This document shows, piece by piece, positions 1 to 34,470 of a DNA stretch of 34,470 nucleotides (position 1 is its first letter; the number at the start of each line of letters is the position of its first letter). Below the pieces are notes generated by a model. The model was not told where the DNA came from. It made no database searches and saw only the letters and a list, made by a program, of their open reading frames with translations. The translations under genes and the position numbers were made by a program. Origin of the DNA: a virus; the IMG/VR virus record IMGVR_UViG_3300033149_006333, positions 1-34,470 of that record; one strand, written 5' to 3'.

Positions 1-1
1 G

Positions 2-553
2 GAACTGATCGAGCCGGACCAGGCCGAGCAATGCAACATGGCAGTAGACCTTCTCCGTATGTGGCAGGCAAAGCAATATTTCTTAGTCCGAGGATCGCCG
101 TATCATGGTGGCCAACGGGAGGAATGGGAAGACAAGATCGCGGAGGAGCTAAACGCCCCGATAGCCAACGAACTGTACGTGGAAGCGGGTGGCTTGACCT
201 TCAACCTCCGTCACACTGTCGGGCGAACCTCTATTCCCCATGGCGTCGGAACTCCCCTGGCGAGGGAATGGCTGGTCCGAACCTTGATGGCGGCTCGGAA
301 CGAGGTTCCCAAAGCCGACATTCTCTTGCGGGGCCATACACATTACTACGCTTACGTAGGAGGTCCAGATTGGATGGCCATGAATCTGCCTGCTCTGTGC
401 GCTGGGAGCGGGAAACTCGCTCGGCGCGTGCATGGTTGGACCAACTTCGGACTAGTTGTTTTCGAAGTGGAGGGAGGTGAGTACGCGTGGCGGGCATACG
501 TCGCCGCGATCAAAAGTCCTCACGCGAAACGACTGCGAATCGAGCGAAAGTAG
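2..553 (+). CDS. Calcineurin-like metallophosphoesterase, 5' partial
   Basis: The frame is already open at the left edge, so the N-terminus, with the first metal-binding motifs, lies outside the window. Counting from the ATG at 38, the visible part has a His in an RHTVG context near residue 59 and a GHTH motif at 99-102. GHTH is the C-terminal metal-binding signature of calcineurin-like phosphoesterases, and beta-strand-like residues follow it to the end. Such enzymes hydrolyse phosphomono- or phosphodiesters with two metal ions, and phage versions often lie near packaging genes. The substrate cannot be told. The 3' end overlaps the start of the next gene at 487. The family call is fairly sure; the role is unknown. 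Confidence 0.7.
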   Translation, partial: ELIEPDQAEQCNMAVDLLRMWQAKQYFLVRGSPYHGGQREEWEDKIAEELNAPIANELYVEAGGLTFNLRHTVGRTSIPHGVGTPLAREWLVRTLMAARNEVPKADILLRGHTHYYAYVGGPDWMAMNLPALCAGSGKLARRVHGWTNFGLVVFEVEGGEYAWRAYVAAIKSPHAKRLRIERK

Positions 554-775
554 TCCGCATGGAAGACCTAGTGATCCCGGAACTAGAGGAGGCGAAGCGA
601 AAGGTTACCTGGCGTCCTTGGACTCCGGAAGAGGAAGCCGGGGATGGCGCAAGCGCTTGTGGAGTACTTTGCGAAACACTTTCCACCTGGGCGATCTAGG
701 GACGCGATAATCAAAAAGGCTCAGGCTCTCGGGCTCCAAATGCTGTATCGTAAGCCTGCCGCGCCAGAGGACTGA
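487..775 (+). CDS. Myb/SANT-like DNA-binding protein, frame broken near 641-644
   Basis: A GTG at 487 has a good ribosome site (GGAGGTGA, 473-480) about six bases upstream, inside the phosphoesterase end. Its frame encodes a basic N-terminus and then a Trp-rich WRPWTPEEE segment, and stops at 699. A second frame entered at 644 (ATG) encodes 43 residues starting MAQALVEYFAKHFPPG and stops at 775. Joined, WTPEEE + LVEYF + RDAIIKKAQALGL reads like one Myb/SANT homeodomain-like helix-turn-helix. Removing one G from the GGGG run at 640-643 restores one frame of about 95 residues. A small-terminase-like or regulatory DNA-binding role is possible, because terminase genes could lie upstream. The stop overlaps the next ATG (TGATG). 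The join is inferred. Confidence 0.5.
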
Positions 776-1161
776 TGGCCACGCGCATCACCCGCAAGCG
801 TGCGGAGGAACTTCGGGAAACGTGCGAGAAGTGGGTCGAGTATTGGAAGGGCATTCTGGGGCTAAAGGACTGGACCGTGACTGTGCGTGTGGAGACAAAG
901 AAGTCCAAGGAGGGAGCGGCGGCTTGGATCACGTACGACTGGCCCTTGCGCTGTGCTGAACTATACCTCTCCGCGGACGTTTTGCGAGGGGCCTTCGCGT
1001 TCCCGGTGGATCCTGAGGAAGCAACAGTACACGAGCTTCTGCATTTGTGGTTCGCGCCGTGGGACTTTGACGATGGATCCATTGGCCAGAAAGTATTTGA
1101 GCAAGCGCTGAATGCGCTTGCCAAGGGCTTGGTTCGGCTAAAGCGGGAAGGGCGGTCTTGA
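775..1161 (+). CDS. Small HExxH zinc metallopeptidase-like protein
   Basis: This 128-residue protein has VHELLH at residues 85-90, an HExxH zinc-binding motif, followed by a hydrophobic helix (LWFAP). Its N-terminal helix is charged, and beta-like stretches come before the motif. There is no signal peptide, so it should act in the cytoplasm or in the virion. The third zinc ligand is not obvious; candidates lie in the acidic stretch after the motif or in the last helix. The ATG overlaps the stop of the preceding gene by one base (TGATG), which implies translational coupling. Phage proteins of this size with HExxH are usually annotated as putative metallopeptidases of unknown target. Family call moderate, function unknown. 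Confidence 0.6.
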   Translation: MATRITRKRAEELRETCEKWVEYWKGILGLKDWTVTVRVETKKSKEGAAAWITYDWPLRCAELYLSADVLRGAFAFPVDPEEATVHELLHLWFAPWDFDDGSIGQKVFEQALNALAKGLVRLKREGRS

Positions 1162-1186
1162 CGATGGCCCGCTTCGGACCTATAAT
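1158..1186 (+). promoter_or_regulatory. Sigma-70-type promoter, TTGACG-17-TATAAT
   Basis: TTGACG (1158-1163) is followed by a 17-base spacer and a perfect TATAAT (1181-1186). The -35 box overlaps the stop of the metallopeptidase gene. Transcription would begin near 1193 and read the small gene at 1389, then the structured RNA region. Confidence 0.75.
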
Positions 1187-1203
1187 CAGGCGAGGTGGTA
1201 GTC

Positions 1204-1422
1204 ATGTATGTGTCGTTCCGTTCATTCATCCGAAAACGGCCCGTCAGGGAAGACGAAACGATCATAAACGTAGCGACTCATAACATAGATCTCTGGAAGA
1301 GCGCCGAGTATCCTCTTAACAATTCTCCAACCACGATCTGGGTAACCACCTGCTCATCGAATTCTTATACTGGAGGTGAGGTGAGCCAATGGCTGACAGG
1401 TTCCGGAAGCTTTACGACGTGA
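1204..1422 (+). CDS. Doubtful small ORF in the leader after the 1158 promoter
   Basis: An ATG at 1204 has a GAGGTGG site eight bases upstream and opens a 72-residue frame, which overlaps the start of the next gene by 34 bases. The predicted protein begins MYVSFRSFIRKRPVRE and ends in a Ser/Thr/Gly-rich tail that shares bases with the 1389 gene. I recognise no family. Amino acid use after residue 30 looks random. The stretch may instead be an untranslated leader of about 195 bases. It is listed because it has its own promoter and ribosome site and nothing else explains 1187-1388. Confidence 0.22.
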   Translation: MYVSFRSFIRKRPVREDETIINVATHNIDLWKSAEYPLNNSPTTIWVTTCSSNSYTGGEVSQWLTGSGSFTT

Positions 1423-1631
1423 TCGTGATCGATCCGAGGGAGGAGCGGGTCCTGGCCCGCGAGACAGTGTTCGGCGATGATGAGAAGGAAGCCCTTGTGG
1501 CGGCCGATATCAAAGGCATCGCTAAGAAACACGGCTTGAAGATCAAAGACCTGTCCATTGGAGTGGTTGAGTTGTGTGACGTGAAAGTGCCTGAAGAGGA
1601 AGTCAAGAAGGTCAAGATCGTGGAAGAATAG
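1389..1631 (+). CDS. Hypothetical 80-residue acidic protein
   Basis: The ATG at 1389 follows a strong purine-rich ribosome site (GGAGGTGAGG). The 80-residue product alternates beta-like (YDVIVIDPREERVL) and charged helical segments and ends in a Lys/Glu-rich tail (EEEVKKVKIVEE). There is no Cys, no membrane segment and no signal peptide. I do not recognise the family. It is the first solid gene downstream of the 1158 promoter and comes before the structured RNA region. Its clean start, steady codon use and lack of overlap make it credible as a gene. Confidence 0.6.
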   Translation: MADRFRKLYDVIVIDPREERVLARETVFGDDEKEALVAADIKGIAKKHGLKIKDLSIGVVELCDVKVPEEEVKKVKIVEE

Positions 1632-1715
1632 AACGGTTTGGGTTTTTTCTTATGACCAATTGGTCGAGTGAAAGTCTTTGGCTGGATTGCTGAGCCAAAG
1701 GCGATATGGAGATAC
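1632..1715 (+). other. Intergenic leader with a palindrome and a stem-loop
   Basis: This gene-free stretch has a T-rich run after the stop at 1631 and a perfect 12-bp palindrome GACCAATTGGTC (1654-1665). It also has a hairpin with 8-bp arms CTTTGGCT (1676-1683) and AGCCAAAG (1693-1700). It leads straight into the GC-rich RNA candidate. The palindrome could be an operator. The hairpin has no following U-tract, so it is not a standard terminator. Confidence 0.45.
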
Positions 1716-1922
1716 GCCCGGGCAGCGCGGGCGGAAGACGCGCACGCCCTGCGGATGCGGGGAAACGCTGTGAGCCTGTATGCCCTGGTCTTTCAGGACC
1801 GTAGAGGGAGCCCCGCTAACCTGGGCCGCCGTCCTAGGCAACGGTAACTGTGCGAACCGCAGGGTGGTCCACCACGCAGCGTCGAGGTGGGGTGGCCGGT
1901 TCGAGTCCGGCCCCGGGTGCCA
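1716..1922 (+). ncRNA. Structured RNA with a tRNA T-arm, acceptor strand and encoded CCA
   Basis: The 3' end is an exact tRNA tail: T-stem GCCGG (1895-1899), loop TTCGAGT (1900-1906), T-stem CCGGC (1907-1911), acceptor CCCGGGT (1912-1918), discriminator G, then CCA (1920-1922). Two upstream 7-mers can pair with the acceptor strand: GCCCGGG (1716-1722), giving a 207-base RNA, or ACCTGGG (1819-1825), giving a 104-base RNA. Neither makes a normal tRNA. The long form has a tRNA-Leu-like 5' stretch (GGCGGAAGACGCGCACGCC) but no matching anticodon arm. The short form has C at position 33, C at 8 and a variable region near 30 bases. It could be a tRNA-like RNA, an interrupted or decayed tRNA, or an attachment-site relic. 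No group I intron core was seen. Confidence 0.45.
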
Positions 1923-1951
1923 GAACGATCCAGAGAAAAGAGGAGGACTGA

Positions 1952-2053
1952 ATGCCCAAGTGTCCCGGAGGCAAGATCCGTTCGAAAGGCAAGGGCCGCG
2001 GGTTGGGCCGAGGGAAAGGTAAAGGGCCGATCGGTAGGCCCAGCGGGTCTTGA
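1952..2053 (+). CDS. Tiny Gly/Lys/Arg-rich basic protein (33 residues)
   Basis: The ATG at 1952 has an excellent ribosome site (AGAGGAGG, six bases upstream) right after the tRNA-like RNA. The 33-residue product is almost all Gly, Lys and Arg, with RSKGKGRGLGRGKGKG in the middle and one Cys at position 4. Its composition suggests a disordered nucleic-acid-binding peptide or a DNA-condensing virion component. No family is recognised. The stop TGA (2051-2053) lies just before the ATG of the next small gene, so the two are probably co-translated. Confidence 0.55.
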   Translation: MPKCPGGKIRSKGKGRGLGRGKGKGPIGRPSGS

Positions 2054-2061
2054 AGGCAGCT

Positions 2062-2244
2062 ATGAGACCAGCAAAAACGGTCAAGTTCCGCATCCATCTG
2101 GCGCTGGAAGACGCGTCCTATATGGACCTAGACATGCCCGTGACTGACCTCTTAAAGAGACTGATCGGAGAGAACGTGGCGAGAGAATTGGACGGTTTCG
2201 TCTTAGCGATCGAGTGCATCACGTCAGATTCGGATGACAGCTGA
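2062..2244 (+). CDS. Hypothetical 60-residue protein
   Basis: I chose the ATG at 2062, which has an AAGG-like site; a TTG at 2050 in the same frame is the alternative. The product begins with a basic beta-like stretch (KTVKFRIHL), has a central acidic and helical part, and ends in an Asp/Ser tail (TSDSDDS). There is no membrane segment or metal motif, and I do not recognise it. It sits nine bases after the basic mini-protein, so the two probably share one message. Confidence 0.5.
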   Translation: MRPAKTVKFRIHLALEDASYMDLDMPVTDLLKRLIGENVARELDGFVLAIECITSDSDDS

Positions 2245-2287
2245 TTAGTCTGTGCACTCATAGTTCGCCTTAGCTCTTGTCTGTATC

Positions 2288-2332
2288 TGGCCCGGGAGGG
2301 AGGAGTCGAACCTTAGCCGGATGCCATCCCGG
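2288..2332 (-). ncRNA. Minihelix-like tRNA tail (T-loop, acceptor, CCA) after the methyltransferase gene
   Basis: Read on the minus strand, GGTTCGACTCC matches the tRNA T-loop consensus. It is followed by CTCCCGG, a G discriminator and CCA. A CCGGGAT only 45 bases 5' of the end can pair with the acceptor strand (six of seven), which gives an acceptor-like minihelix and no full cloverleaf. The T-stem itself is weak, with three pairs. An overlapping hairpin AGCCGG (2315-2320) / CCGGCT (2329-2334) could be a stop signal for the methyltransferase message. This may be a tRNA relic, for example an attachment core, or chance. Confidence 0.3.
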
Positions 2333-2353
2333 CTTGGTTTCTCATGCAGCATC

Positions 2354-2830
2354 TCATCCAAGTTTCTCACACCTCAAGCGAAAAGTAGGAAATCCAGTCT
2401 CACGGATAGGTTCTTCTTCTGAGATTCTCCACCCATCGCCGAGGAGCGTTTCAAGATAAGATGGCGAAAGGGCAACGCGGTGTCCATTTTCGCCATGCGC
2501 ATAAAGAATGAAATTAATCATCTCCCAATCCCAGATGCCTTGTTGCCATTTCTTGACCATCTCTGGCAATAATCTTTCCATATCGGGTGCCTCGATGATC
2601 AGGCATCCTCCCTCTTTGAGAAGAGCCCGCCAGCCCTCCAAGATCTTTGGCAGATCAACTCGGTCGAGATGCTCAATTACATGATAAGCGAGAATCTCTT
2701 CAACGGACTCAGGTTCATACGGTAATGGCTTCCGTAGATCCCAGACAAGATCGATACCAGGAGCATCGCGAATGTCGATGTTGATATAGCCTTCAAGAAT
2801 GTAGCTTCCTGCACCCAGATTCAGTTTCAT
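2354..2830 (-). CDS. SAM-dependent methyltransferase (class I, type 11-like)
   Basis: I start at the ATG at 2830, which follows AAGGTGGTGAGG; a longer frame upstream lacks family residues. The 158-residue protein shows the class I fold in order: motif I LNLGAG (residues 3-8), an acidic ribose-binding residue in NIDI (17-20), DLRKPLPY with DL near 31, the HVIEHL helix (50-55), and strand LIIEAPD (77-83). It should transfer a methyl group from S-adenosylmethionine, but the acceptor is unknown. Relatives often act on glycans or small molecules. It faces against the structural genes, so it is probably an independent cargo gene. A TATACAAT stretch at about 2867-2874 (minus strand) may be its promoter. 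Confidence 0.75.
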   Translation of the reverse strand: MKLNLGAGSYILEGYINIDIRDAPGIDLVWDLRKPLPYEPESVEEILAYHVIEHLDRVDLPKILEGWRALLKEGGCLIIEAPDMERLLPEMVKKWQQGIWDWEMINFILYAHGENGHRVALSPSYLETLLGDGWRISEEEPIRETGFPTFRLRCEKLG

Positions 2831-2957
2831 GCCCTCACCACCTTCTCTTCTGAGGTTAGCCTCTCGTCGATTGTATAGCAAGGCGAACGTTTCAGTCGTG
2901 GCCTTTGCTTCGAAATTCCTTGACTCGCACCTTCACTATCTCTCACCATTAGCTGCA

Positions 2958-3968
2958 ATGAAGGACCAAGAAAAACTTACAGAGGAAGAAGAGCGCGTCC
3001 ACCTCTTGACTGATTTGGTGGTGCCGCGCATCGATCTGGTCAGATTTCCGGCAAATTTGCGCGAATTCTTGGTCCTTAAATCAAAGCAGGGAGGTGTTAG
3101 TATGGCTGACACAAACGAGGCCCTCGACCTCGATGAGGTTTTGAGCGAAGAGCAGAACCCCGAGGTCGAAAAAGAACAGGCCGAAGTGCAAGAGCCTGTT
3201 CTGGAAGACGAGGCCAAGGCTATCACACTGACTGACGAGCAGAAAAAGCAGCTTAAGGCTGCTTTGGAAGCTCTCTACCCTCTTCGCGAAAAATTCCCAC
3301 GCATCGTCAATTTTCTAGGTGGCCTTGTAGGCTATCCTAAAGCTGTCGAAACCGCCGCAGCTTCGCCGTATCCTTCGGCCTATCCATACCCACGACCTTA
3401 CTACTATGGATATCCCTCCATTCGTAAGGCAATTGAGGATAAACTCTCCGATCTGCCTGATGAAGTGAGGGAAAAAGTCCTCAAGGCTTGGGACGCCGAA
3501 GCGGAAAAGGCAGAAAAGGCTTTGGCCGAGCAGCAAGAGCAGATGGAGGCCCTAATAAAGCAGGCCAAGCAGGAAGCGGAGGAACTCCGGAAGGAGCTCG
3601 ACGCCCACAAGCGTCAGCTGCGCGAGCGCGAGTACGTCGAGCTTGCCAAGTCTGAGTACTCGGCGCTTCCTGGCATGAAGCCGGAAGAGCTTGGTCGGCT
3701 TTTGATGCGGGCCGAAGACGCCCTGGCCAAAGAAGACTTCGAAAAACTCTCCGGGCTTCTCAAGACCGTTTCCAAGGTCATCAAAAGCTCCGCGCTGTTC
3801 GAGGAGCTGGGTTCCGCTTTGGCGGAGGATTCTCCCGAGCGGGAGCTCGAGACCAAGGCTGAGGAACTTGCGAAGTCGGAGAACATCCCACTGGAAGTTG
3901 CCAAGGGCGAAGTGTTGAGGCGCGACAAGGAGCTGTTTAGGCGCCTCCGAGGAAGGGGTGGTCGCTGA
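2958..3968 (+). CDS. Head morphogenesis protein: XkdF-like N-terminus and scaffold-like coiled coil
   Basis: From the ATG at 2958 the product has 336 residues. Residues 22-42 (VPRIDLVRFPANLREFLVLKSK) resemble the VDLVDxPANxxxFLxxKS block of XkdF-like prohead proteins. It is followed by an acidic stretch, a Tyr/Pro-rich patch (about 135-152), a long charged coiled coil (about 165-225) and a basic tail. It lies just before the decoration and capsid genes, where scaffold or prohead protease genes sit. An internal ATG at 3102 has a much better ribosome site (GGGAGGTG) and could give a shorter scaffold product. The 2958 start has no such site and may be leaderless. The protease versus scaffold role is uncertain. 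Confidence 0.65.
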   Translation: MKDQEKLTEEEERVHLLTDLVVPRIDLVRFPANLREFLVLKSKQGGVSMADTNEALDLDEVLSEEQNPEVEKEQAEVQEPVLEDEAKAITLTDEQKKQLKAALEALYPLREKFPRIVNFLGGLVGYPKAVETAAASPYPSAYPYPRPYYYGYPSIRKAIEDKLSDLPDEVREKVLKAWDAEAEKAEKALAEQQEQMEALIKQAKQEAEELRKELDAHKRQLREREYVELAKSEYSALPGMKPEELGRLLMRAEDALAKEDFEKLSGLLKTVSKVIKSSALFEELGSALAEDSPERELETKAEELAKSENIPLEVAKGEVLRRDKELFRRLRGRGGR

Positions 3969-4348
3969 TGGCGCAAGCGTGGGAAGCTGGTCAGATTTTG
4001 GTGACGGGCGTCGCTGGCGCCGACCTATCTGAGAAGCAGTTCAGGTTCGTGCGCATCAGCGGCGACAACACGGTGAACGCGATCTCGGCCACCACTCAGG
4101 TTCCCGCTGGGGTCCTGCAGAACGATCCCGAAAGCGGGCAGGCGGCCGCCGTGGCCATCGCCGGAATCTCCAAGGTCGTGGCGGGAGGGACTGTAACGGC
4201 CGGATACGTCGTGACGTGCGACAACGAGGGCCGGGTCGTCAACGCGACCGCGGGTGGCTACGAGGTCGGGATCGCTTGGACCGGAGCGTCGAACGCGGGG
4301 GAACTGTGCACCATTCAGATCCTCCCGTCCGGCGTCCAGGCTTCGTAA
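3968..4348 (+). CDS. Capsid decoration/stabilising protein (DUF2190-like)
   Basis: This 126-residue, Gly/Ala/Val-rich, beta-type protein contains VPAGVLQNDPESGQAAAVAI and a GxVTAGYVVT repeat-like pattern. Both are typical of the DUF2190-like head decoration proteins that trimerise on the capsid surface. It overlaps the upstream stop by one base (TGATG) and lies immediately before the major capsid gene, its usual place. There are no signal, membrane or metal motifs. Expected role: bind and stabilise the expanded capsid. Confidence 0.7.
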   Translation: MAQAWEAGQILVTGVAGADLSEKQFRFVRISGDNTVNAISATTQVPAGVLQNDPESGQAAAVAIAGISKVVAGGTVTAGYVVTCDNEGRVVNATAGGYEVGIAWTGASNAGELCTIQILPSGVQAS

Positions 4349-4363
4349 GGGAGGTGAAACAGA

Positions 4364-5330
4364 ATGGCGCAACCAACTACTAGCCAGGTGCATGTAGACA
4401 CCGCCTTGACCAACGTCGCCATCGCGTACAAGCAGTCCGTTGACAAGCTGACAGTCCGACAAGATCCTCAAGTTCACCAAGGACTATTGGATGCAGGTCA
4501 AAGCCGGCATCCGGGCGCCGGGCACCGAGTCCAAGGGCGGCGGCTTCGAGATCTCCGCGGACCAGACCTACTTCTGCGACGTGCACGCGTTCCACGTCGA
4601 TCTTTCAGATCAGACTGTGAAGAACGCTGACATAGACGACCTTGAGCGCCAGGTCACAGAGTTCGTGATGTGGCAGCTCCTTTTGGAGCGCGAGGCGGAC
4701 TGGGTCAGCAACTTCTTCGACGACACCGGGAAGACTCCGGGGACCGACTTCTGGACCGTGAAGACCCACGCGGCTTCGGGCGCGGACTACGTCTGGTGGA
4801 CCAGTGACAGTTCGGACCCCGTCGAGGAAATCCTTGAACTCTGTGACGAGGTCGCTAAGAACACCGGCTTTCGTCCGAATATCCTGGTCCTGTCACCGCC
4901 CGCGTTCCGGGCGCTCAAGATGCACTCAAAGATCCAGTCCCAGGTGGTGTACACTCCGACTGCCAAGACCGACGTGAAGGCTCTGGTCACGCCGGAGATG
5001 CTGGCCGATCTGTTCGAGCTCGATAAGGTCCTTGTCGGCTACACTGCGCAAGCGACGCATGCTGAGGGCGCTTCTAGCACTTCGTACTCCTTCGTGTTCG
5101 GAGACGATGCTCTCCTGGTCTATGCTCCGCCAAATCCGGGCCTGTTGATCCCGACGGGTGGCTACATCTTTGAGTGGACTGGGTATAACGCCGGTTACTC
5201 CGTTTCGATTTCGACGATCGAAATGGCTCACCTGAAGGCGACCCGGATCGAGGGCGAGATGGCGTACGATGCCAAGATCATGGCTCCGGACCTGGGAGTG
5301 TTTTTGAAGAACTGCGGTGCTTCTGCCTGA
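4364..5330 (+). CDS. Major capsid protein, frame broken and apparently shortened near 4440-4465
   Basis: The ATG at 4364 follows GGGAGGTG and encodes MAQPTTSQVHVDTALTNVAI, a typical start for one family of phage major capsid proteins. The same frame then loses sense after about 4450 and stops at 4630. The rest of the protein is in the +1 frame (from about 4452; ATG at 4491) and runs to 5330 with classic features: KFTKDYW, RAPGTES, VDWVxNFF-like WVSNFF, RPNILVLSP, LLVYAPPNPGL and RIEGEMAYD. Compared with the family as I recall it, about 15 residues (an ADKVFP-type segment) are missing at the join. It forms the icosahedral shell. Either the sequence or this phage copy is damaged here. Confidence 0.75.
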
Positions 5331-5334
5331 TCGG

Positions 5335-5392
5335 TATAATCCTCCAGGGCAGGGCTGAATCCAAAGAAGTCCTGCCCTGGAGGTGACATATG
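5335..5392 (+). promoter_or_regulatory. TATAAT box plus 13-bp stem-loop that buries the ribosome site
   Basis: TATAAT (5335-5340) has no clear -35 box. It directly abuts a perfect inverted repeat: CCTCCAGGGCAGG (5341-5353) and CCTGCCCTGGAGG (5371-5383), with a 17-base loop. The second arm contains most of the ribosome site GGAGGTGA (5379-5386) for the ATG at 5390. A read-through capsid transcript would fold and hide the site. A transcript started from this -10 box, near 5347, would lack the outer half of the first arm and leave it more open. Confidence 0.6.
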
Positions 5393-5806
5393 AGGTACCG
5401 ATTCGTAGTGAAGAAGACCGTGGGCAGGGAGACTTACCAGGTGGGAGAGGAAGCCGACGTGGGCGAGATCTTGGACGCGATGCCGCATCTGGCTTGGCGA
5501 GGTCATGTGGTGCCGGTCGAAGCCGCTTGTCCCGACTACTACGTGCTCTACACAGCGCTTACCACAGGTGCTAACTGGTACGTTGCTGGCCAGATACTTG
5601 ATGCTGAGGACGTCCAGCCAGAATGGATCAAAGTCGGCTACGCGGGGCCTGTGTCGGAGCGGGTCGTGATGAACGCCTATGCTTGCGAGCAGGAGAACTG
5701 CAATGCGGTATTCGTTACGAAAGAAGCTCGTCATAAACATAAGCAGATCACCGGCCATAAGCGCAAGTACTCGCCCCGCCGGAAGAAAGTGAAGGTGAAA
5801 GCATGA
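5390..5806 (+). CDS. C2H2 zinc-finger protein in the head module
   Basis: The ATG at 5390 has a strong ribosome site held in a stem-loop. The 138-residue product has a globular N-terminal part (about 1-90) and a C-terminal zinc finger with C99-x4-C104-x12-H117-x5-H123 and the usual aromatic (F108) after the second Cys. A very basic tail (about 124-138, RRKKVKVKA) follows. That layout suggests nucleic acid binding. It lies between the major capsid gene and the head-tail connector and overlaps the latter by ATGA. It may bind packaged DNA or be a small head-associated protein. The zinc motif is plain; the role is inferred. Confidence 0.6.
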   Translation: MRYRFVVKKTVGRETYQVGEEADVGEILDAMPHLAWRGHVVPVEAACPDYYVLYTALTTGANWYVAGQILDAEDVQPEWIKVGYAGPVSERVVMNAYACEQENCNAVFVTKEARHKHKQITGHKRKYSPRRKKVKVKA

Positions 5807-6234
5807 CCTGGACCTACGGAGGCAATCCCGCTGCTTCCACGATCGACGCCATAAGGCTCGAGATAGGGGACACGATAGAAGAGGAGCAGCTCCTCCAAGA
5901 TGAAGAACTCGAATACTTTTACGAGGAAGAAGGTTCGATCCTGGGGGCGGCTGCTCGGGCATGCGAGGCTATCGCGGCTAAGTTTTCCAGGGAAGCGGAC
6001 CTGAAGGTCGGCGACCTTTCGCTTTCGGCTTCCCAAAAGGCGGACCTGAAGGTCGGCGACCTTTCGCTTTCGGCTTCCCAAAAGGCCGAGCACTACAGGG
6101 AGAAGGCAAAAGTCCTGCGGGAACGTTCCCAAAAGAAAGGGTCTACGCTGGGCAAGCTGACAGCTTCCACGATCAAGACGGACAAATACTTCTTGCGGGA
6201 CATGTTCAAGTACGACGGGGAGGCGACAGGATGA
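5803..6234 (+). CDS. Head-tail connector (adaptor, gp6-like) with an internal duplication
   Basis: The N-terminal part (SxIDAIRLEIGDT, LLQDEELEYF, then an AAARACEAIAAKFSREADLKVGDLS-like helix pattern) matches phage head-tail adaptors of the gp6-like type, which form a ring under the portal. Residues 65-79 (ADLKVGDLSLSASQK) are repeated exactly as 80-94, so the 143-residue protein is 15 residues longer than a single-copy version would be. The gene overlaps its neighbours by ATGA at both ends (5803, 6231), which implies coupled translation. The extra copy could lengthen one helical connection. Confidence 0.75.
   Translation: MTWTYGGNPAASTIDAIRLEIGDTIEEEQLLQDEELEYFYEEEGSILGAAARACEAIAAKFSREADLKVGDLSLSASQKADLKVGDLSLSASQKAEHYREKAKVLRERSQKKGSTLGKLTASTIKTDKYFLRDMFKYDGEATG
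5995..6084 (+). repeat. Perfect 45-bp tandem duplication inside the connector gene
   Basis: The unit 5995-6039 is repeated without change at 6040-6084. It is a whole number of codons (15), so the frame is kept. Identity at silent positions means the copy is very recent, or is an assembly artefact. Confidence 0.9.
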
Positions 6235-6485
6235 CAGAGATAGTTATATCGGTTGTCGGATCGCTTTTAGTTGCGCTTTATATCGCGCTTTTGCAGCAAC
6301 TGTTCACGGTCAAGCGGGAGATCACCAAGGTGAGGTTCTGGCTGTTCGGAAACGGGAATCCTTCGGAACCGACGGGCCCGCTCTTCTTCAGGCTCAAGGA
6401 GCTGTCGGAGCAACTGCGGGAACACTCGCGCAGGCTAGAGAGCATCGAGGAGGATCTCCGTGTCGCTCTCTCAAAGGGTAAGTAA
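6231..6485 (+). CDS. Small single-pass membrane protein with a coiled-coil tail
   Basis: This 84-residue protein has one hydrophobic span (residues 4-24, IVISVVGSLLVALYIALLQQL). A basic stretch and then a charged helix follow (KELSEQLREHSRRLESIEEDLR), likely coiled coil. Its size and topology resemble small phage membrane proteins such as holin accessory or hemolysin XhlA-like proteins. It is placed between two connector genes and coupled to the upstream gene by ATGA. It might anchor assembly to the membrane or act in lysis. No motif decides between these. Confidence 0.5.
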   Translation: MTEIVISVVGSLLVALYIALLQQLFTVKREITKVRFWLFGNGNPSEPTGPLFFRLKELSEQLREHSRRLESIEEDLRVALSKGK

Positions 6486-6489
6486 CGCG

Positions 6490-6524
6490 CTCCCACATTC
6501 TGGGAGACGCCTTCTTTCAAGGCG
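6490..6524 (+). promoter_or_regulatory. Two adjacent small stem-loops between genes
   Basis: CTCCCA (6490-6495) pairs with TGGGAG (6501-6506), and CGCCTT (6508-6513) pairs with AAGGCG (6519-6524). Both have five-base loops (CATTC and CTTTC). No U-tract follows. They lie in the 90-base gap before the gene at 6576 and could stabilise or space the message. Confidence 0.45.
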
Positions 6525-6575
6525 GTTGTCGGAAGCGTGTCCCATGACCTGATCGCTATTTCAGGAGGGCTTCTG

Positions 6576-6782
6576 ATGGCGGGAGATAGAGCGATCTATT
6601 TTCCGAAATCAGCCTTTACGAAACAGGACGGCGAGACTTCAGATCCGGAACCGGGGCCCGGCGATATTGTCGTCATCGACGGCGAGGAATGGGGCACGGA
6701 CCTCGGGGATGGCAAGACCCTGTGGAACCTGGATCCGACCGGAACCATGTTCACGGTCTACCTGAGGAGGAGAAGTGGCTAA
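6576..6782 (+). CDS. Small head-closure (stopper) candidate, 68 residues
   Basis: I place the start at the ATG at 6576, which follows CAGGAGGGC; the frame is open to 6537 but without a good start. The product is beta-rich and acidic (DPEPGPGDIVVIDGEEWG, then LWNLDPTGTMFTVYLRRR). That is the look of small head-closure or stopper proteins, which have an SH3-like barrel. It follows the adaptor and comes before an HK97 gp10-like gene, which is where a stopper is expected. It is shorter than usual family members (about 100 residues). Function is inferred mainly from order. Confidence 0.45.
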   Translation: MAGDRAIYFPKSAFTKQDGETSDPEPGPGDIVVIDGEEWGTDLGDGKTLWNLDPTGTMFTVYLRRRSG

Positions 6783-7230
6783 GATAGTCTGGAATCCCGG
6801 ACCCTTGCTCAGCGACATCAAGACGAAGGCTGCGCAAAAGATGTACCAGACGGTAACGATCCTGGTCAACGAATCGCGGAGACTCGTTCCCGTCCGGACG
6901 GGCTATCTCAAAGGCTCGTTGACTGCGGAAGTGACGGCGGACGGGAGGACTGGCTTCTACGGCAGCTTTCGGCCTTGGGCGGGTGAAAACCCAGTTGAGT
7001 ACGCAATCTATGTCGAGCTGGGATTAGGGCCGGGGCACAGAACGCCGAAGCCTTATCTCCGCCCGCCCTTGGAAACTCAAGTCTTTGTCAGAGGCTTGGC
7101 AGTCCGAAAGGAGGAGATCCTGCTCTTGGAGGAATTGAGCGAAGGGCAGGCACAGCTCATCTTAAAGAACGGAAAGACATTCGAGCTCGTGGACAAGTTC
7201 CGAGACGTCGTGAGGAGGCTGAATGGCTAG
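6775..7230 (+). CDS. HK97 gp10-like tail completion/neck protein
   Basis: The GTG at 6775 overlaps the previous gene by eight bases and follows GAGGAGAA. The 151-residue protein contains VPVRTGYLKGSL (about 40-51) and then YAIYVELGLG and KPYLRPPLE. These are the core blocks of HK97 gp10-like (tail-component) proteins that join the tail end to the neck. A 35-residue charged tail after the core is longer than average. The next gene starts inside its last codons. Confidence 0.75.
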   Translation: MAKIVWNPGPLLSDIKTKAAQKMYQTVTILVNESRRLVPVRTGYLKGSLTAEVTADGRTGFYGSFRPWAGENPVEYAIYVELGLGPGHRTPKPYLRPPLETQVFVRGLAVRKEEILLLEELSEGQAQLILKNGKTFELVDKFRDVVRRLNG

Positions 7231-7636
7231 TCTGGAGAAAGAATTGAAAGCTGCGATCTTTGACCTCCTAAAAAATGACACCGACGTGTCAAACATCGTA
7301 GGAACTAAGATCTTTGACACTCGAGTGCCACCAGGTCCTTCTCCTCCTTGGGTAAGGTACTATATCGTAGCCGAGACCGCACTGAATGACTTCGTGGAGG
7401 CTTCGCCTATAGGCTATCGCGTGCCGATCACGGTGGACTGCGCAGCCTCGGGCGAGGTTGCGGAAGACGCCGAGACGCTTGCCGAGCATGTTTTCGATGT
7501 GCTGGATGGAGCGTCCGGGATGACAGATAACTTCACCTGGAAAGCCAAAAGGACGGCGGTACGGAAGATCTACGACGATGAGACTGGAGTGTGGATCGTT
7601 TCGGGCGATTACTTAGTCTTAGTTTCTCCAAGCTGA
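7223..7636 (+). CDS. Tail terminator/completion protein (DUF3168-like)
   Basis: This 137-residue protein shows the DUF3168 pattern: an N-terminal helix ending LLKNDTDVSNIVGTKIFD, then TRVPPGPSPPWVRYYIV, then a VDCAASG/AETLAEHVFDVLDG helix. Such proteins cap the tail tube and join it to the head. It overlaps the upstream gene by eight bases. Its 3' end overlaps the oppositely oriented gene at 7609 by 28 bases. Confidence 0.7.
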   Translation: MASLEKELKAAIFDLLKNDTDVSNIVGTKIFDTRVPPGPSPPWVRYYIVAETALNDFVEASPIGYRVPITVDCAASGEVAEDAETLAEHVFDVLDGASGMTDNFTWKAKRTAVRKIYDDETGVWIVSGDYLVLVSPS

Positions 7637-7866
7637 AGCAACTCCCATACGAGAGAGCAAAGCCACGGTACATCTTCTCTGGCGTGGGCGATGAAAGTTA
7701 GATTCGCGTCGATCGTTTTCTCCCGTTCATCATATATCTGTTTGGCTTTTTCCGGGGAATCCGGCGCAAAGAGCACAGCGTTGTCCTCCTTGCGCCACGG
7801 TCCTGGCGAAGCAGCTTTTGCCCGGGCCTCGATTTGGAAGAGCCGCTCTAGAATCTGTTTGTTCAT
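7609..7866 (-). CDS. Ea22/Ead-like phage protein (copy 1), antisense insert in the tail module
   Basis: The start is the ATG at 7866, which has a strong site (GAAAGGAGG, read at 7879-7871); a GTG at 7881 is less likely. The 85-residue product has IEARAKAASPGPWR near the N-terminus and IAHAREDVPWLCSLVWELL near the C-terminus. This is the hallmark pattern of Ea22/Ead-like phage proteins, whose exact function is unknown. A second member is at 28725 with the same two blocks. A TATAAT box lies 21 bases upstream. Being an early-type gene with its own promoter and opposite strand inside the late operon, it looks like a later insertion. Confidence 0.65.
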   Translation of the reverse strand: MNKQILERLFQIEARAKAASPGPWRKEDNAVLFAPDSPEKAKQIYDEREKTIDANLTFIAHAREDVPWLCSLVWELLQLGETKTK

Positions 7867-7887
7867 GCAGCCTCCTTTCACACTGGT

Positions 7888-7893
7888 ATTATA
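7888..7893 (-). promoter_or_regulatory. -10 box (TATAAT) for the minus-strand Ea22-like gene
   Basis: ATTATA on the plus strand reads TATAAT on the minus strand. It is 21 bases before the start codon and followed by GAAAGGAGG. The -35 region is poor (AGTTCA at 17 bases), so this is supported mainly by position. Confidence 0.5.
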
Positions 7894-7945
7894 GCACGAT
7901 CTGGTCTTCTTGAACTGCCTTTTCTCTCCTGAGATAGTCTAGCGG

Positions 7946-7966
7946 AGGCTTCGGCCTCATTATAAA
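7946..7966 (+). promoter_or_regulatory. TTCG-capped hairpin and TATAAA before the tail tube gene
   Basis: GGAGGC-TTCG-GCCTC (around 7943-7959) forms a short stable hairpin with a UUCG tetraloop. It is followed by TATAAA (7961-7966) and the ribosome site AGGAGGTG for the ATG at 7986. No convincing -35 box or U-tract is present, so a terminator or promoter role is only possible. In the gap 7882-7985 I see only this and the minus-strand promoter. Confidence 0.35.
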
Positions 7967-7985
7967 CTAGGAGGTGTGAGGAACT

Positions 7986-8399
7986 ATGGCGATCACGAAG
8001 GGTTTTGATGGGTATATGATGGTCGGGGACACTGTCGTTGGAAGCATTAACCACTGGACTATCACTATCACCGCTGAGACCCTAGAAGTGTCTGCGTTTA
8101 ACCCGACGGCGAGCACGACCTGGGAAAAGCGGGCGCGAAAGTACGTCCCCGGCGCGATCGGCTGGACCGCCACGTTTGACGGGTTCTTGGATTGCACGGA
8201 CTCCGGCCAGCAAGCGATCAAGGACGCCGTGGCGGAAGGTACCGAGGTCTCGCTGTACTTCCACTTGGACGGCGACAAGTACTACGCCGGGAAGGGCCTT
8301 CTCACTTCGGAGAACCCAGATGTGGCGTGGGATGGCGTGGCCACCGTCAGTTGGGACGTGCAAGGGACCGACGCTCTGGTCAAGTACGGTTGGGACTGA
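7986..8399 (+). CDS. Major tail tube protein
   Basis: This 137-residue beta-rich protein starts MAITKGFDGYMMVGDTVVGS and has WTITITAETLEVSAFNP and FDGFLDCTDSGQQAIKDAVAEG. This is the usual pattern of phage tail tube proteins of the TP901-1/lambda gpV fold, which stack as hexamers around the tape measure protein. A strong ribosome site (AGGAGGTG) about ten bases upstream suggests high expression. The position after the tail terminator fits. In most phages the chaperone genes come next; here about 2.4 kb of other genes intervene. Confidence 0.75.
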   Translation: MAITKGFDGYMMVGDTVVGSINHWTITITAETLEVSAFNPTASTTWEKRARKYVPGAIGWTATFDGFLDCTDSGQQAIKDAVAEGTEVSLYFHLDGDKYYAGKGLLTSENPDVAWDGVATVSWDVQGTDALVKYGWD

Positions 8400-8419
8400 T
8401 GGCCAGATAGTGGTATAAT
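8391..8419 (+). promoter_or_regulatory. Promoter TTGGGA-17-TATAAT at the tail tube gene end
   Basis: TTGGGA (8391-8396), a 17-base spacer and perfect TATAAT (8414-8419) overlap the stop of the tail tube gene. Transcription would begin near 8426 and meet a strong hairpin about 50 bases later, so it would make a short RNA. Confidence 0.55.
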
Positions 8420-8425
8420 AATGCT

Positions 8426-8506
8426 GGCAGGCGCCTGGGCCCAACGCTCCAGCTTCTGCCTCCTTTCCAGCAGGCGCGACCTCTTGCAGGTCGCGCCTTG
8501 TTGTAT
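8426..8506 (+). ncRNA. Candidate small RNA of about 80 bases
   Basis: The limits are set by the promoter at 8391-8419 and the hairpin ending at 8498. The predicted RNA has a palindromic CAGGCGCCTG near its 5' end, a single-stranded candidate stretch CTGCCTCCTTTCC, and the terminal GC-rich stem. CTGCCTCCTTTC is the reverse complement of GAAAGGAGGCAG, the ribosome site at the 31177 start, and pairs over 8-11 bases with other minus-operon ribosome sites. A 34-codon frame from 8421 is not convincing. Existence and role are both inferred. Confidence 0.35.
8472..8506 (+). terminator. GC-rich hairpin followed by a weak T-rich run
   Basis: AGGCGCGACCT (8472-8482) pairs over 11 bases with AGGTCGCGCCT (8488-8498), with loop CTTGC, followed by TGTTGT. 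The stem is strong but the U-tract is interrupted, so termination may be partial. Confidence 0.6.
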
Positions 8507-8507
8507 G

Positions 8508-8513
8508 TATAAT
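8508..8513 (+). promoter_or_regulatory. -10 box for a leaderless epimerase message
   Basis: TATAAT (8508-8513) lies seven bases before the ATG at 8521, so transcription would start at or next to the start codon. A weak -35 (TTGCAG, 8484-8489, 18-base spacer) lies in the terminator hairpin. There is no ribosome site before 8521. Confidence 0.5.
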
Positions 8514-8520
8514 GGCTGAG

Positions 8521-9621
8521 ATGCTAGCTGTAGTGATGGGGACGCGTCCTGAGGTGATCAAGTTGGCTCCCGTAGTGTGGGAGCTTGAGCGGAGAGAGGT
8601 TCCGTACGAGGTATGGGCGATCACGCCGTATTATTTCGAACTCCTAGACATAGCGCTGAGGGGATTCGGCATCGAACCGGATTACTGGGTCGAGGTCCCG
8701 CACCCTGATCTGTCGCTGCTGAGCTTTTCGCGGGAGACTCTCGGTCGGCTGGAGCTTCTGTTCAAAGCGAGAAGTCCCTGGGCGGTGATAGTGCAAGGCG
8801 ACACCATCACGGCTTGGCTGGGAGCTTATATCGCGTTCCTTCGCAAAGTGCCCGTCTTCCACGTGGAAGCGGGAGTGAGATCGCTCAACTTAGCAGAACC
8901 ATACCCTGAGGAGGCTTTGCGCCGCTGGATAGACGAGGTCGCGGAGATAAAGTTCTGCCCGACTAACCAGACCTGGATCAATCTATGGAATGAGCGGTTG
9001 GAGCACCACAGCTACCTTGTGGGGAATACGGGCATCGATGCCCTGAAGTGGGCGCGAGAAGAACTGGGTCCAACACCAGATAAGCACCTTAAAATTGAGA
9101 TTGATCTCCATCGGCGGGAACATTGGAGCGAGATCCCTTCTATCATGCAGGCGCTGTCCGATCTGGCACGGGACTTTCCACGTTGGCGATTCTGTTTTGT
9201 GCTCCATCCGGCTGTGATTCCTGGCCTGCCTAGTGAAGCGCCTGCGAATTGCAAATTCTTAGAGCCGTTATCGTACACGAACTTCTGCCAACTCCTTCGC
9301 GAGAGCCAGTTCTGCATCACAGACTCGGGCGGAGTCCAGGAAGAAGCCGCTTACCTCGGGATCCCTTGCCTCGTGGCTCGGGATCATTGCGATAGGCCTG
9401 AGTCAATTAATGAAGGTATAGCGATCCAGGTTGGGAGCGACCCGAGGGACATCGTGAGAGCCGCCGAAAGGTTGATCAGGAACGAAGCGTTGAGGAAAAA
9501 GATGGCAAGGCCATCCAAAGTCTTTGGAGACGGGACCGCTGCGAGAAAGATAGGCGAGATCCTGGAAGCGTGGGTGAAAGACTACGGGAAGGGAGTGGTG
9601 AAACGTGGACAAAGTGGCTAA
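8521..9621 (+). CDS. UDP-N-acetylglucosamine 2-epimerase (WecB-like)
   Basis: I choose the ATG at 8521, because family members begin right before the VMGTRPE motif (residues 5-11); an ATG at 8512 adds three residues. The 366-residue GT-B-fold protein has QGDT (92-95), HVEAGVRS (114-121), a HRRE motif near 208, DSGGVQEE (278-285) and DRPE (301-304). All are expected for UDP-GlcNAc 2-epimerases, which make UDP-ManNAc. Length is normal for the family. It starts a small sugar module with the glycosyltransferase at 9805, set between tail tube and chaperone genes. The product may modify the virion or the host envelope glycan. Confidence 0.85.
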   Translation: MLAVVMGTRPEVIKLAPVVWELERREVPYEVWAITPYYFELLDIALRGFGIEPDYWVEVPHPDLSLLSFSRETLGRLELLFKARSPWAVIVQGDTITAWLGAYIAFLRKVPVFHVEAGVRSLNLAEPYPEEALRRWIDEVAEIKFCPTNQTWINLWNERLEHHSYLVGNTGIDALKWAREELGPTPDKHLKIEIDLHRREHWSEIPSIMQALSDLARDFPRWRFCFVLHPAVIPGLPSEAPANCKFLEPLSYTNFCQLLRESQFCITDSGGVQEEAAYLGIPCLVARDHCDRPESINEGIAIQVGSDPRDIVRAAERLIRNEALRKKMARPSKVFGDGTAARKIGEILEAWVKDYGKGVVKRGQSG

Positions 9622-9808
9622 AGCAGGTCCGATCGTGCTTTTGCGTGAACAGACACCGGAAGGTCCGGTCCTCAATTTCATCGTTCTTTCGGGAGGTCGG
9701 GTCCTCCAAGTCTTCTCGCTCCATCAACGTCACTTAGTTGGTCATCGGAGCGCGATCGAGCTCCTTTCGGAGTTTGTGGAAGAATTGAAAGAGAAGGAGG
9801 AAGTGTGA
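9605..9808 (+). CDS. Hypothetical 67-residue protein in the sugar module
   Basis: The GTG at 9605 overlaps the epimerase end and follows GGGAGTGGTGAA. The short protein has a beta-like core (GPIVLLREQ, NFIVLSGGRVLQVF) and a C-terminal acidic helix (ELLSEFVEELKEKEE). There is no membrane or metal motif and the family is not recognised. It overlaps the glycosyltransferase start by four bases (GTGA), so the three genes form one translationally coupled unit. Confidence 0.5.
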   Translation: MDKVAKAGPIVLLREQTPEGPVLNFIVLSGGRVLQVFSLHQRHLVGHRSAIELLSEFVEELKEKEEV

Positions 9809-10869
9809 GGCTTTGCTTCGGCATCGCGACGCACTCATCGCTGCTCGAGCCTCGGATGGGCTCGGAGCGGGCGATCATGGGAGCAGCAAAGGCGCTCGCG
9901 AAACGGGGACACAAAGTGGACATCGTGCCCCTTTTGCATGACGCGCCCAAAGAAGGCTACGATATCTATCATTGGTGGAACGCGGGAGGCCCCAAAGGGC
10001 CTCTCCTTGCGTTTGCTCGCTTCGCTCATGAGCATGGGAGACCTTGTGTCTGCACTCCGATCTACTGGCCACCTACGCCCGGATTCTATTGCCTGTTAGC
10101 CGAATGGCATGGGGAGGAAGGGGCTCGAAAGTTCCTACAAGGAATCGCGGTTTACAACTCGTCTCTGGCCAAGGCCATAGCAGAGACGGACTTTATGTGT
10201 CCCAACTCGGAACGCGAGGGCGATCTCGTCCGGGCCTTGGTCCGTTCCGTAGGAAGAGAGCCTCCTCCTGGCGAATGGGTGCCTAACGCCGTGGACCTCG
10301 ATGAGATCGAGTCAGTCGAACCGACTCCGTGGGAGGAGAGGGACCTGATCGCTTGTGTTGCTCGGCTGGAGCCAGCCAAAGGCCAGCACCGCCTGGCCCG
10401 AGCGTTCCTAGCGTTTAGAGAAGAGCACTCCGAAGCCGGTCTGGTTCTGGCGGGCGAGATGCAGGATGGCTATCTCTGTCGTTATAAGGATGCCTTTTAT
10501 CAGGAGGGGATAAATCTTCCTGGCTTGCTCACGCCTTCCAAGGTTATGGTCCTGCTCGCCAACGCGAGAATCCATGCCATGCTGTCCATGCACGATACTC
10601 CGGGTCTATCGCATCTGGAGGCCGCGGCTCTCGGTTGCAGGTTGGTGGTCTCGCTCCCTGACTACGGAACGTTCCGGGACTACTGGCCCAAGGAATGGCT
10701 GGTAGAAGTCGATCCGCTCGATGAGGGCTCGGTTTACGAAGGCCTGGAGCGAGCTTGGGAAGAGCCTCCGCCGAAAGAGATGGTCACCTTTACCAGAGAG
10801 CGCTATAATTATGATGTGGTTGCGGAGAAACTGGAGAGGATCTATGATCGGTTACTTGGAGGTGAGTGA
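9805..10869 (+). CDS. Glycosyltransferase, family 4-like (GT-B fold)
   Basis: The start is a GTG at 9805 after AAGGAGGAA. The 354-residue protein has the GT-B layout. The N-terminal domain holds the glycine-poor RMGSERAIMGAAKALAKRGH helix, WVPNAVDLD marks the domain hinge, and LIACVARLEPAKGQH opens the C-terminal nucleotide-sugar domain. The EX7E motif appears as DTPGLSHLE, with Asp in place of the first Glu. It should transfer a sugar from a nucleotide donor, perhaps ManNAc or GlcNAc made available by the epimerase two genes upstream. The target could be a tail protein or host surface glycan. The family call is strong, the substrate unknown. Confidence 0.75.
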   Translation: MRLCFGIATHSSLLEPRMGSERAIMGAAKALAKRGHKVDIVPLLHDAPKEGYDIYHWWNAGGPKGPLLAFARFAHEHGRPCVCTPIYWPPTPGFYCLLAEWHGEEGARKFLQGIAVYNSSLAKAIAETDFMCPNSEREGDLVRALVRSVGREPPPGEWVPNAVDLDEIESVEPTPWEERDLIACVARLEPAKGQHRLARAFLAFREEHSEAGLVLAGEMQDGYLCRYKDAFYQEGINLPGLLTPSKVMVLLANARIHAMLSMHDTPGLSHLEAAALGCRLVVSLPDYGTFRDYWPKEWLVEVDPLDEGSVYEGLERAWEEPPPKEMVTFTRERYNYDVVAEKLERIYDRLLGGE

Positions 10870-11261
10870 TGGCAGTAAAAGATCCTGAGGTTGCCGCCGC
10901 TCTGGAGCGAGCTCGGCAAACCTATAAGACGTTCCAGGTCGGGGAGGCCAGGCTTAAGTTCGGTCGCTTGACGCTTGAGGACAATATCGCCATTAAGGAT
11001 GAGACGGGGTTTGACCTATTCGGAGAGTCCCTGGCCGCTGGAGAAAGCGGGGCACCAAATGTTGCTCTGAGACTTTCTCCCCAGGTCCAGCTTGCGGTTT
11101 TGTTCCGTTCTTTAAGGCGCTGCTATCCTGATATGACGAAACAGGAAGTGTCGGAACTTTCAACTCTCATGCCGCTGAACGATATACTACGCATCATCGT
11201 TTGGGCCCTGACCGGAACCGAGCCTCCGCCTCTAGAGGAGACAGAGGGAAAAGGGACGTAG
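10869..11261 (+). CDS. Tail assembly chaperone, short form (gpG-like)
   Basis: The ATG at 10869 follows GGAGGTGAGTG and overlaps the upstream stop. The 130-residue product has an N-terminal charged helix, a VALRLSPQVQLAVLFRSLRRCYPDM segment and LSTLMPLNDILRIIVWALTG. This fits gpG-type tail chaperones, which coat the tape measure protein during tail assembly. A slippery heptamer in its last codons allows -1 frameshifting into the gpT-like extension that ends at 11509. It lies directly before the two regulators and the tape measure gene, as in lambda except for the insertion. Confidence 0.75.
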   Translation: MAVKDPEVAAALERARQTYKTFQVGEARLKFGRLTLEDNIAIKDETGFDLFGESLAAGESGAPNVALRLSPQVQLAVLFRSLRRCYPDMTKQEVSELSTLMPLNDILRIIVWALTGTEPPPLEETEGKGT

Positions 11262-11509
11262 CGCCTCCTCCCCGGAGGCGAGGCATTCCGGTCCTTCGCT
11301 GGGATGTTTGGGCACCACTGATCCTCCACGCTTATCCCGGCTATCGGGCGGAGCACTTGTTGCGAGCAAACCTGTCTGAGCTAATGTTGTTGCTCGGCGG
11401 CTTAGGATGGGTGGAAAAATGGGAACTTCTCAAGGAGCCTATGATTGACAAGCAGACAAGGCGCAGGCTAAAGATTCCTGGGATCATTGATTACTACTAT
11501 CCGCGATAA
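10869..11509 (+). CDS. Tail assembly chaperone, -1 frameshift fusion (gpGT-like)
   Basis: Ribosomes that slip one base back at GGGAAAA (11246-11252) leave the gpG-like frame after the Gly-Lys codons and continue as RDVAPPPRRRGIPVLRWDVW in the frame that runs to 11509. The fusion is about 213 residues. The extension has AYPGYRAEHLLRANLSELMLLL and ends KIPGIIDYYYPR. In lambda and many siphoviruses the fusion form recruits the tail tube protein to the tape measure protein and is made at a few percent of the short form. Slip site, spacing, hairpin and downstream frame all agree. Confidence 0.75.
11246..11280 (+). promoter_or_regulatory. Programmed -1 ribosomal frameshift signal
   Basis: The heptamer G_GGA_AAA (11246-11252) is in the X_XXY_YYZ register of the gpG-like frame. 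Nine bases downstream a perfect 7-bp stem forms, CGCCTCC (11262-11268) with GGAGGCG (11274-11280), loop TCCCC. The zero-frame stop TAG lies between. Lambda G-T uses the closely related GGGAAAG. Confidence 0.8.
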
Positions 11510-11530
11510 CGGAGCATAGTCAATTCAGAG

Positions 11531-11559
11531 TTGACATAGGAATTGCTGACAGTTATAAT
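11531..11559 (+). promoter_or_regulatory. Consensus sigma-70 promoter, TTGACA-17-TATAAT
   Basis: Both hexamers are perfect (11531-11536 and 11554-11559) with a 17-base spacer. The regulator ATG is at 11569, only nine bases after the -10 box, so the message should be leaderless or nearly so. GTCAA (11520-11524) and TTGAC (11531-11535) form a short dyad over the -35 box, a possible operator. Confidence 0.8.
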
Positions 11560-11568
11560 AAGAGCGAG

Positions 11569-12063
11569 ATGGCCTTGAACATGGAGCAGCGAATGGGGCT
11601 GCGGGAAGCAGCCCAGATCACGGGAGTGCCTATTCCTACGCTCAGCTACTGGGTCACAACCGGAATCATTCGCCCCAAGGAGGCAAGGGGGGAAGGGCGA
11701 GGCAGGCGATACGTCTTCTCCCTGTTGAACCTGATCGAGATTCTCACGGTGGCCAGGTTGCGAAAACGGGGCCTGCCTATGCATAAACTGCGGAAAGTGA
11801 CAGAGATACTGGAACAGCGAGTTGATGTGTCTCGCCCCTTGGCCATGCTGACCCTGGTGACCGACGGGCAGGACTTGTTCGAGATAGTGGAAGGGGAAGG
11901 GGAGCTGGCCAGAGTGGTCCGTTGTCACGACGGCCAGGGGGTGTTCGCGATAGCGCTGGACGAGATTTACCAAGAGGTGAAGAGGGAATGGACGAGGCAG
12001 CTGGGCATCTTATCTAGGGCTAGGACTCTCGCGAAGAGAAGAGATTCAAGGGGCCGTTGCTAG
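11569..12063 (+). CDS. MerR-like transcriptional regulator
   Basis: This 164-residue protein starts with a winged-helix HTH: LREAAQITGVPIPTLSYWVTTGIIRP (about 11-36). It is followed by RRYVFSLLNLIEILTVARLRKRGLPMHKL, which is the MerR-type DNA-binding and linker pattern. A beta-rich C-terminal part (TLVTDGQDLFEIVEGEGEL) and a basic tail follow. No Cys-based metal site is seen. The consensus promoter and lack of a ribosome site suggest a leaderless message expressed apart from the late operon. It lies between the chaperone and tape measure genes, convergent with an ArsR-like gene whose end overlaps its own. A lysogeny, immunity or late-gene switch role is possible. Confidence 0.7.
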   Translation: MALNMEQRMGLREAAQITGVPIPTLSYWVTTGIIRPKEARGEGRGRRYVFSLLNLIEILTVARLRKRGLPMHKLRKVTEILEQRVDVSRPLAMLTLVTDGQDLFEIVEGEGELARVVRCHDGQGVFAIALDEIYQEVKREWTRQLGILSRARTLAKRRDSRGRC

Positions 12064-12371
12064 TTCTAATCCTCTCTCTATGTCGCGTGGAAAGCTCTGA
12101 ACTACATATTCTCCGAACCTGGTGATGGCGTAGAAGCAGTAATATGGGTCTGATTTGCCAAAGACGCATTCTTCAAACCCGGAAAGGCAGCTTTGATCTC
12201 GGAAAAAGAAGACCACCTTTTCGCTGGGTTTTGAACCAGAAGATCGAGAATGTCCCTCCTTAGTTGATTATTAAGTGCTTCCAGTACTTTCGGATAAAGA
12301 TATCGGGCCTGTTTCTTTATCTGCTCGTCGGGTATGCCTGGCATTTCGCTCCTTCCAGCAGCGTTCGCCAA
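12046..12371 (-). CDS. ArsR-like winged-helix regulator, frame broken near 12140-12165
   Basis: A TTG at 12371 follows AAAGGAGGTC; an ATG at 12341 with GAAGGAGC is the alternative. The first frame has a winged-helix pattern: VLEALNNQLRRDILDLLVQNP, then FSEIKAAFPGLKNASLANQ as the recognition part. It then turns senseless and stops at 12102. Another frame continues with SDPYYCFYAITRFGEYVV, the expected wing and dimer helix, and ends at 12046 inside the MerR-like gene's 3' end. Compared with normal ArsR-like proteins a dozen or so residues also seem missing. It is a repressor-type protein in origin, but this copy may be inactive or misread. Confidence 0.5.
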
Positions 12372-12393
12372 TCCAAGACCTCCTTTCGTCTTT

Positions 12394-12422
12394 AATATAC
12401 GATACTTAGCTTACTCTATCAA
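12394..12422 (-). promoter_or_regulatory. Sigma-70 promoter for the ArsR-like gene, TTGATA-17-TATATT
   Basis: On the minus strand TTGATA (12422-12417), a 17-base spacer and TATATT (12399-12394) lie just upstream of AAAGGAGG and the TTG start at 12371. The region 12372-12476 otherwise holds only the start signals of the divergent tape measure gene. Confidence 0.65.
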
Positions 12423-12476
12423 GCGGCCTGAAAATTCTTGAGCCGGTCTTGTTTTCTCCTTTAAGCTGGCCTTGCA

Positions 12477-13793
12477 ATGGCCGGCCAGCCCTTAGCAGAG
12501 GCGTATGTCCGAATTGACCTAGACACCCGCGCTTTCGAGCGGGGCATCTCCAGTTCGCAGGCTGCTTTCACTGCCGCCGCTACCTCCATAACCCGCACCG
12601 CCCGCTCGATGCAGATGGCTGTCATAGCGGCCTTCGGTGCCATAGCTGGGGCAGCATTGACGATGAAGAAAGCAGTGTCGGTCGCGCGGGAATACGACGC
12701 CGCCATCAGGGAAATTTGGACGTTGATGGATGTCTCCGAAAAGGAGATGCAGGCCTACGCCGCGCGGGTGGAAGAACTCGGAGTGGCTTTCGGGCAAGCC
12801 GGGAAGACAGCACTGCGCGCATTCTACCAGGTCGTATCTGCTGGCTATCAAGGCGAGCAAGGCTTCAAGGTCCTGCAAGCTGCGATGAAAGCCGCAACCG
12901 CCGGAGTGACAGACGCCTTTACGGCTGTAGATGTCCTGACCACTGTGCTCAACTCGTACAATTTGAGTGCAGACCAGGCCCTCTACGTGTCAGACATCCT
13001 CTTTACAGTTGTGAAAAGAGGAAAGACGACTTTCGCAGAACTTGCTTCCACGATGGGTCGCCTCGCCGGTATCGCCGCGCCATTAAATGTCAGTCTCGAA
13101 GAACTGGCTGCTGCTTTGGCTTTTCTGACAAGGACTTTGCCTACAGAAGAAGCTGTGACTGCTCTCCGGGCCGCCATGATGGAGATGGTCAAGCCAAGCA
13201 GTGAACTGACTGAGCTTTTGAAAGAGCTGGGATACGCAACCGGATCGGCTGCCTTGCGCTCGGCCGGATTTCTGGAGTTGTTAGCGCAACTCGCTATCGT
13301 AGCCGAAAAAACCGGAGTCCCGATTGAGACCCTATTCGGGAACATCCGGTCATTGACCGCCATCATGCCGATGACGAGCAATCGTGCCGAAGAACTAAAC
13401 GAACACATCGAGGCTATGAAACAGGTCGCGGGTGCTACGGAGGAAGCCTTTGGGAAGATCGCGGAAGGCATCGACTTTAAAATGCGCCAACTCTCTAGCG
13501 CGGTCTCTCTAACATGGGCGAGAGTAGGCAGGCTTTTCCAAGAGAGTGTGGCCGGAATGGCCGAGCAGATAGCCGGACTCCTCTTTTCATTCTCCAAGAC
13601 GCTGGCTGAAAGTGAGGAATTTCAGGAGAGCCTGCGGCACCTTCTGGTCCAGGGCCTGAAACTTGGAGGCGTGATCGCTGTCTTGGGTGGCATCTTCATG
13701 GCTCTCAAAATGCTGCTAACTCCTGCCGGAGCCTTGCTCACGACTTTTACCTCTGTTCTTGGCTTTGCGCTGGAACCTCCTGAATATCAGTAA
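12477..13793 (+). CDS. Tape measure protein, N-terminal frame (TP901 core)
   Basis: This 438-residue frame opens the tape measure gene. It has a helical N-terminus (TRAFERGISSSQAAFTAAAT), a hydrophobic stretch and the TP901-type core: AREYDAAIREIWTLMDVSE, FYQVVSAGYQG, VDVLTTVLNSYNLS and FAELASTMGRLAGIAAPLN. The last residues after about 13755 are out of frame. No ribosome site precedes the ATG. A weak TTGAGC-16-TTTAAG promoter 11 bases upstream suggests a leaderless start. The protein sets tail length and occupies the tube. Confidence 0.75.
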   Translation: MAGQPLAEAYVRIDLDTRAFERGISSSQAAFTAAATSITRTARSMQMAVIAAFGAIAGAALTMKKAVSVAREYDAAIREIWTLMDVSEKEMQAYAARVEELGVAFGQAGKTALRAFYQVVSAGYQGEQGFKVLQAAMKAATAGVTDAFTAVDVLTTVLNSYNLSADQALYVSDILFTVVKRGKTTFAELASTMGRLAGIAAPLNVSLEELAAALAFLTRTLPTEEAVTALRAAMMEMVKPSSELTELLKELGYATGSAALRSAGFLELLAQLAIVAEKTGVPIETLFGNIRSLTAIMPMTSNRAEELNEHIEAMKQVAGATEEAFGKIAEGIDFKMRQLSSAVSLTWARVGRLFQESVAGMAEQIAGLLFSFSKTLAESEEFQESLRHLLVQGLKLGGVIAVLGGIFMALKMLLTPAGALLTTFTSVLGFALEPPEYQ

Positions 13794-16700
13794 GATCCTG
13801 GAAACGATCGGAGAGAAAGTCACTGGCGCGGTTTCTTTCGTTTTGGAGTTCGCAGGCGTAGAAGGCCTTGCAGAGCAGATCCGTTCGCTGGGAAGCTCCG
13901 TTGAAAGAATAATCGGCATGGCGGTGGCTGGGTTTGCTGGTTCAGTCTTAGTCCGCTGGTTGCTCAAAGGTCTGACAAAGCCTAGAACTTTCATTGGAAT
14001 TCTTCCTCTGGTAGGAGCGATTTCGTTCGAACTAGCGATGCGCTGGAGGAAAGTGACAACCGACCTCGATCAGTTGGCGAACCTTATCACAGACACTCTT
14101 GGAACTGTCTTGGGAGCCGCGGTAGGCTTCGCGATCGGAGGGCCTCTCGGGGCTGCTATCGGAGCTTTGGTGGGTCGAGGCGCAGCTGAGGCTATTGAAG
14201 TGACTGTTCCCCTCATTGGAAAACTTCTTTGGGGCGATGCCAAGTCGAATGTAGACAAGTTCTTCTCTGAACTGAATTCGCAGATAGACAGCCTGAGTTC
14301 AAAGCTTTCGGAAGCTGTGAGTTCAGGAGTTGGTAAGGTCACAGCGGTCGTTAACGAGTGGATCGCTAAGCTAGCGCAGGCAGCTACCAGCCCGGAAGCC
14401 TTGGAGGCTTGGGATCAATACATAGAAGTCGTGGAAAGAAGCGCGATTGCGATCCGTGATACTTTGAGTGAAACTCTTGCGCCGGAGGAAGCTTCTTTCA
14501 TCGCTAAGACGTTCGTTGATAGTATAACGAGCGTCATCGATGATCCAGAATTGAAAGCGATGTTGGAAGAGGTTTTCAAAGAGTGGCTAGAGCCCTCGAG
14601 TGAAGTCCTTGGTCAAGCAGAACAGATGGGTCGCCAGATGGGTCAGGCTGTCCAAGAAGGATTAGAGTCCATCGATTTGGTTCCTTCCCTTGACGTCTCT
14701 TTGTCTCTTTCGGAAGCAAGAATCCTCGGCCAAAGGATCGGTTCCGAGCTAGCGGATTCTATTCAGGATGTACTAGGAGGCTTCGAAGTCACTTTGACGG
14801 GAGGATTCGGCATCCTTCGGCAATTGGGAGGCTTTGTGCCCGGTCAAGGGTCTGGCGATCGCGTGCCCGCCCTCCTTGAACCAGGCGAATTCGTATGGCC
14901 GAAGGAACTTGTCCGCCAGTATCCCGAAGTCATTGTGGGACTGTGGAAGAAGTTCAGGCTCGGCGGTTTTGTGGGCTATCAGGCCGGAGGCGCGGTCCTG
15001 GCTACCGAGGGCGGGGGGGCAGACGTCCTTTCTGGACTAGCAGGCGGATTCTCTAAGTTCCTGGATGTTTTGAATCGCATAGTATCTGGTCTCTATGACT
15101 TCTTAAAGCCACTCGTGCGCGGCGAAGAGGAGATGGCGCGTTTCGAGGAAGACTTCGCCGCACTGAGGGATTTGATAGCTGGATTCCGAGATGTCGCTGC
15201 GAATGCGGACGATGCCATCCAAGAGATTATCAACCGGACTCAACAGCAGGCTCAAGCCGCAATCGAGCAAGCGGAGAAGATGGCAAGAAGCGGCCAAGCT
15301 GCTGAAGGTCTCCAAGCCCAGCTAGAAAAGCTTACGTTTCCTTCGGCTGAGGCAGGCCAGACCCTGAGACAACTTGCGCTAGAGAGCGGTAGGTCAGCAA
15401 AAGACCTGATCGCAATTCACGCAAAAGCACAAGATCTCATCTCCGTTGCTAAAGACCTCTATGATGCGCAACGGTTCTTTGGGTTGTCTACTGAAGAAAC
15501 GATTGAGAGTTTGCGTAGTTTCCTCTCCACTGTGGGGCTTTCCGAGGTCGAAATTGAGAGCATCATCGCGGACATCGTCAGCGCGAGTCAAGATTTGGCT
15601 TCAGCTTTTAGCAAACTCATTTCACAGGCCGAGGCCCTGACTCTTGCTCAAACCAGCCAAATTCTGGCCCTGCGAGAACAGGCCCTGGCTGTGCTTGAAT
15701 CGGGGAAGGTCACTACAGAAGAAGGCGAGATTCGCCGGGCAACCATAGGAGAGATCATCGCTGCGGCTGGTGCAGTTAGCTCCTTCTCTTCTTGGCTTGA
15801 CGCCACCATAACGACGCTTGAGCGCCTCATCACGGCCGGGAACGAAGCTGTTCGACCTCTGTATGAGCAACTAACGAAACTCAGGGAAGGCATGGCTTTG
15901 GGGCCGACTTTCGAGGAGCAGCGTCGGGCCCAAGAGCGGGCTGCAGAGGAAGCCAAGAGGCGCCAAGAGGAGCTTGCCCGAAAGGCCAGGGAGGCATTTG
16001 AAGAAAGCTTCCGGAAACCGATCAAAGAAGCGTTCGAAACTGGAGACTGGATGGAAGCTGCCCTCGCTGTCCGGGAGATGGCAAAGCAGAAAGACGATCT
16101 CATAGCACAAGCGAAAGCACTCCCGGCGGTGCAGGGCAAGACAATGGAGCTTGCGGAGGTTTACGATCTACTGATCGGAGCACAGAGAGAGCTCCTTTCT
16201 AGCATCGACAAAGAAATAGCAGTGCGCCAGATCGCCGGTGAAAACGTAGACGCGCTTGAGGAACTAAAAACGCAGATCGAGGAACTGTTCGATCCTCTCG
16301 GAGAATGGAAGAAGGTACTCCGAGAAGTCCTAGGCGTGATGGCGGAGAACCAGCTGAAGGCCAGCCAAAGCTTGAGGGAACTGTTCTTGAAAGCGAAGGA
16401 ACTCGGCACGGGCAGCGCAGAAGCTGCTTCTCTCATAGCCGAAGGAGCCCGAGATCAGATCCGCGCTTATGAAGCGCAGATCGAGGACATGAAACTGTTC
16501 GGTCTCTCCACAGCCGATCTGCGCTTTGAGCTCGAGGTGCTCAAAGGCACCTTGGCCGGCTTGCCGGAGTCCGTGGCTAAGTTCAAGGCGGCCCTCGATC
16601 TTTATGCAGAGGACATTGTGAACCTAGTCGGGGCCGTTTTAGGTCCTGAGGCTGGCGAGATCGCAAGTAAAATCGCGGGGCTTGCTCAAGCCTGGTTCGC

Positions 16701-17835
16701 GCTAGACATGACGAAAATGGCCGAAGCCGGAGAACTATTCGCACAGGGTTCGCTTGCGGCTGGGGCTGCAGCTTTTACAGCGGCAGGCGGGTTGGGAGTT
16801 TTAACTGCCATGATCGAATTGGGGAAAGCAATTGTCAATATAATAGAGGAATCGAGAGAGCGGATCAAGCAAACTGTTAAAGAAGTCGCTGACAAGTTCC
16901 TCAACTTGGCGCAGACGGTCCTAGAAAAGTTCCAGGCTAAGATTGAAGGCTTGGTTTCTTCCTTGGAAAATCTCATAAAGAGCACGGAAGCCTTCTCTGA
17001 TCTTCAAGACAAGCTATCGGATCTGCAGCGCGGTACGTTCGAGTTACTCCTCCAGCCGCTAGAGTTGGTATCAGGCTTGCTTTATGAAATGATGAAGGCT
17101 CTCGGACTCGTGAAGGAAGAAGCCGAGCGGGTAGCGGAGACAGCCAAAGAGACCTGGGAAGCCTTGAATGTCCCCGCTGGCTTCAAAGGAGCCAGATACG
17201 AATGGGCTGTCACAAGGCCAGGCGAGCCTTATCGCCCGATCGAGGAAGCTTCGGAAGAAGCGGGCAAGACGCTCACCTGGGCTGAAAAGATCATAAAGAA
17301 GTTTGGCAAAGAACTCGGTGAAGCCATGAAGGGCTTGAGGAAGTTCGGGGACACTGTCCGAAAAGCTTGGGAGAAGATAGGCCCTGCTATTGTAAGAGGC
17401 TTACTGCCTGCAATAGAAGAGATCGGATCTTGGTTTGGCAAACTTGGGAATCGGATCAGCACCGATCTTCTGCCAGTCTTAACTAGGACCTTGCCTACCG
17501 TCATCGGAGGGTTCCTGAAATTCTTTCCCAGTCTCGCTAGCTTCGCACAAGCTCTGGGCTCTTTGGCTGAACCGATGACTCAGTTGGCTGGCCAAATAGC
17601 AGACGGGTTATCTCCAGTATTGGACACGTTTCTGGGTACATTGACAAAAGTAGTCGATTGGATACGTGATGTGCTCATGCCTGATTTGGGCAAGTTTTTC
17701 GAGCAATTCGGAACTTGGTGGAAGGAAGATGTAGATCCCTTCTTGAAAGAAGAAGTCTTTCCGACCCTAGCAGAATGGGGCAAAGAGCTCTACGCTTGGA
17801 TTAAAGAATACAGTGTGGCCATTCATCAAGGATAG
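13759..17835 (+). CDS. Tape measure protein, central frame
   Basis: This frame of up to 1358 residues continues the tape measure sequence one base out of step with the first part. It contains hydrophobic segments early (about 14060-14200) and GGFVPGQGSGDRVPALLEPG, a block common in tape measure proteins. Very long charged helices with Gln/Glu/Ala/Lys follow, and then a second hydrophobic part (about 16620-16830) and several VxxxLxPxL-like repeats near the end. Its own TTG at 13759 is probably not a start. With the flanking frames the full protein would have about 1930 residues. At roughly 0.15 nm per residue that implies a tail near 290 nm. Confidence 0.75.
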   Translation: MALRWNLLNISKILETIGEKVTGAVSFVLEFAGVEGLAEQIRSLGSSVERIIGMAVAGFAGSVLVRWLLKGLTKPRTFIGILPLVGAISFELAMRWRKVTTDLDQLANLITDTLGTVLGAAVGFAIGGPLGAAIGALVGRGAAEAIEVTVPLIGKLLWGDAKSNVDKFFSELNSQIDSLSSKLSEAVSSGVGKVTAVVNEWIAKLAQAATSPEALEAWDQYIEVVERSAIAIRDTLSETLAPEEASFIAKTFVDSITSVIDDPELKAMLEEVFKEWLEPSSEVLGQAEQMGRQMGQAVQEGLESIDLVPSLDVSLSLSEARILGQRIGSELADSIQDVLGGFEVTLTGGFGILRQLGGFVPGQGSGDRVPALLEPGEFVWPKELVRQYPEVIVGLWKKFRLGGFVGYQAGGAVLATEGGGADVLSGLAGGFSKFLDVLNRIVSGLYDFLKPLVRGEEEMARFEEDFAALRDLIAGFRDVAANADDAIQEIINRTQQQAQAAIEQAEKMARSGQAAEGLQAQLEKLTFPSAEAGQTLRQLALESGRSAKDLIAIHAKAQDLISVAKDLYDAQRFFGLSTEETIESLRSFLSTVGLSEVEIESIIADIVSASQDLASAFSKLISQAEALTLAQTSQILALREQALAVLESGKVTTEEGEIRRATIGEIIAAAGAVSSFSSWLDATITTLERLITAGNEAVRPLYEQLTKLREGMALGPTFEEQRRAQERAAEEAKRRQEELARKAREAFEESFRKPIKEAFETGDWMEAALAVREMAKQKDDLIAQAKALPAVQGKTMELAEVYDLLIGAQRELLSSIDKEIAVRQIAGENVDALEELKTQIEELFDPLGEWKKVLREVLGVMAENQLKASQSLRELFLKAKELGTGSAEAASLIAEGARDQIRAYEAQIEDMKLFGLSTADLRFELEVLKGTLAGLPESVAKFKAALDLYAEDIVNLVGAVLGPEAGEIASKIAGLAQAWFALDMTKMAEAGELFAQGSLAAGAAAFTAAGGLGVLTAMIELGKAIVNIIEESRERIKQTVKEVADKFLNLAQTVLEKFQAKIEGLVSSLENLIKSTEAFSDLQDKLSDLQRGTFELLLQPLELVSGLLYEMMKALGLVKEEAERVAETAKETWEALNVPAGFKGARYEWAVTRPGEPYRPIEEASEEAGKTLTWAEKIIKKFGKELGEAMKGLRKFGDTVRKAWEKIGPAIVRGLLPAIEEIGSWFGKLGNRISTDLLPVLTRTLPTVIGGFLKFFPSLASFAQALGSLAEPMTQLAGQIADGLSPVLDTFLGTLTKVVDWIRDVLMPDLGKFFEQFGTWWKEDVDPFLKEEVFPTLAEWGKELYAWIKEYSVAIHQG

Positions 17836-18280
17836 ACTTTGGCCAAAGCTCAAAGAGGTTGGAGAGAAGCTACTTTCTCTTCTCGAGCGTTTCTTTGATA
17901 TCCTGGATGAACACTGGCCTGCGATTGAAAAGTTAATTGACAAACTAATTGATAAATGGGTGCAAGGGCTAGAAGACCAGATCAAAGTCCTAGACTTAGC
18001 CCTTGACTGGTACGAATTAACTGGGCATTGGCCTTCGATCGTGATCCCATTCCAGCATGGTGGCATTGTCACCCGCCCGACCCTAGCCTGGCTCGGCGAA
18101 GCAGGCCCCGAGGCAGTCATCCCGCTCACCGGTTTCAATTATCCGCGCCTTGGCCTGGCCGCGGCAGGAGCGCACATCTCGATTGAGATTTCAGGCCGCC
18201 TAGTTGGAGACGGGCGTGAGCTGGTCGGAGTGATCGAGCGCGTGCAAGTGCGAGATGAGATCGTGAGGGGTAAGAGATGA
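17813..18280 (+). CDS. Tape measure protein, C-terminal frame
   Basis: This frame carries VWPFIKDRLWPKL, which continues the preceding helical pattern, and ends with HGGIVTRPTLAWLGEAGPEAVIPL. That is the standard C-terminal block of many tape measure proteins. It is one base out of step with the central frame. Removing one A from the AAA at about 17803-17805 would join them. The GTG at 17813 has no ribosome site. The end overlaps the hub gene start by ATGA at 18277. Confidence 0.75.
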   Translation: MWPFIKDRLWPKLKEVGEKLLSLLERFFDILDEHWPAIEKLIDKLIDKWVQGLEDQIKVLDLALDWYELTGHWPSIVIPFQHGGIVTRPTLAWLGEAGPEAVIPLTGFNYPRLGLAAAGAHISIEISGRLVGDGRELVGVIERVQVRDEIVRGKR

Positions 18281-20007
18281 GGAACGTTCCGAACTCCACC
18301 CAGATCGTGCCAGTTGAACTCCGGCTGATCGTGAATGGAGTTGACCTATCGGATCGCGTTCAGTCCTGGGAGCGATACTTTGACTTTGATGGTGGCTGCT
18401 ATGTCCTTGAGATAACTTTCACGAATCATGAGCAGCTGCGCGAAGCTGGGCTCGGCCTAGACCCTCGCGATCCCAATTCGACCTATAACGCGACTGAACC
18501 TCTCTTGGGCGCTTATCACGAAGTCACTTTGGACATCCGCAAGCAAGGCGTCTCCGAATGGACTCGCTTTTTCACCGGCTTCGTGGGGCCCGCCGAAGTG
18601 TCTGGGGGCGAGACTTGGGGTGAAGCGGACACCGTGTCTTGCACCTGCGTCGGCAAGTCCCAGCCGCTCAAGGACTGGATGATCGAGGACAGGCTTGCCC
18701 TCAAATATGAGAATGCCGCTATCTCTCCGACTGGCTCACCAGACCTACTCAACCGCATCTTGCAAGATCAGGAGCTGAACTATTCAGTAGTCTACCGAGA
18801 CGACCCCGACTTTTCGGTGTCTGAATATATAGTCTCGGGAGTTTCGGCTTGGGAAGCTTTGGAGAACGCGCTCGCTCCGACCGGCTTCCGGTTGATCGAG
18901 CTGTGGAACGATTCGTCTTCCGATTTCGAGATCACAGTTGTCGATCCCATGCGAAGCAAGACCGAACCCGATTTCGAACTTGTCGGGGGTTTCTCCTCCC
19001 GCAGGCTCTCGGGCTCGGAGGCGGACGTGCGTACCTACGTGGCGGTCGCTTACCGGGATTTCGAGCGCAAGGAAGAACGGTACGTCTGGGCCGAAGCCGA
19101 CTCCTCGATTGTGGCAAAGTACGGGATACCGGACGGCTCAGGCGGGCGCAAGCACCGCAAGATGGTGTATAAGACTCAAGACCGGAGCCTAATAGATTCG
19201 GAATCCGAAGCTCGCGAGCTGGCGGCCTTGATCCTCCACGATCTCCAGGAGCCGACTCCCGATTGCGAAATCACGTTGCCGTACCTCGATCCGCGATTCG
19301 AGCCGTTCGACTTAGTGCGGTTCACAGGCGAGTACTCAGTCGACGTAGGCATCATGAGCGTTCGCGAGTCTTGGTCATTCGAGCGACAGGTCGGCGAGAC
19401 CGTCATCTCGGGGACCGCGAACAAGATCATCGGCGCGAAGCAACTCTGGCTTTCGAGGGACGCCAAGCGCCAGCCTCCGGCCGAGAGGCGACTCCAAGAC
19501 ATGCCTGGCAAGCCTCCTCCACAGCCTCCGGCTCCAGAACTCGATCCAGCTTGGTACGTCGGTCCTGACGGCACGCCACAGCCGGTCGTGGATGCCATTT
19601 TTCCGGGACCCGTGCCTTGGTGGGCCAAAGGTCGGGTGGTAGCAGTTGGCAAGTTCAAAGTCATGGCCACCGGAACGGCTACGGGCGGAACTGTGGATTA
19701 CCTTGAGGACACTGATAAGAGCTGGGAGCCGGGCCAGTTCTCCGGCAAGTCGCGGGACTACCTCTACATCTCATCTGGCACTGGAGCTGGCCAGGCGAGG
19801 AGGATCAAAATGAATACTGCGACGCGGATCTACGTAGAGACCGCGTTCGACACATCTCCGGGTCCGGACTCCGTCTACGTCGTCTTGAGGCGCCTCCGGA
19901 ACCGGAAACAGGAGAACATCGATCTTTCACCCTTTTACAGGGTGAGGGAATTTGAGGAGGGAAGCTACGTCTTTGTAGCTCATTCGCTTGTCCCTTCGGG
20001 ACGCTAA
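18277..20007 (+). CDS. Tail hub/baseplate protein (gpD/gp27-like)
   Basis: This 576-residue protein follows the tape measure gene with an ATGA overlap, where distal tail and hub proteins are encoded. Its first third (VELRLIVNGVDLSDRVQSWERYFDFDGG, then FFTGFVGPAEV) has the beta-barrel look of hub proteins. The middle has DRSLIDSESEARELAALILHDLQ and ITLPYLDPRFEPFDLVRF, typical of phage late control D/gp27-like domains. A proline-rich linker (PGKPPPQPPAPELDP) then leads to a separate C-terminal beta domain. It should close the tail tip and hold the fibres. Confidence 0.65.
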   Translation: MRNVPNSTQIVPVELRLIVNGVDLSDRVQSWERYFDFDGGCYVLEITFTNHEQLREAGLGLDPRDPNSTYNATEPLLGAYHEVTLDIRKQGVSEWTRFFTGFVGPAEVSGGETWGEADTVSCTCVGKSQPLKDWMIEDRLALKYENAAISPTGSPDLLNRILQDQELNYSVVYRDDPDFSVSEYIVSGVSAWEALENALAPTGFRLIELWNDSSSDFEITVVDPMRSKTEPDFELVGGFSSRRLSGSEADVRTYVAVAYRDFERKEERYVWAEADSSIVAKYGIPDGSGGRKHRKMVYKTQDRSLIDSESEARELAALILHDLQEPTPDCEITLPYLDPRFEPFDLVRFTGEYSVDVGIMSVRESWSFERQVGETVISGTANKIIGAKQLWLSRDAKRQPPAERRLQDMPGKPPPQPPAPELDPAWYVGPDGTPQPVVDAIFPGPVPWWAKGRVVAVGKFKVMATGTATGGTVDYLEDTDKSWEPGQFSGKSRDYLYISSGTGAGQARRIKMNTATRIYVETAFDTSPGPDSVYVVLRRLRNRKQENIDLSPFYRVREFEEGSYVFVAHSLVPSGR

Positions 20008-20012
20008 ATCTC

Positions 20013-20040
20013 TTGAACTGGCGCTCCTTAATGTTATCTT
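20013..20040 (+). promoter_or_regulatory. Promoter for the fibre genes, TTGAAC-16-TATCTT
   Basis: TTGAAC (20013-20018) and TATCTT (20035-20040) are 16 bases apart. The fibre ATG at 20050 lies nine bases beyond the -10 box and has no ribosome site, which again suggests a leaderless message. Confidence 0.45.
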
Positions 20041-20049
20041 AGACTCGAA

Positions 20050-22323
20050 ATGGCGACGTGGAAGAAATGGACAAGCACCGTTTTGGTCAATGGGCAGCCC
20101 GAGCCCAACGTGGAAGTTCATGTCTACGAGCCGGGCACTACGAACGAAATCACAGTCTATGAAGACGAAGGCGTTACTCCGATAACCCAACCTATCCTGA
20201 CGGATTCTCAAGGACGCTACGCTTTCTTTGTCGATGTTGATACGTATCCCGAAATCAGACTGTACCTTGAAAAGGACGGGGTGGACTTTTCCGAGGCCAA
20301 TGAGGACCTCGATGGCGTTCCGGTTCCTGGAGCAGGGGCGGGGGCTGGAACTTTCCTTGAGCTAACCGATACGCCTTCAAGCTACGTTGGCAGAGGCGGC
20401 GATGTAGTCTTAGTAAAAACTACAGAGGACGGAATAGAAACCCAGCCTTGGCCTGTCACAGGGTCGACCCTGAACTTCTTTTTGAGTGATGACGCTGCCG
20501 ACATCGGAAGCTACTACTACATGTATCCCACAGAAAGTGGCGATGGTTACTCAGAGCTAACAAGTCCCAGCCTCTCAACTGGAGATGACCAGCTTCTTTG
20601 GAGTTTCGTAACCGAGGCCGGAGAGCCTGGTGTTGAGGTTCTCGCACTAGGAGCCTATACTGCAACGCTATTCCTCAAAAAGACTGGCAATAAGGATGTA
20701 CGCGTATACTGGAAACTGTTCAAACGCGACACCGGAGGGACTGAGACCGAGATCCTGCAAAGCGCAGTCAGTGACTACCTTACGACAGATAACAGCCAGT
20801 ACCTGATTTCGGCATATTTGAATGAAGATCAGGTTCTGGACCCAACGGATCGCCTCGTGCTCAAGTTGTACGCGAACGTCTCGGGAACCGGCACGGACGT
20901 GACAGTGACCCTAACGATGGAAGGTGATTACGACAGCCGGCTCACAATCAACGTCTTGAGTTCTGCGTTCAACCTGGATCGGCTTTCCGACGTGACGATC
21001 ACCGCCCCGGCGGACAATGAACTATTGGTCTATGATTCCGCTTCCGCAAAGTGGAAAAATCAAACGCTACCGACACACGGGAACGAAAGGCATGATCCGG
21101 ACTTTTTGGCTGTAGACGGTTCAAATGCAATGGAAGATGTTCTGCAAGGAAGCAGCAATGCACCACACCGTATCCTTCAGAAGTTAGCCCTTAACTATGA
21201 CTTATCGCTGGGAGATAATTTGGTGATGCCTCTTTTAATGTCAGATATCGCCTATTTAGAGCCAAAAGGAGGGAGTGTTACTGCTAGCCCGATGCCGACA
21301 TCGGGTAGTTTAAGTAATCTTTTCGACGGCTCGCTGGCACGTGCAGATTGGAGTTCCCCGACGGGTACAATAACAGTCGAGGTAACACTCCAGAAAACTT
21401 TTACCTGGGGCTGTACGGTGTATTGCATTATGCAAGCTGGATATCGTGCGAAGGACGTGACGATTGAATACTATGATCCTGTAGATGCTCAATGGAAAAC
21501 GATAGTTGCAGTGACTGATTGGAAGTATGCTGTAGTCTCTGGGTATGTCACTGCTGGAAGCCATGGGATGTCAAAGCTCCGATTTAGCTTCGCCAACTTT
21601 CTCACCTCACAGTTCCGTTTGATAGAGTTAGGACTGGTCAACGTAGCTGGTGACCTCTTTGGGACCTACTTGTTTCCTCGTTCCGGTGGAGTCCTTTATG
21701 GCGACATTGACATGAACGGGAACGACATTGACAACCTCAACTGCATTAACTCATCTGGAAGTGATCTCGGCGTCAAAACCCCAAGTCCAGGCTACGACCT
21801 GGATGTGACAGGCGACATCCACTGCACTGGCAAGCTGACGAGCGACGGCGGCAATGACCCGCCTTACGTGCTTTACAACTACGAAACACGAACCTCCATC
21901 GTCGACCGCGTTAAAAGCGAGGTCTTGCCGGACAAGTTGAACGGCGCGGTCCTGTTTTTCAACGGCGATCGAGGTCAACTGGAGCTTTTCCTACCTAGCA
22001 AGGGCGAGTTCCGGTCTTTGGATGGCAAAGTTTTGGAGATGGTAAAGCCTATTACGCAAACATTCGAGACGGAGGACCGCTACTACCTGGATGAAGAGAC
22101 CGGAGAGATCAAGACCTATAAAGTCAAGAGGACACGAGCGAAGTATCGCCTCAAGCCGAATCATGAGCTCGATCCCCGCACCGGAAAGGTCAAGCGAAAG
22201 ATCATAGAGAAGAAGGAAGATCCTGAAACGGGCGAGGAGATCGAAGGGATAGTCGGAGAAGAAGAAGTCTCACCAGAGGAAGCCATCGAGCTGGTAAAAG
22301 TCGCGAAAGAAGATGGCAGATAA
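20050..22323 (+). CDS. Tail fibre/receptor-binding protein
   Basis: This 757-residue protein begins with a domain of the type found at virion-attached fibre ends (MATWKKWTSTVLVNGQPEP and YEPGTTNEITVYED, then GRYAFFVDVDTYPEIRLYLE). Long beta-rich regions with Ser/Thr/Gly/Asp follow. A LFDGSLARADWSSPTG to FRLIELGLVNVAGD section looks like a discoidin or galactose-binding-like module. GDIDMNGNDIDNLNCINSSG is a fibre-shaft motif. The C-terminus is a charged, coiled region (DEETGEIKTYKVKRTR to EEAIELVKVAKEDGR). It probably binds the host receptor. It overlaps the next fibre gene by 11 bases. Confidence 0.7.
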   Translation: MATWKKWTSTVLVNGQPEPNVEVHVYEPGTTNEITVYEDEGVTPITQPILTDSQGRYAFFVDVDTYPEIRLYLEKDGVDFSEANEDLDGVPVPGAGAGAGTFLELTDTPSSYVGRGGDVVLVKTTEDGIETQPWPVTGSTLNFFLSDDAADIGSYYYMYPTESGDGYSELTSPSLSTGDDQLLWSFVTEAGEPGVEVLALGAYTATLFLKKTGNKDVRVYWKLFKRDTGGTETEILQSAVSDYLTTDNSQYLISAYLNEDQVLDPTDRLVLKLYANVSGTGTDVTVTLTMEGDYDSRLTINVLSSAFNLDRLSDVTITAPADNELLVYDSASAKWKNQTLPTHGNERHDPDFLAVDGSNAMEDVLQGSSNAPHRILQKLALNYDLSLGDNLVMPLLMSDIAYLEPKGGSVTASPMPTSGSLSNLFDGSLARADWSSPTGTITVEVTLQKTFTWGCTVYCIMQAGYRAKDVTIEYYDPVDAQWKTIVAVTDWKYAVVSGYVTAGSHGMSKLRFSFANFLTSQFRLIELGLVNVAGDLFGTYLFPRSGGVLYGDIDMNGNDIDNLNCINSSGSDLGVKTPSPGYDLDVTGDIHCTGKLTSDGGNDPPYVLYNYETRTSIVDRVKSEVLPDKLNGAVLFFNGDRGQLELFLPSKGEFRSLDGKVLEMVKPITQTFETEDRYYLDEETGEIKTYKVKRTRAKYRLKPNHELDPRTGKVKRKIIEKKEDPETGEEIEGIVGEEEVSPEEAIELVKVAKEDGR

Positions 22324-24472
22324 AGCAATCGGAGTCCATTTAAAAGACTGGCACATCGTCCAGGGAGTCCGCACCGGAAACTCCCCTTGGTCCCCCATCG
22401 CAATCGCTCAAGTGCCGGTCAAGGAACCGGCTCCATCCGCTCCCATAATCGAGTCAGTAACTGCCCCCGAAGCCTCGGCGGGCGTCTTGGAGATCAAAGT
22501 CGGCCTGCCGGAAACGAATGCCGATGGTACAGTTTTAGCCAGGGCGGAACTGGTCAGGCTCAGGCTGCACCATTCGACCAGCCCGGGCGTGGACGAGTCC
22601 GATCCCTACGTCGATTTTCCGCCGTCAGAGACCCTGCTTTGGGCCCCGAACGACACTGTCACGCACTACGTGCGCGTGCGCATCCAGGACTCGCATGGAC
22701 TGTGGTCCGAGCTTTCGAACGAGGCGTCCGGCCAAGCTAATGCAGCTACGGTGCCTCAAGAGGATTCGGGTCTGTGGGCCCACCGGCTCGGGGTCGAATC
22801 GATCTTCACGAACGATTCGCCAGATCCTGGCTACGTGTCCTGGTCAAACGTAGTGCTTTACTGGAAGGACAATAAGTACGAGATAGCCGACGGGAGCACT
22901 AACAAGAAGTACATCTGGTGGGATTATTCAGTTTCTATGACAACCTTCCAGACTTCCGACACGCGGCCCGAGCTGGACCTTGAGGACGTGATCATCGGCT
23001 ACAACGACAACGGAACCTGGCGGCTCATGTGCTACCAGCCTACGGTCATGGCGGACTACGTGAGGGCGGGGGTCCTGCAAAGCTCAAACTGGGGTACGTC
23101 CGAAGGATCCCAATTCAACCTGGATGATGGAACTTTCAAGCTGGGCGGCTCTTCAAATCCCAAGCTATCTTGGGACGGTGCTACTCTATCTATCCAGGGC
23201 TATTTGGCTGGAGAAACTTTGGACGATATTCCGGACGGGACCACCTACGGTCGTGTCCTCAAAACCGACATCTCGGCCGGCCACATCATCCTGTCCGCTT
23301 GCGAAGGGGACCTGGACGACATCGCGGACGGGACCACCTACAAAAAGACTACCGCGAACGAAAAGGAAGGGGCCAGCCGGGCTTACAGCGGGCTTGACTC
23401 CTCGGGCCGCCTCGTTACCGCGGTGCTTCCATCCACTCCCGTTAGCACGCCTGGCACTTCGGGACTTTACTTGGGATCGGATTATCTCGGCTATTTCGAC
23501 GGCTCCTCATGGAAAACCTACATGGACAACACCGGCAAGTTCTACCTCGATGGCACCAACGGGTATCTGCACTGGGATCCGGGCACCGATAGCCTGTCTA
23601 TCAAAGGTTCCCTGACTCTCGTTAGCGGGTCAGGGATCGCTAACTTCGCCGATGCAGGTGCCTTGGCGACCTTGGATGTGGTGGGTACGGCTCAGATCGA
23701 GGACTTAGCAGTTACAACGGCTAAGATCGATGACTTGGCAGTGACCGGGGCCAAGATAGCCGATGCCACCATCACTGACGCTAAAATAGCCAGCCTGAGC
23801 GCGGATAAGATTACAACGGGCACTCTGGATGCGAGCGTGGTTAACGTCATAAATTTAAATGCGGATAATATCACAACTGGAAAGCTTAATGGCTACTATA
23901 TCGAAACCAACAGCATATTGGCAGACAGGCTGAATGTATCTCAGCTATCAGCCATCTCAGCGGATCTGGGCACAGTGACTGCGGGACAAATCTCTGTCGC
24001 GGGTGGTTTAGTCAAGATCGGGACTGATGTTTACGGCACATCGGACGGTATTTATGTAGGGGCCGGCGGAACAATTATCGTGGAGGACTCTGCTGGTTCA
24101 GTCGTTTTTGATGCCAGCAGCATATTCCAAGGGGCGAGACTGATCGCCGCAGGTAATAGCTCTGGGACAAGTGCGATCGAGACAGTAAAAACGTGGTCTA
24201 GCGTAACTGTCCCCTCCGGGAAAAAGTGGATAGCAGTTGCTCAAACTAACTATCCGTACTATCTTGGGGACGATCTTAATATAGGAGTTCTAGACAAAAT
24301 TTCAATAGCTACTATGGCGTATTTCGATCCTGGCAGCAACCCCCTTCCTGCTGGAACTTACAGTGACTTGTCAGTGAAGGTCTTTGCATCTCTGGAATTA
24401 CAAAGAGATGATGGGACAACTTTTATTGACAATGTACAATGTGTATGGTTTGTGTGGGAGGTGCCAGCATGA
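22313..24472 (+). CDS. Tail tip/fibre protein with fibronectin-like and repeat region
   Basis: This 719-residue protein begins with a fibronectin type III-like section (APSAPIIESVTAPEASAGVLEIKV, then VRVRIQDSHGLWSELSNEASG) similar to the C-terminal parts of central tail fibres. Later it has WDGATLSIQG and repeated collagen-like-free beta units: IEDLAVTTAKIDDLAVTGAKIADATITDAKIASLS, then DKITTGTLDA and DNITTGKLNG. These are typical trimeric shaft repeats of tail tip proteins. The last 130 residues form a distinct beta domain. It is likely part of the tail tip with the fibre encoded upstream. Confidence 0.65.
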   Translation: MADKAIGVHLKDWHIVQGVRTGNSPWSPIAIAQVPVKEPAPSAPIIESVTAPEASAGVLEIKVGLPETNADGTVLARAELVRLRLHHSTSPGVDESDPYVDFPPSETLLWAPNDTVTHYVRVRIQDSHGLWSELSNEASGQANAATVPQEDSGLWAHRLGVESIFTNDSPDPGYVSWSNVVLYWKDNKYEIADGSTNKKYIWWDYSVSMTTFQTSDTRPELDLEDVIIGYNDNGTWRLMCYQPTVMADYVRAGVLQSSNWGTSEGSQFNLDDGTFKLGGSSNPKLSWDGATLSIQGYLAGETLDDIPDGTTYGRVLKTDISAGHIILSACEGDLDDIADGTTYKKTTANEKEGASRAYSGLDSSGRLVTAVLPSTPVSTPGTSGLYLGSDYLGYFDGSSWKTYMDNTGKFYLDGTNGYLHWDPGTDSLSIKGSLTLVSGSGIANFADAGALATLDVVGTAQIEDLAVTTAKIDDLAVTGAKIADATITDAKIASLSADKITTGTLDASVVNVINLNADNITTGKLNGYYIETNSILADRLNVSQLSAISADLGTVTAGQISVAGGLVKIGTDVYGTSDGIYVGAGGTIIVEDSAGSVVFDASSIFQGARLIAAGNSSGTSAIETVKTWSSVTVPSGKKWIAVAQTNYPYYLGDDLNIGVLDKISIATMAYFDPGSNPLPAGTYSDLSVKVFASLELQRDDGTTFIDNVQCVWFVWEVPA

Positions 24473-24927
24473 GTATAGTTGTTTTCTTTGACCAGAAAAC
24501 AGGAGAAATCCTAAAAATCGAACCCCACCCTGAATGGGGTGAGCGTGAAGTTCGGCTACGCCATCTCCAAAAGCATCCTCTTGCTACTGAGAAGGGAACT
24601 GGAGTCCTCGCTCTTCCTGACGACTTTTCCTGGGGAGACAGAGGACCTGAAAGCTGGCGAGTCGTTCTAGACAAGAGAGGATTGCCCCAGCTAGTTCCAC
24701 GCGAAGATAGAGAAGCCGAATCGGAGATTGAAGCTTTGAAGGAGATTTTCCTTTTGGAATCGATCATGAACAAACTCTCTCCGCTAGCAACAGGAAAGGC
24801 TGAGAAGCGCCTACAGGAACTCAAGGGACTTCAAGACTCAAAAAACTTCGCAAAGAAGGCCAGCCAGGAGGAGGCGTCCACATGCTGTCAATCAGGAGGG
24901 GATACAGAGCTCCCATCCACTGGCTGA
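24469..24927 (+). CDS. Hypothetical protein closing the tail operon
   Basis: I start at the ATG at 24469, which overlaps the fibre stop by ATGA and follows GGGAGGTG. The 152-residue product has a beta-rich first part (SIVVFFDQKTGEILKIEPHPEWGE) and a helical middle (EIEALKEIFLLESIMNKLSP). The tail after about residue 120 may be only read-through, because it overlaps the opposite gene by 107 bases and contains an A6 run at 24839-24844. A small tail-fibre-associated role is likely from position. Family not recognised. Confidence 0.5.
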   Translation: MSIVVFFDQKTGEILKIEPHPEWGEREVRLRHLQKHPLATEKGTGVLALPDDFSWGDRGPESWRVVLDKRGLPQLVPREDREAESEIEALKEIFLLESIMNKLSPLATGKAEKRLQELKGLQDSKNFAKKASQEEASTCCQSGGDTELPSTG

Positions 24928-25318
24928 TCGGAAGCGCTTCGATTGCTCTGATCTGACTTTCCGTTAGGTAGGGCTCGAAGAATTTCGGATTTACGTTGTA
25001 AATGAAAAGGAACCAGGGCCCAAGCGCCCGGAACTGCAATACGTGTGTCAGCTCGTGGGCAGTCACGTAATCCTCAAGATCGGGATCGAGCCCCCAACAA
25101 ACTACTGCGATATTGCCTAGGGCGAAGCCGTTTACGGCTTGTCCAGCAAACCATGAAGCAGTCTCGAAATCAGTTCTTACCAGGAAAACTGGGTCCAAGT
25201 TGATTTCAAGATCACCGTCATAGCAAAATGCAAGGTCGACATGATGAACTTGAACCGATGAGCCAGCCAAGGCCAAGGCAGCCAAGACAGCAAGCTGAAC
25301 ACAACTCCACCAGCTCAT
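24821..25318 (-). CDS. Secreted HExxH metallopeptidase-like protein
   Basis: The ATG at 25318 follows CTGGAGGTGG. The 165-residue protein starts with a signal peptide (hydrophobic residues 5-18, AxS-like cleavage region near 20-23). It has AHELTHVLQFRALGPW with HELTH at 88-92, an HExxH zinc site. A Glu or His downstream could be the third ligand. It should work in the periplasm or outside the cell. It follows the holin-like gene on the same strand, so it may take part in lysis in place of a typical endolysin, or it may be host-modifying cargo. The zinc motif and signal are plain; the substrate is not known. Confidence 0.6.
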   Translation of the reverse strand: MSWWSCVQLAVLAALALAGSSVQVHHVDLAFCYDGDLEINLDPVFLVRTDFETASWFAGQAVNGFALGNIAVVCWGLDPDLEDYVTAHELTHVLQFRALGPWFLFIYNVNPKFFEPYLTESQIRAIEALPISQWMGALYPLLIDSMWTPPPGWPSLRSFLSLEVP

Positions 25319-25336
25319 GGTCCACCTCCAGTAATA

Positions 25337-25392
25337 AGGGAGGGCCAGGCTCCATCGCTTCTAGGTCACCTCCTTCTAGCCTGGCCCTCCCT
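25337..25392 (-). promoter_or_regulatory. 15-bp perfect inverted repeat with a ribosome site in its loop
   Basis: AGGGAGGGCCAGGCT (25337-25351) and AGCCTGGCCCTCCCT (25378-25392) pair perfectly around a 26-base loop. On the minus strand the loop carries AAGGAGGTGA, a full anti-16S match. The element fills the gap between the holin-like stop and the peptidase start at 25318. No strong U-tract follows. It may control the balance of the two products. Confidence 0.55.
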
Positions 25393-25398
25393 CCTTGC

Positions 25399-25680
25399 CT
25401 ACTGCTCCCGTTTCTTGGTCAGCGGGTACCAGGCTGATGCGGTCGCGAAAATCGTGGTCCATGCGGCGGTTATGGCCTCAAGGCATTTGAGCGGATCGGT
25501 GATGTCGAACTCGAGCCCCGCGAATCCGCCGGTGATGAGGTTGTATCCGACCGCGACCAGGAGCGAGACTATGATGATGCCCCATGCCGCGCTGACATCC
25601 GAGAGCTTCAAGCTCCGCTTGATAGCCTCATAGATCCAACGCAGCACAGTGCCGATTACTATGCCAAAGCCGACGTCCAT
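25399..25680 (-). CDS. Holin-like membrane protein
   Basis: This 93-residue protein has about three hydrophobic spans (residues 3-19, 31-50, 67-86), a short amphipathic link and a basic C-terminus (PLTKKREQ). That is the pattern of phage holins. A good ribosome site (GAGGAGGTGACAG) precedes the ATG at 25680. It sits between the beta-barrel-like gene and the secreted peptidase gene on the same strand. A role in timed membrane permeabilisation is inferred from topology and context, as holins have little sequence conservation. Confidence 0.6.
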   Translation of the reverse strand: MDVGFGIVIGTVLRWIYEAIKRSLKLSDVSAAWGIIIVSLLVAVGYNLITGGFAGLEFDITDPLKCLEAITAAWTTIFATASAWYPLTKKREQ

Positions 25681-25705
25681 CTGTCACCTCCTCTAACTGA
25701 GATTG

Positions 25706-26161
25706 TCAAAGAGCCGGCGCCGGTGCCCAGAAAGCGTCCAGGTACAATCTGGCTCCGACGGACAATGACGGGGCACCGAAAGGCTCGTCTTCCTCGATGA
25801 CGCCGAAGTAAGACAGTTTTCCAAAGACATCAAAGCTTCCCATTGAGCCCAGGACTAGGAAGTATGGGCCCCAGGCGGAATCCGACATTTTCCAGTCGTC
25901 CCATTCGATGGACAAAAGGACTCCGGCTCCGAAACTAATATTTGGGAGTCCGGCGATCCGCACAGCCGCCTCGCCTCCGAAGGCCCACCAGCCCGCGAGG
26001 GTCTGAGGCATCCACTTCAGCAAGTAGACCGTGACGCCGTAGTTCGAGACGCCGATTTCAAAGCCCAGTCCCTCGTCAGCGGCTTCGATGCCCGCGAAGG
26101 GCGAAGCGATCGCGCCACTGGCCAAGGCTAGCAGGGCCGCCACCACAAAGACAGTTCGCAT
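25706..26161 (-). CDS. Secreted beta-barrel-like (outer membrane type) protein
   Basis: The start at 26161 follows GAGGAGGTGG. Residues 1-19 are a clear signal peptide ending in an AIAS-type cleavage site. The rest (about 130 residues) shows alternating hydrophobic strands rich in Gly, Tyr, Trp and Phe (GFEIGVSNYGVTVYLLKW, ISFGAGVLLSIEW, YFGVIEEDEPFG, SLSVGARLYLD). This suggests an outer-membrane barrel of about eight strands. Phages that carry such genes often use them to alter the host surface or block superinfection. The host is then probably diderm. The strand pattern is seen; the function is inferred. Confidence 0.5.
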   Translation of the reverse strand: MRTVFVVAALLALASGAIASPFAGIEAADEGLGFEIGVSNYGVTVYLLKWMPQTLAGWWAFGGEAAVRIAGLPNISFGAGVLLSIEWDDWKMSDSAWGPYFLVLGSMGSFDVFGKLSYFGVIEEDEPFGAPSLSVGARLYLDAFWAPAPAL

Positions 26162-26179
26162 GAGCCACCTCCTCTTTAT

Positions 26180-26452
26180 TCACTGGAATTTCTGTTCCCG
26201 TTCGCTTCTTGTCAAGCTCTTCTCCGGAACTTCCAAGCCCTTGAGCTGGAAGTTCTCAAAGATAGGTCTTACCGATGCAAGATCTATATTCACCTCCTTC
26301 CTTTTAAGAGTGTCTTTCACTACGGAGCTGATTTGCCCTCCAAGGGCATCTCGTTCCTGGATTAGGCGATTGATCTCTCGCTGGAGCAACTCCAGTCTGA
26401 GATACATCGCCTCCAACTTCACCCGCTTTTCCTCTTCAAGTCTGATTAACAT
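26180..26452 (-). CDS. Coiled-coil protein starting right after the tRNA-like element
   Basis: The ATG at 26452 gives a 90-residue helical protein (RLEEEKRVKLEAMYLRLELL, then EINRLIQERDALGGQ) with a coiled-coil N-terminal half and a charged C-terminus. No Cys, membrane or signal segment is present. There is no ribosome site; the start codon is six bases past the last base-paired residue of the tRNA-like RNA. A longer frame upstream would read through that RNA and is unlikely. It is the first gene of the terminal group with the barrel-like, holin-like and peptidase genes. Function unknown. Confidence 0.45.
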   Translation of the reverse strand: MLIRLEEEKRVKLEAMYLRLELLQREINRLIQERDALGGQISSVVKDTLKRKEVNIDLASVRPIFENFQLKGLEVPEKSLTRSEREQKFQ

Positions 26453-26762
26453 AACTAGCCAGGGATCGGGGACTCGAACCCCGAGGTCGGTCCCCCCCGC
26501 GTAAGGAGGGTGAAACCGCGGAGGCATCGGGACTTCCTGCCCTACTCCCTGCACCATGCTCCCTGGCCGGGGCCCCTTTAAACCACTTCCCTCTAAAGAG
26601 AGTCGCTCGCTGGGGTTCGGACGGGTTTCTCAGCCGACCTGGCGCGCTCGGTACTTCTGGGTTCCTGACCCCGGGCGGCTCGCTCCTCCTCTGTGGGTTT
26701 CTTACCTGTGAATGGCTCATCTTAAGTTTCCTCATCCGGTAGCCTTCTTTGCTATGGTACAT
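26436..26762 (-). CDS. Doubtful ORF with a three-fold 12-residue repeat
   Basis: An ATG at 26762 overlaps the stop of the gene at 26752 and opens 108 residues. Its first half contains three spaced RNP units (VRNPQRRSEPPG, VRNPEVPSAPGR, LRNPSEPQRATL). The second half runs through the tRNA-like RNA, which argues against it as a real C-terminus. It may be a short repeat protein, or the repeats may be non-coding. No family is recognised. It is listed because 26567-26751 has no other gene. Confidence 0.2.
   Translation of the reverse strand: MYHSKEGYRMRKLKMSHSQVRNPQRRSEPPGVRNPEVPSAPGRLRNPSEPQRATLFRGKWFKGAPAREHGAGSRAGSPDASAVSPSLRGGDRPRGSSPRSLASYVNQT
26459..26566 (-). ncRNA. tRNA-like RNA with a 13-bp acceptor/T-arm stack and an odd anticodon arm
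   Basis: On the minus strand CCAGGGA (26566-26560) pairs perfectly with TCCCTGG (26465-26459). The T-arm is a 6-bp TCGGGG/CCCCGA stem around TTCGAGT. A D-arm-like GGGA/TCCC stem and an 8-bp CCTCCGCG/CGCGGGGG stem (one G-U pair) with a 15-base loop fill the middle, so a cloverleaf of 108 bases forms with no normal 7-base anticodon loop. CCA is not encoded. It shares a GGGC(A)GGAAG block with the RNA at 1716-1922. The fold is by eye. A decayed tRNA is the alternative. Confidence 0.45.
26623..26730. repeat. Three degenerate direct repeats with a 36-bp period
   Basis: GGGTTYCT occurs at 26623, 26659 and 26695, exactly 36 bp apart, with partly conserved flanks (for example GCTCG-type blocks in between). 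On the minus strand the units read AGRAACCC. The period is a whole number of codons. They could be a coding repeat or iteron-like protein-binding sites. Confidence 0.55.
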
Positions 26763-27135
26763 CCCGGCTCCAGAGGCTGTCAAGGCCCAGGAGCGCGCGC
26801 AGCTCCCGGGCTTCACGCCTCGTGAACCGGCTCTTGCGCGGATCCAACGGCTTGCCCAAGAGCGCCACCAATCGTTCACGTCCAAGCGTCTTCACCGCCT
26901 GCCTGTACGCCTGCTTGAGCAGTATCCGCTCGATTTCCCGAGGGAGCCGGGCTTGCACCGCCGCTCGGGCCTGATCCGCCTCCGCTCTCAGCTGTACCTC
27001 TCCCTGCCATGCTAACTCTTCTTCCAGGCTCTGAGGCGGGCGGCAAGCAAACCTCTCGTTTGCTCGCCTTCGCTCTCTTTCCACATCGGGAGCTAGGAGA
27101 AGCGCTAGCAATCGGAGTTCGTCTTGCCTTCGCAT
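26752..27135 (-). CDS. Hypothetical Arg/Leu-rich helical protein
   Basis: This 127-residue protein is very rich in Arg, Leu, Glu and Ala and is predicted mainly helical (RLLALLLAPDVERERRRANE, EADQARAAVQARLPREIERI, FTRREARELRALLGL). It has a single Cys. The ATG at 27135 lies inside the end of the upstream gene, with only a weak ribosome site (AAGGCAAG). Its high GC and Arg content differ from the neighbouring genes. A role in DNA or protein binding is possible. Family not recognised. Confidence 0.5.
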   Translation of the reverse strand: MRRQDELRLLALLLAPDVERERRRANERFACRPPQSLEEELAWQGEVQLRAEADQARAAVQARLPREIERILLKQAYRQAVKTLGRERLVALLGKPLDPRKSRFTRREARELRALLGLDSLWSRDVP

Positions 27136-27407
27136 GGCTCTAGCTTGCCTTTTAGAACTCCGGCAAAAGAAAATGCTACATCGATGTGGCTAACTGCACT
27201 GGCGTATATGATCGGCTTTCCTTTCTCATCGAGAGCCCAAATCTTGAGGCGGAGAGTCGGTTGCTTTCCCCATTGACTGACCAGTTCGATTCTTTCGACG
27301 TCTTCTAAAGGCTTTCCATCGATAAGGATTTCTGATTCGTAAAGGCCTTGAAACCTGATCTCCAGATCCGCCGGCGGCTGGATCTTGTATACTTCCTCAA
27401 GTTTCAT
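27105..27407 (-). CDS. Hypothetical beta-rich 100-residue protein
   Basis: The ATG at 27407 follows AAGGAGGTGACTG and overlaps the upstream stop (TGATG). The product has alternating strands (LEIRFQGLYESEILIDGKPL, RIELVSQWG, LRLKIWALDEKGKPIIYAS) and two Cys residues near the C-terminus. There is no membrane segment or known motif. It is part of the overlapping minus-strand chain. Function unknown. Confidence 0.55.
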   Translation of the reverse strand: MKLEEVYKIQPPADLEIRFQGLYESEILIDGKPLEDVERIELVSQWGKQPTLRLKIWALDEKGKPIIYASAVSHIDVAFSFAGVLKGKLEPCEGKTNSDC

Positions 27408-27760
27408 CAGTCACCTCCTTGCGCAAGCTGAGTCAGTTTAACCGCGCACTCTTTACAAAGCTTAGTTGGCCTTCCGCGCTCATCCTTGACCAGTTCATCC
27501 GGACCGCATCTCCTTCCACAGATTTTGCATCGCTTGAATCTCCTTTTCTCCATCCTGCACCGCGGACAGTACTTCGCTCGGACGCGGCGAGTTCTAAAGA
27601 CGGTCCCGCAGTTCTCGCAGACCTTGCGAAAGGCAGGGACCTGACCTGCTTTCGCCACCAGTTGATGCGCTCGCTGCCTTGACACCCCCAGTAGCTCGCC
27701 GATTTCCCGATAAGTCAGGCCCTTTAGCCGTAGCTTAAGAGCCAGCTTGCTCTTTCTCAT
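27407..27760 (-). CDS. HTH and double zinc-ribbon DNA-binding protein
   Basis: This 117-residue protein has an N-terminal helix-turn-helix of sigma-region-4 type (LRLKGLTYREIGELLGVSRQRAHQLV, about 10-35). It is followed by a zinc ribbon with C48-x2-C51 and C65-x2-C68, and a second with C78-x2-C81 and C102-x2-C105. Basic residues fill the spaces. Such small phage proteins act as transcription regulators or bind single-strand nucleic acid. It overlaps both neighbours (27735-27760 and 27407). It is a candidate controller of the operon or of the switch to late genes. Confidence 0.65.
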   Translation of the reverse strand: MRKSKLALKLRLKGLTYREIGELLGVSRQRAHQLVAKAGQVPAFRKVCENCGTVFRTRRVRAKYCPRCRMEKRRFKRCKICGRRCGPDELVKDERGRPTKLCKECAVKLTQLAQGGD

Positions 27761-27896
27761 AGAGCCGCTCCTTCAAGGCCTGCCGGGCGAGTTCCTTGAA
27801 AGCTCTGCTTCGCTTTCCAGGAGGCTGGGCCTCGAGAAACAGGATCAAGTCTTGGTCTTCTTTCTCTGACAGGTAGATCGGACATACCCTCATCAT
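27735..27896 (-). CDS. Small ribbon-helix-helix-like regulator (53 residues)
   Basis: The ATG at 27896 follows AAAGGAGAAG. The product has one short strand (VCPIYLSEKED) and two helices (DLILFLEAQPPG and RAFKELARQALKERLYEKE), which is the layout of ribbon-helix-helix DNA-binding proteins found in phages and plasmids. It would dimerise and bind an operator. It overlaps the HNH gene stop by four bases and the downstream HTH-zinc gene start by 26 bases. Confidence 0.5.
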   Translation of the reverse strand: MMRVCPIYLSEKEDQDLILFLEAQPPGKRSRAFKELARQALKERLYEKEQAGS

Positions 27897-28741
27897 AACT
27901 TCTCCTTTCGGACGCCCCGCACCAGCGAACCGCCTTTCAAGACCCAAGCTCCAGGCGGCACCTCTTCTTCCCACTTGCCTTGAGGATCGATCTCCACCTG
28001 CCTGATCTCGCCGGTCCCGATCCAGCCCCTGCGCTTCCTGGCCTTTCTGAGTTCGGCTTCGACCCAGCGCCAAAACTCGGGCGGCGGGACTGAGCTTGCG
28101 ATGTCCAGGATCTCCTTGGCCCGGTCGGGATGCCTGCGGGCCAGGTCCACCACTTCAAAAGGCAGGTGCTGGACATCTTCGATTTCATGTTCTTTCACGA
28201 AGCGCACGCACCGGATCATGCGCTTGACCTCCGCACTTGTATAACCAAGGTCGGCTCCGAAATCATAAATGTCTGCGCATGACCCCGTTGTGGCTGTGGA
28301 AAGGAGATGATCGGCTTGATGAAGCTCATAGAGAGCGGCGGCTAGGGCCCAAAGGTTAGCCCGAGCTTGAATAGACTGGAGCATCGCCATGTTCATCGTG
28401 TCTCTGACTAGTGAAATCATTCGCTTCCCATAGTACCACAGCCGATCCTTAGGCACCGGCTTGCCTCGACAGGAAACGACTTCCAAGCCATCGGGATCGC
28501 CAGGGACCCAGCGCGTGATCTTGTAGGCACCTCTGCCATGGAGCTTCATGTGGCAAACATGGCAGACAAGGATCAGGTTGTCAGGCTGGTTGAGGGGCGA
28601 GTCGGGCGAGTCCCCGCCCATGCCCTGGTGCCGGATGTGAGCTATCTCGGTTGCTGGGACTGGCTCTGTGTGGAAGAGCTGGCATTCGCCGGCGTCCCTT
28701 TCCCAGACCGCTCGCCTGACTTCCTCAGAGATCGCCATCAT
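27893..28741 (-). CDS. HNH endonuclease with a long C-terminal helical domain
   Basis: The start at 28741 (ATG ATG) follows GGGAGGAG. Residues 8-68 hold an HNH site: RRAVWERDAGEC, EIAHIRHQGMGG, then NLILVCHVCHMKLHG with the His and zinc-binding Cys residues. The remaining 200 residues are mostly helical, with DFGADLGYTSAEVKRMIRCVRF looking like an HTH. It may be a homing-type nuclease or a phage-specific nuclease acting on host or invading DNA. It is longer than the common 100-130 residue phage HNH proteins. It overlaps both neighbours, so it is an integral part of the operon and not a fresh insertion. Confidence 0.7.
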   Translation of the reverse strand: MMAISEEVRRAVWERDAGECQLFHTEPVPATEIAHIRHQGMGGDSPDSPLNQPDNLILVCHVCHMKLHGRGAYKITRWVPGDPDGLEVVSCRGKPVPKDRLWYYGKRMISLVRDTMNMAMLQSIQARANLWALAAALYELHQADHLLSTATTGSCADIYDFGADLGYTSAEVKRMIRCVRFVKEHEIEDVQHLPFEVVDLARRHPDRAKEILDIASSVPPPEFWRWVEAELRKARKRRGWIGTGEIRQVEIDPQGKWEEEVPPGAWVLKGGSLVRGVRKEKL

Positions 28742-29123
28742 TCTCCTCCCTAGGAGCTAAGCCTAATGCCTCTCGCAAAGCTCGCTTCGCTTTCACTCGC
28801 AGCTCTGCGCATCGTTTGTCTCGTTTTGCGGGCACGTCAGCCATGCCTTCCGTCAAAGCCTCCAACGCTAACTGAGCTGCTGCTTCCAGCTTGCTGAGAT
28901 GGTCCAAGAGTTCCCGCGCCAACTCAGTCAGCCAGGGCACGTCCTCGCGGGCAGACGCCATAAATTCTGCTGTTTCCCTGGTCGGAAACGGCCGAGGGCG
29001 ATCTGAGCCTGGAAGCATAACATGCCATCCGTTAAGACTGTGGTATACAGACCATGGCCCCGGTGTCGCCTTTCCTGCTCGCGCCTCGATCTCCTTAAGA
29101 CGCCTTTGAATTTCTTCATTCAT
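28725..29123 (-). CDS. Ea22/Ead-like phage protein (copy 2)
   Basis: The ATG at 29123 follows TGGAGGTGG. The 132-residue protein has RRLKEIEARAGKATPGPW at the N-terminus and FMASAREDVPWLTELARELL in the middle, the same two blocks as the gene at 7609. A C-terminal helical extension (EAAAQLALEALTEG) follows. Ea22-like proteins are common in early regions of phages and have no firmly known role. The two copies differ clearly outside the blocks, so the duplication is old or the genes were acquired separately. Confidence 0.65.
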   Translation of the reverse strand: MNEEIQRRLKEIEARAGKATPGPWSVYHSLNGWHVMLPGSDRPRPFPTRETAEFMASAREDVPWLTELARELLDHLSKLEAAAQLALEALTEGMADVPAKRDKRCAELRVKAKRALREALGLAPREENDGDL

Positions 29124-29487
29124 TGTCCACCTCCATCACAACCAAGAGGGCGGCGCGGCAGATAGCGAGAGGGGCCGTAGATGCAAGGGCCCTGTATATC
29201 TTAGTGGCACTGCCAAAGTCAGCCAACCATTGAATTCTCGTGGTGTCCAACACGTCCATATAGCTAGCCAAATTAAAACTGTATTTCGACACAAGCTTGA
29301 TCACTACCTCCCACGCCGCCGCGATGTCGGTGGAAGGTCTGAAGTCTTCTTGCCATCCTTGGGAATGACCTTGAGCATCAAACCATTCCCGCCAGTCCTC
29401 ATCCAGTCTCCACCTCATCACCTGCTCAGCCACCAGCCGGTCCAATTCCGGACCAGCCTCAAACTGCAAGATTTCTTCACGAGTCAT
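29116..29487 (-). CDS. Phage ABA-sandwich domain protein
   Basis: This 123-residue protein shows AGPELDRLVAEQVMRW near the N-terminus, STDIAAAWEVVIKL in the middle and ASTAPLAICRAALLV near the end. This is the conserved pattern of small phage proteins with the ABA sandwich fold (BC1872-like). Their function is not established. It overlaps the DUF669-region gene by 11 bases and the Ea22-like gene by eight. The 5' context has a moderate ribosome site (GAGGGAGAGG). Confidence 0.65.
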   Translation of the reverse strand: MTREEILQFEAGPELDRLVAEQVMRWRLDEDWREWFDAQGHSQGWQEDFRPSTDIAAAWEVVIKLVSKYSFNLASYMDVLDTTRIQWLADFGSATKIYRALASTAPLAICRAALLVVMEVDNE

Positions 29488-29752
29488 CTCGCCTCTCCCT
29501 CATTATCAGGCCACGCTGCCGAGCTTCTCTCACATACGCCTCATGGTCTAATGCTTCTAGGGCGTCGTTCCCGTACAGCCACTCCATATCAGCATCCACA
29601 TCTTCAGCCAAGGGGCCCGTCATTACGCCCCAACATACAAGCACGCCTTCGCGGGCCAACCGCCTATGCCTGCGGATGATGTTCATTAAGTGGCGATCAC
29701 TTAGTTTTGTCAGCGGGATGGCTTTTCCATCTCTTGTAACGTGTACTTTCAT
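29477..29752 (-). CDS. Internal start: separate 91-residue protein inside the DUF669 frame
   Basis: An ATG at 29752 has the same GAAGGAGGCAGC spacing that other genes in this operon use. The product starts MKVHVTRDGKAIPLTKLSDRH, continues with LMNIIRRHRRLAREG and ends with ALEALDHEAYVREARQRGL, a pattern I associate with small stand-alone phage early proteins of unknown role. It is in the same frame as the DUF669-like sequence, so both a fusion and a free form could be made. Confidence 0.5.
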   Translation of the reverse strand: MKVHVTRDGKAIPLTKLSDRHLMNIIRRHRRLAREGVLVCWGVMTGPLAEDVDADMEWLYGNDALEALDHEAYVREARQRGLIMRERRDDS

Positions 29753-30103
29753 GCTGCCTCCTTCGCCCCTATGGGTTTCTTGTTCTCCAGGCCCGCGCTC
29801 CATTCCTTCAAAACGGCGGATCAAGGTGTTGGCCACATCGCCGGGACTTTCGAAATGAGTGTCTTCCGGCATGCCCAACGCCTTGAGCGCCAGACAGGCC
29901 CGAAAGATGCCCCGGTCGGTCACCACGAAGTTGTCGATTATGCGCGATCCGACATAATCGCCTTCGGTGACTTCCCAGGTGACCTTGATCATCGGCGAAC
30001 CCGAAGCAGCTTCCGTCTTCGTCCAATCGGCCATCACGACCGGATACTCTCCCTCTGGCAGCATCGCTCCCCGCTCCAGTTTTTCTTTCAAGGTGAAGCC
30101 CAT
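29477..30103 (-). CDS. DUF669-like ssDNA-binding region fused in frame to a second phage protein
   Basis: The ATG at 30103 overlaps the ATPase stop (TGATG) and follows AAAGGAGGCG. Residues 1 to about 95 (EGEYPVVMADWTKTEAASGSPMIKVTWEV, then VTDRGIFRACLALKALGM) match the first part of DUF669 proteins, which are single-strand DNA-binding partners of phage recombinases. The expected C-terminal strands are short or missing. After a Gly/Glu-rich link the frame runs with no stop into a second domain (MKVHVTRDGKAIPLTKLSD onward), which has its own ribosome site. Either a true fusion or two genes that lost a stop. 208 residues in all. Confidence 0.55.
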   Translation of the reverse strand: MGFTLKEKLERGAMLPEGEYPVVMADWTKTEAASGSPMIKVTWEVTEGDYVGSRIIDNFVVTDRGIFRACLALKALGMPEDTHFESPGDVANTLIRRFEGMERGPGEQETHRGEGGSMKVHVTRDGKAIPLTKLSDRHLMNIIRRHRRLAREGVLVCWGVMTGPLAEDVDADMEWLYGNDALEALDHEAYVREARQRGLIMRERRDDS

Positions 30104-30864
30104 CACTCGCCTCCTTTCTTTGAAGACTTCTTCTCTTTAAACAGAGCTTGGATAGCCTGGAAGGTCGGCGGGCACGAACCTGCGGCGGCCAGTATTGGAT
30201 GCCTGGACCCTGCCTCAATCGCAGGCCCGGGATTGAACACGAACTGGCGCTCGACGCCACCTCCCGGGAGCTCTTCCGCTTGGAGGTACATGGCGTGGCT
30301 CACCACGGCCATGACTGCCCTTCCAAGCTTGCCAGGCAGGTCGAGGATCTTGGCGCCCATGCTAAACTCGGGGTTGAAAGATGCGGTATGGGCTACTAGG
30401 ACCAAGTGAGTCGGGAAGGCTTGGAATTCCCGGATCAAGTTCAAGACTGCGTCCCTGTGAGCTGCAAAGTCCGCGCCGTAGACCCCGGCTTCCCCGAGTT
30501 GGGTCGCTCCGAACTTGTGGGCGATCTCCTGTTCCAGCCATGAAGCGATCACGTCGATGGTGTCGAGCACGATGGTTTTCCAGGGGAAGTCTCCTTTCTG
30601 CTCGGCGTCTTTCAGCTCCCTGTACACATTGCGCAACTGGGCCAAGGCCCGGGCCCAACCGGGCTTGCCGTTTTTCGAGCGGGAGTCTATCTCCACGATG
30701 TAGCCTTCGATGTAGTCCGCTCCCCCAGGTTCGCATTCGATGATAAGGGGCTCGGGCCAGGTCGCGGCGCTCGTCGTTTTCCCGCACTTGGGCGGACCGT
30801 ACACGAGCCAGGTCGCTTGCTCAGGAAACTCGAGCTTCGGCTTCCTTTTCTCTCTAGGCAACAT
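30103..30864 (-). CDS. RecA-like/Sak4-like single-strand annealing ATPase
   Basis: I use the ATG at 30864 after GAAGGAGGCGGG; the longer upstream frame has no family match. The 253-residue protein has a Walker A GPPKCGKT (23-30) and a Walker B-like TIVLDTID (97-104). It also has ASFNPEFSMGAKILDLPGKL, common in phage AAA_24/Sak4-type ATPases. These proteins promote strand annealing and exchange with a DUF669-type ssDNA-binding protein, encoded directly downstream, and often with an exonuclease, encoded upstream at 31702. This is a phage recombination and replication repair module. Confidence 0.75.
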   Translation of the reverse strand: MLPREKRKPKLEFPEQATWLVYGPPKCGKTTSAATWPEPLIIECEPGGADYIEGYIVEIDSRSKNGKPGWARALAQLRNVYRELKDAEQKGDFPWKTIVLDTIDVIASWLEQEIAHKFGATQLGEAGVYGADFAAHRDAVLNLIREFQAFPTHLVLVAHTASFNPEFSMGAKILDLPGKLGRAVMAVVSHAMYLQAEELPGGGVERQFVFNPGPAIEAGSRHPILAAAGSCPPTFQAIQALFKEKKSSKKGGE

Positions 30865-31177
30865 TTCCCGCCTCCTTCCGCGCTTCGTAGAATAGGTCCT
30901 GAGCCACCACAGGATAGTCTGAAAGGCCATCGCAGTAGCGGCACTCGATCTCCACTAGCCCGACTTCGCCTTGCGGGTCCAGATAGCCAAGCACTCTCGC
31001 AACAGCGGCGAGCAGCTCCTTGAGCTTGGCTACTACTTCCTGCTTATCACCGTCGGTGTAACCCCGTAAGACGACTTCATTTGTCCAGTCCTTTCCGATG
31101 AGCTGGATCTCCACCTTCCCTTTCCAGAGTTCCGCCTTGACCTTTTCAATCTCCGCAAGATCAATCGCAAGATCCAT
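30854..31177 (-). CDS. Hypothetical 107-residue protein
   Basis: The ATG at 31177 follows GAAAGGAGGCAG, one of the strongest ribosome sites here. The product is helical at the start (DLAIDLAEIEKVKAELWKGK), then beta (VEIQLIGKDWTNEVVL), then helical (EVVAKLKELLAAVARVLGYL), with two Cys (CRYC) near the C-terminus. The first residues resemble those of the gene at 31291 (AIDLEAIYEV), so the two may be distant paralogues. It overlaps the ATPase start by 11 bases. Function unknown. Confidence 0.55.
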   Translation of the reverse strand: MDLAIDLAEIEKVKAELWKGKVEIQLIGKDWTNEVVLRGYTDGDKQEVVAKLKELLAAVARVLGYLDPQGEVGLVEIECRYCDGLSDYPVVAQDLFYEARKEAGNVA

Positions 31178-31307
31178 CCTGCCTCCTTTCACTCTCCTTG
31201 AAAGGGCTGCCAGCTCCGTATCTTCTCTCCCATTCTTCCGCAATCTCGGTCGCACGTTGAATTGCATCGTCAATTGCAGAACGCAACTTCTCAAGCTTTT
31301 CCGCCAC
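31161..31307 (-). CDS. Small helical protein (48 residues)
   Basis: A GTG at 31307 lies inside the end of the gene at 31291, with AAGG-rich bases upstream. The frame encodes MAEKLEKLRSAIDDAIQRAT and then EIAEEWERRYGAG, an amphipathic charged helix, and ends at 31161 within the start of the next gene. It bridges the 113-base gap between two genes in an otherwise gap-free operon, which supports it. Function unknown. Confidence 0.45.
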   Translation of the reverse strand: MAEKLEKLRSAIDDAIQRATEIAEEWERRYGAGSPFKESERRQDGSCD

Positions 31308-31494
31308 CCTTGCCTTCCATTTCTGGGGGGACCTTAGGATCGAGCCACGTCATCTCTTTGCTTGGGAGGGAGGTTTGGAGCTTGAAGGACCATTCCAACG
31401 CTTCCCAGCCGCCCAGAACGTGAATTTTCAGTCGCTCGTCTTCGATTTTCGTTTCGACCTCATAAATCGCCTCAAGGTCGATTGCAGTCTTCAT
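31291..31494 (-). CDS. Hypothetical 67-residue protein
   Basis: The ATG at 31494 follows GGAGGCGAA. The product begins MKTAIDLEAIYEVETKIEDE, with a beta-type middle (LKIHVLGGWEALEWSFKL) and a Gly/Lys tail. It resembles the start of the 31177 protein in the AIDL and IEx pattern. No catalytic motif is seen. It overlaps the upstream zinc-ribbon gene by four bases. Confidence 0.5.
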   Translation of the reverse strand: MKTAIDLEAIYEVETKIEDERLKIHVLGGWEALEWSFKLQTSLPSKEMTWLDPKVPPEMEGKGGGKA

Positions 31495-31721
31495 TTCGCC
31501 TCCCAGTCCAGAACCTCAGGATAAGAATCAAGGACCGCGTATCTCCGGGTCTTGACATGCACTCGCATGCCCAGCCGTTTCTCGCATTTCTGGCAAGTCG
31601 TCTTGAAATATCCATCGCGATCGGAGGGATAGATGACCTCATTGTCGGCTCCGCAAACCGGACAGGTGAAATAGAGATACACGGTCTCGACCTCTCTTTC
31701 CTCAAATCCGTTCTGCTTCAT
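31491..31721 (-). CDS. Zinc-ribbon protein (76 residues)
   Basis: The ATG at 31721 follows GGAAAGGAGGCGGG. The product has FTCPVCGADNE and, after a loop, FKTTCQKCEKRLGM: two CxxC pairs that form a zinc ribbon. It is followed by a beta segment (RVHVKTRRYAVLDSY). Such proteins are frequent in phage early operons as small nucleic acid or protein binding factors. It overlaps the nuclease gene end by 20 bases. Confidence 0.6.
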   Translation of the reverse strand: MKQNGFEEREVETVYLYFTCPVCGADNEVIYPSDRDGYFKTTCQKCEKRLGMRVHVKTRRYAVLDSYPEVLDWEAK

Positions 31722-32541
31722 CCCGCCTCCTTTCCAGTTTCCGGAACCCGAGGGCCTCGGCCCGGCTCGAGTCATCGCAGATCAGTTCGTAAGGACAAGG
31801 CCAGGCCAGGCAGGCCCCGGGGTTCCTGTAGATTCGTCCTTCCTCGATCTCTTGGACCAGAACCGCCACGCGCTCGAGCGCGCGCCGGACACGATCCTCG
31901 GTCAAGACTACCGGGAACTGCACGATGTACTTCTCTTTGTTTTTCCCGAGTTCTCCTCCCCACCTCCTTCTAAACTGAACTGGACTTTCGCTCTTTCGTC
32001 CCCTGAGCGAGGTGCTCAAGGCTACCCATGCTGTCTGGATCTCTTCACCAGGCCACAGGTCTATCGCCGCGGCCTGATACAGAGCGAGTTGATCGTCAAG
32101 CTCTCGCATCCGATCGCAATTGGGGACTCTGGACACGGTTTTCCAGTCGAGGATGAGGATGTAGTCATCCCGCTTGAGTACAAGATCTAGCACCCCGACA
32201 AACTGGAACCGGACCCCATTCACATCCCACTTGAGGCCAAAGCGATTCTCGATCCCCAGGATCTCGCCTTCCGGGATCTCAGTCGCCTCGACTAGTGGCA
32301 AAGCTTTGGCAGCGATCCAGCGCCTCCGATCTGGTGCAAGTGTGGAGTCAGTTATGACTTGAACAGTTGCCAGCTCTGTGTCCTCTCCCTTAGCTTTAGC
32401 GGCCAGGCCGGCATGGACGGCCCGGCCCAGCACGAGCGGTTCGGGATCCTCAGGCGGGAGCCAGCCTTCCCTGTACCTAAGCTCCCACCTACGGCGGCAT
32501 TGAGCGAACTCAGTCAGCTCCGAATAACTTACTTTGAGCAT
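31702..32541 (-). CDS. Cas4/RecB-like PD-(D/E)XK nuclease with Fe-S cysteines
   Basis: The start at 32541 follows GGAGGCTCAGTC. The 279-residue protein has SELTEFAQCRRRW at the N-terminus, GVLDL (Asp 119), ILDWKT (DWK 132-134) and QLALYQ (151-156), the catalytic core and QxxxY motif of RecB/Cas4 nucleases. Cysteines at 15, 244, 249 and 255 are spaced as a 4Fe-4S ligand set as in Cas4 and AddB. It should cut or resect DNA with Mg. Together with the Sak4-like ATPase and DUF669 protein it forms a recombination set. No CRISPR array is nearby. Confidence 0.8.
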   Translation of the reverse strand: MLKVSYSELTEFAQCRRRWELRYREGWLPPEDPEPLVLGRAVHAGLAAKAKGEDTELATVQVITDSTLAPDRRRWIAAKALPLVEATEIPEGEILGIENRFGLKWDVNGVRFQFVGVLDLVLKRDDYILILDWKTVSRVPNCDRMRELDDQLALYQAAAIDLWPGEEIQTAWVALSTSLRGRKSESPVQFRRRWGGELGKNKEKYIVQFPVVLTEDRVRRALERVAVLVQEIEEGRIYRNPGACLAWPCPYELICDDSSRAEALGFRKLERRRDEAERI

Positions 32542-32678
32542 GACTGAGCCTCCAGATACTCAGCTTGCTTACGGCACCAATGTGTCTTAGTCCAAGTGTC
32601 ACAAGCCTTGCAGTAACACCAATCATGATCCATCTCTTTCACTTCAGCACCGCACCTCGGGCAGATCAGCTTCTTCAT
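32529..32678 (-). CDS. Zinc-ribbon mini-protein, first gene of the minus operon
   Basis: The ATG at 32678 follows AAGGAGGCAGGG. The 49-residue product has KLICPRCGAEV and then WCYCKACDTW, two CxxC pairs that make a zinc ribbon, and a further CRK and CSK near the end. It overlaps the nuclease start. As the promoter-proximal gene it should be made early and in quantity. A small DNA- or RNA-polymerase-binding role is possible but not shown. Confidence 0.6.
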   Translation of the reverse strand: MKKLICPRCGAEVKEMDHDWCYCKACDTWTKTHWCRKQAEYLEAQSCSK

Positions 32679-32700
32679 CTCCCTGCCTCCTTGTACCTAT

Positions 32701-32729
32701 AATATACACCTAGTGCTGTCCTTTGTCAA
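32701..32729 (-). promoter_or_regulatory. Strong early promoter, TTGACA-17-TATATT
   Basis: On the minus strand a perfect TTGACA (32729-32724), a 17-base spacer and TATATT (32706-32701) lie 23 bases before the first start codon of the minus operon. It would drive the whole chain down to 24821. Confidence 0.8.
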
Positions 32730-32737
32730 GAGCGGAG

Positions 32738-32765
32738 GGACAAATGTCCCTGTGGACATTTGTCC
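32738..32765. promoter_or_regulatory. Paired operator-like dyads GGACA-NN-TGTCC
   Basis: GGACAAATGTCC (32738-32749) and its reverse complement GGACATTTGTCC (32754-32765) are separated by CTGT. Each is itself a dyad with 5-bp arms. The pair lies eight bases upstream of the minus promoter -35 box, in the divergent control region, and looks like two dimer sites for a repressor or activator. Confidence 0.6.
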
Positions 32766-32823
32766 GGGAATCCGGCTCCGCACTACCTCGACGGGAACGG
32801 TTCTGACTCAAAGGAAGGAAAGC

Positions 32824-32852
32824 GCAAGGCCTAGCCGAGCGCTAGGCCTTGC
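32824..32852. promoter_or_regulatory. 29-bp inverted repeat overlapping the forward -35 box
   Basis: GCAAGGCCTAGC (32824-32835) and GCTAGGCCTTGC (32841-32852) are perfect 12-bp arms around CGAGC. The second arm overlaps the -35 box at 32849-32854. It may be an operator that blocks polymerase, or an RNA hairpin for transcripts that cross it. No U-tract follows. Confidence 0.55.
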
Positions 32853-32877
32853 CACTTCACCGGGGCAGCTTTATAAT
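32849..32877 (+). promoter_or_regulatory. Forward promoter TTGCCA-17-TATAAT for the replication gene
   Basis: TTGCCA (32849-32854), a 17-base spacer and perfect TATAAT (32872-32877) lie 20 bases upstream of the leader ATG at 32897. Transcription should start near 32884, so the message begins just before the leader's ribosome site. Confidence 0.75.
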
Positions 32878-32896
32878 GCCCTCAGGAGGTGATGCC

Positions 32897-32950
32897 ATGA
32901 AGAAGTATATCACAGAGAAGACGGAGAGGCAAGAGGAAAGGGCTCCTTAG
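32897..32950 (+). CDS. 17-residue leader peptide overlapping a terminator
   Basis: The ATG at 32897 has a near-perfect ribosome site (AGGAGGTGAT, about five bases upstream). The product is MKKYITEKTERQEERAP, with no obvious run of one regulatory codon. Its last six codons cover the whole 5' arm of the terminator hairpin, and its stop codon lies between the loop and the 3' arm. The message then continues to the primase-helicase. A cis-acting leader is more likely than a free-acting peptide. Confidence 0.6.
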   Translation: MKKYITEKTERQEERAP

Positions 32951-32970
32951 CCCTTTCCTCCTTTTATTTT
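32933..32970 (+). terminator. Intrinsic terminator inside the leader ORF
   Basis: GAGGAAAGGGCT (32933-32944) and AGCCCTTTCCTC (32949-32960) form a perfect 12-bp stem with loop CCTT, followed by CTTTTATTTT (32961-32970). It lies between the forward promoter and the primase-helicase gene, so some way of reading through is needed. Confidence 0.85.
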
Positions 32971-32997
32971 GCTAGCCAACTTAAGAAAGGAGGACCT

Positions 32998-34470
32998 GTG
33001 ACGAGCATCGAGGGTTTCCTTTCCCGCTTGGAGGGTGTTAAAAGAGTTTCAAATGAGTCCTGGATGGCCCTATGCCCGGCGCATGACGACAAGAATCCTT
33101 CCCTCTCTATCCAGCTTGCAGATGACCGCATCTTGATTCATTGCTTCGCCGGTTGCTCTCCTCAGACTATTGTCCGAGCTCTGGGGCTCGAGATGAAGGA
33201 CCTCTTTCTCAAGGAGGAAGAACCGTTTGAGACGGGGCCTGGCGTCCTCCAGGCCGCTTACGTCTACCGAGACGAATATGGCAACTCCTTGTACAGAGTC
33301 CTGCGATATTACGTTCCCGGAGAAAAGAGAAAGACTTTCCGACAACAAGCCTACGACCCTAAGACAGGAACCTGGAGAGGAGGCCAAGGAGCCTTGAGCC
33401 AAGTCCGGCGCGTGCTTTATCGCTTGCCGGAACTCATCAAGGCGGATCGTGAAGAACCGGTCTGGCTGTGTGAAGGAGAAAAGGACGTCGATCATCTACG
33501 CTCATACGGCCTGGTGGCAACCACAAACATGGGAGGAGCCAAGGCCTGGCGGGCCGACTATAACAGGTTTTTCGTCGGACGGACAGTTTACATCCTGAAA
33601 GACAACGATCCTAATGGCGAGCAGAGGTGCATTCAGCTAGCTGAACATTTGGAAGGGATAGCAGACACGATCAAGATAATCGACTTGCCTGGCCTTGGTC
33701 CTAAAGAAGATGTGTCCGATTGGCTTTTACGAGGCCATGATATTGAAGAGCTCCTAGACATCGCAAAGAATACTCCAGCTTACGAGCCGAAAACCTCACC
33801 GGTTTTGAAGGGCGAGGCTGGCCTGTTCACCTTGGAATGGCCAGACTTAGGGATACAGGCCGAAGCCGAGGTTCTCTCCGAGTCTTATGGGGACTTTTAT
33901 ATCCTTCTGTCTATCTATGCGCTCGGGAAGAAAATCCTTCCTCCGACAAAGGTTAATATCCTGTCCCTTTCGACTCGAGCGCGGCTAGCGAAAGGGTTGG
34001 AGGAAAAGCATGCCTTCGGGACGTGGGATGCGATCATAGACAACCTGGCAACTCGCATCCTGAACCAGCGAACGGAAGCAGAGCCTCTCGCGGTTATAAC
34101 TGCCACCAGCCAATACCAAGACACACAATACTTGGTACGCCCGCTTTTACCAGTCGGTCTTCCCACTATTGTCTATGGCGATGGGGAGAGCGGGAAAACC
34201 TTGACTTCTATTCTGCTCGGCATTCTCGTCTCAACAGGGAAGAGCCTTCCCGGGCTTGGACTCAGAGTACAGCGTCAAGGCCCTATTCTCTACCTCGATT
34301 ATGAGGGAAACCAGGATGTCTTCACTCGCAGGCTGGTGTTTTTGAGCCGTGGCCTGGGAACCGAGCCCGTTATCCACTACCTTCGCTGTTCTATTCCTCT
34401 AGCGCAAGATTTTAAGCGCATAGCAAAACACGTCTTAGAAGTCGACCCGGTTTTGATTATCGTCGATTCA
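32998..34470 (+). CDS. Primase-helicase (CHC2 zinc, TOPRIM and RepA-like ATPase), 3' partial
   Basis: The start is a GTG at 32998 after AAAGGAGG. The frame is open for 491 codons and runs off the right edge, so the C-terminal end is missing. Domains in order: a CHC2-type zinc finger (C26-x2-H29, HCFAGC with C49 and C53), a TOPRIM domain with CEGEKDVDHL (Glu 159) and LKDNDPNG (Asp 202, 204), and a RecA/RepA-like ATPase with Walker A GDGESGKT (394-401), a YLDYEG block and VLIIVDS as Walker B. It should make primers and unwind DNA for phage replication. It is transcribed away from the early operon from the 32849 promoter, behind the leader and terminator. Confidence 0.85.
   Translation, partial: MTSIEGFLSRLEGVKRVSNESWMALCPAHDDKNPSLSIQLADDRILIHCFAGCSPQTIVRALGLEMKDLFLKEEEPFETGPGVLQAAYVYRDEYGNSLYRVLRYYVPGEKRKTFRQQAYDPKTGTWRGGQGALSQVRRVLYRLPELIKADREEPVWLCEGEKDVDHLRSYGLVATTNMGGAKAWRADYNRFFVGRTVYILKDNDPNGEQRCIQLAEHLEGIADTIKIIDLPGLGPKEDVSDWLLRGHDIEELLDIAKNTPAYEPKTSPVLKGEAGLFTLEWPDLGIQAEAEVLSESYGDFYILLSIYALGKKILPPTKVNILSLSTRARLAKGLEEKHAFGTWDAIIDNLATRILNQRTEAEPLAVITATSQYQDTQYLVRPLLPVGLPTIVYGDGESGKTLTSILLGILVSTGKSLPGLGLRVQRQGPILYLDYEGNQDVFTRRLVFLSRGLGTEPVIHYLRCSIPLAQDFKRIAKHVLEVDPVLIIVDS

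Follow-up and report, generated by a model that had tools for sequence, protein, structure and literature searches.

At the right-hand end of a phage sequence (an IMG/VR virus record of 34,470 bases, analysed as a whole and called the window here), a short leader ORF overlaps an intrinsic terminator in front of a primase-helicase gene. The initial annotation proposed that translation of this leader keeps the terminator from folding and thereby gates transcription of the primase. The region comprises the following elements.

32824 to 32852, no strand assigned: upstream hairpin (GCAAGGCCTAGC..GCTAGGCCTTGC) of 12 perfect pairs, overlapping the -35 element
32849 to 32877, plus strand: promoter of the replication operon (TTGCCA-N17-TATAAT), an 11/12 match, near-invariant across seven cassettes
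32884 to 32893, plus strand: ribosome-binding site of the leader (AGGAGGTGAT), at the predicted 5' end of the RNA
32897 to 32950, plus strand: leader ORF of 17 codons (MKKYITEKTERQEERAP, then stop)
32904 to 32932, minus strand: candidate antisense promoter inside the leader ORF (TTGCCT-N17-TATACT), a 9/12 match with TG before the second hexamer
32933 to 32944 and 32949 to 32960 (stem), 32961 to 32970 (tail), plus strand: intrinsic terminator of 12 bp plus a T-rich tail
32986 to 32993, plus strand: ribosome-binding site of the primase (AAAGGAGG)
32998 to 34470, plus strand: primase-helicase gene with PHROG and Pfam matches, running off the end of the window

The product of the downstream gene matches the PHROG groups DNA primase (3.5e-34) and primase/helicase (5.3e-16) and the Pfam family AAA_25 (1e-14). 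The phage collection gave no DNA match at the leader, its primase relatives all fall below 60% identity, and plasmids gave no match. In species genomes, the closest primase relatives have about 44% identity over the primase domain, and 398 genomes of a single phylum yielded only partial primase matches (residues up to about 269). Elsewhere in the window, an ORF at 8512-9621, upstream of the tail genes, resembles UDP-N-acetylglucosamine 2-epimerases (about 33% identity). A stretch on the minus strand at 26448-26560 is tRNA-like, with an acceptor-type pairing (CCAGGGA/TCCCTGG) and a T-arm; it was not called by ARAGORN, has no Rfam match above the gathering score and folds no better than its shuffles.

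The near-consensus promoter described in the initial annotation is one of the two best matches in a consensus scan of positions 15000-34470; the other points leftward (32729-32701, 11/12). On the plus strand from 29958 to 32998 the scan found no further promoter-like site. As the only evident plus-strand promoter in this interval lies before the terminator, primase transcription must pass the terminator, a deduction from the consensus scan. The predicted rightward start (about 32884) is the first base of the leader Shine-Dalgarno (SD) sequence. The leftward promoter also leads directly into an SD and a small zinc-ribbon-like ORF (32701-32679, minus strand; MKKLICPRCGAEV...), so that an SD at the predicted start of the RNA seems to be a habit of this phage. 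Eleven further loci (L198-L200, L202-L207, L209 and L210) were either promoters that lead directly into an SD or chance matches, and by eye they appeared to have no overlapping terminator; an SD at the start is thus ordinary by itself.

Several palindromic sequences surround this promoter. Between the two divergent promoters lies an operator-pair-like double dyad (GGACAAATGTCC-CTGT-GGACATTTGTCC, 32738-32765), and similar sequence occurs upstream in L003 and L048, two of the related records described below. The upstream hairpin (32824-32852) is kept in seven cassettes (96.4% of cells paired, with two-sided changes in two pairs) and has a poor terminator score on both strands. Its loop reads CCGAGCG in the window and L003 and CGCTCGG in L002 and L048, an exact inversion, and the leftward similarity of L002 to the window stops near this hairpin. 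A dyad around the -10 hexamer (32862-32882 and counterparts) varies in sequence while its pairing stays: GGGC/GCCC in the window, L002 and L048, GGGAG/CTCCC in L003, L195 and L196, and GGGCG/CGCCC in L044.

The terminator has 12 perfect pairs, a loop at 32945-32948 and the tail CTTTTATTTT, and its 5' arm lies entirely within the leader ORF, as had been proposed. Perfect hairpins of at least 10 bp occur at only four places in the whole window, three of them within 32738-32960, and each of 20 dinucleotide shuffles of the whole window contained 0 or 1. Given this rarity, the stem is not a product of chance. A search of viral contigs recovered the same cassette in six other IMG/VR records (L002, L003, L048/L042, L044, L195 and L196), giving with the window a small set of seven loci from few samples. 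Primase identity to the window is 89% in L002, 79% in L003 and 73% in L048/L042 (best segment); L044, L195 and L196 have a helicase gene that lacks the primase half. In L048 from position 3001, the primase frame stops after 344 codons though similarity goes on, which suggests a frameshift in the phage or in the assembly. The cassette is absent from the more distant L047 (primase identity 56%), promoter-pattern matches in L190 and L045/L046 fall in unrelated sequence, and L191-L193 looked unrelated on inspection.

Across the seven aligned cassettes, 92.9% of the cells of the terminator stem are paired, and two-sided changes occur in 5 of the 12 pairs. None of 500 shuffles reached the observed covariation score or the percentage paired, and slid registers were at most about 70% paired. 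The reading frame after the stem differs between the short-leader and the long-gene forms, and stem and T-rich tail persist in both, which indicates that the hairpin is maintained as nucleic acid. A GC-rich hairpin with a T-rich tail separates the promoter from the first structural gene, and covariation at seven loci shows that it is conserved in homologues. Six of the seven cassettes have a positive terminator score, which is marginal in the window (2.1), where the tail starts with C; the score of L196 is negative. The L195 hairpin is missing from the scanner's list of terminator-like sites, probably as its tail can be absorbed into the stem. Rfam leader and attenuator families gave no match above the gathering score in the window or the six homologous loci.

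In the leader, the AGGAGG and GAT of the ribosome site are invariant in all seven cassettes, and in each of them a frame with this site runs over the 5' arm of the terminator, so a search of related phages for the ORF-terminator overlap, suggested in the initial annotation, found it in 7/7 and found no case in which the terminator was kept and the ORF lost. Where the frame ends is variable. The leader has 17 codons and a TAG at the loop in the window, L003 (MKKYTATGVGRQEGRTA, then stop) and L048 (MQKYITEKMERQEGRTA, then stop). L002 has a deletion of one base compared with L048, and its shifted frame, 28 codons long, crosses the terminator and ends at a TAA. The leader of L044, L195 and L196 forms the N-terminus of a longer protein (105-106 aa, no confident Pfam match), with the hairpin inside its gene. 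The stop codon had been placed at the loop; this is slightly loose, since only the first base of the TAG (32948-32950) belongs to the loop, as its last base, and the other two open the 3' arm. The position is kept in only 3/7 cassettes.

An open frame of 17 codons is unremarkable by itself (by our own arithmetic, (61/64)^17 = 0.44). Between the window and L048, the stretch from the hairpin arm to the ATG has 0 differences in 55 bp, and 14 of 31 four-fold sites differ in primase codons 1-69. The remarkable feature at the sequence level is the conserved SD plus start, rather than the length of the open frame. In leader codons 2-12, 7 of 33 bases differ between the window and L048, with four synonymous and two nonsynonymous codon changes; the comparison with L003 gives 0 synonymous and six nonsynonymous changes. 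Translation of the leader may therefore be under selection, and the peptide sequence is not clearly so. The leader contains no run of regulatory codons, its peptide is not conserved in L003 and its 5' hairpin is weak. It is also purine-rich, with only about 77 nt to the end of the stem.

On balance, and with moderate confidence, we read the cassette as a conserved promoter-proximal attenuator that holds back transcription of the phage replication operon. The polymerase would start at about 32884, with the ribosome site at the very 5' end of the leader RNA, and would make the terminator about 50-77 nt later (the stem ends about +77 from the predicted start). A fraction of the transcripts would end near 32968, at a length of about 85 nt, and the remainder would enter the primase-helicase gene. 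We infer activity of the terminator in vivo, translation of the leader, and both the sign and the size of the translation effect. A ribosome initiating on the leader early enough would sit over the 5' arm and increase read-through, though we expect only in part; an on/off response would need a polymerase pause to hold the complex. Translation probably modulates the attenuator at most partly. The attenuator and the rival explanations below can be true together, so the confidence placed in each overlaps with that in the others.

The rival that survives best, though we consider it doubtful, is that the candidate antisense promoter is the main cause of base conservation in the leader and that the ORF is kept only as a by-product or relic. 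This element faces the replication promoter, and transcripts running leftward from about 32897 would either hinder rightward initiation or supply the leftward operon. Its pattern, TTGC[CT][TG]-N17-TATACT, matches at 9/12 with constant spacing in 6/7 loci, and about 2.9 kb of primase, helicase and 105-aa-gene alignments (three alignments) contain no match common to all three homologues. Ten of the 12 hexamer columns are invariant, compared with 2 of the 17 spacer columns (Fisher p 0.0003, a post hoc value for a comparison devised after seeing the alignment), and the L002 deletion that breaks the leader frame falls outside the element. However, 9/12 is a weak match, L044 has only 8/12 (hand count), and the element was noticed after looking. 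The same columns can also be explained by invariant Tyr and Gln codons or by pairing of CAAGAG with the U tract, and stem constraints could mimic the element.

A strong translation gate, closer to what was first proposed, appears unlikely. Leader translation would then be the main switch, timed by a polymerase pause near +39, and the primase would be transcribed only with good ribosome loading. The frame over the 5' arm and the invariant ribosome site are consistent with it, and a weak GUGAU/AUCAC hairpin around the leader start codon (88.6% paired, one two-sided change) could support the pause; however, this hairpin is within shuffle range (76/500) and the pause is only hypothetical. We estimated the race between ribosome and polymerase with assumed rates, guided for initiation times by published work (PMC4824070). 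With initiation times of 1-2 s and no pause, 13-23% of rounds would have the ribosome in position; for a 2 s pause, the estimates of rounds with a ribosome on the arm in time are 56-74% and 56-87%. In an E. coli construct of nearly the same geometry as the window, with the terminator 30 bp past the AUG (W48), translation cut termination by only about 10%, and its authors concluded that ribosomes are unlikely to catch the polymerase in the first 100 bp without specific coupling, for example pausing (PMC4824070). Our estimate agrees with this small published effect unless the polymerase pauses. Coupling would be weaker still in a host with runaway transcription like that of B. subtilis, in which the polymerase outruns ribosomes (PMC9226507). 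Neither the stop position nor the peptide, as in L003, is conserved, and the fit of the antisense promoter offers another account of the conserved bases. Furthermore, when the 5' arm is blocked in the window RNA, the rest of the terminator (3' arm and tail) is predicted to pair with the primase SD, a pairing not clearly common to L002 and L048; sequestering the SD in this way could offset the gain in read-through and would counteract the gate. What stands of the proposed gate is a conserved terminator between promoter and primase with a translatable frame over its 5' arm in 7/7; its strong form is unsupported.

The least likely of the three rivals is that the 17-codon ORF is merely the truncated start of the sister phages' 105-106-aa gene, followed by an ordinary end-of-gene terminator with no regulatory purpose: the leader does align with the N-terminus of that protein, and some terminators elsewhere overlap the ends of upstream genes (PMC4824070), but the primase has no other promoter, so that a strong terminator here necessarily limits it, the stem covaries also inside the intact gene, and the ribosome site is still invariant after truncation.

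Known attenuators place the preferred reading, a promoter-proximal attenuator only partly modulated by translation, in context. In the growth-rate attenuator of E. coli ampC, ribosomes that load on a very short leader are proposed to keep the terminator from forming, tying output to ribosome supply; unlike the window, ampC has almost no leader peptide and is a host gene rather than a phage gene. The E. coli pyrBI leader resembles the window in having the terminator inside the leader frame, and a ribosome close behind the polymerase suppresses that terminator (PMC4824070). There, however, transcription pause sites give strict coupling (PMC4824070), whereas the window has a purine-rich leader and about 77 nt to the end of the stem. 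The msrD/MsrDL attenuator of macrolide resistance also has a short leader ORF before an intrinsic terminator, and when a ribosome sits on the stop codon of that leader, the terminator stem is obstructed and read-through is allowed (PMC10314930). That a ribosome stalled at this leader blocks the nearby terminator is experimentally established (PMC10314930). In msrDL a drug stalls the ribosome on MYLIFM, and the leader carries a NusG pause motif, TTNTTT (PMC10314930); the window shows no evident stall peptide or drug, its leader peptide lacks conservation, and what lies downstream is a phage primase gene. At isrK in the Gifsy-1 prophage, as would be the case in the window, some transcripts end at a nearby terminator and others continue into phage genes, but the short isrK RNA works in trans, affecting how the read-through mRNA is translated (PMC4825925). 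The initial annotation had regarded a gate of this kind on a phage primase as new to it; such novelty holds at most for phage primases, as the principle is known from pyrBI, ampC and msrDL.

A broader possibility, which we regard as quite improbable, is that the cassette works as a portable phage promoter unit: its translated start region, the terminator overlapping it and the convergent antisense promoter would act together to meter how much the replication genes are transcribed. Such a unit would serve as a leader or as the start of a gene, and commitment to replication would depend on ribosome supply.

The natural variants of the cassette (the 17-codon leader, the frameshifted leader and the full gene) constitute a ready-made comparison. 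If the attenuator works as we read it, transcription of the replication genes would be limited by a brake at the promoter, and not only by a repressor. Should translation shift this brake to any degree, the phage would have its replication coupled to the ribosome supply of the host.
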